From positions 2,501-66,500 of the forward strand of contig PUQB01000577.1 in assembly GCA_003024785.1 (NCBI GenBank): a stretch of 64,000 bases of DNA, in the 5' to 3' direction. How positions within the stretch are numbered: the stretch's first letter is position 1; each line of letters starts with the position of its first letter. The DNA comes from Selaginella tamariscina. Lineage: Eukaryota; Streptophyta; Lycopodiopsida; Selaginellales; Selaginellaceae. Below the pieces are notes generated by a model, which worked only from the letters and a program-made list of their open reading frames with translations, made no database searches and had not been told where the DNA came from. Below, in pieces: positions 1-64,000 of this stretch. The position numbers were made by a program, and so were the translations under genes.

Positions 1-59
1 CATATGTGTCTCTGTAAGTGCTTCTAATGCGTGTGCACGTGTATATATAAATTTATGAT

Positions 60-800
60 TGTGTTTATATATGTGCAAAACAAACATCGAATAATTAAGA
101 AAATAATATTAATAACACACTATGAACATATTTTAAATTATACATAATAATATATGATTTTCTAATATATAGCCATATATAGTTTTAATAATATATATTA
201 ATTTAATATTGATAATAAGGTTTAACATTAGAATATTCTTGAAATAATAAGAAATTAATTGAGAAAATCCCATTAATATATACAAATGTAGATCAAGTAC
301 TGAAATAATTAACTAAATTAATTATGATAATCATGTTTAATATTGAAATATTCTTGGAATAATAAAAAATAATAAAGAATATCGCATTAATATAAAGAAG
401 ATTAATTACTCAAGTAATTAAGAAAATAATATTAATATACACACTATGAACATATTTAAATCATTTTTATCTAATATATAGTCATATAGTTTTAATAATA
501 TATATTAATTTAATATTGATAATAAGGTTTAACATAGGAATATTCTTGAAATAAATAAAAATTAATTGAGAAAATCCATTAATATATACAAATGTAGAAT
601 AATTACTGAGATAATTAAGAATAAGACTAATTTAATTATGATAATCAGGTTTAATATTGAATATTCTTTGAATATTAAAAAATAATAAAGAATATCCCAT
701 TAATATAGGAAATGTAAATTAATTACTCGAGTAATTAAGAAAATAATAATAATAAACAGACTATGAATATATTTTAAATGATACATAATAATATATCAAT
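60..800. repeat. AT-rich tandem repeat, ~318-bp unit
   Basis: The block starting near 91 (ataattaagaaaataatatt) recurs near 412 and again near 730, a period of about 318-321 bases. The internal landmark 'tattgataataaggtttaaca' near 206 recurs near 514, and 'attaattgagaaaatcc' near 252 recurs near 560. Each unit also contains two diverged halves beginning 'gaatattctt', so it looks like a dimeric satellite-type unit present about 2.3 times. It has no coding capacity. Bases 1-59 may belong to the same array, which could continue upstream of the window. Confidence 0.75.
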
Positions 801-1415
801 TTATTTATTGTATTAGTGTATATATATATAATATAAACTAATAATATATACTTGAATATTAAGAATGTAAAATAATTACAAAATTTTGTAATATTAAACA
901 GCTTGAAGCACTTGAATGACATTAAATGCAATTTTAAAACACTCATTGGAATTGGAGAGTATATATGTCAGACTGTCGGTTATTTGTTTCAACTCATTTT
1001 AAATTTTCTTTTCTGTTATTTCAAAAATTTGAATTTCTGACATAAGTATTGTCGGTCTGACATGTAAATTTGAAAATGCATTTAATTTCCCACAAATTCA
1101 GATCTGGTTCTTTCTCCGGCAAGGGTTTCTTCATTTCTTTATTTTTCACTCTTTAGATTTTCTTTTTTCTTCTTAGTGATCAGCTCAGGAGCGACATTAA
1201 ATTGGGTGCGCTATTGTTTATAGAAAGCACGGCGCCTTCAGTGCTGTTTACAAGTAAGTATTATAAACAAATTTAAATATATTTATAAAGATTCACTTTA
1301 CATTCTCTCTTAAATTTTAGAATTTAGGGATTTAGGAATGCATTAGGATTACAATATATGCTGTTAGGATTTATCCTGTTTAAATATACTTCTAACTTAA
1401 TATTCTCGGTTAGCC
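801..1415. other. AT-rich spacer without recognisable gene
   Basis: Short ORFs here are low-complexity and unconvincing. At 970-1060 the phrase 'gactgtcggttat' and its near-inverse 'attgtcggtctgac' form a loose inverted pair. Otherwise nothing is recognised before the palindrome array. Confidence 0.5.
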
Positions 1416-2316
1416 GGGGCGGCGGGATTAATCCGGCCATTTTTTTTCGCCTCTTTGAAGAGGTGGCGGATTAATCCGCCACCATCTCTTTGATACTATG
1501 GCAGAATTAGTCCGGCAATGCTTCTCCGCCTCTTAAAAAGAGCGGCGGGATTAATCTCTATAACTTTCAACTGATAAAGAGTTACTTGAATTTATTAGAA
1601 AGAGTTATCTACGATTAATCTCGCTAACCATTTTAGGAGGCAAGAAGGGGTGGCGGATTAATCTCGCCACCACTTTCCTGTTTTAAATATTTGTGGGCAG
1701 GATTCATCCCGAATCTCTTTGAAATCATAGTTTCGGAAGAGTTGTGGGCGGGATTAATCCCGCCGCTTATTCCCTCGTCAGAGTTGTGGGCGGGATTAAT
1801 CCCGCACCTATTCTCCGTCGTCAGTGTTGTGGGCGGGATTAATCCGCCGCCTTTCTCGTCGTCAGTTGTGGCGGGATTAATCCCGCCCCCTCTTCCGTCG
1901 GAGGGATTTGCGGCGGGATTAATCCCGCCACTCTCACCGACGAGGAAGATCCGGCGGGGGATTAATCCCGCCGGTACTTCCTCGTCGGAGGGAGTCCGCG
2001 GCGGGATTAATCCGCGCCTCTCTCCGACGAGGAAGTACCGGCGCGGGATTAATCCCGCCGACTCTTCCGATGGGGTAGAGTCGGCGGCGGGATTAATCCG
2101 CCGATTCTCTGCGAAGGGAATCGCGCGGATTAATCCCGCCGACTCTCTCGATGGGGTAGAGTCGACGGCGGGATTAATCCCGACACTCTCCGATGGGGTA
2201 GAGTCAAGCGGGATTAATCCCGCCGACTCACTCCGAAGGGGTAGAGTCTGCAGGGGATTAATCCCGCCCATCGTTCCTCGTCGGATGGAGTCGTGGGCGG
2301 GATTAATCCCGCCCAT
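1416..2316. repeat. Array of 20 phased palindromes, core GATTAATC
   Basis: Cores (GATTAATC, one GATTCATC) start at 1426, 1469, 1549, 1613, 1656, 1701, 1752, 1794, 1837, 1875, 1917, 1960, 2005, 2047, 2091, 2128, 2172, 2212, 2256 and 2301. The best unit is the 18-bp perfect palindrome GGCGGGATTAATCCCGCC. At 1462-1483 a 22-bp variant reads GGTGGCGGATTAATCCGCCACC outward from the same core. From 1752 onward the step is 37-45 bp, mostly 42-44, about four helical turns. Linkers also form stems, for example GACTC...GAGTC around 2060-2082. The 1972-1994 linker is an inverted copy of 2019-2040. The array is GC-rich in AT-rich surroundings. ORFs of more than 200 codons on both strands (GGINPA / AGLIPP units) follow from a palindromic repeat of about 14 codons and are probably not genes. 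Confidence 0.9.
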
Positions 2317-2469
2317 CAGTTGTATATAATAAAGCATGAGATATTATCTTTATATATAATTATGTATTATTGCACATGCATATTATTAAGCAACCGCAGT
2401 TATGATTTCTTAGAAATATTGCATAAACAGATATCATAAATAACACAATTATTTATGTGCAGGACAATA
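2317..2469. other. AT-rich spacer between the array and the transposase-like relic
   Basis: The GC-rich array stops abruptly at 2316 and AT-rich sequence follows to the first coding-like codons near 2470. A 'tgtgcag' just before 2463 could be a splice acceptor for an exon beginning there. Confidence 0.35.
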
Positions 2470-5400
2470 TGTATAATACTGGAGATAAAGTATGTCTTCT
2501 TCGGAACAACGAGATAGTTGGCACTGGAACTGTGGAAGTTCGAGATAATAATGCATCATGTCACAATATTGCCCAAGGATCTTGTGTATACATGGGTGAA
2601 CACCATTTTCAAGCATGTTGAGGTTCCGGGAATGGAATTTGAGGAGGTTCTCCTGTATTGTGGAATTTGGATGAAGTCAAGGCTGACACAGAATATACAG
2701 AGTCACAAACAAACAGTAGCACGAGTTTTCCAGATGATGGCTTGCCTGCTGTGATGGATGAGGTGATTCTCTTTCTTCATGAGATTGAGGTTGGGAGAGG
2801 CATCATCACAGCTATAAATCCAATGGAAGCAGTGTCAGAAGAGAAACTAGGGTCCGACTTCGTGTAGTTGTGACAGAGGTTTCACCTAATAGCACTTTGC
2901 ATCCTGGATCCCTCGTGAGGTGGCGAACATCTGAATTAAGACGGCAAGATGGTTCAACATATTCTGGGTTGGATTTCAATAATAACAACCTGGAAGAACA
3001 ACTCATATTTGAAGAGGTTCCTTGCATTGGTCCTATTGTAAGAAAAAGGCGATTTATGGGTTGCAGATCTTCCCCTGCAAGTTTCAGCAAGAGGGTGAAG
3101 ATGGATCCTACATCTTCCGAAAGTGTTACGAGCATTTCCACGATTGACTGCTGCAAGAAGAAGTGTTGTCAGATGGCAGACCGGAATGAAATTACAATGT
3201 AGACATGTCTTTCGTATGCTCACCCAAAAGCAAAGGCATGAGTTTGTATATGCTGCATAACTGGGTGTATTGATGGAATGACCTCGGACACAGGTTATCA
3301 GAGTACATCCATGGTATTTAATAAGGTGGCCATCTGCTTCAAAGCTTGGTACAGTATATACGGGATCCAAAGACCACGTTCTACCGTCGGAGGGATGAGT
3401 GGCTAGATGGAGCGCGACCTCAGTACATGGGAACACTCGCTTGGTCAAAACCCTCTCACATTATGGCAGCCATAGAGATACTCAAGGCTTTTGTGGAAGC
3501 AAATGCAGACAGGATGCCTCACAAATGCCGAACCACAAATGCAGGGGTCAGGGAAAATCTCAAGGTTTTGCCTTCGATCTACACTCAATTGAAGCTGTGT
3601 GAACATGTGAACAAGTGCCTCAGCTTGATGGGGCTGCAAGCAATCTGCACTGGTACCTTCAACAACATATGGAATACTCATTTTAAGGATGTGGAGATTG
3701 CAAAACACTCTAGCTTTTCCAAGTGTGACACTTGTACATCATTGAAGGCTGCAGAGGCTTGTGCAAAAACCTTGGTGGAGATCACTGCCATTCAAAAGAA
3801 GATGGAGGCCCACATGATTGCACAACAAACTTGCCGGTCTCAGTACTATGCACACCGCATGCTTTCTGTGTCACGCCCATCAGATACCTGTGCTTGATCC
3901 ATGACAAGATGGATCATTCAAAACCAGCATTCCAAAGCTCGTTGCAACACCAAAGTGCCTTGGAAATGTCATGAAACTTCCGATTTCATTGACAGGTGTG
4001 TCTAACACATGGACACGGTTGTGAGTCATATGGACACTTTTCACTTCCACATTGGTCTAGCGACTCCAATTTCACTATTGGGTCGTTGGCCATGTGTTTC
4101 AGAAACCTTGAAGCCTCACAGACATGTCCTATCAGTGATCTCAAAGTGAAGAAACAACACCTTCAACCTTTACATAATGCTCTCATGAACACGTCTGCAC
4201 TTGAGGCTACTTGGGAATATGAGAGGCATTGTCAGCAGCCTGCACAAAAAACAGATGGCCCTGTTGAGAGTTCAGGTTCAGTGGAGGGATCTAGCTCAAA
4301 TAGTGTACATGTGTCCTCAACATCAAATAAGCTTCCTCATTTGCTTTTACAGATGGATAATTGTGCAGGCGAGAACAAAAATAGGTAAATCATTTTACTT
4401 AAGGGTTTTCAAGCTCATACTTACTTTTATTTTCTAGATATGTGCTAGCATACTTGTCAATGCTTGTTGCCAAAGGTGTGTTTGAACAATCACGCTCAGT
4501 TTTATGGTTGGTCACACTCATGAAGATATTGATGCGTTCTTCAGCAAGGTCTCCAACTCTACAAAAAGGACAAGTGCACTTACCTTACCGCATATGATGA
4601 ATCTTTTTGAAAATTGCATCTCCAAAAAAAGTTGTGCTTTGCTTGTGACTGAGGTGCCAGACTTCAAAAAATTTCTCAAGGAGTATATAAAAGAGGGAGT
4701 GATTCTTTAGTTGGTCACCTTGTGCCGCTACAATTCTTTTTCTCCATACGAGATGGTATACCTATTATGCAGTACAAGTTACGGCCATCAGAGCAGGAGT
4801 GGTTACCAAAAGAGGGTTAATGCTCTTCAAAAGTGGAGAGAATGGAAAGCCACTTCTCCCAGAAGGACAACCAGACCCTATTCCATTGAGTGCCCAGCTC
4901 AAGGAACAAGAGGTTATTATTGATGGCATCAAAAAATATGTGGCATGGGTTCAAAAATCGATGCCAAAGAATTCTGATAAGGCAACTGGTTACTCAGAAC
5001 TATATAAGCATGTGGTCGACTATTGGGAGACTGTTGTTCGAGAGTTGAAGGGCCTACTGTCACAAGTACAGAATTGCAACACCTTTTTGGCCTAAAACAA
5101 GGTGGCGAGAGGAGATTGAAATGACATCACTGAGCACAGACGACATAGAAGCCAGTAGTGATGTGGAAGTGCAAACCCCACACTTTGTTGGACAAAGGAA
5201 CCAAAAACCTAAAGCATACTTTGATTGCTGTAGGATCTTCAAAAACTAATGATGGTTCTCATTACTCCAGATGCGTCATATAATCAGCCTATTTGGATGG
5301 GTCAAATTATCGACACACCTGAAGTAATCACAAAAAATAGTATTGTTAAGGTTGCATGGTTCAAACCACAAAAAAGGCGACACGAGAAGGAGAGCGAAAG

Positions 5401-5557
5401 ATATAATGGATGCCTAGAGAAAACATGGTCTCCCAATCAAAAAGACCCAGCATGTTTTATAAATGTTAAATCCATTCGATATGGGTGGATGTCAAGAAGC
5501 GTTGATAAAGTCACGATTAACAAAACTGCAAGGGAATGTATGTTTTCTGAAGCTTAA
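2470..5557 (+). pseudogene. DUF7869-like transposase-type protein, decayed
   Basis: The coding signal runs through several frames. Near 2470 a segment with 'GDKVCLLRNNEIVGTGTV' and '...IAQGSCVYMGE' resembles the C-terminal module of plant Ptta/En-Spm transposon proteins. 2870-3199 ends in a Cys-rich 'DCCKKKCCQ'. 3346-3894 holds 'FNNIWNTHFKDVEIAKHSSF', 'KCDTCTSLK' and 'RSQYYAHRML'. After 3890 come 'YLCLIHDKMDHSK', then 'LLLQMDNCAGENKNR' (to 4384), a likely intron 4385-4437, and 'MVGHTHEDIDAFFSKVSNST' (from 4504). 4799-5092 and 5249-5557 supply a C-terminal part ('PIWMGQI', 'VKVAWFKPQ'). The DNCAGENKN and GHTHEDID motifs are hallmarks, as I recall, of DUF7869 proteins, which are found in repetitive, transposon-like families. 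The acidic residues fit an RNase H-like (DDE/D) core, but that is inference. Frameshifts near 2640, 2867, 3900, 4010, 4500 and 4710 break it. The adjoining palindrome array may belong to the same element. No terminal inverted repeats were found. Confidence 0.65.
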
Positions 5558-6002
5558 AGCAATTACAAAATTATAAAATATCATATATTTAATATTCATA
5601 ATTATTATAAACTCTTTAATAATAGTACCAAATTGTTACTTAACTATATAAATTTAAAAAATGATATGGAAGATTGACTATATTATTATAGGATTTTATA
5701 TATATATTATTACTACTACAAATTTTTAATTAATAATGTTATATTTAAATATTAATATTTTAATAACAACATCAATATTTATATAATGTACCTCTTATGC
5801 TCTTCCTTAATTGTTATATTAGGCAATATATTATATAATTTAATACCTACTTTTATAATGTTATTAATTTTTGTTCAATGAATGCTATAATTTATTAAAG
5901 GGTAGAATACAAAATAGAATATTCTAAAGAATATTCTTTTTCAAACATATATTCTAAAGAATATTCCTTTAATATTAGAAAATGCTAATTAAATAGCTAA
6001 AA
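5558..6002. other. AT-rich spacer
   Basis: Very AT-rich sequence without coding signal. At 5918-5975 'ATTCTAAAGAATATTC' occurs twice as short palindromes about 35 bases apart. No gene is seen. Confidence 0.5.
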
Positions 6003-6504
6003 TTGCTAATTATTAGGAAATGGGACTATAGCCATGCCCATTTTAGTTACAACTTGCATATGTCTAGGAAAGCTGGGAACTCTTGGAGGGAGACTAGAGA
6101 GCTTGTGGATTTGAGTGATAGGCCATCATATCCAATCCGTCTCAATCTTCGATGGTATCAAAAGGATGAACAATCTGGAGAGTGGACATATGACTTAATA
6201 GATCATGCAAACTGTTTTACTTGACAATGTCATATCAATTGTCAACTTGACGTTTCAACCACAAACTGGAAAATACACTTTGAACCATGATGATGCACAA
6301 CAAGTTGAATTATTCTGCAGAAACTTTATTGATGACAAGAGATTAACTGGTAAGCTTCTTGGCCCATGTACATTTGACATGTAACTTAACTTGTATAGTT
6401 CCACAAGTTGCTACCAATTCAACTACTGGGAGAGCCTCAAGGTAGAGGCAAAGGCAGAGGAATAGGACGCCGCGGACGTGGGAGAAGTAGAGGTGGATCT
6501 ACTT
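6003..6504 (+). pseudogene. Unidentified coding remnant with RG-rich C-terminus
   Basis: An ORF at 6003-6221 reads '...RKWDYSHAHFSYNLHMSRK' and '...NLRWYQKDEQSGEWTYDL'. After a frame change near 6208 it continues as 'TVLLDNVISIVNLTFQPQTG' and 'QQVELFCRNFIDDKRLTG' up to about 6351. A plausible intron follows (gtaagc at about 6352 to atag near 6400). The tail from about 6435 reads 'GRGKGRGIGRRGRGRSRGG' to a stop at 6504. RG-rich tails commonly bind nucleic acid. I do not recognise the family. It might be the second gene of the preceding element, since it lies on the same strand within 500 bases, but nothing proves that. Confidence 0.4.
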
Positions 6505-8984
6505 AAAGGGTTATTTATTTCCCTTATTTATTTGGGTATTTTCACCCTTAGGAGTAAGATTTGTCTTGTGTAATTTTCTGGTATACTAAGGGTTTAAAGT
6601 AGAACTTTTATGGTATACTTAGGGATAAAAGCTACACCCCATGAACGTACGTGTCCAGGATAAATTACACTAAGTGCACTCCCCGTGAGTCTCCTGTCCA
6701 CTTGGGCATTAGAGTCAAACCTTAGGGGTCATTGGGGTTGTTCTGGGAAACTTAGCGTTGCTCACACAGGGTGATGACGCTGAATGGCCACTTGGTAGCC
6801 ATATGTTGCCACGTATTGGCCCTTTGGGTTAAAACTCTGACAACTGGTGCATATGTAGTTGTTCCAACTATGACTTTTTAGATCCACATGACATGCAACC
6901 TGTGAGTAGTTTGAAAGGAGAGTTGTGTATGCTACCTTTTAGGGATGGGAGAGGCAATGGTAATACGATTGCCATGCCCTCTGTAACCACCATGTTTCCT
7001 ACACAGTGTCTAGGTATGTGATGTATTTAATAAGATTGAGTGTTTTTCTATTTATGTTTACTATCTTGTAAGTTGGTGAGGCAAACAATAGTCAATCCAA
7101 GAAGGTTGACACATGCAGGTGAACCATTTACTTTTGAAAAGGTTCTGTTTTACAAAGCTGATACTTATAATACTTTTAACCCTCATTTCTCAACCCTTAT
7201 TTTTAACAAGAAACGAATATTTATTCTTTACACCTTTGCTTTCAACCTTTATTTCAGACCCTTATCACCATTTTAGGTTTCCTGTGTAAAGATCATTGAT
7301 TGAGGCACTAGAGATGGTTGAATTTCTTGGTTTCCACATTGGTTTATAAGAAATATATGTTAGCTTATCTGATCCCTGAACTGGTCGGTGTTATGGAAGA
7401 ATATGAAGTCATTTGCGAAAAGTGAATATTAGTGCTATAACACTTGGTAGTAGATTTGACTTGAACTTGATTTCCATCGGGAATGAATTTATGTCAATGA
7501 CACATCAAGTGGATGGGCTAATTTTAAGCTGGCAGGACCTTGTTATATACATGTGTACAACCATGCACCTTTATGATCGCCTCTGGCTAGATTGACATGT
7601 TTACAAAGAGCATAGTTTTACTAATAGTACTCTTGTATCAGAAAAGAGCTTGATTCAATAAAAGTCTCAGACCTAGTCTAGCATAACTATATACTAATAA
7701 GGTATAGGTATAGTAGCAAACCCTTATGTAAAGGGGTAATGAGAAACACCGAGGGATGCAGAAATATAAGGCTATAATATCGTAACACATGGAGATAGAA
7801 AATTAAAGAAACGTGAAGGCATTTGGTCAAGTATTTGAGATTAACTCAAAGTGCTTGTTATGTGCTAGACAACAAAAGTTATCAATAGTGTTTAATATTA
7901 AGAAATAAAGCAAGCCTTTATTTCTTATTAACCAAGGGGTCGGCAACAACACTAACTAGAGGCTTCCAATATAAATTTAAGTTAAATAAAGAAATTAACT
8001 ATTGTGTCGTATGTGTCAGGTGATATACTTTGCAGACGTGAAAAAAGTCTTTAGGCGACTTCATGTCGTAGGTGGTTCCTGTGGCATCTGAGTTTATGAC
8101 TTAGTGAATGACGGTTCTGAAGTACTTGGCTTGCGTAATACAAGAGGGTAATAAAAATTATGTGAACTTTTTGTTGATTCCGCATAAAGTGATATGTTAG
8201 TTTTGGTTAGTTTTTCCTAACATTATCTAGTCTTGGAGTTGGACGTTGACATTTTCAAAGGCGGGGAGTGTGTCATAGTTTTATTATAACTTGACTTTTT
8301 ACTTTGGAGGTTGATTATTGTTACCTACTATACTATGTTAGATGTAGTGAGAAACAACCCCGCTGCTTAGTGCACTTAGGTGTTTAGGGGTAGTTCGGCC
8401 AGTTGTCCTTAAATATTGCAAGAAACTTTAAACAAAGGTAACACTTACTTTTTAAAAAACCCACCCTTGATTTATTAGTTAAGGCATATGAGTTTGGCGT
8501 GTTAAGTAGGGTTATGGGGTTGACCTAACCCTAGGGTTGCCCTAACGCACACCCTAAAACCCACCCCCTTGGGTGGGTTAGGAGTTAAGCTAAGTTAAAC
8601 ACTCATCTCGTTAACTAAATAAGAGGCTAGTTAATTCCGTGCCAGCCCACTCACACATTCATGTAAAGAGGGGTGCTCTATTGCATAAATAAGAGTATGT
8701 AGTAGGAGAGCTCCTGGGTTCATGATTGAGTTCACTGGTCTTCTATTAGTGCAAACTTTAACTTGTGTCATTAAAGTACAACCTTATATTGTGCCGTCTT
8801 AACTTCTAGATAACAGAGTTACCTCCCACCTTTGGGGTAGCTTACCCTTAACATTGGCAAATTCATGCATAGGAGGTCTTATCAGAATGCACATTCCAAA
8901 GGTTAAAGGTTGAGGTTTGTCTCCAACCTCCTCCTCCACGTCAAACTAGATTTGTTATTCTTAACTTTGTAAATTTATTCCCAA
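6505..8984. other. Gene-poor region, no convincing gene
   Basis: Only short ORFs occur, such as 7040-7273 and 7413-7592, with no recognisable domain. A 10-bp palindrome-like pair sits at 8558-8580 (acccaccccc-tt-gggtgggt), beside 'taaccctagggttgcccta' at 8525-8545. It may hold old, decayed transposon sequence; I cannot identify any. Confidence 0.45.
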
Positions 8985-9840
8985 TTGATATATCCTTAAC
9001 ATAATGAGTTTATCTTTAATCTCATATTTAGACTTAATTATTTAATAACTCTTAATTCAATTGATTATTATCCTTAATTTGATGAATTTATTCATAATTT
9101 AAACCCTTAACTCAATTGTTATCCTTAACATAACTATTGGATAGGGTAGGACACCAATCATTAAATGGTGAATTTTTAAGATAATTATTGGATTGGGTAG
9201 GATATCAATGGTTGGATGGGGAGTCCATGACACACAAACACACACAATATAAATTAGTGACTTTATCCTTAACCTTATGTCTAGGCTTAATTATTTAAGG
9301 GTCCTTAACTTAATTATTATACTTAACCTAATTATTATATTTAACCTGGTGAGTTTATTTCTGAGTTGAATCTTTAATTAAATTATTATCTTTAATATGA
9401 TGAGTTTATCCTTAAGTTGGATCTTTAACTAAGTTATTATCTTTAATATAATGAGTTTATTCTTAGAAGTTAAACCTTATCCAATTTTTATTTGTAAGTG
9501 AGTTTTTATCCCTAAATTGGATTCTTAACATATTGAGTTTGGACCCTTAACTTAATTATTATATTTAACTTAATAAGTTTATTTTTAAGTTGGACTTTTA
9601 ACCCAATTATTATTCTTAATCTTATAAATTTATTCATAAATTAAATGTTTAACACAATTGTAATTTAAGATGAACTTTTTAACATAACCCTTAACTTTTA
9701 TTCTTAAAATAACCCTTCACGTAATTGTTATTCTTAACTTGACTTTTAACCCACTTAATTTGATTCTTAATTTAATTATTATTTTTTAATTTAGTGAATT
9801 TATTTTTATAACTCATATTAACCTCATGAATGTAGGATAA
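8985..9840. repeat. Degenerate ~55-bp AT-rich tandem repeat
   Basis: The phrases 'gagtttatccttaa', 'ttggatctttaac', 'aattattat(c/a)tttaa' and 'cttaac' recur in the same order throughout. The clearest copies run from about 9350 to 9460, where successive units are about 55 bases apart. Earlier and later units have drifted and vary in length. The repeat resembles decayed minisatellite or satellite DNA and has no coding content. Confidence 0.6.
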
Positions 9841-12800
9841 TTATTAAATTAAATTTAAATTAACCATTGAATGAAACTTAAGATAACATAATTAGATGCA
9901 ATTCAAGAGAGGCAATTGCTGAGGAGATTTAGGATGGCAATTAGACCGTTTGATGGATGTTCATAACAACATAAACTAAATAAACTGATTATATAAAATT
10001 ATTATATTATTTTGCTTTTTTAATTTCTAATAAATAAAATATTGAGGTAACTTATGTTTAATTGAGTGTCAATTAATTTATTTAGTATCTCATACAAACA
10101 AATTGGATATAAAAAAATAAGGTGTATATATAGTTTTTACGCTTTTAATGATTTTTTATTTTTTTTCAGTTATGAGATATAAAATTAAAATATGATGACA
10201 AATAATTTTCATGAACACTTTTAGCTAATATTTTTATAATTAAATTTAAAACATGTATTTAGCATCTCTACAAAATTATATATGGAATGCTATATATGAG
10301 TATATATAAATATTCCATCATTTAACATAATGTCTTTAAAAATAAAGAAAATTACATTTATACCTCTGAAATTTATCATCTTTACATATATATCTTAAAA
10401 GTTTATTAAAAAGTTTTAAATTTACATGTATACCCTTGAAAAACTTTAATTCATAATATTTTAACTTTTAAAATAATAATATTAATTAAACATATATATT
10501 TAATTCACAAATGAAATAATTGAAGTTTATTAAGTGTTAAATATCAAAAAAATACCATAATGAAAAATGAGAATTTTTAAAAATAATTATATTATATTGT
10601 GATATATATGTTTAATAGGTTAAATATAATAAAATATAAATTAATTATAAATTTTATTGATTTTTTAAAAATGTTTTTTAATTATTAATTCTGAAATTTA
10701 TGAAGTTTTAAATTGAAGTTTCAGGGATATATATATATATAAAACTTCTGGGGTATATATATGATAAATTTCAGAAGTATAAATGTAATTTTTCCTTAAA
10801 CATATAGTATGTGTATAAGTATTCAAATGAAATAAAATTATGTTAAATTATTTATGTGAATGTGCTTTAAATATGCTAATAAGTAACATGAGAAACAAAT
10901 AAATTCATAAACAAGATTATTTAGTTTCAGCCTTACCAAGTTTAACACTTCTCGTAAGAAGAAGCAACTAAATGGTAAACACTTTATATGTAATCTTTAT
11001 TTCTCAGTTACTTAAAATGTAAATATTAATATGTGTTATTCAAAAATATGCATGTGCTAATATACAGAGATGTATTTTTGTGTTTATATTTCTTAATTAT
11101 TAATACATCATAAATTTATTTGCTATTCTTTTCTATCCTTTAAGGCCAACGTGCAAATACTCTTAGAATAAATAATTCATGTTTAATTTTAAAATAATTA
11201 TGATTAAAAATATAATAGAAAAAATAATAATAATTTAATATTCACTCTAGAGACAGCACCCGAGATGAAACCTTTTAGAAACCTTGGATAAGGTAATTAT
11301 ATTAACATGATATTGCACTTAACTTTTACATGGTAATTTGGTTAACATCGAACCACCAGATTTTAGAAGACATCCTTCGTGTTAAATAAATTAAGTGGCA
11401 ATTAATTAAATTTAAGAATTAAAAATTGCAAATGTGACACTTCAGCGATGTACACATGCATATGTGTTAAAAAGATTAAAAAAACATTGTAAGAAATCAA
11501 ATAGTAAAACACTATATAAGAGAAATTGCATTAAATATGCATATGTATTTATAAATGTACAAAAGTAAATAACAATTATAAAAATATAACTTAAAATATT
11601 AATTTACATGTTAAATCTACGTATTAAAATACTTGTGGAAAATACATATATACCAGAGTATTATACTAATATACCAGTAATATATATACCACAGTATTTT
11701 AGTATAAAACTCATTAGTGTATATAACAATATTAAATATGTTTCCTATATTTATGAGTGTGTTAGTCCTTTAGAACATTGTATAATGTACAATTGAATAT
11801 ATGTCTAGTAAATTCTTTTATAATGTACATACGTACACACATATATATATATATTCGTGTGTTAACTATGTATTTCTAAGACCATTATAGAATATATATA
11901 CCATAGATATGCAGTGACTTATTCATATAATAATGTATAATTGTTAGGTAAGCAATGCAACGAAATGTAATTACAGGTTACACATCCATGTATTTGACTT
12001 CAAAATTTATAAGAATAGAGTTTCATATTTAAGGTTTATTTAAATAAATATTCAACTTTACATATGACAAAACACACGCGGCGTGCGTGTAGCTCGCAAC
12101 AATAATAATTTTTTTAAATGAATTAAATATCGATCTTTTGACTTTATCTAAGTTGAAATAATTTTAAACACAGTGACTTGTAAAAGATCATTTACGAGTA
12201 CTGCTCCTCAGTCCGTTATAAATTAGAATATGTTAGTTCACTTATTTTAAAACCTGGTATTGACATGATCACCTTATAATAAGGTAAACTATCTTATTGT
12301 GTAATTTTCTAATACAAGTGTCAACACATGCTACTCTTATCTACGTTAACACGTAAGGAATATTTCAATATGGAAATGTTTTTTTTTATAAAAATTCTGC
12401 GTAACAAAGAACTTTCTTATATTATACTCACGCAACACCTAATTCTACGTATATACACGTACACATGGGATTCAATTTAACTTAGAAAACGTCTATGGGA
12501 CATATATATCTCTGTTATGTATGTCCCTCTGACAAGGACACACGCATGTACACACAGAAAAGTACGTATATGTATGTGTTTCTAGCACATACAACTATAT
12601 ATCGCTACATAGTTTTGTTAAACAAAAGATTACGTTGGTTAAGGTAATCCGGAGATAAACCGGATAAGATGTCATGGCGTCCGTTTAGTTCATTGGACTC
12701 TGAATGAAGAACACCTGCAATGTAAGTATGTATTCGCTGTGTTTAACAATATATACGTATGTTTTTGTATTTAACAGTATTAATATCTGTGAAGATTCAA

Positions 12801-12954
12801 GCCGGCATAATAAACAAAGGGCATATACATATGTATGTCGTGTGTGGGAGGCGTATCTTTCTTGGTTTGATGCTTCCGAGACAACCAAATAATTAAGAAA
12901 CACTTGAGCAATTTCTATGTAATAATACACCAAAACAACAAGAGCTACTCTGTA
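9841..12954. other. AT-rich gene-poor spacer upstream of the cyclase gene
   Basis: No ORF longer than about 60 codons looks real. There are AT microsatellites near 10728-10745 and 11840-11852. At 10373 'atacctctgaaatttatcat' is echoed in inverted form near 10760 (atatgataaatttcagaagtat). This suggests the ends of a small inverted-repeat element spanning roughly 10330-10795. Confidence 0.4.
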
Positions 12955-15643
12955 ATGGCGTTCAAGGTAGGTAGTATCAAGCAATCCGGGGTGTTTCATA
13001 CTTTCCCGTCTAATCCAACTGGTAGAGATACCAGTTTCACATCAGTTTCCACATCGACATTACGTGGGTTTTACATCAGTTTCACATCGGAATAGTGCAC
13101 CGGCTTCACATAGAAGACTGAGCGTTGCAAGAGCAGCCATAGCTCCATTAGAGAGGAAGAACTATGTGGATGAGAGCGATTTTACTAAAGCTGGTGGTGA
13201 AGAGATTCAATATGTACAATGCAGGCGTTGAAGCCCATGAATCAACCAAAGATGCAGATAAGGTGAGTTATACAGAGTTTTTTTTTAACACAAAATGTAT
13301 TATAACAATAAATGTATGCATATATGTGACACATAAATACATAGATTTCACGCTTCATAACATTCATTACTACCATAGTTTAATGCTATTTAATATACTT
13401 CATGTATTTCTGTGATTATTGTTTGTGTTTGTATATACAATATATGCCATTATGTATGTCTACATGCAACTTCAACAAAGAATATAACCACTTTAGAAAT
13501 CATTTTGTGCACACTGTATATACCCATGTACAGGTACTGCACAAACTAGAGAATGTATTAATGTTACAACTATAGTTATTAAGTTTTGAAATGCAGTTGC
13601 AAGTTTGATCGGGGATTATAAGGTCTATGATTTGGCTGTCATTGGATGTGGACCAGCAGGCCTTTCACTGGCATCTGAAGCTGCTAAACAAGGGCTTAGC
13701 GTTGTCTTAGTTGGCCCTGATATGCCATTTACCAATAATTATGGTGTTTGGCAAGACGAGTTTGAAGGTAGAGTTGTTGTGTGTGTGTGTGTGTGTGTGT
13801 GTTGAGAGAGAGAGAGAGAGAGAGAGATGATATACAGAGACTTAATATTAAATACTTTGTTTTATGTTCAGCACTAGGACTAGAGAACTGCATAGAGCAC
13901 ACGTGAGAGACACAGCTATGTACTTCACGGATGAGAATTCTATATTGCTTGGTCGTGCATATGGACGTGTAGGACGTGACCAACTACGAGAAGAATTACT
14001 TAGAAGGTGCTAAAATTTAAACTATCTGTATGTTTATTACGCGTGCATGTGTGTGTGTGCGCATATATAGTTTAGTGCTGCAGGTGTGACGAAGCAAATG
14101 TCACATACCATTGTTCAGAAGTTGAGAGTATTAGCAAAGTTGATCAACGTGGAAGCACGCTCTATGTGCAAGTGGCAGGTTAATCAAGTGCCGGTATGAT
14201 GAACAATTACATTAACGTGTGTGTGCGTGCGTGCGTGTGTACAGATTAAGTTTTAATATATTCTGGTGCTTCACAGGCTGGCTACATTTGCATCAGGGGC
14301 TGCATCAGGTAAATTCCTTAAGTACGAGGCACTTGAGGAACGAGGCATGAGTGTACAAACTGCATATGGTATTGAAGTCGAGGTTGGTATCGTGTGTGTG
14401 CGCACATACATGCGAGATATATATATATATATATATTGCAGGTGGAGAGCCATCCTTACGATCCCGAAGTGATGGTTTTCATGGACTATAGGGATTAAAA
14501 TCGAGTCAAAATACTGATAATGACGAAGTTCCTTCATTTTTGTATGTGATGCCTTTCTCCACAACACGAGTTTTCTTTGAGGTTGATCATATATTATTTG
14601 TACGTGTATGTGTGTTGCGTGTGTTGTCTAATATACTGTTCAAGAATAGTCTACACATACACACTGTTGAGGCCATTGCTTTCAGGAAACATGCCTAGCT
14701 TGCAAGACCTGCGATCTCATTCAATGAACTGAAGGAAACGTTTACATACTCGTCTTAAGAGACTTGGAGTCAAAATTGTTCACATGTATGAAGAGGTACG
14801 TGTGTATATATATAGAATATGTATATTATATATCTAGATAACATTTTTCAACAGGAATGGTCTTACATACCCGTTGGAGCTACACTTCCCGACACAACAC
14901 AGCAGCACTTGGATTTGAGCAGCTGCAAGCATGGTTCATCCTGCAACAGGTGAAACACTCACAACTCCAAGCTAGTAAAATAAGAGAGAGAGAGAGAGTA
15001 ATTGTGTGCACAGGTTATTCTGTGGTCCGTTCTCTGTCTGAAGCACCAACATATGCAAATGCTATAGCTTCTGCATTAAAACCACGGCCAGCCAAAGTGC
15101 TGTTAACTTCCATCTCCTCCGTGACTCTCATTCTGCTGCCTTGGAAGGTATACATATTTGCATTAAGTATATGGAACGTACACCACACGCCGCGCGTGTG
15201 TGCACTTACTTTCTTTTGGAGAGAGAGAGAGGGAGACATATGTTAACTAAAATTTGGTACAATGTGCAGCATGGAATGTGTTATGGCCTAACGAACGCAA
15301 AAGACAACGGGCGTTTTTCTTCTTTGGCCTTGAGTTGTTGCTGCAACTAGATGTGAAGAGCATGCGGACCTTCTTCCAAACCTTCTTCAAGCTCCCTGAG
15401 TGGTAACCTCTAATCAATAATAACATATAAGATACACACGCGCACACACCACACACACAGCAGACAAACTGAAACTTCACGTACTTGCAGGATGTGGAAA
15501 GGATTTCTTGCAGCGGATCTGTCGTCTGTAGATTTAATATGGTTTGCTTTTCTTACATTTGTGTGGCTCCAAACTCTCTTCGTATGCAGCTAGTTAGGCA
15601 CTTGGTTAAGGATCCAAGCGGTGCAAACCTCATCAAGTTCTAA
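12955..15643 (+). pseudogene. LCYE: Lycopene epsilon-cyclase, multi-frameshifted
   Basis: The family cyclises lycopene ends to epsilon-rings in plastids, opening the alpha-carotene/lutein branch. Eleven exon-like blocks with GT-AG borders are visible: 12955-13262, 13597-13767, 13872-14006, 14084-14178, 14277-14382, 14442-14581, 14686-14795, 14855-14949, 15014-15147, 15270-15401 and 15491-15643. 'NYVDESDFTKAGGEE' near the N-terminus and 'MPFTNNYGVWQDEFE' favour the epsilon type over the beta type. 'VIGCGPAGLSLASE' is the dinucleotide-binding motif, and 'GRAYGRVGRDQLREELL', 'FASGAASGKFL', 'GYSVVRSLSEAP' and 'NERKRQRAFFFFGLELLL' follow in order. The start at 12955 gives a Ser/Thr-rich, transit-peptide-like N-terminus. 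Frame breaks lie near 13100, 13217, 13900 (a conserved Trp is lost), 14497, 14700-14750 (two), 14912 and 15565. The splice sites remain good, so decay is recent or some indels are sequence errors. Confidence 0.88.
13775..13827. repeat. Compound (TG)n-(AG)n microsatellite in LCYE intron
   Basis: About 25 bases of TG repeat run directly into about 24 bases of AG repeat just after the donor site of the second intron. Similar tracts occur in introns of neighbouring genes: 28511-28569 (TG then AG), 23946-23973 (CT), 19543-19574 (CA then GA) and 24797-24825 (CT then CA). Confidence 0.9.
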
Positions 15644-15922
15644 CACACAGTTCTGGCCATGATATTAGTTTATATTTATCTCAATGGCCACTTATGTAAC
15701 TTAATGAATGTATATAAACAATTGTAAGTCCATAGAGCTTCCATAAAGAACGACATATGCAACAGTTGATGTAATGAATAGGAAAACACATCAGCCTCGT
15801 GGACGTCGACGTCCTATACTGTTATATGTTAATGTCCACGGTTCTCAAGTGTCAAGGAGGAACAGAAGCTGCAAGAAGGTACTGTTATAGATGGGGATTT
15901 TCAACATGCTTGCTGTGTCCTT

Positions 15923-18316
15923 ATGATTATCTGCCTTTGTATTCCTGTGGGTGGACAAGTTGTGTCGGCCATCAGGAGGAAACGAACCATAGAGTTAAAC
16001 ACTACATGGACTGCTGCAGAAGGTAGCATTTTTGTTACAACCAGCAACGAGCTTTTAGGTGCCGGGTTTGCCTCAGTAGTTTGCCCCCGCAGGAGCAATT
16101 CCAGATGTCTTGTCTTTATGATTGCGTTCTTTGCAAAAGACGGCGGAATCACTCCTGAGAGCATCATATGGACTGCAAATGCAGACGCACCTGTTGCACC
16201 GAACTCGAGACTGAGCTCACTGCAGATGGTAACCTGGTACTCACTGATAGTGCTGATGGTCGTGTTGTTGGTCGACAACACTTCACATAAGGGAGTTTCA
16301 CGCTTGAAACTTAACAGTCTGGTAATCTAGTTCTATTATCTTCAAACGACAACAGAGATTTGGAGAAGCTTCGGCTACCCAACTGATACACTCTTTGCCT
16401 GGACACCTCAGAAACAACATGAAACTGCAATCAGCTACATCTAGCTTTGATTTCAGTAGAGGACCCTACTCCCTCGTGGTTGAGGACAGGGGTGTGTCAT
16501 TATACGTGTACAACAAGGATACGTTGTCTTCGTCTCGATATGGTATCTGGTCCATCAAGAAGAACGAGACCAACATTACCCACATGGCTCTTAGGGGAAA
16601 CGGTGAGCTTAGACTCTTGTCTGGTAATCGGATACTCAGTCGGATACCTTCCCACAAGCGTAGCGACCAAGAGTTTCAGTTCATGCGCATTCATAGAAAT
16701 GGCTCACTTAGACTCTTCCTTCAAAGACATGGAGGCCTCCGTAGATGTTCTGAAACCTACCAGTAAGTTTAAGTTAGCTTCTATTTCAGGATCATGCAAC
16801 GTTCCACTGCGGTGTGAGAGATATGCTATTTGCAGCAGCGACCTAACGTGTACCTGTCCATCGTCGAAATATTTCACTGGTTGTAAGCCTGTCCAGCCTT
16901 TACAATGCAACTCAAGCGGGCAGCAGTTGCTCGAGCTAAGCAATGTGGACTATTTTGCAACATACTTCGAACCAGGAGTGGTGGTGAGTTCCATCGAAGA
17001 CTGCAAGCGGATGTGCCTTGGAAAACTGTTCATGTGAGGCTGCGGTGTTTAAGAATCTGAATGGGGTGAATATATGCTACAGCTTTCGTGGCATTCTGAG
17101 CCTCATGAATGTCACTGGCACAAACACAACAGTTGTGACACTCCTGAAAGTACTGGAAAGGCCTCGTTCCCACTCAAGACGCTTGCATTTGGCAGTCTGG
17201 GTTGCTGTCTCCTTGTCAGTTGTGACTGTGTTTTTGCTTCCTGTTGCAGTTCTTTCTGTGAAGAGATTACAGAAGATGAAACACGAATCCCACGAGCTTC
17301 TAGAGCTAATGCCCGGGGTACCACGGAGGTTCACGTACCAGGAACTCCGTACAGCAACCAAGAACTTCAGCAATGAGCTGGGACGGGGAGGATTCGGTAC
17401 TGTCCACCATGGAGTGCTCGAGGATGGTACTAAAGTTGCAGTGAAGCGTTTGGGGAGCACCAAAGGTGGTGACGACCAGTTCAGAGCAGAAGTGATCTCT
17501 ATTTGGCAGTCTCCACCACAGTAACCTTGTGAAGCTCATAGGCTTCTGTTGCGATAACCGCAAGCATACCTTGCTTGTGTATGAGTACATGCCAAATGGA
17601 TCCCTGGACAAGTGGATATTTGGAGGGAACGAGTTTCTGAATTGGAAAACACGGTCCAGGATCGTGTTGGATATTGCAAAGGGGCTGGCATATCTGCATG
17701 AAGGATGTGAACGTTCTGTGCTTCATCTAGATATCAAGCCCAGAACATCTTGTGGATACAAGGTTCAAGGCAAAGATCTCTGACTTTGGTCTTGCTATGT
17801 TTGCTACCAAGAACAGTAAACACTCAGTCAATGGAAGTAGTCAAAGTGGATCAGTCAACGAGAGTCAACAAACTGGCATTGACTACCACATGATAAGAGG
17901 CACCCCTGGGTACATGGCACCGGAATGGCTGCATTGCAGAGTATCCGCCAAGGTAGATGTGTACAGCTTTGGAATAGTACTCCTGGAGACTATAAGTGGG
18001 AAACATGCAGGTGAGTTACTAGAACATTGTATACAAGTGTAGGGGACAAGTTAGAGAGGAACATTTAGTGCAGATCCTCGACGGTCGCTTGCAGGACACC
18101 AAATGTGCGATTGTAGAGGCGGAAAGGTTTGTGTTGGTCGGGCTGTGTTGCATACAGGAAGATCCCTCCGTCAGGCCTTCAATGGGGAATGTGGTGAAAA
18201 TGTTGGAGGGGAACATGCCTGTACCTGATGTGCTTCTTAACCTCAAGTATCAAACCACAAATCTTCCCCGGGGTATTGCAAGTTTCCTTGCCAGTTTTCT
18301 TGCCGCAAATGTCTGA
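15923..18316 (+). pseudogene. G-type lectin S-receptor-like kinase, intronless, frameshifted
   Basis: Members are plasma-membrane receptor kinases with mannose-lectin ectodomains. The start at 15923 gives a short hydrophobic leader. B-lectin signal follows to about 16700 ('ESIIWTANADAPVAP', and in another frame 'TADGNLVLTDSADG' and 'SGNLVLLSSNDN'). A Cys-rich EGF/PAN-like part is at about 16790-17110 ('CERYAICSSDLTCTCPS'). A transmembrane helix is at about 17195-17260. The kinase from about 17330 has '[14 protein letters not shown]', 'VAVKRL', 'LHLDIKP' (Leu in place of the Arg of HRD, so non-RD), 'ISDFGLAMFA', 'GTPGYMAPEW' and 'DVYSFGIVLLE'. It ends at 18316. Frame changes lie near 16210, 16290, 16400, 16750, 17030, 17500, 17745 and 18030. 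There is no intron, as is usual for this family. It lies about 280 bases downstream of the cyclase on the same strand. As written it cannot give a full receptor. Confidence 0.82.
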
Positions 18317-18951
18317 TGCAATGAGCATACTTTAATTAGTGTGTTTGTTTATTTTAAAACAAGTGTTTTGTGTTCTTGACCGTTTGATTAGATTCTACCA
18401 CTCAATAGTCCACGTAAGATTTTCCGAGTTAAATCGCCAACGTGGAGGCCACATCGTGATACACGTCATCAGTCGATGCCCTACTTGTTTCTGCTGTGGA
18501 GCGGAGCTAGACAGCGACTCATTGCAGGAGATCTATGGAGCTGCTTCAAGCATTTACATTGCCGGTTTTGTAGTCGTCTGCGCGATCTATCAGGTTCTTG
18601 TGATGCACTTGTAGCTTCTAGGTTTAGTGTTTCTCAGTTCTCTTGAAGATCGCCCTCCGAGTCGTCATGTTCTTGCTAGATTCATAGGCTCTGATGGATT
18701 AGATATATAAAAACTCCATTTTCGATCGATTTCTTGCTAGATTCGCCGTTCTTTGGTCGATTTCTAGTAGATTTGTTATCGGACTCCGGCAAATGCAAGC
18801 TCGACTCATCCCATGGCCGGTGGATTTTCGATGGCGCCGAGCTTCTAGGTTTAGTGTTTGTTCGGTGTTCTTCCGGGAGAGGACTAGTTGATGGAATCAA
18901 ATGCACCTACAGAGCTTCTTTCGGAGAGGTGAGAGGCGGCATTCTCATGGC
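18317..18951. other. Intergenic region and probable 5' leader of the ARF-GAP gene
   Basis: A 91-codon ORF at 18339-18611 ('CPTCFCCGAELDSDSLQEI') has no recognisable domain. 'cttctaggtttagtgttt' occurs at about 18615 and again at about 18841, so the leader contains a short internal duplication. The more balanced composition and pyrimidine-rich stretches at 18720-18900 fit an untranslated leader. Confidence 0.45.
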
Positions 18952-25408
<6,457 letters not shown>

Positions 25409-27608
25409 TGTATAAATATACATATCATCGTAATCAGTTCACATATATAAATATATACTTTTATATAATTGCCAGATACTAATAATTTAATTTTGTTTTT
25501 GTCTTTTTATTTTTCTTTTATAAATTTAGTATTGAATTATAAATTAGTCTTATTTAAAGCTTACATGTGTAAATTATAAAATAGATTTTTAAAAGGGTTT
25601 TGAATAAAATATGTCATTTGTAATATTTTTATAACTTAAATATCGTTTTGTGTTATGAAAAAAATTCATAATTAATTATAATTCAGTTTATTCAGCTTTA
25701 ACAATTAAAAAAATTTATAATAATTCATATACCAATTTGTTTATTATTCTTCTTTAAAAATTAAATTAATGTCTTAATAAGTGTATAAGTAAATATTAAA
25801 AAACATTTAATGAATCACCTATGTATATAATAAATTATTATAATTTGAGTTATAAAGTGTTAAACATACAAATAACTTTATAACATATATGAATATATAT
25901 ATATATATATATTTTATTATGCGACATGTTATTGAATGATCGAATTATTATTACATTACATACGTATCAAAATAAAAATAATTGTGTACATTATATAATT
26001 CAAAAGAAGTGGTAAAAATTATAAAATAAAAAATTATTTTATTTTATAAAGTTAATTATTTATTTATTATTAATTTTAATAAAGATTTGACATTGTAACT
26101 AATTTAAATTCATTTTAATGCTTAAAATTTTAAGAAGCAATGTCTTTTATTATTAAAAGATCTCATAAATATTAAAAACTCACATGACAAAATAAAAATG
26201 ACTCACAACAATTCATTAACTATTAAATATGTTATTTTATATATTTTATTTTTAATATAATAAGGTTATCCTATACTTAAAGCTATTAAAGAACACTTCT
26301 ATATTTTTATTTTTTACATTTAACACCAAAACACCTTAATAAATCTTGTTAAAGTTTTATTAAAATTAATTGGTAATGAGAAAATGGTAAAATTAATATT
26401 GTTATTCATTAGAATATTGAGTGTCACAACTTTAAATATCAATTAATCAAAATAATTTAGTATATAAAGAATTGTAATGTGTTAAACATATACAACTTAT
26501 TAAATAATTAAAATTAAGGTTTAACAACTTTTTAACATCCACTTTTTTCAATAAATAAAAGGTGTATAAAATAATACATGTGTCTTAATTTTCTTTCTAT
26601 CAATTTTAAATTATGATTTAAATTTTTATAAATAAATAATTAATTTAAACTAAATAAATAATTAAAAACATAACAAACACAATAATGATGTGTTTTTTAG
26701 TTTTAAAACATATACATCTCAAATTATAACAACATTTCAATTTAACATTACACTATTATTTATTAAACAGTATTAGTGATGTGTGAAAAGCATATATACA
26801 TATGAAGTTCAAAAAAAACACTAGTGTTTATATATATTTTTTATTTAAATTTAACTTTAGAAATAATATGTAATTTTCAATTAAGCAAAAACCATATATT
26901 AAATTTAATTTATATTAATTATAATTTGTTGTTTTATATTCATACGACCATACATCATAAAACTTAAATTAAACTATTGAAAGAGGATTTTACATGCAAA
27001 ATATTCAAGCTTTTTAATAATATTAATTAATGTTTAAGTAATTCCATCCAGATATTTTTTTTTTAAAAAAATTTAGATTATGTATTAAAATGAATTACTT
27101 AATTCACCATCTTACTTATGTGATTGTTTGTAATTTATTTTTATTAAATGCAGTTTCTTTAATATTTAACTTATCCAATGACATTATTCAAATTAAACGA
27201 TCAAACTGGACTTGTATTTTACATATTATTTATGTTTAACACTTATCCATTAAAAAATTAAAGAATTAATGCATTCTACACCAATGACATTCTTATGGAT
27301 GGTGCTATGAAATTACTTTAGTTTACCATGTTCATTATTAATATGTACGTATCATAATGTTTTATTCACTTTGTTATTGATATATCTAATAGCTACTTCA
27401 AATATATTTTTTTAAAGACTAAACATTTGTATTTAAATGGTAAATTACAAATTTCATGAACATAAAACAAGTTAAAATTGGAGGGACACTTTATATTAAC
27501 CATTGTTAATTATCATTAACTACCAGTATAAGAGACCGCCACCTACAACGTGGCATTTTAATGTATTGTTTTACTTTGTGGTTTGCAAACTCTGTTTAGG
27601 GACTTCAA
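25409..27608. other. AT-rich intergenic region
   Basis: About 2.2 kb of AT-rich sequence with an AT microsatellite near 25893-25912 and no coding signal. The ATG at 27503 opens an ORF overlapping the next gene, but its N-terminal part lacks transit-peptide character, so I prefer the start at 27609. Confidence 0.6.
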
Positions 27609-28513
27609 ATGGATATGGCAACCACATCCACGAGCACTTCTTGCACAGTCCTGAGAGTAAGAAGGTGCAACATCGCCATAAGGAGAAGTGTGTGCTTTGC
27701 CCATCTTCGACAATCTGGTTCACTCCATTGCCACAAGCTCCGGGTAACACAATTGAGAGAGAGAGAGAGAGAGATGTGATAATGATATACATAATTCAGG
27801 CATGCAATTCCATCAGCAAAGGCGGATTTGACAAGAGGAAGATTGTTGCTGCCGCTGCCGCTTTGCCGGAGGCCGACAGCCAAGCTGCGACTGAAACGTT
27901 GCCCAATGAGACTGAGAATGAACTCGAAGCGGATGAAGAGCCCCTTACTCCTGAAGAACAGGAGGACAGAGAATGCATTGAACAAATATTGGGGGTAAAC
28001 CATAGAAATATGTTTCATTCACTTAGATATATTCACGACGTTTGTATATAGACACTGGAGTTGTTGAAGATGAACAGAGATATGACACCCGAGGAGGTAA
28101 TACAAAAGCTTAGAATTATATCTATTTATCCGTGTTATATTCCGTTTTGTTTTCAGGTCCGGCTTATTTGTGATTATTGACGACCCCGCGAGGCAGAGAG
28201 TCTCGGGTATATGTTTGTTATATGTATATACATGCGTGTGTGGTGTGTTCATAACATAGTGACGGTATAAAACAGGATGCTGACTGAAGATGGTGAGTGG
28301 ACGAGTCTGAGAGATGAGATGGGGAATGCAGTAATAGACGTAAGCAGAATGCAATCATTAAAAACTAACTGCTAATTATTTTTCGTTTCTCTTTATGAAT
28401 TAGATTAGCCAAGGAAGAGTTCCAAAATATCGAGAAGCCATGCAAGCTCTTAGAGATGAGCTACTTAACTGGCCCAATCTCGATGTACTGGTTTACATAT
28501 AATTTGTACTTGT

Positions 28514-28575
<62 letters not shown>

Positions 28576-29019
28576 CGTTGTTTAAATTTAGGAAACAGCA
28601 GAAAAGAAGGACCCACGACAGTCTTCCTATGCGCAAATTACAGAAGGCAGCGTAGATCCGTCAACCGTTGATTGGGACCAAGCTGCCGAGATTGCACCCA
28701 GCCAGCAAAAGGAGTTATCCGACCAGGTGCCCCCTGCAGTGGTAAGTGTCTATATAATGTGTGTCGTTCAACATATATCATTATACATTATGACACATAC
28801 ATACATACATATAAACACTACTATATGAGTCCCATACGATGCTAGTATTTTGTATACAAATACTCTATTTTGTTTATCTACACATTCATGCATATATGTG
28901 TTCCTGTTTTAATAAAAGCTAGTTTTCAGGGATATGGATTCGTTTACTTTGTAAGCATCATTCCGATAATCATTGGTGTCACAGTTGTCGCTATACTGTT
29001 TTTCAACTCCTTTCAATGA
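27609..29019 (+). CDS. Y3IP1: Ycf3-interacting protein 1, chloroplast (photosystem I assembly)
   Basis: Y3IP1 is a thylakoid protein that works with Ycf3 in assembling photosystem I. Eight exons are visible: 27609-27743, 27800-27992, 28052-28096, 28157-28207, 28276-28339, 28405-28489, 28592-28741 and 28930-29019, about 270 residues in total. The start at 27609 gives a Ser/Thr/Arg-rich transit peptide ('MDMATTSTSTSCTVLRVRR'). Then come an acidic linker, the family signature 'LELLKMNRDMTPEE', 'DPREAESLGMLTEDGE', 'REAMQALRDELLNWPNLDV' and 'STVDWDQAAEIAP'. The C-terminal helix is 'GYGFVYFVSIIPIIIGVTVV' followed by 'AILFFNSFQ', the usual end of this family. In exon 28157-28207 the frame is lost and regained within about 30 bases (a TGA is read in between). 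This fits one extra T in 'ttattt' and one missing C in the C-run. It may be a sequence error, since everything else is intact. Confidence 0.88.
28511..28569. repeat. Compound (TG)n-(AG)n microsatellite in Y3IP1 intron
   Basis: About 28 bases of TG repeat are followed directly by about 30 bases of AG repeat, a few bases after the intron donor. It has the same structure and position as the tract in the LCYE intron. Confidence 0.9.
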
Positions 29020-29188
29020 ATGACCTACAAGTACTTGGCGCTCTTCTTTTGTACGATTTACATGAATACCAATATATATGCTTTGTATGCGTGTGTGTAC
29101 GTGTGTGTGTGTGAGAGAGAAAACACTAATAAATCTAAAGATGCCCATTCCGGGCATACTCACTGTTGTGTTTAGTTGTTCATGATGG

Positions 29189-31319
29189 ATGATGAACGCC
29201 TTGAAGCAGCATGGCCACGACGAGATCCAGTCCTTTGCACAGCTAGTGCGATCCTGTGGCATTGCAAAAGATTTATGCGAGGCCAGGCGAGTACATTCAC
29301 GGATTCAAGACATTGCTCACCTGCGCAGGAACAGATTTGTCTCAAATCTCCTTGTAGAGATGTATGGGAAGTGCGGAGCTTGGAGGATGCACAGGAAGTC
29401 TTCAAAGGGATCTACGAGCCCAACAGCTACTCACACACAGTCATGATCTCTGCATACGCCCAAAACGGGCATATGCCAGAAGCAAAGTCTGCATTCGATA
29501 GCATGCCCGAGAGGGACGTAATCCCGTGGACAGCGATGCTCAGTGCGTATGCCTTGAACGGTGAACTACACCAAGCAGAGAGGTTCTTCAACTTGATGCC
29601 GCAGAGGAACTTAATCTCGTGGAACGCTATGTTACATGCATATGCCCAGAATGGGCATCCGAGCAAGGCTATGGATCTCTTTGAGGAGATGCCCGAAAAG
29701 AATTGTGTCTCGTGTAATACTGTGCTCACTAGACTGGCTCAGGAGGGGTTTCATATCAAGTGAGGGATCTCTTCGATGGGATTTATCAAAGAGATATAGT
29801 TTCCTGGACTGCGCTGATTGCTGCATTTACCACGAATGGTTATCTGGATGATGCCATGTTTGTTTTCAACAAGATGCCAGAGTCTGATGTCATTGCCTGG
29901 ACAACGGTGCTGGTGGCATTTGCGGAGCACGGAGAGATGGAAAGGGCGAGAATGATCCATGAGAGCATGCCCCAGCGGATATATAGTGGCCTGGAATGCA
30001 ATGATTCAAGCATATGCACAGCGTGGGCATGTCGACGAGGCAAAGCTTATCTTCGACAAGGTTCCAAAACACGATGTAGTTTCAGCGGTAGGTACATATA
30101 TTAAACACACTTCTTTCTCTCTCTCTCTCTATTATATATATATAGAGAGAGAGGGGGGAGATTTGCTTATTCTAATCTCGTGCAACGACAGACTGTGTTG
30201 ATTGCGGCATATGCCCAAGACGGGCATATCTCGGATGCAAGAGGGATCTTCAAGAGGATGGGACGGCACAATGTAGTCACCTGGAACGCACTGCTGCAGG
30301 CGTACGTGGAGATTGGGGACCTTCAAAATGCGAAAGCGTGCTTTGATGAGATGCCTCAGCCGGATGTAGTCTCGTGGAATGCAATGATATCAGCATGTGC
30401 CCAGAACGAGCAGCTGCATAAGGGCAGAGAGTTCTTCTTCATGAAAATGCCACAGACAAATGTGATCTCATGGAACACAATTCTGACAGCGTTTGCGTTG
30501 TATGGTCTCGTTGATGAGGCTCTTGTGGTGTTCTCGGAGATGCCCGAGCGTAATGTTGTATCGTGGAATGCGTGTATCCAGGCGTATGCTCAGAATGGGC
30601 ATATAGATGGGGCATACAGGACATTCATATCGATGCCTTCTCGTGACCTTTCTTCCTGGAACGCGATGATATCGGCGTACACGGTTGGGAGACTTCTCGG
30701 AGAAGCTGAGGACTTGTTCGAGAGAATCCCCGAGAAGAATGTATTTTCGGAGACGAACATGGTTTCGGCATATGCTCACAATGGACATATTACTAAAGCG
30801 AGGGAACTCTTCGATAAGATGAAGTTCCGTAACTTACTCACTTGGACTACAATGCTTGCTGGATATGCCCAAAGAGGGCATACCGAGGAAGCATTCGAGC
30901 TTTTCCACTTGATGGGGCTTGAAGGCATCGAACCAGATGAACTAACCTTCGTTGCTATACTCACAGCTCACAGTCAAGTTGGGTTGCTCCACGAAGGGCT
31001 TGCTTGCTTTAAATCGATGATCTCGGACAGAAGAGTTCGGCCTGTGTTACAACATTATCACTGTATGATTGATCTTCTCGGACGGGCTGGGGAGATGGTG
31101 GAAGCCGAGAACCTGATTCACAGCATGCCGTTCAAGCCAGAGGATGTATCATGGACGATATTACTAGGAGCGTGTAGAGTTCACAGGGATATGCAGCGAG
31201 CGAAAGTTGCTGCGGATAATATGATGAGAGTCGATCCTGAGAATGGTGCATCTTATGTTTTGTTATCAAATGCTGTCTCTGAAGAGGAGAACAAGCCCAC
31301 GTGTACCATTAATACATGA
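29189..31319 (+). CDS. PLS-class pentatricopeptide repeat protein (E-type end)
   Basis: PLS-class PPR proteins bind organelle RNA and usually specify C-to-U editing or processing sites. From 29189 the N-terminus reads 'SFAQLVRSCGIAKDLCEARR' and 'NRFVSNLLVEMYGKCG'. About 14 repeats follow of the type 'VVSWNAM..AYAQNGHI..A...FD.MP'. The last part has 'GIEPDELTFVAILTAHSQVG', 'HYHCMIDLLGRAGEMVEAE', 'WTILLGACRVHRDM' and 'DPENGASYVLLSNA', which are the E1-like end motifs. No DYW deaminase is present, so editing would need a partner. Stop at 31319. A single intron (30088-30191), carrying a CT microsatellite, interrupts a repeat. Frameshifts lie near 29387 (one A missing in 'YGKCGSLED'), 29755 and 29985. 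It is either a recent pseudogene or carries sequence errors. Confidence 0.85.
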
Positions 31320-31537
31320 AGTCCCTATACACACTCGCAACATACATGTATGTGTATACGTGTGGACGAGATAGGCACACATATTCCAGGTAAACATCAA
31401 AAGCCAGGTGGCAGCCTGCATTTGTGTTTTGTTGTCCATTTCAAGCTCATGTGAAACATCCTGCAGTAGTTAGGTGGGAAACTTAACACTTTTGGTGTTA
31501 AGTCTATCCATGTTTCACACAGTGTCAAACTTAGCTT
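31320..31537. other. Spacer and promoter region of the small secreted protein gene
   Basis: This short intergenic stretch follows the PPR stop. 'ttaacacttttggtgttaa' at 31483-31501 is a palindromic phrase about 40 bases upstream of the next start codon. No TATA box was assigned with confidence. Confidence 0.4.
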
Positions 31538-31831
31538 GTGGTGATGGGCTCTTCCTTGTTCTTCCTCAGTGCATTTGCGTTACTCGTGTATATCGGTGTT
31601 GCAGAGTGTGCTTGTGAGGATCGAGCAGGAATGCAGGTGAAGGCTACTCCGTGTATAAGTGGTGGGACTTTGATAGCCTCTCCAACGCCTGCATGTTGTA
31701 GTGGTATCAAATCTATGAGCCTGGATTGTTTCTGCAGTCTTCTACAAGGCACGATGAGCTTGCCAGTTTTGTCTACTTATGTTAGTGTTTGTAGTCTTAA
31801 CGTTCCAGGTGGATTTAAGTGCTCTCTGTAA
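31538..31831 (+). CDS. Small secreted eight-cysteine protein (nsLTP / LTP_2-like)
   Basis: The ORF has 97 residues and no intron. Residues 1-23 form a signal peptide ('LFFLSAFALLVYIGVAEC'). The mature part has the plant lipid-transfer/2S-albumin cysteine order C...C...CC...CxC...C...C ('ATPC', 'PACCSGIKSMSLDCFCSLL', 'VSVCSL', 'FKCSL'). The CxC spacer residue is Phe, fitting type-2-like lipid-transfer proteins with a hydrophobic residue there. An extra Cys pair sits at the signal cleavage region ('ECACED'). The second ATG at 31544 is an equally plausible start. The role is probably lipid binding in the cell wall, but the substrate cannot be inferred. No frameshift is seen. Confidence 0.72.
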   Translation: MVMGSSLFFLSAFALLVYIGVAECACEDRAGMQVKATPCISGGTLIASPTPACCSGIKSMSLDCFCSLLQGTMSLPVLSTYVSVCSLNVPGGFKCSL

Positions 31832-32809
31832 ATGATCAAACCAAGTTCTTACAAGTTTAATAAGTTTCCAAGTTACACATAAATGTGTATGAAAATATAT
31901 TAAATATGTTTAAAGTATATTTGCATGTTAAATAATATATTTATTTACCCTTATCAAACTTTAACACACTTCAAAACTATATATATATAATACACACAAA
32001 TAATTTTAAATTTAACAGTGACATTTAAAATTTTCACCATTATAAATAGTGATGTCCAAAACGAATCTTTGAAAAAAAAATTAAAACATTATTTAAAAAA
32101 TGAAACAGATAAAGGTATAAGTCTTTTTTAAGCAAATGTGTTGCTAGGTTTTGATCGTTATTAATTTTAATAAATTATAGAGTTATTAATTATAAATGTA
32201 TAATAATTTATATTTTCTTGGATCATATTTTAAAAGGAATGAAAAAGATTTTAATTAGTTTGAATGTTTCACCCACTCGTATAGACGCCACAATTTTTTT
32301 TAGTGAAACATGTTAACATTAACATTCGTGTATAATATTTAATATTTAATATATAGCTCACTAATTTATATAACAATATATAAATGTATGTTAAAAGTAT
32401 ATCGTTTGAAGTTCTTAGTTTAATGATGTAATTTCTTTATTTTTAATAAATTATAAAGTCTCTTTATAATTTGATATTAATAAAGAAATCCTCAACCATT
32501 AAGTTTTAAATTAATACCTGTAAAAATAAAGTATTAAAAGTTAGAATATAACATATTTGTCATCTATTTACACGGCAATAATCAAATTTACGTTGAGATA
32601 GACATCTAAAATACATATATAAATTTAATAATTTCAGTAATTATAAAAACTCATGTATATTTAATTTTTTATTTATTTCCTAACACATATAACATAGTTG
32701 TTAAAATATAAAATTGATATAATTATTTGTGCACATCAGTTACCTGCTATATATATATATTGTATGAAAATAATTTATTATACTTCTAAATTCTCTTTAT
32801 ATATATATA

Positions 32810-32841
<32 letters not shown>

Positions 32842-34197
32842 TGTGATAATTAATGTATAACATAAATATAACATGATTTACGATTCTAGAAGAATTTTAA
32901 ACATTATTATATGGTATTATTATTTTTTATTTTGACATAAATTGTTATTCCTTATTGTAGTATTGTGACTATTATTATTTGTTCTCTACCTGTTTTTCAT
33001 AGAATATGCTTTGTAAATTCTTTAGAAAATTGTTCATGTAAAACAGTATATACTAAAACACTATATGTATTTATCTGTGTTAGGATATGGCTATATACAC
33101 ATCTACCTATAAAGATCCTTACACACGTGTGTATACATATAATATATGCATATTTGTAGCCATGTAAAGATCTAAATACATACATATTAGTTAGTTAAAT
33201 ACATGAATGTATTTTTATTACATGCACATACGTATAAGTACATTATGTATGTCTATATAAGCATTTTCATACCTGTGTACATCATATACAATGCATGTTA
33301 TACGTGTATATGTATACGTGTCTGTGCAGACAGACACACACTGACCATTAGAGGTACTGTCATTTAAAATATATTGAAATATATAATATACATATATATA
33401 AAACATAAGCCCCAGAACAAAGAATTATATCTCTGCGTATAAAAATCATATATGCACATATAAGTTATGTATGTATATGTTTGTTAATTTATACACGTGT
33501 ATGTGTAGTCAACATCTTTTATTCATTAGATTGCATTACTAAACTTACAAAAGCATGTTCGAATAAATATACGATTAATTTAATAATTTTTGGGACCAAA
33601 GCGGTTTTTAATTTATTATGTATATTTGGGACTATTTAATAATAAAGGTTATTAAATTAGACTATATTAAGGTGTGTATATATATATATATATATATGAC
33701 ACTTTATTATATTAAAGTTATTATGCCTCTGTAAAACTCTTGTACATATGGCAGGTGAATTGTTCTTTATATTTGAAAGCTTGTAAGTGTAATATGACCA
33801 GAGCACACAGAACAAGATTTCCCTTTCAAACCCCGTGTCCCATTTGCCAATTCATAAAACTCATCATAAGTTGATTAACTCTCCAAACCTCTATGCTGGC
33901 ACACACACACACATGCACGCACGCACACAGGCAGAGTTTCAAAAGCATCTTTGGTAGCCTCAGCTAAAACAAATTCAGGAATCATTACATTTTGGCCCAA
34001 CTCTTAATTTAATCGCTTAACAGTAGTGAAGACCATTACAGTACTTTTGAAACTATTCTTCTTCGTAATCCATTCTGCAGATCTACATGTAAATATCAAA
34101 TCAAATATATACAACATCCTCTTGCAGTTTTAGCCTTCCTTCGATTCTTTAATCATTCACATATATATATATACACACACGCTCGTACACAATTGCA
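31832..34197. other. AT-rich intergenic region with AT microsatellites
   Basis: No coding signal is seen. AT dinucleotide runs at 32749-32760 and 32800-32841 form a near-perfect AT palindrome, and another run is at 33678-33697. 33900-33930 carries CA repeats. The last 200 bases before 34198 are less AT-biased and probably hold the promoter and leader of the LysM kinase. Confidence 0.55.
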
Positions 34198-36842
34198 ATG
34201 GCTCTCGTTCTCATAACAGCAATTTTAATCTCATATGTTCGAATTTCCACACAGCAAATCTCAGGTCCCCTTCCCTGCAGAGACACACGCCGGACTTGCT
34301 CTGCATTCCTTCATTACTTAGTTCCCCAGCAACAAACTATGCAACAGGTTAGCACTTAGATCCACATGTATTGTCTTGGTTTGGTTGTGTGTGTGCGTGT
34401 GTGTACACTGATTGTGTGTGTGTACACAGTGACAGTGTGTTGTTTCTTACCTGTATATTCAAATCAGGTGGAGACACAATTCAATGTATGGGCACCAGAC
34501 ATTTTGATAGAGAGTAACGGATTGAGTTTCGGACAGGCGGATTCTCCAAATGGGAAATCTATCTTCATCAAGGTTACATGTTCCTGTTCGTCCTCAAAGC
34601 GGTACGGATGTCTTGTTCCGTCTTCCCCGTACGACTTCCAGGGGCTTGCGTGGACAAATGGTAGTACCAAAGATATGACGTGGCTACTGTGCGGGTGCTC
34701 TAGTAACACGTATGCTTACGTATTAAGCCACGTCATTCAGGTAAAGACACGGTAGAGGGGTTGAGTAGCAGGTTTGGTTCCAATATTACTGCCATAGTTC
34801 AGCTTAACGACATGAAAGATCCCACTTATTTTTGCTAATGATGTTGTTTACTATGTGCCCGTTAACTCTGTAAGCACACACACCCATGTGTGTGTATATT
34901 ACGTATACATAGCTTTCATATACCATGTTTTATCCAGTTCCAGCAGTTCCAGGAGACCCTCCTGCAAATTCGCCTTCCGAAGGACAAGGTAAGAATTTAT
35001 AGTATTTCAAAAATCTCTCTTTCTCACACACACACGCACACGCACACACACTTGATTAACAACTTAACGCACTGATATATACGTGTTAACAGTTTTTGTA
35101 AGTGGGAAGAAGGTAGCTTTTCCATTGGGAGCCATCATTGCAGTTGGTGCTGGGGTTGTGCTAATTATATTACTAATAATATTGCTTCGTTGTGCTGTAC
35201 AACTGCACTTAAAAGAGACAACAGCGGTGAAGACTCGTTGTTTTACTACTTTTGCTGTTTAAAAACGAAAGGCTTCCCAGCTGCAAAGAAGCCCACCTTA
35301 TCAAAAGGTCTGCTGAAATTTATATTAATATGTATACACTCTCTCTCATACACACACGCCCGCACCAAAAGCGTAACTTTCATTTTGTAGCTTATGACGA
35401 ATGTGGAAAGACCTGTGGTGTTCTCATATGAAGAGATAGAGGCAGCTACGGATTGTTTTCAAAGAGAGCAACAAAATTGGTCAAGGAGCTTATGGGTCTG
35501 TTTTCTATGGTTTTCTTCGTGGTCAGGTACGCGTGTGTCAGCGTGTGTGTGTGTGCACGTGTGTCCTTATATATCTTTGACTGTCTTAGGAAGTTGCAGT
35601 GAAAATGATGAAAGCTACAAAGACAAAGGAATTCATGGCAGAAATCAAAGTCCTATGCAAAGTTCACCATGCCAATCTGGTATACATTTCATTTTAGATT
35701 AGGACTCTGCGTGTGTGTGTGTGTGGGCGTGTGTTTTGAAAATGTTATACAGGTGGAGTTGATGGGATATGCTTCATATGAGGATGAGCTTTTCCTAGTT
35801 TACGAGAATGCAACAAACCGATCTTTAAGTGACAGGCTTCACGAACCCCTTTCTCAAGGTGAGTGAGAATTATGTAACTCTTAAACTGATGCATTCTACA
35901 TGTAATGTTTCAACAGGATATGCACCACTATCGTGGATAACCAGAGTGCAAATAGCATTGGATGCTGCTAGAGGTTTAGAGTATATTCATGATCATACAA
36001 AAACACATTATGTGCACCGTGATATCAAAACAAGCAACATTCTTCTGGATGGAAACTTCAGAGCAAAGGTCTATAAAACTTAATCTTAAGAACATATTAT
36101 ATGTATGTGTACATATGTACGTGCGCGTGTACATATAGTTATGTAGCTGTTCTACAGATTGCAGATTTTGGTTTGGCTAAACTGATTGAGCAAGGCGAGG
36201 AAAGTGGAACGGTGACAAGAATAGTGGGAACTTTCGGTTATCTTGCACCAGAGTAATCAACTTATTGTTATTTACTAATTAATCATTTATAAAATTATTT
36301 TGCAGATATTTACGCGATGGGCATGCAACAACTAAATCAGATGTGTATGCATTTGGAGTTGTGCTTTTTGAACTCGTTACTGGGAGGGAAGCAATCCTGA
36401 GGAACAAGCAGCATGTTCCAAGCACTCCAGAACGACGATCGCTCATCTCCATGGTATAAAGTAATTTTGTTTAATTACAATGATCTAATCTAATCTAATT
36501 TAATATATTATGCAGATGTTTTCTGCATTGAGAAACTCTACACCAACATGTATTAATAAGCTGAGAGAAGTAGCTGACCCTTGCTGGACAACACATATCC
36601 TAGTGACTGCATGTACATGGTAAGTATATGTCGCACACGCACTACATAACATAGCTCAGTTGGGGTTGATTCATGCAGATGGCAGTTCTAGGCCAAGAAT
36701 GTGTAGAAGAAGATCCTACGTTGAGGCCTGATATGAAACAAGTGGTGCTAATGTTGTCCCAAATTCTGTTGAACTCCATTGAATGGGAAGGAACACTGGC
36801 GGGAATAGTCAAGTGTTCAGTGGAATAATACAAGGAAGATAA
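34198..36842 (+). CDS. LysM receptor-like kinase, LYK3-like (copy 1, full length)
   Basis: LysM kinases sense chitin-type or lipo-chitooligosaccharide glycans at the plasma membrane. The start at 34198 gives a signal peptide ('[18 protein letters not shown]'). The ectodomain contains '[14 protein letters not shown]', '[15 protein letters not shown]' and '[15 protein letters not shown]'. A transmembrane helix lies at about 35116-35190 ('[17 protein letters not shown]'). The kinase follows with '[11 protein letters not shown]', '[14 protein letters not shown]', '[19 protein letters not shown]', '[15 protein letters not shown]' (RD type), 'IADFGLAKL' and '[16 protein letters not shown]'. It ends with '[20 protein letters not shown]' and 'NSQVFSG', stop near 36842, as in AtLYK3-type proteins. 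At least ten exons are visible. One extra base near 35460 breaks '[12 protein letters not shown]'. One base is missing near 36801, where copy 2 (51746) keeps the frame. It is probably a functional gene or very recently damaged. Confidence 0.85.
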
Positions 36843-37183
36843 AGTATTGTGTACATTTACTAAAGAATGTAGTCTATATTTATACTTATCAAGTTAAAAT
36901 GAAATTTAAATCATCAACATGTACAGCTACAAGACATCTAGTCAGCCTCAGTACATGTGGACCCCAATTTAACCAAATAAATTTTAACATTATAATTATT
37001 AATACAGACTTTTGTAATTTACATATTAAGTGTTCTTTATGTTTAATCTCAAATGCTTCATATATACATCTTAGTTTAATATCTTATTTTAATATTTCAT
37101 TTAAGAATGTTTTTTTAACATCTTATTTTACTATTTCATTTAAGAATGTTGTTTTTTAACGTTCATGTTATGCAGTTCAATAT
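36843..37183. repeat. 3' flank of LYK copy 1, duplicated at 51788-52269
   Basis: The downstream sequence ('atcaacatgtacagctac', 'gtcagcctcagtacatgtgg', 'aaataaattttaacattata', 'atttcatttaagaatgtt') is matched in order at 51788-52269. The copy at 51.8 kb has about 140 extra bases near 51850-51980. Homology stops at 'gttcaatat' in both copies, in copy 1 exactly where the GC-rich element end begins. Confidence 0.8.
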
Positions 37184-37385
37184 GGGGCACGGCGAAATTC
37201 GAGCGCAGGTCAACGAGCTTGACCTAGATTTCCGAATATTCTTGAATATTCGTTGTTCCGTACGATTTCCGTCTAGATATCCTCGAATATTCTGTACGGA
37301 AATTTTTCGTACTGCCAAGTGTACACACAATTGGACCTTCCAAAATTTTCAAGAATATTCTAGAATATTCTAGTGCGGCGGCCGC
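37184..37385. repeat. Left terminal inverted-repeat candidate of the composite element
   Basis: It begins with GGGGCACGGCG, includes TTCGAGCGCAGG, several GAATATTC palindromes, TTCCGTACG, and ends near GTGCGGCGGCCGCATAC. The landmarks recur in inverted order at 45480-45622. Spacing between landmarks differs, so the arms have diverged by indels. Confidence 0.6.
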
Positions 37386-37548
37386 ATACAAAATATGGTA
37401 GTATATTTTTGTTGTATTTAAAGAAAATATATGTTAAATTACTTAAAAATATGCTAAACATAAAATTACCATTAAAATTTATATTGAAAATTATAAGTTT
37501 GAAATAACAAATATAAAACCGAAGCTGTTTGAAAACAAACCAAACACA

Positions 37549-40396
37549 CTAAATAGATGGTGGAGGATGGAGGTTCCTTGGTAGCATCAATAAAGAACTT
37601 AGTTCACGGGGTGCAAGTGTACGACGTTGCAAATGCTTGACAACTCGAGGATCAGCTCCCAGTACACGCTTGTAAACAAAATACATATGTTTGCAAGGCA
37701 CCCACTGACGACCATTGCAGAACTCCGAGCATGAACAAGATGGTGCGCTACAAATGACAACCCAAGCAGATGTATGGTCGTTGTCACATACTCTGAAGCG
37801 AATGCATGTTGGAGGATCAACCACGTCAACTTCTGCGACATATGCTCCCAACGTCAAACATGCTTCAAAACTTACCTGTTGTTTCTTAGACATCCCTAAA
37901 GGTGTTCTTGTTGCACGACCACTTGCAGGAACAGGAGGTCCACGAAATTGTGCAGGGGGTGTTGAAAATCCAGTGACTCCAACAGGAACTGAAGGAACAT
38001 GAGGTGTTGAAAAACCTGGCACTCCTGCATGAGCTGAAGGAAGCCCAGCTAGCATAAAACCTGATCTTGCCAGATCATTGATCTCCATTGCTATCAGCTT
38101 CGTGCCCACTTGAACTTTCCAAACCGAGGTAGAAGCTGGCGGAGAAACAATAGTTGGTCTTGGATGTCTGTTGCAAAGCATGTTTGTTGGACAAAAATAC
38201 ATCATTTGTGAGCGAAAGCATTCTTCACCAGTTTCTTTGTCATTGTATCTGATCCTTCCAAAAAAACAAGGAGCAGCCACTCGATTACCACTAGGACTGA
38301 TCTTTTTGTCACAAGCACTCCACTGACCTCCTGAAGAGGGAAAGCCTGCCAGACATTTCACAGAACTTCTTTCACCACATCTTCTAATCGCCCATTGTCC
38401 AGGTGTAACATCTTGTTCTTCAACCAGAACATATTCTTCATGTTCTTCTGCAAGTTGAAAATCCAATCGTCGCTTCCGTCTACACTGTGTTGGAATAACC
38501 TGTTCACTATAGAAGATGTCCGGTCGGTGGGATCGTTCAGCCTCTGACCCCATATTTCTTTGCACAGTGCGATGTTCAACATTCGTGGCAGCCACAAAAG
38601 CAGTATCCTGCATGCTTGATGGAGCAACATCTTCAACTAAGTCGATGATAACCTTTGCTGTAGGTGTTGTTGAGTTAGCATTTGACATTCTTCTCTCGAA
38701 CCTTGCTGAGAGCTCCTCTGAAGTCGGCCCGGAACCACTATACCTTCCATCTCTAAAAGCCTTCACAAGAGCACATTGTCGCACTGATTCAGTCAGGTCG
38801 TGGATTGTAGCTTGGTACAATGAAATGTATTTTGAATCTCTAGCCCTCCTCCATCTTCCGTGAACAGACTCCGACTGGTTTGTCATGGGCACAACCCTTG
38901 CAGCATTCTCCGGCATGCTTTCAAGAACAACATTTGAAATATGATTCTTCTGTCTTTCCCACCATGAAAACCACGTCTGCATAACTCCAACATCCTTCAC
39001 ATTTTCATTCCAAAAGCGGAAAAGATTATTTTCAATTTCTTCACGATCAGTTGTTGATGTGGCTGTTGGCCATGATCTCAAAAGTTGAAGATGTTGTTGT
39101 TGATGTTCAAGAGGGACCCACTTCCTTGTCACACGTTGTATGGCTTGTTCATAGTGAAAGATACAGCTCCGTTCACATCCAGAATTCTTGGCCATAAAGA
39201 AACATTCCTAATTGCTTGCCAGATCGCTCCTGCTTCATCGGACATAAACCCCAGCGAACTGCACATTGTAGATTCCCTTCTCGGAACAGACATCCAACAT
39301 AGCACGAAAAAACTTCTCCACAGCTCCAGCCGTTTGTCTCTTCATGTCACCATAAGCAATGGTGGATAATCGGCGCACACTATAAAATAATCAAGAGTTA
39401 AGCAAACAACAAAAAGATACATCTTACTTTGGGTCGTAAACATGCAATGATCCATGCTTATCCAATTTCCAGGCTCAGAATTATCTAATAGGAAACCAAG
39501 ATAGCATCTTTACATGCTGCCATTTCGATGACTCTTGGACTAGCTCTGGGAGTTCTTTCTGTTGCATTCTGGACCGCCATATGCATTTCTTCTTTGTTCG
39601 ATGCAGAAACACCATCACCCACTGGATGTGAATGTTTTCCCTGGTGGATAAACAATCTAGTCTTGGTTATGTCGTCTGGGAAAACGCAAAACGCCACAGC
39701 ATGACAAACTTCAAGGCACAATGGATTTTCTTTACAGAAAAAACATGTCAATCCTTTTGCCAGTTTGTCGATTGAAGGTGGGGAAACAATACATCCTTTC
39801 CATTTAGTGCAGTTCGGAAATCCTGCCTTAGAAGCAGGGCAGTCCGGGTTGATACAGCAAAGGCTCCCAACACATTTGCTCCTGGACACCCTCGCTTGAA
39901 AATTCCAGTTGCTGGTCGTTCCTGCTGTCCAGGTATGTCCATCCTCTTTCCGATTCATTCCTTTGTATTTGTATTCGGAAGGAGGGAGCTCAAAAATGAC
40001 ATCCCCATCATACGCAATAGGCAATTCATTTGTATGAATGATCGTGGAACCCTCGATAAGAATTCTTCCCTTTTTGCAGGTATTAGAAGTGAAAAGGTTC
40101 TTCAACGTTGAGTATTCAGAGTCAGAAGCAACGACAAGCTTAAACAATGGTCCTTCATCCGGTAACAAAACATATCCTGGATTATCCTTCCCTCCAGCAT
40201 CTTGGTCCTCGTTTATTTCGATCTCTAAAGCAGATTGCCCATGAAGAAGTTTAAAAAGACGAACACTTTGCCAATCAAAAATGCCAAAGAACGTTCTAAT
40301 CTGATTAGTAAGAATGATTCCAACACCATCTATCACAGGAACATCGTGATCCAAATTGCCGTAAACAATCCTGGCCATTTTGCAAGCAGTTACCAC
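37549..40396 (-). pseudogene. MULE-type transposase with GCM-like zinc domain and SWIM finger
   Basis: It would cut and paste element DNA through an RNase H-like DDE core. Reading from 40396 downward (alternative start 40378, 'MARIVYGNLDHDVP'), the first block to about 39485 has a Cys/His cluster: 'SRSKCVGSLCCINPDCP', 'CTKWKGC', 'CFFCKENPLCLEVCHAVAFC' and 'HQGKHSHPVGDG'. This resembles the GCM/WRKY-GCM type DNA-binding domain of MULE transposases. Next comes 'DNSEPGNWISMDHCMF' (candidate first Asp), a probable intron near 39375-39420, and 'GFMSDEAGAIWQAIRN' (candidate second Asp). A 548-codon block follows (39195-37549) starting 'CERSCIFHYEQAIQRVTRKW'. It ends in the SWIM pattern CxC-CxH ('CSCSEFCNGRQWVPCKH'). 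Frame changes near 39490 and 39240 break continuity. The third catalytic acid was not assigned. Confidence 0.75.
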
Positions 40397-41019
40397 AAAC
40401 GTGACAGAAAAACAACAGCATTACTTAATCATCTTTTGGTAAATATCGGATATTACCATTTCAAAAATTCACAATCATGACTCAACGTGGGCGAATATTT
40501 AATTCAAGGAAACGTATAGATCTTAGATGCTAATATAGTATAGCACTTCACGTAGAGATAGAGCAATCTTTATTGTCTTTTAAATAAATGTGTGTCTAAT
40601 CTACATTCATCTGACATATTTATTTATGACTTGTTTATATTCTGTTAATTTATTATTATAATTATATAGTTATTTGATCCAGTATTTTATCAAATGTAGA
40701 CATTATAAATACATATTTTTACACGAATATTTATTTAATTATATAATAATATATTTTTTTAACATACAAATTTTTACTTAAATATGTGTTTGTATTTGTA
40801 TCCTTTTATATAGTATGTTATTTATCGTAAGTATTATATAACTGTTGTATGGTTTAATTAAACACAGTTTTATAGTTAAGGGTCAAAGGGTTAAGTGTTA
40901 GATTTTAGGGTAAAGGTTAGGACTACCCATTCTTCTTCTCCATTCTCCATTGTTGAGAGAGGGCACTTTTTGTTCTTTTTTTTGCGGCGACAAGAGGCTA
41001 GTGTGAGCGTCACGGCGAC
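40397..41019. promoter_or_regulatory. Divergent intergenic region between transposase and methyltransferase genes
   Basis: The two genes start in opposite directions from this ~620-bp AT-rich segment, which therefore probably holds both promoters. A more balanced stretch at 40920-41019 precedes a small exon-like ATG (41020) followed by a donor (ctacag/gtaaaa). Read through, that ATG would hit a stop in the next exon, so it is more likely leader sequence. No specific TATA box is assigned. Confidence 0.45.
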
Positions 41020-41164
41020 ATGGCTACAGGTAAAATCTTATATATGTGTATAGTAATTTCTGTGAATGTATGTGCAAATTCAGTAGGATTTCTTTGTATT
41101 CACAAACGCACGCGCGTGTGCACACACACACACACCTCCGACGCATGAGTTATTGCCGATTTCG

Positions 41165-41240
41165 GCAAACACACACACACACACACACATTTCCTGCCAA
41201 TTCGGGCAGGAAATCCGTGTGTGTGTGTGTGTGTTTTTGC
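41165..41240. repeat. Long (CA)n / (GT)n hairpin in the methyltransferase leader intron
   Basis: GCAAA, a CA run, ATTTCCTGCC, a short loop (aattc), GGCAGGAAAT, a GT run and TTTTTGC make a stem of about 33 bp. The unique 10-bp centre shows that this is a true inverted duplication and not only two opposed microsatellites. It lies in the leader intron 41030-41704, which also holds AT runs at 41290-41370. Confidence 0.8.
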
Positions 41241-41326
41241 GCACACACATAAATAACATTTTACACAATGATTTACAACAAGACTTGTATATATATATAT
41301 ATATATATATTTATATCTTAAAAAAC

Positions 41327-41373
<47 letters not shown>

Positions 41374-41705
41374 GTATAAGTATATGAATTTAAGACTTGT
41401 ATATATGAGATGATGCTTTTTCGTCTGTATATACATGTGAAGAGATATGAATATACCCATATTCTCTCTCACACAGACACATCACAAAACACAAACATTG
41501 CACACACACACACATAATCAACATTACACACATACACAAGGAACATTATATAGTGAGCACACACACAAACAACATTACACGTATAAATATGTGTGTGTGT
41601 GCGTGTGTGTCTATATATATTGATAGGTATACATATATAGTAAATGTGTGTCCATAAATTAAAACAACTCACACACACACACTTATCAGTTGTTGTAATT
41701 GCAGA

Positions 41706-44700
41706 ATGAGACAAAGGCAGAGTAAGAGACTACGAGATAAATACAAGACTTTGACACTTCAAGAACATATCGTCCAAGAAGCTCTTGCAGATATGGCTCC
41801 AAAACCTCGTGGCAAGAAAGGAGGCCGAGGCGCCAAGCAACAACTGCAACACAAGAGATGATGCCGACGAACAATGAACCTGTGGATAGTTCGCAAGTCA
41901 TTGATGAACATACTGTGGTGAGTGAATGGATGCCTAGAAATAGGGAGATTGCAGGAAGCTCTGCAGAACACGGTAATGCAGAGGAAGTACCGGATATTGA
42001 TCTTGGTAGTAAAATGTTCAATAAGAAGAGGAAACTGGATGCTCCTGAGGATGTTGCCGAATCATATGCAATTCCGGAGCGGCTGACACTTGAGGCTCCA
42101 TCCAAGCTTCTTCGGGATCTTGTTATTCGGTATGACAGATATTGACACATCGCTACAAGGACGAGACCACTACGTTCCAGTTGAGCTTGGTGAGCCTCCG
42201 CGTATCCCGGTTCACAGGTTGCTCCCACACCAACGTTTGAGGAATGTCACTAAGGACGGCGTGAAAGACCTTGTTGGATGGATTAGAGCTGAAGGATTTT
42301 ACCAGGAGACGTCAGTGTTCACCTTATCTTTCGGACCACAGCTGAGTGCAGACGAACGCCGAAGTTGGAATGAGTCAGAAGCACAGGTCGATAGAGAGTT
42401 TGAAGCGGATTTGCATAAGCCAGCATTTTCTGCATGGTATCGATTTCTGAAAGATGCAAAGTTTCTGGTGTGGGATGGGAATCATCGTCGGGTTGCTTTG
42501 AACACTTTGCTTGCTGAAGAGCCAGGTTTGAAATGGACTTTGCGTGTACGTGCAACACTCATAGCATCCACAGTGCAAGAGGAGAAGAGACTAATCGCTG
42601 CTTGCAATCGGTTGAATGAGTAAGTGACTTGTTTGTTTCATTATTTAAATACTAAATAAATGTTGTTTTTTTTGCAGAGCAACTGCTCGTGTGGTTCCTA
42701 CAACAATCATTCACACCTTGCAGTTCTTACGGAATTGTTGTGTGAAGTCTGCAGATCTTTCTACCGATCATGTTCTTCGCGGGATGCCGGAGGAAGATAG
42801 AAAAGCTGTGGAAGTGTGGAGATCGAACAGAAAAGAAGACGTTTGGTACGAGTATCCAAAGACGACATTGGTGAAGATTTTTTGGGAGGTAATCTTTTCT
42901 TCTTCTTTTGACTGTTTTTTGATTTTCGGTTTCTTTTGCAGAATCAACTGAAGCGACAAATCGCTACAAAACTTGCGAACAGAAAACCAAACCAGACAGA
43001 ATCTCAGATCCTCTCCAGCGTTTACAAGACATTCACAGTTCGGATGAACAAATTCCTCACCATTGCTGATCCGGCGGTCGGTGAAGATTGGTTCAAGGCG
43101 ATCACAGATATCACTATCAAACCATCAACGAAGCAAATAACTCTGGAGAAGCTTCAAATGCTCGCGAAGTCCCAGCTTCCTTCCAACGTCAAGGTTGATA
43201 TCCTTGGAAAGCTTGTGCACATTCAAGAACGTGGCGTTCTTGAGAAGCTGGTGAACATGACGGAGAAAGACAAGAAGGAAGGTGTCACCGGCTGGCCTGA
43301 CAAGGACTTCATCAAGTTTTTGCACATCTTTACTTACTGGTTCCAGGTAATTTAATATTTATATTTTTCATTTTTACGTTTTATCGTGCCAGGTCGCGGA
43401 GGCAGCTAAAGAGCTTTTGGTCGAGCATGTAGAGGAGTTCATGACATGGTATGAAGATGCACAATGAAATTAAGTTGGATATGTACCAGAACATGCTCGA
43501 GAACAAGGAGTTCGGTGCGACAATTCCACCTCCTCGACTATTTGAGCTGGAAAAATCTGCAAAAAGAATGGCATTCAGGCAAGTTTTTTTTTTGTTTCTT
43601 TACAGATTTTTATCTATTTTTACAGGTTTTTAAAATGGAAAAACGATGCACTCCCTGAAGATTTCAAAGAGTGGATGGATGTTACCAAGGATTCTAGCAT
43701 GTGGAGCCGGTTGTTACGTGATATCAGTGATTACGAAGTGGAACACTGTCCTTTCTGGCTGGATTTCCTTCCTGGTGACTGTCCCGAATGGGAGATGGCC
43801 AGCTATAAGATACACAAGGATGATCGGCGAGAGCTATTATGGAAGAACGACAATGCTGCAAGGAAGCTCCATGTGAAGATGGATATCAGGTATGCTAGAT
43901 CGGCGAGCAAGGTCAGCAAGGGACAAGCTTCTTCTTCAGCCCCATCCTTCATCTCGGCTGGATTGGAAGAAGATGATATGTTGAGGATGGTGATGCCTGA
44001 GAAGGGAAATGGAAGCTGGGAAATCATTCATGCAGATTCAGAGAACCTTGCAGTCCAGTACTTCAAAGCCGGAAGGCCTTTTCCGTCAGGATTGAAGGAG
44101 CTTGAGGATTGGATCGTGAGTCACAAGTCAAGTTGGACTATTCATGTGTTTGGTGCGAAGCCTCCACCAAAATGCATCCAGGGAGCTGTTGATCTCGTTG
44201 TCATCGACCCGCCTACCGGATGCGTTGCTGAGGCAGGCGGGATGGTGGATCAATACACGAAGTTCTCGGATGCTTTGCTGAAGAACTTGGTGAACCTTGC
44301 TTTCGGGATATTAGACAGAGCTGGCCATGTGGTAGTGTTTGTGCTACCGGATGATGTTCTAGCTTTGAAGAACACTGCAGAAACTTGCAAGCTAAAGTTT
44401 CTGCAGATGAGTTATGTGCACACGACAAAGTCATGGGGATACCGTTTCTCTAGAAAGGTAATTCTTCTTTTTGAGAATGTCATTTTTTAATGTTTATTTT
44501 TTCAGGAAAGCATCATTGCCATGTGTATTTTTGGTTCCCCCTACTCTAAGGTTGCCAAGAACAAGGAGATCTTGGACACTCGCTACACTCTTCTTTTTGA
44601 TGAGCCAGAAGATTTCCAGCTCCCATGGTATAATGTTGTTTGTTATTTCTCATGTTCTAATATTGTAACTTTCAGGATTTCAATTGGCCCGAAATCTCCC

Positions 44701-45330
44701 AAGTTGTTTGCGATGCTAGTGGAGAAGCTCACAAAGCCTGGTGGAACTGTTGTGGATCTAACAGTGGGAACCGGTGCTAGTATTCTTGCAGCTTTTCACA
44801 CAGGGAGACATGGTTATGGAATCGACATCAACAAGGATCTGGTTTTAGCAGCCAGAGATGTCTTCAGGAAGGTCATTCCAAGTGTTACAGCAGCTGAAGG
44901 TGGTGGGGATGATCAAGTTGTTTCCATGATTACTCCTTTTGATGAGTGGAAGAGGGCCATGGAAACAGAAGCACAGGATTTGCCTTTGGCTAGCGACAAC
45001 GATGGAGACCAGGATCCGCCTTCTCGAAACGACAAGGATGTTGTTACGGAGAAGTCCGTGGAGCACAACGACGAGTCATCAGATGAGTCAGCAGAAGAGA
45101 GATCATACGAGTCATCAGATGATGAGTGAGATTTGTTTTATCATTTCTTTGGTTTTAAACTTTAATATGTTTTCAGTATTGTTCTACCAGACTACGCTAA
45201 TCAGATGGCAAAGAAAATGGTTGAAGAGTTCGAAGTTTACGACAGACAGATTTTGGAGAAACGTTCACGACACCGTAACAATGCATTCATTAACGACGAG
45301 GCACTGGCTGGTGGAAACGAGTCTTCATGA
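41706..45330 (+). CDS. ParB-like domain fused to beta-class DNA N6-adenine/N4-cytosine methyltransferase
   Basis: A predicted nuclear DNA-modifying protein. The N-terminus is basic ('MRQRQSKRLRDKYK', 'KPRGKKGGRG') and has an NLS-like 'NKKRKLD'. A ParB/sulfiredoxin-like domain is encoded at about 42165-42590: 'RIPVHRLLPHQRLRN', 'LVGWIRAEGFYQ', and the signature 'FLVWDGNHRRVALNTLL'. A long alpha-helical middle spans 42678-43345. The methyltransferase part has 'GAVDLVVIDPPTG' (motif IV) at about 44187. It is followed by 'KPGGTVVDLTVGTGASILAA' and 'HGYGIDINKD' (motif I/II region) at about 44737-44835. Motif IV before motif I is the beta-class order. An acidic Ser-rich tail follows, then a last exon 45177-45330. 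Introns: 42620-42677, 42889-42942, 43347-43393, 43578-43625 (GC-AG), 44457-44505, about 44628-44674 and 45128-45176. Frame breaks are near 41850, 42125 and 43450. DPPT lacks the usual aromatic after DPP, so activity and target base are uncertain. Confidence 0.75.
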
Positions 45331-45479
45331 TTGAGTTATGTTTTTATTGTAATTTTTTTTAGTTTGATGCGGTATTTATATAAAAATATAATTATAGTTA
45401 TAAATATTAAAAAATAAAAAATATAAATATAAATATATATATATGTCAGATTAACCCCCAAATTTGTGAAACTTGACAC
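45331..45479. other. 3' region of the methyltransferase gene
   Basis: AT-rich sequence with an AT run at 45434-45442 follows the stop. It probably contains the 3' untranslated region. No further coding signal is seen. Confidence 0.4.
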
Positions 45480-45622
45480 CATTACTGTGCCGCCACAATT
45501 GCCCGGCCGCCGCACCGGAATATTCTTTATGCAAAAATGAATATTCTGTACGGAATGGAATATTCCGGTATGACAGAAATCCGTACGCTCGGCAAACTGC
45601 GCTCGAGGAAATGTCACACACC
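45480..45622. repeat. Right terminal inverted-repeat candidate of the composite element
   Basis: Contains GGCCGCCGCACCGGAATATTC (45509-45529 region), a second GAATATTC, GTACGGAA, and CTGCGCTCGAGG at 45597-45608, the inverse of landmarks at 37184-37385. A related remnant lies near 60565-60625. Confidence 0.6.
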
Positions 45623-45631
45623 GTACAAACA

Positions 45632-45782
45632 TGTGCAAAGATTCCAATAATATATCAGTATTCAGTATTAAGGCAAGTTGCAAGGTGTGTTATTAGAGAA
45701 AATAATTAACATGATAGCGATGACACGTTGGAATGACATCCGGGCCATTTAATCACCTGCAGCAACAATGTGCCAACCAGCT
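45632..45782. repeat. 150-bp unit repeated at 60108-60251
   Basis: Shared phrases in the same order are 'gtgcaaagattccaat', 'aaggcaagttgca', 'aaggtgtgttattagagaaa', 'gacacgttggaa', 'gacatccgggccatttaatc' and 'acctgcagcaacaatgtgcc'. The two copies are on the same strand and differ by small indels. Each precedes a LYK-derived fragment: copy 2 immediately, copy 3 about 2.7 kb downstream. Confidence 0.8.
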
Positions 45783-46983
45783 AGAAGCCCACGTTATCAA
45801 AAGGTCTGCTGAAATTATATTAGTATGTATACACTCTCTCTCATGCACCAAAAGCGTAACTTTCATTTTGTAGAGCCTATGACGAATGTGGAAAGACCTG
45901 TGGTGTGGCAGCTACGGATTCTTTCAAAGAGAGCAACAGAATTGGTCAAGGAGCTTATGGGTCAGTTTTCTATGGTTTTCTTCATGGTCAGGTACGTGTC
46001 AGTGTGCGTGTGTGCCCTTATATATCTTTGACTGTCTTAGGAAGTTGCAGTGAAAAGGATGAGAGCTACAAAGACAAAGGAATTCATGGCAGAAATCAAA
46101 GTCCTATGCAAAGTTCACCAATACATTTCATCTTAGATTAGGTGTGTTGAATATGTTATACAGGTGGAGTTGATGGGATATGCTTCATATGAGGATGAGC
46201 TTTTCCTAGTTTACGAGAATGCAACAAACCGATCTTTAAGTGACAGGCTTCACGAACCCCTTTCTCAAGGTGAGTGAGAATTATGTAACTCTTAAACTGA
46301 TGCATTTTACACAAGTGCTTGTAATGTTTCAACAGGATATGCACCACTATCGTGGATAACCAGAGTGCAAATAGCATTGGATGCTGCTAGAGGTTTAGAG
46401 TATATTCATGATCATACAAAAAACATTATGTGCACCGTGATATCAAAACAAGCAACATTCTTCTGGATGGAAACTTCAGAGCAAAGGTCTATAAAACTTA
46501 ATCTTAAGAACATATTATATGTATGTGTACATATGTACGTGCGCGCGCGCGTGTGTACATATATTTATGTAGCTGTTCTACAGATTGCAGATTTTGGATT
46601 GGCTAAACTGATTGAGCAAGGCGAGGAAAGTGGAACGGTGACAAGAATAGCGGGAAACTTTTGGTTATCTTGCACCAGAGTAATCAACTTATTGTTATTT
46701 ACTAATTAATCATCTATAAAATTATTTTGCAGATATTTACGTGATGGGCATGCAACAACTAAATCAGATGTGTATGCATTTGGAGTTGTGCTTTTTGAAC
46801 TCGTTACTGGGAGGGAAGCAATCCTTCCCGAGGAACAAGCAGCATGTTCCAAGACGATCTCTCATCTCCATGGTATAAACTAATTTGTTTAATTACAATA
46901 ATGTAATCTAATGTATCATGCAGATGTTTTCTGCATTGAGAAACTGTACACCAACATGCATTAACAAGCCCAGAGAAGTAGCT
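45783..46983 (+). pseudogene. LYK copy 2, 5'-truncated kinase part before the copia insertion
   Basis: This is nearly identical to 35280-36570 of LYK copy 1, introns included ('ctgctgaaatt', 'gtatacactctctctcat'). It lacks the signal peptide, LysM ectodomain and transmembrane exons, so it is a 5'-truncated genomic duplicate, not a retrocopy. Small deletions remove part of '[11 protein letters not shown]' (near 45903) and the 'CKVHHANL' donor (46118). 'GTFGYLAPE' is frameshifted (46660). It retains '[12 protein letters not shown]', 'EVAVKRM' and the HRD and DFG regions. Homology is interrupted at 46983 by the LTR element and resumes at 51518. Confidence 0.88.
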
Positions 46984-47158
46984 TGTTGTGAAAAGCTGTT
47001 AAAGCATAATCCGAGCCAAATATCGACTAACCTATGTTTTTGTATTTCTGGATATTATTTATATAGTTTTATTCATAACTATATATGGTAGTTCTCCATA
47101 AGTATATATGGCCTATAGCTGTTCTTCCAACTTGGACTCCACGCTAGATATCTCAACA
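46984..47158 (-). repeat. Copia 3' LTR
   Basis: 175 bp, beginning tgttgtgaaaagctg and ending gatatctcaaca on the plus strand. It matches 51348-51517 with scattered substitutions and a few indels (for example cctatagctgttcttccaac against cctaaaccagc), so the insertion is not very recent. Confidence 0.9.
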
Positions 47159-47499
47159 CTCCCACTCAGCCGTGAGAGCTCAAAATGGTCATTCGAGACT
47201 AGTGTCTTTGGAAACTATCCCTGCTCAAGGCCTTGGTCATAACTACAACCATCTCGATAGTAAACACATGCTTGAGCTTGATATTCCCAGCTCGAACCTC
47301 TTGTCGAATGAAGTGGTACTTCACATCAACATGACTTTGTCATGGTGTCTGGGGTTCTCTGAAGTAACTATGGCACTGGTGCTGTCACAGTATACTGTGA
47401 TCGACCTTGGAAATGAAATTCCCATGTCCTTGAGCAACTTCATCAACCACGTTGCCTCCTTGGCCACCTCTGTTGCTGAAATGTACTCGACCTTCATCG

Positions 47500-49800
47500 A
47501 GGAAAGTGCAATCGCTCGCTATAGTCTACTCATCCAGCTGATAAGCCCATCATCTAGAAGAAACACATATCCTGAAGTGGACTTCTTGGTCTCCTTGTTT
47601 CCTACCCAATCTAAATCTGTGAAACCCACTAGATCCATTACCATGTGATCGCCTATAGAGCTCTCACTAGCTGAATATGTGAGACAGAACCCGACTGTGC
47701 CTCGCAAGTATCGTTGGCTGATGTCCAATGAGCCTCTCTTGGATTCTCTACAAACCTGGAAACCACTTCGACTGCAAAAGCCAAGTCTGGTCGAGTGGAA
47801 ATGGCTAGATATAACAAACAACCAACTATCTACTTATAAGGAACCTGTGCCATGACTCGTCTCTCCTCCTCAGACGTCGGCTGTTGATCCTTTGAAAGCT
47901 GTGTGTGTACGTCCATGGGGGTGCTGACGGGTTGTTGTCGGCCATGTTGTACTTTTGAAGTATCTCTTGCACATAGTGTGCTTGAGATAGCTAAATCACC
48001 CTTGCATCTCTATCCCGGAACACATGAATGCCCAAACAATAGCATAGGTCGCCAGTTGCGGAGATCTCAAACTGAGATTGAAACTGGTGTTCGAAGAATT
48101 GAACAAGTCGAAACTGGCTTGCAGCCATGATGTTGTCATCAACGTATAATGCTAGGTAAGCAAAGTCCACTCCCTGCCGAAAGACATATACGTTTCCATC
48201 TGCAGTGGACTTCTAGAAACCGATGGAGGTGAGAAACCTGTCTACATGATCATACCAGGCTCGTGGTAACTACTTCAAGCCATACAGGGCCTTTCAAAGA
48301 CGACAAACGTTGTGTTTCTGTCCTTGCACCACGATCCCTTAGGCTGTGTAGTGTAGTCCTCCTTCAGCTCTCCATACAAGAAAGCAGTTTTTACATCAAT
48401 CCAAATTCAAGCTAATTGCTATTCGAAGAATGAGACGAATGGAAGCCATTTTCACCACTGGTGAATACGTCTCATAGAAGTCGACTCCAACGATTTGTGA
48501 GAATCCTCGTGCAACGAACCGAGCCTTGTATCGGAGTACTTCGCCCTGCGCATCCAACTTCTTCTTGAATAGCCACTTGGTACTTACTGTGCAGCGACTA
48601 TGGGGAAGAGTAACAAGCTCCCAAACCTGGTTCTTGAGGAGAGAAGCATATTCCTCCTCCATGGTGGCCCTCCATTCTGCCGCCTCCTGCGATTGCATCG
48701 CCTCATGCATTGTCTAGGGCTCTCGAGGATACATGGAGGTGAAGAAGGAGGTTGAAGACTCATCAACTTCTCTTGCCTTTTGTGGCTTATAACTAATTCT
48801 CCCACTTCTCGTGATTGTGTTGATGGGTCGGGCTGGATTAGGTACCTGCGGAGGTGCTTGCTGAAGTGGAGGAATCTCCTCCTCGCTTTCATGCTCCTCC
48901 TCACTCAGATTTGGATTTGCTGCAATTTGCAGTTTTGGATCAGGCCCCTGTGTCGGTGGATCATGTGGTTGCTCTTCCTCAAGAATATACGCCGTCAGAT
49001 TAACTTGAACTGTAAAACTATCCTTGTAAAGCATATCCTCATTAAACTTAACGTCACGGCTCACAACAATTTTCTGGTGTAAAGCCTATATGCCTTGCTC
49101 TTATGGCAATATCCCATCATGATATACATGTTACTCTTCTGCTCCAACTTACGACGGAATTCGTCCGGAACGTGTGCATATGCCAGGCACCCAAACACAC
49201 AGAGGTGTTTCAAATTGACTCGCTTCCTAATCCACCGGGTGAATGGAACTTCTCCACCAATGTTGTTTGCAGGAAGTCGATTCCGGATGTAGCTAACTGT
49301 GCTTAAGGCCTCTGCCCAATAATTGAGAGGTGTTCTACATGCATAAGCATGCATCTTGTCATCTTCACTAGAGTCTGATTCATTCTCTCCGCCACTCCAT
49401 TTGCTGAGCTGAGTATGGGCTGTAAACTGCTACTGAATCTCAGATTCTTCACACACTGTCTTGAGCACACTTGCTTGATACTCCCACCTTTATCACTCCT
49501 AAATACGCAAATTTTCAAATTCTGCCACATGTTTTCTGTAGCAATCTTATATAGCCGAAACATTTCTGCTACCTTTGATTTGTTAATTAAGAATTTCACC
49601 ACTGTGTAACGAGTATAATTATCTATAAACATCACAAAATACCTCCTTTTGTTCAATGACTGAACATGCATTGGTTCACACACATCTGTGTGCACTAATT
49701 CTAGAGGTTGAGTGGTCTTACAATATGCCCTTACTGGGGAATGGCTGCCTATGTTGTCTTCCAAAATAGCATGCCTCACAAAACTCAAGGTTGTCTCCAA
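47500..49800 (-). pseudogene. Copia pol remnant: integrase, reverse transcriptase, RNase H
   Basis: Reading downward from 49800: an integrase core with 'LELVHTDVCEPM', 'YFVMFIDNYTRYT' and 'SSANGVAERMNQTLV', then 'TPLNYWAEALSTVSYIRNRL' and 'HLCVFGCLAYAHVP'. After a linker (49064-48714) comes reverse transcriptase: 'WRATMEEEYASLLKNQVWEL', 'KWLFKKKLDAQGEVLRYKAR' and 'FARGFSQ'-type residues. The YVDD catalytic box is intact near 48150-48140. RNase H 'GFTDLDWVGNKETKKSTSGY' lies at about 47650-47590. Stops and frameshifts separate the blocks. Confidence 0.88.
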
Positions 49801-50303
49801 GTACGTGAAAGTCTGAAAACTAGTCTTGGTCCCGAGCTACAACTCGAATCGCTGCCTCGTTTGCATGTCCCAATCCTTGATGCCATCGTTAAAGAGTTGT
49901 GGAAAAGATCTTCTTCTTGGGTATCACCAATGTGGCGTCTAGCCTATAGTTCCCAGCATGTCTATGGCCACGTGCTACTATGGTTCCTTGCTTGTCAGTG
50001 TAAGTGATCTTGTCCTTATCGATCAGACCTTTCCAACCAGCATCTGCTATCTTCCCAACCAAGATAAGAGTTTTGCTCAATGTGGGACATAGTGAACCTG
50101 TCAAAGGTTGATAATCTCACTGCTCTGGAGTTGAATCTCTATTGTCCTGACTCCCACAATGCTCAATGGTATGATCTCCTGTGTAGACTCCTTATCCCAT
50201 TGGGATTGCCTGATATGTCTTAAAAGTGGCAAATACTAGAGTACAGTGAACATTAGCACAACTGTCTAACCAAAGGATATTTTCTTCCTCGAAAGGATTG
50301 AGG

Positions 50304-50984
50304 TTAGTGGTTACCATGAGGGCCATCTATTGATTGCCCTTGTTTCTTTAGTTTGCTTGCTCGTGGTTTTTCTACTACCTTGTCCAGACAGCTCTTGGCA
50401 AAATTCCCCATCTTCTTTGCAGTAGTTGCATGGTCCAAGCTTTGACGGTGGAATGTCCTGCCTATTTGTGCTACTGCTACCTTATAGTGTGAAGCACTGC
50501 TCCCACTCCTCACTGACTGCGGATTGAAGCTAGTTTTCTTCTCGAATTGGCTCGAAGTGAAGAGGACTTGAGAATGTCCCATCGTACCGCTTTGAGGATT
50601 TGGATCATGGTTGTTGATTACAGCTTGAATCTCCTAATAAGACATCCCTAATGTATTCTCCAGTGTCGTCTTGAGAGTCACGTGGTTTGGCCTGGTCAAG
50701 GCCCCGAGAAACACCATGGTTTTGTCAATATCTGAAATGGTCTGTCCAAGAGTAGTGAGTTGAGCAAGAATGGACTTCATTCTTCTAAGGAAACATAGAT
50801 GCTGGTTTTGTGGGACCAAACTCGAGCTTAAAAAAACTTTCCTTTCGACGATACCCACGAATCTCTCCTTCCGTGCCTGATTGCCAAAAATTACTTTCAA
50901 CTCTGTCCAATTCTCAGAAGCTAACTTGCTTAGATCTAGGTGATGGTGGTGATGCCTACCAAGCCCAATCCCCATTAGTGACAA
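50304..50984 (-). pseudogene. Copia gag-like remnant
   Basis: Two short blocks are seen. 50984-50634 has 'MKSILAQLTTLGQTISDID' and 'TLENTLGMSY', typical of UBN2-type gag. 50582-50304 has a damaged zinc-knuckle region ('KKMGNFAKSCLDKV'). The region between has a stop, and the first gag codons toward the primer site are degraded. Confidence 0.7.
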
Positions 50985-51263
50985 CGCTTTGTCATGTCGA
51001 ACTTGTTAATCTTCTGGGTTCATCTGAGGTTTCACCTCATTACCATCTACAATTCGTAGACAATTGTCATGCATCATAACAAATGAGATTTCCTGTTGCC
51101 AGTTCTCAAATCGTGCCCATCAAAGACCAGAATTAAGATTGATTTGTGGCTTGTCGTCATATTCTCAAGTACGTCTGTCATTGACTAACCATTCTTGAGG
51201 ATATAACGTTCCACAAACTACACTCACTGCTTCCTATGACCGTTGAACTGTTGTTGTTCTTGG

Positions 51264-51517
51264 CTCTGATACCATGTTATGAAAAGCTATTAAAGCACAA
51301 GCCAAACCGAATATCAACTAACCTATGTTTTTGTAGCTCTGATACCATGTCGTGAAAAGCTGTTAAAGCACGAGCGGAGCCGAATATCAACTAACCTACC
51401 TATGTTTTTGTATTTCTAGATATTATTTATAAAGTTTTCTTCATAACTATATATGGTAATTCTCCATAAGTATATATGGCCTAAACCAGCTTGGACTCCA
51501 CACTGGATATCTCAACA
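51264..51517 (-). repeat. Copia 5' LTR with duplicated primer-site junction
   Basis: The full LTR is 51348-51517. Before it, 51276-51335 repeats the first ~60 bases of the LTR. A second GCTCTGATACCATG follows at 51336-51349. The order on the plus strand is therefore PBS, partial LTR, PBS, full LTR, a tandem duplication of the LTR/PBS junction. Confidence 0.85.
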
Positions 51518-51787
51518 TAACTGACCCCTTGCTAGATAACACATATCCTAGTGATTGCATGTATATGGTAAGTATATGTCACACACTCACACAACAGAGC
51601 TCAGTTGGGGTTGATTCATTCAGATGACAGTTCTAGGCCAAGAATGTGTAGAAGAAGATTCTATATTGAGGCCTAATATGAACAGATGGTGCTGATGTTG
51701 TCTCAAATTCTGTTGAACTCCATTGAATGGGAAGGAACACTGGCCGGGAATAATCAGGTGTTTAGTGGAACAGTACAAGGAAGATAA
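51518..51787 (+). pseudogene. LYK copy 2, 3' end after the copia insertion
   Basis: Resumes 'tgaccccttgctagataacacat' and then the last exon ('[10 protein letters not shown]', '[20 protein letters not shown]', 'VFSGTVQGR', stop at 51785-51787). The C-terminal frame is intact here, unlike in copy 1. 51788-52269 continues the duplicated 3' flank. Confidence 0.88.
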
Positions 51788-52269
51788 AGTATTGTGTACA
51801 TTTATGGAAGAATGTAGTCTATATTTATACTTATCAAGTCAAAATGAAATAAACTGGTGCTGGTGCAAAAAATGTGTATCTATGTTTCCTATCCCTAATG
51901 AATTTTACAAACCAATACAACTTAAGTTAGTTACTTTTAAAATACAGTTTGTAAACCTTCCTTATGCAAAGTTATTATTAAATCATCAACATGTACAGCT
52001 ACAATCTAGTCATCCTCACAAATACATCCCAGTCAGCCTCAGTACATGTGGACCCCAAGTTAACCAAATAAATTTTAACATTATAATTATAATTATACCA
52101 TAATGTGGGTGACTGTTTAATACAGACTTTTGTAATTTACATATTAAGTGTTCTTTATGTTTAATCTTATCTTATTTAATATTTCATTTAAGAATGTTTT
52201 TTTAACATCTTATTTTACTATTTCATTTAAGAATGTTGTTTTTAACGTTCATGTTATGCAGTTCAATAT

Positions 52270-52521
52270 ATATATAGCATGAATTTAATAAATGAAATAT
52301 AGCATGAATTTAATAAATGCAAGTGATCTACATGTGAGTATATTCTTTATAATCTATACCTTCTTTGTGTGTATATCTTTGTACACTAGACGAGCTTTAA
52401 ATTTACCCATAGTCCCATTCTGAATACCATGGTAAATGCATAATTAGCACGCAGTGTGTTTTATGTGATGCACATATGGTGTATTTACAGTGTATCATAT
52501 GTTTTGTATACCTAGATAATA
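52270..52521. other. AT-rich spacer
   Basis: An 'agcatgaatttaataaatg' phrase is repeated in tandem at 52278 and 52302. No gene is seen. Confidence 0.5.
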
Positions 52522-53040
52522 GTGTTATTTATCTATAATACCATGATAAATGCATACGCCCAAGCTGGGGATATCGAGAAAGTGAAAGAAATTTTCGAAC
52601 AGATTCCAGCGAAGAGCAAGTCATCCGGGACCGCGGTTGTAGCAGCACATGCCAGAAGGGGCAAGATGAGAATGCAAGAGTTATGTTTCAATACATGGAC
52701 AGATAGTGGACGAGGTGTCCTTTCTGGGGATTCTAACGCCATGGAGTGACTCTGGTCGTGTGGAAGAAGGTGGAAGATGGTTCAGGAGCATGATTAGTGA
52801 TCATTTCGTGGAGGATGGTTGATTTCCTTGCCAGGGCTGGCTTGCTAGAGCAGTCTGAGATCTACTTAATGGAATGCCCTTCTATCCAAGCAGAAGTGCA
52901 TGGACGTCCTTGTCAGTGCATGCTTACCACAAAGATGTAGAGCGTGGTGAACGTGTAGCCGAATGTATGCGAAAGCTTGAACCCAGCCTTGGTACTACGT
53001 ATGTGCTCCTCTCGAATATCATCAAGTATAAGGCACTTAC
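52522..53040 (+). pseudogene. PPR gene fragment (last repeats and E motif)
   Basis: 52522-52746 reads 'YNTMINAYAQAGDIEKVKEI' and 'VVAAHARRGKM'. Out of frame further on come 'LVDFLARAGLLEQSEIYLME' (about 52815-52875) and 'AYHKDVERGERVAECMRKL', 'TTYVLLSNI' (about 52922-53020), the end motifs of a PLS-class PPR. The middle is deleted and no continuous frame exists. It is related in style to the gene at 29-31 kb but is not a close copy. Confidence 0.75.
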
Positions 53041-53173
53041 ATAGGTTAAAGATAAGGCACTTAAACATGATTACATATCTTTTAGCGAGCCTCTAGGACT
53101 GTCACAGGGCTCTTAGTGAAGTTCGAGTAAGGGATGCTTCCGGAGCTTGAAGATGTATTTCGAAGCGTAGCCA

Positions 53174-54590
53174 CTATTTGCCATAATAGCTTGGGCCGTT
53201 TGGTGGGAGAGGTCCGAGTTCGAGGTATCTCAGTAGCATTGCCACAACACCGCTCATTGTTGGCCGGTTTTCTTCAAGCTCTTGTGTACATAACATTGCC
53301 ACTCTGATCAACCTATCCACCTCTTCTCCATTGTAGTTATTGCCTAATCGTTTTATCCACAAGCTCTCTCAGAGTCCCAGAGTTGTAGAGGCTCCAGGTC
53401 TGCCGCAAGTGTTTATATCAACGACTTATATATATATATATATAATTATATATATATATATATATAATACAATACCCAGAGGCAGAAGAATTTCTTGCTG
53501 AGGTTGTAAGGTTGGATCCATGCATGTTCTGCCGCTTACAATCTCTAGAACAAGAACCCCAAAGCTGAATACATCAGCTTTGGAAGTCAGACGTCTCGTG
53601 TTGCATACTCTGGTGCGAGATAACCACTGTCATTCAGCCAAAGCTTAACACATGCAATATTTTGCTAGTTATTACTTACACAGTACCAGCCACCTTGTGC
53701 TTGTAGCAAGACCTTACAGCGTCATCAAAGAGCTTTTGATACTCCGAAATCCGAGATCTTCGGCTGTAAGTTATTGCCCAACAGAATGTTGCTAGCTTTA
53801 ATATCTCGGTGAATTATCTGTATATGTGATTCTTCATGTAGATAGGCAAGCCCTCGAGCAACACCAAGTGCAATTTGATACCGAGAATTCCAGTCCAAAA
53901 CCAAATCTCGTTGTGAACCTGCATATTTAACCGAGTTCATATGTACTGTACAACCGCACCCTCTATAGAGAAATGTACCATATAATGCTCGGTCAAGGCT
54001 ACCATTTTCAAAGAACTCGTAGACCAGCAGCCTTTGCTCTCCCTCTACGCAGTATCCCTTCAGCCTTGCTAGGTGTCTATGTTGGATACTTGTGATAATG
54101 TTTATTTCGTTGATAAACTCGTTCTTTCCTTGCTGAGATTGCATTGATAGTTTCTTCACGGCTAGTTGGTTTCCATTTGGAAAAACAGCCTGCCATAGTC
54201 TTTATATCGGATACACACACGCACACACGCGCACACACCTTATAAACCGTTCCAAATCCACCTCGACCAAGCTTTCTCTGCTCACTGAAATCATTGGTCG
54301 CTACACTCAAATCATGATATGAGAAAACAACAGGTCCTGCGATACCGGCTTCAAGTTCATCATGGCCTTTGTAGTTAGAAATCTGTTTCCTCCTCCTGAG
54401 GAAAAAAAATAAAGCAATAATGCACAGTACCACCACAAAAATTCCCCCAACTGTAGCGCCCGCAATGACTCCTATTGGTGCAGAGGAGCCGCCTTTTTAG
54501 TTCAAACTTTTTAGGTGGATGTGAGAAAGTCAGTGTGTAACTCCGTAGGCTACACGTTACTATGACCTGACCAATGAAGTTCTCATCACT
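53174..54590 (-). pseudogene. LRR-VIII-2-like receptor kinase, 5'-truncated
   Basis: Reading downward: a short ectodomain end ('GQVIVTCSLRSYTLTFSHPP', about 54575-54515), a transmembrane helix ('GVIAGATVGGIFVVVLCII', about 54475-54415), then kinase 'VVFSYHDLSVATNDFSEQRK', '[11 protein letters not shown]', 'VAVKKLS'-type '[19 protein letters not shown]', '[20 protein letters not shown]', '[20 protein letters not shown]', '[10 protein letters not shown]', 'GYLAPEYATR' and 'FSFGVLVLEIVSGR'. It ends '...AMLCTQELEENRPTMSGV' near 53174. The kinase fits the DUF26/LRR-VIII-2 (At1g56140-like) group, which carries malectin and LRR ectodomains. Here those exons are absent upstream, where a fold-back repeat and the gypsy element lie. 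A frameshift is near 53735 and a stop near 53585. The kinase motifs themselves look normal. Confidence 0.8.
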
Positions 54591-54663
54591 CTAAAAATAA
54601 GCAAAACTGAATATTAGCCACTATTTAAAAATAAGTAAAAATAGTTTAAGGATATATTTTTTA

Positions 54664-55020
54664 TTATTGAAATGGAATAAATCAAATAAATAAATGGTAG
54701 TAAATGCCAATTTTTATAACTATATTCTGTTTGTGTTGTGTATAAGACATACTAAATACACAACAACGCACATATGATAATATATATAAAATTTATATTT
54801 ATAAAGATGTGTTCTGTTTGTGATAATATCACAGTGATATGTTTATTGTTTTGGACATGAATTACAATTATTATTCTTTAAAGTACATCAAAATATATAA
54901 AAATCACAATAATTTGTAATTCATGTCCAAAACAAAATAAATTAAACATATATCACAAACAGAATATAGTTATTCCAAAAATTGGCGCCTTTGTTTATTT
55001 GATTTATTCCATTTCAATAA
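54664..55020. mobile_element. Fold-back / MITE-like element
   Basis: The left arm starts TTATTGAAATGGAATAAATC and includes CTATATTCTGTTTGTG (54722-54737). The right arm is its inverse, ending GATTTATTCCATTTCAATAA at 55020. A second inner pair, GGACATGAATTACAA at about 54852 and TTGTAATTCATGTCC at about 54914, gives nested complementarity. The 357-bp unit could fold into one long hairpin. It encodes nothing. No clear target-site duplication was identified. Confidence 0.8.
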
Positions 55021-55191
55021 GTTGTTATAAATAACATATATATAATTAATTAATTGTATTATTTCCTTAAAATATTTTATTCTAATATTCACATTTGCTT
55101 ATTGTTATATAATATGAAGTTTTTTAAATAATTTTTATTTCATTATGTTTATAACAGCTATAATTATGCTAAAATTATAATTATTAAGCGC
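55021..55191. other. AT-rich spacer before the gypsy element
   Basis: No coding signal. The last bases (…ttaagcgc) provide the left GCGC of the gypsy target-site duplication. Confidence 0.5.
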
Positions 55192-55351
55192 TGTAAGATC
55201 CACGTGTACGGCTGCATGTGCACATACTATTATTAGCGTAATGGATTTTGATAGCCGTCGGATTGGATTCAATCTGGACACTCGCTCTTGTATATAAGTT
55301 AGGGTTTCTGAACTAATGGATATACACATTTCTATATTCCGAGCTCTCACA
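55192..55351 (+). repeat. Gypsy 5' LTR
   Basis: 160 bp. It contains 'ttgtatataagttagggttt' at about 55288-55307, where TATATAA is a likely TATA box, followed by the presumptive transcript start. Confidence 0.92.
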
Positions 55352-55538
55352 TTGGTGGAGGTGAGGGGCACCTCTAATTGTCCCTACGGAGTGCTCGGAT
55401 TTGTATCTTTTTTCTCTGTCTTCTTAGGTCTAGCTTTTCCATTGTCTAGATCTATTCCTTTCTTGTGGATTTTGTCTCTTCTTCATCCATGAATCCACAA
55501 CAGACAAATCCCTTGTCTGTGGAGCAGTTACTCATGCA

Positions 55539-56423
55539 GTGTTGGATGCCATGCGTGTGCAATTGAACAATCATTCTCAGTTGATGGCAGCATTCACAGG
55601 CCAGGGTACTCCTCCTACGCATGTTGCAAACCCCCGTGTCCGACCGGATTTCTTTCGCGGAAATCCTGGAGATGATGTGTACCATTGGTTTGACCACTTC
55701 ACTGTGGTTGCCACATATCATTCGTGGGACGGTGCTCAGTGTTTGCGCGAGTTTCCTACTTGTCTTCAAGGGACGGCGTTGCAGTGGTACAATGGTCTGG
55801 ACGTTGCAACTCGTGGCGATTGGAATATTCTTCCAGAGATCTTCAAACGTGCATTTGGGCATGCGGACGACTGTGATGATGCTTTTCAGCAGTTGCATCG
55901 TATTCGTCAGGAGCCGTCTGAGTCGGTGATGCAGTTTGGTGTTCGCTTTCGAAGCCTTTTGCTGCGTGCAGAACCTAACATGTCGGAACGCATCAAGTTA
56001 GGTATGTTGTGGCCAGCACTTCGTCAAGACCTTGTGGGGCTTGTGCATGCACTAGCTCCAGTGACTCTTGACGATGCTTTGAGGCTGGCACAACGATATG
56101 AGTCGTCACCTCTCCCACTTGTGCCTTCACGTGCTCTTGTTCCACTCCATGTTGGGGATGGACCTGCTCCGATGGAGGTTGAGGCTGTTGCCGCTCGTGT
56201 ACCAGCACAAGGTGGGGCCCGTGGACGAGGACGTGGACGTGCAGTTCGTTGTTGGGCATGTGATGAGGTTGGACACACGTATCGGCGCTGTCAACGGTTT
56301 CCCGATTGGCGTCCCCCATTTCCAGGATGGAGGCCATGGCGGCAACAACGTCCGGTTGGTGCTGCTGCAGTGGAAGGTTGTGATGCGGTGGATCTTCCGG
56401 GAAACGACGAATCGCACGAGTAG
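55539..56423 (+). CDS. Gypsy Gag (capsid and zinc knuckle)
   Basis: 294 codons from the ATG at 55539. A retrotransposon gag domain is shown by 'VYHWFDHFTVVATYHSWD', 'LQGTALQWYNGL', 'AFQQLHRIRQEPSESVMQFG' and 'LVHALAPVTLDDALRLAQRY'. An Arg/Gly-rich segment follows ('GGARGRGRGRAVR') and then a CCHC knuckle 'CWACDEVGHTYRRC'. An earlier ATG at 55489 opens another frame ('MNPQQTNPLSVEQ') that meets this one after a one-base shift, so the true start may be upstream. It overlaps no pol frame; pol begins about 27 bases after the stop. Confidence 0.88.
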   Translation: MLDAMRVQLNNHSQLMAAFTGQGTPPTHVANPRVRPDFFRGNPGDDVYHWFDHFTVVATYHSWDGAQCLREFPTCLQGTALQWYNGLDVATRGDWNILPEIFKRAFGHADDCDDAFQQLHRIRQEPSESVMQFGVRFRSLLLRAEPNMSERIKLGMLWPALRQDLVGLVHALAPVTLDDALRLAQRYESSPLPLVPSRALVPLHVGDGPAPMEVEAVAARVPAQGGARGRGRGRAVRCWACDEVGHTYRRCQRFPDWRPPFPGWRPWRQQRPVGAAAVEGCDAVDLPGNDESHE

Positions 56424-56449
56424 AGGAGGGTCCTCGTGCGAATAAATTA

Positions 56450-59400
56450 GTGACCCCTCCATCTTTCTTTCGGGAGTATCATCAAGGGGTTCACTCGGCA
56501 CCAAATCATCCGGTTTTCACTTTTCAAGCTCGTTTCAATCGCACACCTCATCCTGTTTTCCTTTCAGTGTTGGTGGATACAGGTTCAAGTTTGTCCTCTG
56601 TTTCTCAATCTGTTGCTACACGTTGCAGCCTTCATTTGCGTCGTGCGGTAGAACCAGTCTTCATTCTGTACGGCAACGGACATACTCATGCTTGTTCGCG
56701 GGATGAAGTGGACATTGTTGTTCGTGTGGATGATTGTGAGCTCGAGCTTCAATCTTTGCGGGTGGTGCCGAGTCAAGCTTTTCACCTTATTCTTGGTATG
56801 GATTGGTTAACTCGCAATCATGCCAAGTGTGACTTTGAAAAGTCTCCCCCTTGTTTGACTCTCCCTCGTCTTTCTTCCATTCCTCTTACTTCTATTCCAC
56901 TTCGTCCATCTGCTTCCACCTCTGCTTCCATCACTTTTGTCTCACCCTTATTTCCAACCATTTTCCCTTCATGCTCTTCCTTTTCTTCTTTGGATCCATC
57001 AGATGATCGTCGTGCTGTAGTTGTTGATCAACTCAAGAAGGAGTATGCTGATCTTTTCAACTTCGACTTGTCATCTGGGGCCAAGATTGCGACACGCCAC
57101 CCTATTCCAACTGGAGAAGCTAGGCCAATCAAGGTACCTGTTCGGCGTCGATCACCAAAGGAGCTCAAGATCTTACGAGCGAATGTCAAAGAGATGTTGG
57201 AGAAGGGTGTTATCCGGAAGTCTCGAAGTCCTTGGGCGTGCGAACCTCACCTTGTGACGAAGCCTGATGGGAGCGTTCGATTCTGCATTGATTATCGCCC
57301 GTTAAATGAGGTAACCGTCTCAGATGTGTACCCACTTCCTCATACTGCAGACCTTTTGGATCGACTGGGGCGGAGCCGTTGGTTCACCAAGTTAGATCTC
57401 GCATCTGGATATTGGCAAGTTCCGATGGCTGACATGGACATTCCCAAGACTGCTTTTCGAACACCATTTGGCCTGTACGAGTTCCTGGTGATGCCTTTCG
57501 GTTTGAGCAATGCTCCAGCAACTTTCCAGCGTATGATGGATGAGGTTCTTTGCGACATGCCGGAGGTGACTGCTGATTTCATCGATGATGTTTTGATCCA
57601 TTCGATGGAACGTGGGAGGAGCATGTCGGTGATGTACGTAAGGTTTTGGATCGACTGCGGGAAGTTGGTTTGAAGTTGAAGCCATCTAAGTGTGTATTTG
57701 GATCAAAGGACACCACTTATCTGGGTTATCGCATTTCACGTGAAGGTTTGCAAGTCGATCCTGACAAACTAGTTGCAGTTTTGAAGTTCCCTACGCCGAA
57801 GTGTGTGAATGATGTGCAACGCTTTCTTGGCAAGGTACAATATCTGGGTCGTTTTGTGGATCATCTTTCAGATCGTACTGCACCGTTGCGCGCGTTGTTG
57901 AAATCGTCAATGACTTCTTTTGTTTGGTCTAAGGATTGCAAGCAGGCATTTGCAGATCTCAAAGAGTTGTTGACGACTCCTCCAGTTTTGGCGTACCCGG
58001 ATTACACTCGTCCTTTCATCTTGCGTGTAGATGCTTCTGACATCGGCCTCGGGGGTGTATTGATGCAGGAGAGTACAAGTGTTCCTGGCCAACGACATCC
58101 CATTGCATACATCAGCCGTACATTGCAGCCAGCAGAGGTGAATTACTCCACAACTGAAAAGGAGTGTCTAGCAGCAGTTTGGGGTTTTGAGAAGCTCCAT
58201 GCCTACTTGCATGGTTCGCGGACGTTGTTGGAAGGTGATCATGCAGCAGTCACTTCGTTGTTGAAGCGAAAGAATTTGATTGGGCGTACTGCTCGGTGGG
58301 CCTTGAAACTTCAAATTTACGACTTTGAAGTTGTTCATCGTCCAGGGAGTTCCATGGCTGATGCTGATGCTCTTTCTCGGGCTCCTCTTCCACCTTCTCT
58401 CTCTTCTGTTGCCCCAGAGGAACCAGTTGTTCCAGCTTCAGTGGACTTTTTGGATGAAGATTCCGTACCATCAGCAGTTGCTGTGCTTGACGTTCAGTGT
58501 CCGCAGAATGCAGAGTTAGATTTGCCGTCTTTGGATGAGGTTCGGGAAGCTCAAAAGGTTGAGCCGTGGATTCGAAGGCTTCGTGATGGGTTTGAGAATC
58601 CTGCATCACTTGCTGATGACTTGCCTTTCAGGCATTTACATTCACAGTATCGCCTTCAGGATGACCTTCTTTATTTTGTGGGGACTGATCCAGATGATCC
58701 TTTGCGGTTGGTGGTACCTTCAATCTTCATTCCACGCTTCCTCCATGCTTACCATGACTCTCCTATTCTTGGCGGGCACATGGGACATCGTCGGGTGATG
58801 GAGAAGCTGCGCAGATCTTTCTATTGGCCGGAGTTGCGAGGAGATGTGATTCGGTATGTGCGTAGTTGTGTGTGGTGCCAAGCTCGCAATACTCCCCCAT
58901 GTGCTTCGGAAGGACGGTTGGAGTCAATTGCAGTTTCTCGTCCGTTTGAATTGGTGGCATTTGATTTGATGGGACCTTTTCCGCGGTCAACTGCTGGTAA
59001 CGAGTACGTTATTATTGCTTCTGATTACCTAACTCGTTGGGTAGAAGTTGGTGCTCTTGCTAGTGCGACTGCTTCTGCTGTTGGTCAGTTTCTCCTGAAT
59101 CGGGTCGTGTTTCAGCATTCTTGTCCGGAGCGAATTCTCTCGGATAATGGTCCCGCATTTATGGCTGAGGCATTTCATGTTTTGACATCTCGATTAGGGA
59201 TACGCCACACTTTCACAAGTGCTTATCATCCTCAGACAGATGGTTTAGTGGAACGGCTTGTTAGAACCTTCAAGGGGATGATCGCAAAGTATGTGAACTT
59301 TCAACATTCAGATTGGGATGGTTATCTGCCGTCTCTCCGATATGCTTATGTCACTGGAGTTCAAAGTTCCATTGGTACTTCTCCATATAAGCTTTTGTAT

Positions 59401-59774
59401 GGTCATGACCCGGTGTTGCCAACGGAGTTGGGTTTGCCGTCTCGGTTACCGCGAGAGCTGATGCTAGGTCATGGGATCGGTATCTGACAAGCATCCTTCC
59501 ATTGGTTCGTGCGGAGTCAGCAGAACACTTGGGCCGCGTACAAGTAGGACAACAACAACGGTACAACTCGCATCATCGTCCTCCTGCGGAGTACAAGGTT
59601 GATGAACTGGTGTTGGTTCGTTTTCCCAAGCTTACGGTACGTGGTTTAGCTAAGAGTCTCCTTCCTCAATGGAAAGGACCGTATCGAGTGTTACGGCAAG
59701 TAGGACCACAGGTTTATGAGGTTCGGCACGACATTCAACCCGATCCTCCGGAATTGTACATGTACAACGGTTGA
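56450..59774 (+). pseudogene. Gypsy Pol (protease, RT, RNase H, integrase), two frameshifts
   Basis: 56450-57640: aspartic protease with 'VLVDTGSSLSSVSQSV' and 'LILGMDWL', then reverse transcriptase with 'GVIRKSRSPWACEPHLVTKP', 'RFCIDYRPLNEVTV', 'FTKLDLASGYWQVPM', 'LVMPFGLSNAPATFQRMMD' and the catalytic box 'ADFIDDVLI' (FIDD in place of YVDD). A frame change near 57640 leads to 57646-59487: RT connection, RNase H ('LRVDASDIGLGGVLMQ', 'NYSTTEKECLAAVWGFEK'), a zinc-binding HHCC ('HMGHRRVMEKLRRSFYWPEL', 'CVWCQ') and integrase core ('ELVAFDLMGPFPR', 'RILSDNGPAFMAEAF', 'TDGLVERLVRTFKGM') with all three acids. A second change near 59487 leads to 59502-59774, ending in a beta-barrel-like tail ('LLPQWKGPYRVLRQVGPQVY'). 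Confidence 0.92.
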
Positions 59775-59904
59775 AGCATTTTGTGCAACGGGAACAAGTT
59801 GTGCCGCCTATAGATCCACCAGTGCCTCCTCCTGATGTTCCTCCAGATCCGGGCCCGTCTACAAGAGAACCTAACCAACTTACACCTTTCCGAGAGGAGG
59901 GGGA

Positions 59905-60065
59905 TGTAAGATCCACGTGTACGGCTGCATGTGAACATACTATTATTAGCGTAGTGGATTTTGATAGCCGTAGGATTGGATTCAATCTGGACCACTCGCT
60001 CTTGTATATAAGTTAGGGTTTCTGAACTAATGGATATACACATTTCTATATTCCGAGCTCTCACA
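59905..60065 (+). repeat. Gypsy 3' LTR
   Basis: 161 bp, nearly identical to 55192-55351. Differences include gtgaac against gtgcac, tagtgg against taatgg, gtagga against gtcgga, and one inserted C in ggaccactcg. Confidence 0.92.
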
Positions 60066-60069
60066 GCGC

Positions 60070-62276
60070 AAAATTTTAAGATTAAATTATAGGAATATTT
60101 TATATTGGTGCAAAGATTCCAATACTAAGGCAAGTTGCAGAATCATTAGAAGGTGTGTTATTAGAGAAAATAGTTAACATGAAAGTGGTGACACGTTGGA
60201 AGGACATCCGGGCCATTTAATCACCTGCAGCAACAATGTGCCAACCAGGCATCAAACAATTAGAATTCCGGGCAGGCATCAGGTTTTGTCCCTTGCTGAA
60301 AAGGTTTGTCACTTTCGAAAAGTCTTTAATAATTGTAAGATCCATTAGTCCATTTTCTATTATATAGTGATATGAACACCCACATTTAATTAGCATCAAA
60401 GTAAATTCTATTTTATACATATACTGGATTCCTCAACTTTCTTCATAGAAAGCGTAACTTGTCAACCATGGATCCATCACTAGCTCCGGGATGGTGCCCA
60501 TTTATATATATATATCACCTAAAAAACCCATATACACATACATACATGCACATTGGGACTATTAATAAAATATTCTTTGAATATTTTGTATGGCTGCCGT
60601 GCAACATGCGTACGGAATCACGCGCACATTAGTCGCTCTCTATATAGACATGCTTCTGTTATGTCAAGAAACAATGTGTGTGCGTGTGCATGTGTGCGCG
60701 GTCTGTATATATATGACGCATTAATTTTGTCTATGTATATGAATACCCGTATAATTTTATAACAAATATTAATTTCTCAAAAACAATATCGTAAAGCTTG
60801 GGAATAACCTCATTATTATTCTAAGCGCAAGTTAAGCCTTAAGTACGGCAATCTGCAGTGCATGTACCATATAATAAAATAACAAATAAAAAATAAAAAT
60901 AATATATATATATATAATGTTGACCCAGTTGGTGTGAGGTATGCTTTAGCAATGGCTTCAGAAATTATTATGGCTTCAAGAGATCCGTATGGGGTTCCCA
61001 TGGCGCAGGTAATGCACTCATATTTATGTATATAAATTCATATATATAGAAATCACACACATAGGCATAAACAACACCCATTTTATTCTAATGCTCTTTT
61101 TTTTATTTGATTTTGTTTAATGCAACAAAACTTTCACTCACTGGAGGTAAAGATAATTTTAGTTAAGGATGATGTGACATAGCTCGTTACATGAGGTTTT
61201 ACAACTACGCACACGATGTTATGGCACGTGTGTATCTTGCTCGGCTTTGTTTTATCCTTTATAGAGAGCATGAGAAGTTGAATGTGCATCTTCCAAGATA
61301 TTCATGTGCTAAGGATCTTTATGACTTTGGCACATAAGTGGACACATGTACATAAATTTTATAAATTTGGACCATAATAAATCTAGAAAAAGCAAAACAA
61401 AGCATCTTTACAACTATTACATATATGACAAGGTTTCTATTTATATAATACTAATTAATTATATACAGCAAACACTTAAAACATAATTGACACACCCTTA
61501 GAGAGAAATGTGTTAACTTCATATTTTCCGGTCTGGCAGTGCCGGCTTGTGAATAGGTATCGAGAACCATGAATAGTATGCAAGCAAACACATAATACAT
61601 ATGCATGAAAGGCGTGTAATTGTGATTGGAGTATGTTCTTTCATTTTGAAACTTGTCATATGAACATGTAGAGATCGTGACACTAAATGTTTCATGTAAA
61701 CTTTGTCATTGTAAGACAAATGAAATACCTACTCTAAACAAACTCGTCTTTCATCAAATTGTTAAACTTAACATTTTTGTTTGCCTCGTAACAAGTCAAA
61801 CATTGTGGCTTTTCACTATAAAGCTACCCATAGACTTTTCACTTTCATATTCACTTTATGAATGTGACTTCTATTGAGAGTTATTGTAATGATTTATGTT
61901 GTGTTATCATTTTGTGACTTTTTGAGTTAGTTTAGGTAATGATTATGTTGAGTGGAGAGTTTACATGTAGCCAAGTTACTTTCAAAGTGGCTTTAAATAT
62001 AAGAAGTTTCATATGTAATAATATGACTTAAGAAGTATGTTTTAAAAGTGGTTTTTGAAAGTAAAAATTATATTGTTCATGAATTCATTGTGGTTTATAA
62101 TAGTGTTATATATTAATGGTTTCCAAAGCAGTACATGCATTTGTCATACAAATTGAAAAATACTAGTGGACTACTATTGTATTTTGCCTAATGCCACTGT
62201 CATTGTATAGAACCTCTTTTTCTCAAACCTGGCAACGAATTTTGAGTAGATTGCCTGAAAGAGCCCGGATGATTAC
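60070..62276. other. Gene-poor region with repeat remnants and orphan exon-like pieces
   Basis: 60108-60251 repeats 45632-45782. At 60565-60625 a GC-rich scrap ('ttttgtatggctgccgtgcaac', then 'gcgtacggaatcacgcgc') resembles the ends of the composite element at 37.2 and 45.5 kb. An exon-like stretch at 60925-61007 reads 'VDPVGVRYALAMASEIIMAS' and 'RDPYGVPMAQ', ending at a good donor (cag/gtaatg). 61165-61338 reads 'RYMRFYNYAHDVMARVYLAR' and continues open. Neither is recognised, and no complete gene can be built. Confidence 0.45.
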
Positions 62277-62705
62277 ATGATGAAGGGCTTTCAATATCTT
62301 ATGGAAGCTACAATAACAAACACCTTTGACCTAGCTCTCCTATTGTGTGCATTAACAAATGACTTCACTCTCATTAAATTGAGTTTTGGAACCAGTTGTT
62401 ACAGAAAAATAAAAGCTAAAACCTTTAATTACTCAATGTCAAGCTCTTTCACTTTTTCTTCTCAATCATCATGCAATTCAAAATCAAAATCAAATTATAC
62501 TCTAGTTATAAATGAAGTAAAAGTAATCATTACTTTAAAGTTATTTTTAAAGTTTATATTTTTAGTGACCTCCTCATGTGCAAACATTTTAAAAACAACA
62601 ATTAATAAAATAGAACAATATGTTAAAATTATGCTATATGAAGCTCATGAAAACTCACATCTTCAGATCATCATCGTTGTTATGCTCAACCTCATCCTAA
62701 TGTGA
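62277..62705 (+). CDS. Hypothetical ORF, doubtful
   Basis: 142 codons in AT-rich sequence, rich in Ser, Lys, Ile and Leu, with a hydrophobic stretch ('LKLFLKFIFLVTSSCANIL'). No domain is recognised. The composition matches the surrounding non-coding DNA and no splice or promoter context supports it. It may be a chance ORF. Confidence 0.2.
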   Translation: MMKGFQYLMEATITNTFDLALLLCALTNDFTLIKLSFGTSCYRKIKAKTFNYSMSSSFTFSSQSSCNSKSKSNYTLVINEVKVIITLKLFLKFIFLVTSSCANILKTTINKIEQYVKIMLYEAHENSHLQIIIVVMLNLILM

Positions 62706-62984
62706 AGAAATATTTTAAGTTAAACAAGTGCAAAGAACAACACAAGTTGCAAGCTTACCTCATCATTACTATAATTGATAGCTTTGTTTGTCTCCTTCAA
62801 TGAGTCATTATTTTCACTAGACTCTTGTTTCAAAGTGCTATGTGAATATACATTCAAAACTTGAAATCACTTTAGCATTATCTTACATTGGAATGTCCTT
62901 AGGCTTATTTTCTTGTACGCAGGTGGGACTATCACCACTGCTTTTAGTCGTTCATGTCTAACTAGAATAATGGTGTGGGTTCAT
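62706..62984. other. Spacer before LYK fragment 3
   Basis: AT-rich sequence with no gene recognised. Confidence 0.4.
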
Positions 62985-63482
62985 CAAGATGTGTATGCAT
63001 TTGGAGTTGTGCTTTTTGAACTTGTTACTAGGAGGGAAACAATCATGAGGAACAAGCAGCATGTTCCAAGCACTCCAAAACAATGATCTCTCATCTCCAT
63101 GGTATAACTAATTTTGTTTAATTATAATGATCTAATCTAATCTAATCTATCGTGCAAATGTTTTCTACATTGAGAAACTCTACACCAACATGCATTAATA
63201 AGCTCATAGAAGTAGCTAACCCTTGTTGGATAACACATATCCTAGTGATTGCATGTACATGGTAAGTATATGTCACAATGCATGCATGCATGCACACAAT
63301 AGAGCTCAGTTGGGTTGATTCATGTAGATGGCAGTTATAGGCCAAGAAAAGATCCTATATTGAGGCTTGATATGAAACAAGTGGTATTGATGTTGTCTCA
63401 AATTCTATTCAACTCCATTGAATGGGAAGAAACACTAACCAGGAATAGTCAAGTGTTCAGTGGAATAGTAGAAGGAAAATAA
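62985..63482 (+). pseudogene. LYK fragment (copy 3), 3' end only
   Basis: It starts abruptly at 'gatgtgtatgcatttggagttg', equivalent to 36338 in copy 1. It carries the last kinase exons and their introns ('[16 protein letters not shown]', 'LVIACTW', '[17 protein letters not shown]') to a stop near 63481. It has more substitutions than copy 2 and a deletion of 'CVEE' near 63343, so it is the older duplicate. It cannot encode a kinase. Confidence 0.85.
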
Positions 63483-63639
63483 AGTATTGTGTACATAAGA
63501 ATGTAGTATATATGGTGTCAGGGGCCTAGTGCTAAAAAGAGTTACTATATCCCTCGATAAAGGAGGAGATATTCATCCCTTATGATAAGGTCCATGTTAG
63601 CAGTTAAAACGTTGGATTTTAACTCCAAAAACTTGAGTT
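63483..63639. other. Short spacer after LYK fragment 3
   Basis: The first bases continue the LYK 3' flank ('aaagtattgtgtacat'), then the sequence becomes unrelated ('ggtgtcaggggcctagtgct'). This marks the duplication breakpoint near 63515. Confidence 0.5.
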
Positions 63640-64000
63640 CAATTTTCAATGGATATTTGTGTTTTCCAACCAAAGGCAATATGCAATTAATATCATGACA
63701 TGTCCAATTATTTCATGAAAAATTAAAAGGCACATCCAAACTATTCCATAAAAACTTAAAAGGCAATATGCAACGATTACCATAACGTCCAAACTATTCC
63801 ATGAAAAATTAAAATGCAACATTACCGTGACACATCCAAACGATTTCATAAAAATTAAAATGAATATGTAACAATGAGTGTGACTAAATTAAAATGAATA
63901 TGTAACAATGAATGTGACTAAATAAAAATGAATATGTAACAATGAGTGACAATATGCAACGATTACCATGACACGTCCAAACTATTCCATGAAAAATTAA
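63640..64000. repeat. Tandem repeats, ~60-bp and ~36-bp units
   Basis: A ~60-70-bp unit containing 'tccaaactattccat(g/a)aaaa' and 'ttaaaa(g/t)gcaa(tat)' recurs from 63690 to 63850 and again at 63945-64000. Between them (63851-63947) a ~36-bp unit 'aaaatgaatatgtaacaatg' + 'a(g/a)tgtgactaaa' is repeated three times. The array reaches the end of the window and may continue. Confidence 0.8.

Follow-up and report, generated by a model that had tools for sequence, protein, structure and literature searches.

A high-copy two-gene transposon of Selaginella tamariscina, probably Mutator-like, carries a gene for a ParB-like DNA methyltransferase

The segment of Selaginella tamariscina DNA bounded by positions 37184 and about 45622 of the studied window is a copy of a transposable element that in full is about 8.9 kb long, contains two genes, for a transposase and a ParB-methyltransferase, and has a 9-bp target-site duplication. 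The window is the whole analysed stretch, 64,000 nt of contig PUQB01000577.1 (GCA_003024785.1, positions 2,501–66,500, forward strand). The copies found in the genome show that both genes move together as one unit between the same ends. We interpret the element as an autonomous, recently active two-gene Mutator-like (MULE) DNA transposon with a DDE/C2H/SWIM-type transposase, whose ParB-methyltransferase would act on the element itself; this explanation, taken as a whole, is given a probability of about 0.55.

Structure of the element

Intact copies encode a 1037-aa transposase, with three exons in the gene model, and a 1042-aa protein with ParB-like and N6/N4 methyltransferase parts, the gene of which has seven exons. 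The head-to-head arrangement claimed in the preliminary description is seen in the window, where both genes are present on opposite strands (transposase on the minus strand, ParB-methyltransferase on the plus strand) with an AT/CA microsatellite between their 5' ends. Since these ends face each other, the genes are transcribed divergently. The coordinates are listed in Table 1.

Table 1. Features of the element copy in the window (positions of the window)
Feature	Position	Strand	Basis or remark
Left terminal region, begins GGGGCACGGCG, five GAATATTC palindromes	37184..37385	+	40 scored copies 98–100% identical; 9-bp duplications adjoin in other copies
Transposase exon 3	37549..39379	-	second Asp, C2H, Glu and SWIM-like pattern within
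SWIM-like CxC..CxH	37687-37737	-	transposase exon 3
Glu, NQSES	38866-38880	-	transposase exon 3
C2H, CIFHYEQ	39145-39165	-	transposase exon 3
Second Asp, SDEAG	39228-39242	-	transposase exon 3
Deletion site of window copy, ~380 bp	39443..39450	-	BLAST break at element position 2260-2266
Transposase exon 1, Cys/His cluster CVGSLCC 39854-39874	39450..40378	-	cluster GCM-like by eye
Divergent intergenic region, AT/CA microsatellites	40400..41700	.	sequence; break point of copy C336 falls here
ParB-methyltransferase exon 1, DGNHRR 42474-42491 (ParB/DndB-like)	41706..42619	+	frameshifted in window
ParB-methyltransferase exons 2-4	42678-42888, 42942-43346, 43393-43578	+	exon 4 frameshifted in window
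Methyltransferase exon 5, motif IV DPPT 44206-44217	43626..44457	+	sequence
Methyltransferase exon 6	44506..44627	+	sequence
Methyltransferase exon 7, SAM motif DLTVGTG 44755-44775, acidic tail, stop	44676..45129	+	PF01555
Right terminal region, three GAATATTC palindromes	45480..45622	+	40 scored copies of 135 candidates

The ordered inverted landmarks reported earlier for the ends were confirmed by alignment: the left end aligned with the inverted right end at a local score of 36, the best of 500 dinucleotide shuffles being 27. By eye, the blocks GGG...CGAGCGCAG, GTACG/ATTTCCGTC, GAATATTC repeats and GTGCGGCGG follow in the same order at both ends, and the terminal inverted repeat as such is imperfect and short. 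The right terminus is ...TGTCAAACCC in most other copies versus ...TGTCACACACC in the window. Seven or eight GAATATTC palindromes per copy are located in the ends and none in the internal part (19 of 19 copies), an enrichment matched in at most 1 of 5000 shuffles of the ends.

The window holds a dead copy with both genes broken: the transposase has a deletion, the methyltransferase is frameshifted, and the target-site duplication is missing, as it is in copies L022 and L028. The deletion (384 bp relative to L021, L015, L010 and L018; 376 bp relative to L026) reaches from the end of transposase exon 1 across intron 1 into exon 2, most of which is lost along with LLDHTH and the first catalytic Asp. 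The sequence at this site is present in all 18 other aligned copies, and exon 2 is intact in L021.

Copies and insertion sites

The genome assembly (300.7 Mb, 1391 contigs) was searched for further copies of the gene pair. The left end is present in at least 40 copies, and at 34 of 40 left-end places, the window being one of them, the right end follows at a distance of 8.4–9.2 kb. The co-mobility inferred in the preliminary description is shown by the fetched left-end loci, of which 18 of 20 have both genes enclosed by one and the same pair of left and right ends, and by frequent 9-bp duplications. At 15 of the remaining 19 left-end places (the window apart) the right end is linked to the 3' end of the methyltransferase gene. 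Nearly end to end we read 21 copies (the 18 fetched ones, the window, L068 and L069), and both genes, often broken, are present in each. They represent 20 sites, because L016, L020 and L021 have one insertion site in common. An exact 9-bp duplication flanks 11 of 19 aligned copies, and in a second batch an exact repeat of at least 9 bp was found in 9 of 15 copies and was absent or shorter in 6.

Two cases had been named as speaking against a composite element. One of them, a transposase alone between both ends, was not found among the 40 left-end places, six of them unclosed. The other was a methyltransferase gene of the host lying apart from the ends. All 44 scored methyltransferase loci carry element-end sequence (lower-scoring candidates lie outside this count), and no element-free or host parent gene was seen among them. 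At 15 methyltransferase loci not linked to the ends at first, right-end sequence was present in all 15, partially in some; on the left side, within the stretch fetched, eight have the left end, two have not yet left the element (for one of them the contig stops there), and five have nothing.

Copy C336 was considered as transposase-only, given that it stops in the AT microsatellite, but methyltransferase exons are located 11–15 kb downstream of its left end, and hence it is taken to hold an inserted segment. Five more left-end places have no confirmed right end: L009, which reaches the contig end, L016, L031 and L045, which run into N, and L043, which is rearranged. The right end of L031 was matched by a loose pattern and left out of the count. 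Several places have a common left flank and different right flanks (L031/L032/L035, L036/L041 and L044/L046). These discordant flanks suggest that the assembly is chimeric there or that copies have recombined, which may also be why the window copy has no duplication.

Coding sequences

The transposase of intact copies has both D, C-x2-H and E of the core, with C-x2-H between the second Asp and Glu. The top Pfam match of a 136-aa piece with the DDE core is MULE at a sub-threshold E = 0.0051 (profile positions 2–96 of 99), and for a 90-aa DDE piece MULE is second (0.069) after RsbRD_N (0.023). The sole Pfam match of the SWIM piece is SWIM, also sub-threshold (E = 0.59), and the zinc cluster, called GCM-like from its spacing by eye, has no Pfam match. 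The full-length transposase has no significant Pfam match and no match to MULE, and its residues 150–1010 have no homologue at E ≤ 0.1 among 4191 candidates from a protein collection perhaps poor in plant genes. Of the 19 aligned copies, 6 have a transposase frame that is unbroken over its full length.

For the ParB/DNA-methyltransferase label, the methyltransferase half is backed by PF01555 at E = 3.3e-8 for the intact protein and 6.1e-6 for the open frame of the window, and by DNA-methyltransferase PHROG 67, which covers both motif IV and the SAM motif (1.6e-10). The ParB half is suggested by DGNHRR and by a 28-residue DndB match that stays below threshold with the piece (6.4e-4) as well as with the whole protein (0.0056). 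A single-sequence structure model of this part is poor (pLDDT 52), and a PDB fold search with it gave no match at E ≤ 0.001. The gene is intact in 8 of 19 copies. Motif IV precedes motif I, which is present, and reads DPPT in L026, L068 and the window, thus differing from the (D/N/S)PP(Y/W/F) of active beta-class N6A/N4C DNA methyltransferases. Excerpts of PMC8885841 give DPPY, SPPY, NPPY, DPPY/F and DPPW as variants of this motif in amino-methyltransferases and report loss of activity when Ser and Tyr of SPPY are replaced by Ala.

No homologue of residues 150–1000 of the ParB-methyltransferase was found at E ≤ 1e-3 among 7992 scored candidates, nor of the methyltransferase part alone at E ≤ 1 among 1194 candidates, in a protein collection perhaps short of plant genes. 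Phage records searched by tblastn with the whole protein gave no match at E ≤ 1, and a single-protein query of IMG/VR, which reaches close relatives only, gave none.

Age and selection

Both genes are intact in L015 and L021, and at least one is broken in 17 of 19 copies; part of this breakage may be assembly error. In about 6.2 kb of coding sequence, 8 of 18 copies follow the majority without a single substitution. Most sampled copies evidently stem from a very recent burst.

In the diverged copy L068 the methyltransferase has 33 nonsynonymous vs 50 synonymous substitutions (omega about 0.21, p = 4e-12) and keeps DGNHRR, DPPT and TVGTG unchanged. In L069 the counts are 20 vs 17 for the methyltransferase (omega 0.38, p = 0.006) and 31 vs 60 for the transposase (omega 0.17, p = 2e-16). 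On the basis of these two copies, both proteins were evidently under purifying selection before the burst. The transposase of L068 has almost no substitutions (2:2), and thus the two genes can differ in history through recombination. In young copies the ratio of nonsynonymous singletons (with stops) to synonymous ones is 26:15 in the methyltransferase gene and 22:7 in that of the transposase, vs 3:1 under neutrality; hence there is no clear selection on either gene there.

Classification and role of the accessory protein

MULEs are recognized by target-site duplications of 8–11 bp, usually 9, and by terminal inverted repeats that are variable and sometimes poor; the element has 9-bp duplications and imperfect short repeats. 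As in ParB-methyltransferase transposons, repeated copies have the methyltransferase gene enclosed by the ends. Pack-MULEs contain a captured host gene fragment and no transposase, and here a transposase is present. The SWIM zinc finger is frequent, not universal, in MULEs, and KDZ/Zisupton is a SWIM-containing superfamily as well. Membership in such a superfamily, or in one yet undescribed, seems improbable to us. It would agree with the lack of a significant Pfam match for the full-length transposase, with the lack of relatives among the 4191 candidates, and with the distribution of the 77 PF10551 matches in the genome, none of which falls at the listed places of the element (the nearest one on shared contigs is 28.8 kb off). 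Against it stand the 9-bp duplication, the position of C-x2-H and the sub-threshold top match of the DDE core to MULE.

In the MULE interpretation that we prefer, the accessory protein would have the DNA of its own element as target. The ParB-like part would bind or clamp this DNA on or close to the GAATATTC palindromes of the ends, where the methyltransferase part would modify adenine (or N4 of cytosine). Such modification could keep the ends accessible despite silencing by host cytosine methylation, like VANC in the VANDAL MULEs of Arabidopsis, or could tie the timing of transposition to that of replication, the effect that hemimethylation has on IS10; the anti-silencing role appears likelier. 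Against this explanation, the palindromes may be sites of the transposase only, and motif IV is none of the listed variants. Should the enzyme be inactive because of DPPT, the protein would work through binding only.

A non-catalytic DNA-binding factor with a dead motif IV, aiding transposition or end synapsis, is in our estimate rather unlikely. DPPT in place of DPPY is unchanged even in diverged L068, the palindromes are restricted to the ends, and purifying selection is possible without catalysis; yet the SAM-binding stretch, which a pure binder does not need, is kept (DLTVGTG unchanged; PF01555 3.3e-8, PHROG 1.6e-10). We consider it very improbable that the methyltransferase gene was captured as neutral cargo in the manner of Pack-MULEs and does nothing for the element. 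MULEs are prone to pick up host gene fragments (PMC6446971), and the substitution pattern in young copies is near-neutral. However, a seven-exon gene present in 21 of 21 copies, though often broken, omega of 0.21 and 0.38 against two diverged copies, the lack of an element-free parent gene among the 44 scored loci, and the occurrence of ParB-methyltransferases in other transposon superfamilies (PMC12477816, in part) all argue against neutral cargo.

A broader version of the self-acting methyltransferase can be offered tentatively, at less than even odds: 6mA/4mC (or a related mark) on the GAATATTC arrays would be a self-tag that blocks silencing and/or licenses transposition, and MULE, Sola1 and algal transposons would each have taken up the module on their own, making it a general accessory system.

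Relation to known systems

According to excerpts of PMC12477816, Sola1-1_Ec32 from the brown alga Ectocarpus is a 21.5-kb Sola1 transposon encoding a 1104-aa protein with ParB and N4/N6 methyltransferase parts, and its authors suggest that such proteins bind their own transposon and modify it epigenetically. Compared by description, the two elements share an accessory gene of similar size, ParB-like plus bacterial-type amino-methyltransferase, on the strand opposite to the transposase, and differ in transposase superfamily (Sola1 vs MULE-type) and in the length of the alga's element. The same excerpts mention no selection test on its accessory gene. They further cite similar ParB-methyltransferases in green and red algal transposons (Iyer 2011; Petroll 2025, as cited in PMC12477816) and mention, for red algae, giant EnSpm elements that contain accessory genes; the hosts are algae, whereas S. 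tamariscina is a land plant.

Under the action of VANC of Arabidopsis VANDAL MULEs, DNA methylation is lost together with other silent marks (excerpts of PMC5735166 and PMC10398659). The likeness is an accessory protein acting on the non-coding DNA of its own element, the target motifs of VANC often being tandem repeats; the difference is that these excerpts do not mention ParB or an amino-methyltransferase for VANC. Bacterial and phage ParB-methylases, e.g. Bce_0392, have a ParB-like domain fused to an adenine methylase (PMC5512222, in part), whereas here the gene contains introns, resides in a eukaryotic transposon and has no phage match in the tblastn search.

The novelty claimed earlier therefore holds for the carrier: a ParB-methyltransferase on a Mutator-type element, and in a land plant, is apparently new and extends a list which, in the excerpts cited, is otherwise drawn from algae. 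ParB-methyltransferases in eukaryotic transposons of other superfamilies were already known (PMC12477816, in part). Our literature searches found no published evidence of selection on such an accessory gene, and as far as they went, that presented here is an addition to the record. The question addressed is whether eukaryotic transposons modify their own DNA via bacterial-type methylation, and for this a young high-copy element offers intact copies, a defined gene pair, defined ends and a candidate target motif. A bacterial-style gene that travels with the element and has been selected suggests that the element modifies or recognizes DNA itself. If true, this would give MULEs, in addition to VANC, a second means of influencing their own epigenetic state.

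Architecture of the element and its homologous copies

The 300.7-Mb Selaginella tamariscina assembly (1391 contigs; the window lies on contig C923) was searched for copies of the element. Coordinates are listed in the table. The two genes are arranged head-to-head, as the preliminary description stated, their 5' ends facing each other over an AT/CA-rich spacer. The proposed likeness of the element ends in inverted orientation was confirmed by alignment: the local score is 36, whereas 500 dinucleotide shuffles reach 27 at most (65 and 50, respectively, under softer scoring). Fetched end-to-end copies are 8.77–9.05 kb long, and the window copy is 8.44 kb long.

Features of the window
Feature	Position	Remarks
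Element	37184–45622	transposase gene on the minus strand, ParB-methyltransferase gene on the plus strand
Left end	37184–37385	
Right end	45480–45622	
Imperfect-repeat array	1633–2337	open on both strands; largely self-complementary (direct and inverted self-matches)
PPR repeats	30180–31319	with a sub-threshold E-motif match; consistent with a land plant
Repeated gene pieces	35287–36905, 45783–46983, 51518–52269, 62983–63496	82–93% alike; resemble receptor kinases by eye only; on both sides of the element
Retrotransposon open frames	55539–59487, 48396–49800	Gypsy and Copia types by eye
RNase H and integrase domains	57646–59487	
Integrase core	49303–49800	

The left end yielded 40 scored matches at 98–100% from 129 candidates, and the right end 40 scored matches from 135. 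Twenty left-end loci were fetched. In 18 of them the left end is followed by both genes and the right end; the two others were not closed, L009 reaching the contig end and L016 meeting a run of N. At 15 of 19 further left-end places (the window being left out) the right end lies at the expected distance and adjoins the methyltransferase gene's end. Of the other four, two enter N, one is rearranged and one, on contig C336, is broken within the spacer microsatellite. The C336 locus was considered as a transposase-only copy and rejected, its methyltransferase exons being present 11–15 kb downstream. Altogether 21 copies at 20 sites, including the more diverged L068 and L069, were read nearly end to end. 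The suggested co-mobility of the two genes between the same ends is thus borne out, and the composite element is one mobile unit.

The alternative that the methyltransferase is an element-free host gene was addressed by a six-frame genome search with the whole protein, in which the best 44 of 2342 first-look candidates were scored. A listed element end lies near 29 of these loci by position, with both ends at 15 of them; the expected end places of the remaining 15 loci were fetched and contain right-end sequence in all cases and the left end in eight. Hence all 44 best-scoring loci are element-borne. A distant host paralogue may be present among the lower-scoring candidates.

Target-site duplications and palindromes

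A search for target-site duplications of 8–11 bp had been suggested. The 19 aligned copies comprise 18 fetched ones and that of the window. In 11 of them an exact 9-bp repeat is present at both ends, adjoining GGGGCACGG on the left (AGGGCACGG in L024) and ...CAAACCC on the right (CAACCC in L015). In five others (L010, judged by eye, and L011, L020, L021 and L023) the repeat is shorter or imperfect, L020 and L021 being the same insertion. None is present in L022, L028 or the window copy; the location of the latter between two receptor-kinase-like units may bear on its lack of a duplication. In a second batch, 9 of 15 loci have an exact repeat of at least 9 bp, of which one lies in low-complexity CT sequence and that of L038 clearly exceeds 9 bp; the other six have none or 5–6 bp. 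The same left flank is combined with different right flanks in L031/L032/L035, L036/L041 and L044/L046, a sign of chimeric assembly or of ectopic recombination between copies.

In each of the 19 aligned copies the palindrome GAATATTC is confined to the ends: the left end holds five, and the right end three (15 copies) or two (four copies). The left and right counts are 4+3 in L068 and 2+3 in L069, again with none internal. Shuffling both ends of L021 gave it at most once per shuffle (5000 mononucleotide shuffles), and any 8-bp palindrome at most twice (3000 shuffles). Seven occurrences lie in the window outside the element, mostly in AT-rich sequence. These palindromes are candidate binding or modification sites of the transposase or the ParB-methyltransferase.

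Encoded proteins

Exon models were predicted from open frames and splice sites. In intact copies they give proteins of 1037 aa (transposase, three exons) and 1042 aa (ParB-methyltransferase, seven exons), all introns being GT-AG except one GC-AG. An intact methyltransferase frame is present in eight of the 19 aligned copies (L012, L014, L015, L017, L021, L023, L026, L028) and an intact transposase frame in six (L010, L013, L015, L020, L021, L027), L015 and L021 retaining both. Errors of assembly may account for many of the single-base frame breaks. The copy in the window is non-autonomous: its transposase lacks about 380 bp, the first catalytic Asp included, and its methyltransferase is frameshifted.

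The transposase is probably of the MULE type, with a putative SWIM finger. The motifs LLDHTH, FMSDEAG, C-x2-H, NQSES and C-terminal CxC...CxH can be read directly; Pfam matches stay below the cut-off. The full-length protein matches neither MULE nor SWIM; a 136-aa piece with the DDE core has MULE as the best match (E=0.0051, profile positions 2–96 of 99), for a 90-aa piece MULE (0.069) ranks after RsbRD_N (0.023), and the C-terminal piece matches SWIM at E=0.59. No homologues were found in a large protein collection. The same genome has 77 PF10551 matches, which represent a conventional MULE family; none coincides with a listed place of the present element, the nearest on shared contigs being 28.8 kb off. 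In that family 16 places tie for the top score, and open frames reach 673 aa.

The methyltransferase part matches PF01555 (3.3e-8) and a phage DNA-methyltransferase PHROG (1.6e-10) that covers both methyltransferase motifs; the closest PDB sequence, MboIIA, is non-significant (E=0.53). Motif IV, DPPT, precedes motif I, as in beta-class methyltransferases. The ParB part contains the DGNHRR motif and a sub-cut-off match of 28 residues to DndB, a relative of the ParB superfamily (6.4e-4 for the piece, 0.0056 for the whole protein). No homologues of the ParB-methyltransferase were found in the large protein collection, in phages, or in IMG/VR with a query reaching close relatives only.

Age and selection

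Variable methyltransferase sites in the main set of copies comprise 65 singletons and two shared sites. After removal of L020, which duplicates another site, 8 of 18 copies show no substitutions from the majority over about 6.2 kb of coding sequence. Since nearly all variants are private to one copy and these eight are unsubstituted, the main set represents a very recent burst. In both genes the singletons of this set are near neutral: 26 nonsynonymous or stop against 15 synonymous in the methyltransferase, and 22 against 7 in the transposase, with a neutral expectation of about 3:1.

The diverged full copies L068 and L069, reached via the window's own right end, were compared to the intact models by simple counts of single-change codons (no codon model; codons with gaps or two to three changes were dropped). 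The methyltransferase of L068 has 33 nonsynonymous and 50 synonymous changes (omega about 0.21, p=4e-12, neutral ratio 3.1). For L069 the counts are 31 and 60 in the transposase (omega 0.17, p=2e-16) and 20 and 17 in the methyltransferase (omega 0.38, p=0.006). As judged from these coding sequences, the nonsynonymous deficit shows purifying selection on both genes while the lineages diverged. L068 retains DGNHRR, DPPT and TVGTG without change, and L069 likewise retains LLDHTH, FMSDEAG, CIFHYEQ and its SWIM-like stretch; in L069 a gapped codon directly follows the Glu of the Glu motif.

L068 (contig C755, 14600–24500) is a mosaic: its methyltransferase is clearly diverged, whereas its transposase hardly differs from that of the young family (only two nonsynonymous and two synonymous single-change codons). 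The latter suggests recombination between copies of different element lineages.

Proposed role of the ParB-methyltransferase

Extra motifs tabulated in a MULE survey (PMC6446971) include SET, FAR1, minisatellites, zinc fingers and an ovarian tumour gene; its main text nowhere uses the word methyltransferase. The searched literature, with subscription papers mostly outside its scope, contained no ParB-methyltransferase in any MULE or land plant. Such proteins are known from eukaryotic transposons of other superfamilies (PMC12477816), to which the element would add a MULE-type carrier in a land plant.

The chief rival to a catalytic role is that the protein acts by binding alone. Motif IV counts against catalysis, since it reads DPPT; in the bdelloid N4CMT, according to PMC8885841, replacement of Ser and Tyr of SPPY by Ala abolishes activity.

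Two selected proteins and palindromic ends are combined in one mobile unit, in which the ParB-methyltransferase would bind and modify element DNA. Such modification would most likely provide resistance to host silencing; less probably, it would couple transposition to replication, IS10 being a parallel for the latter. For silencing resistance, VANC of VANDAL elements would be a functional parallel, as presented in excerpts of PMC5735166 and PMC10398659.
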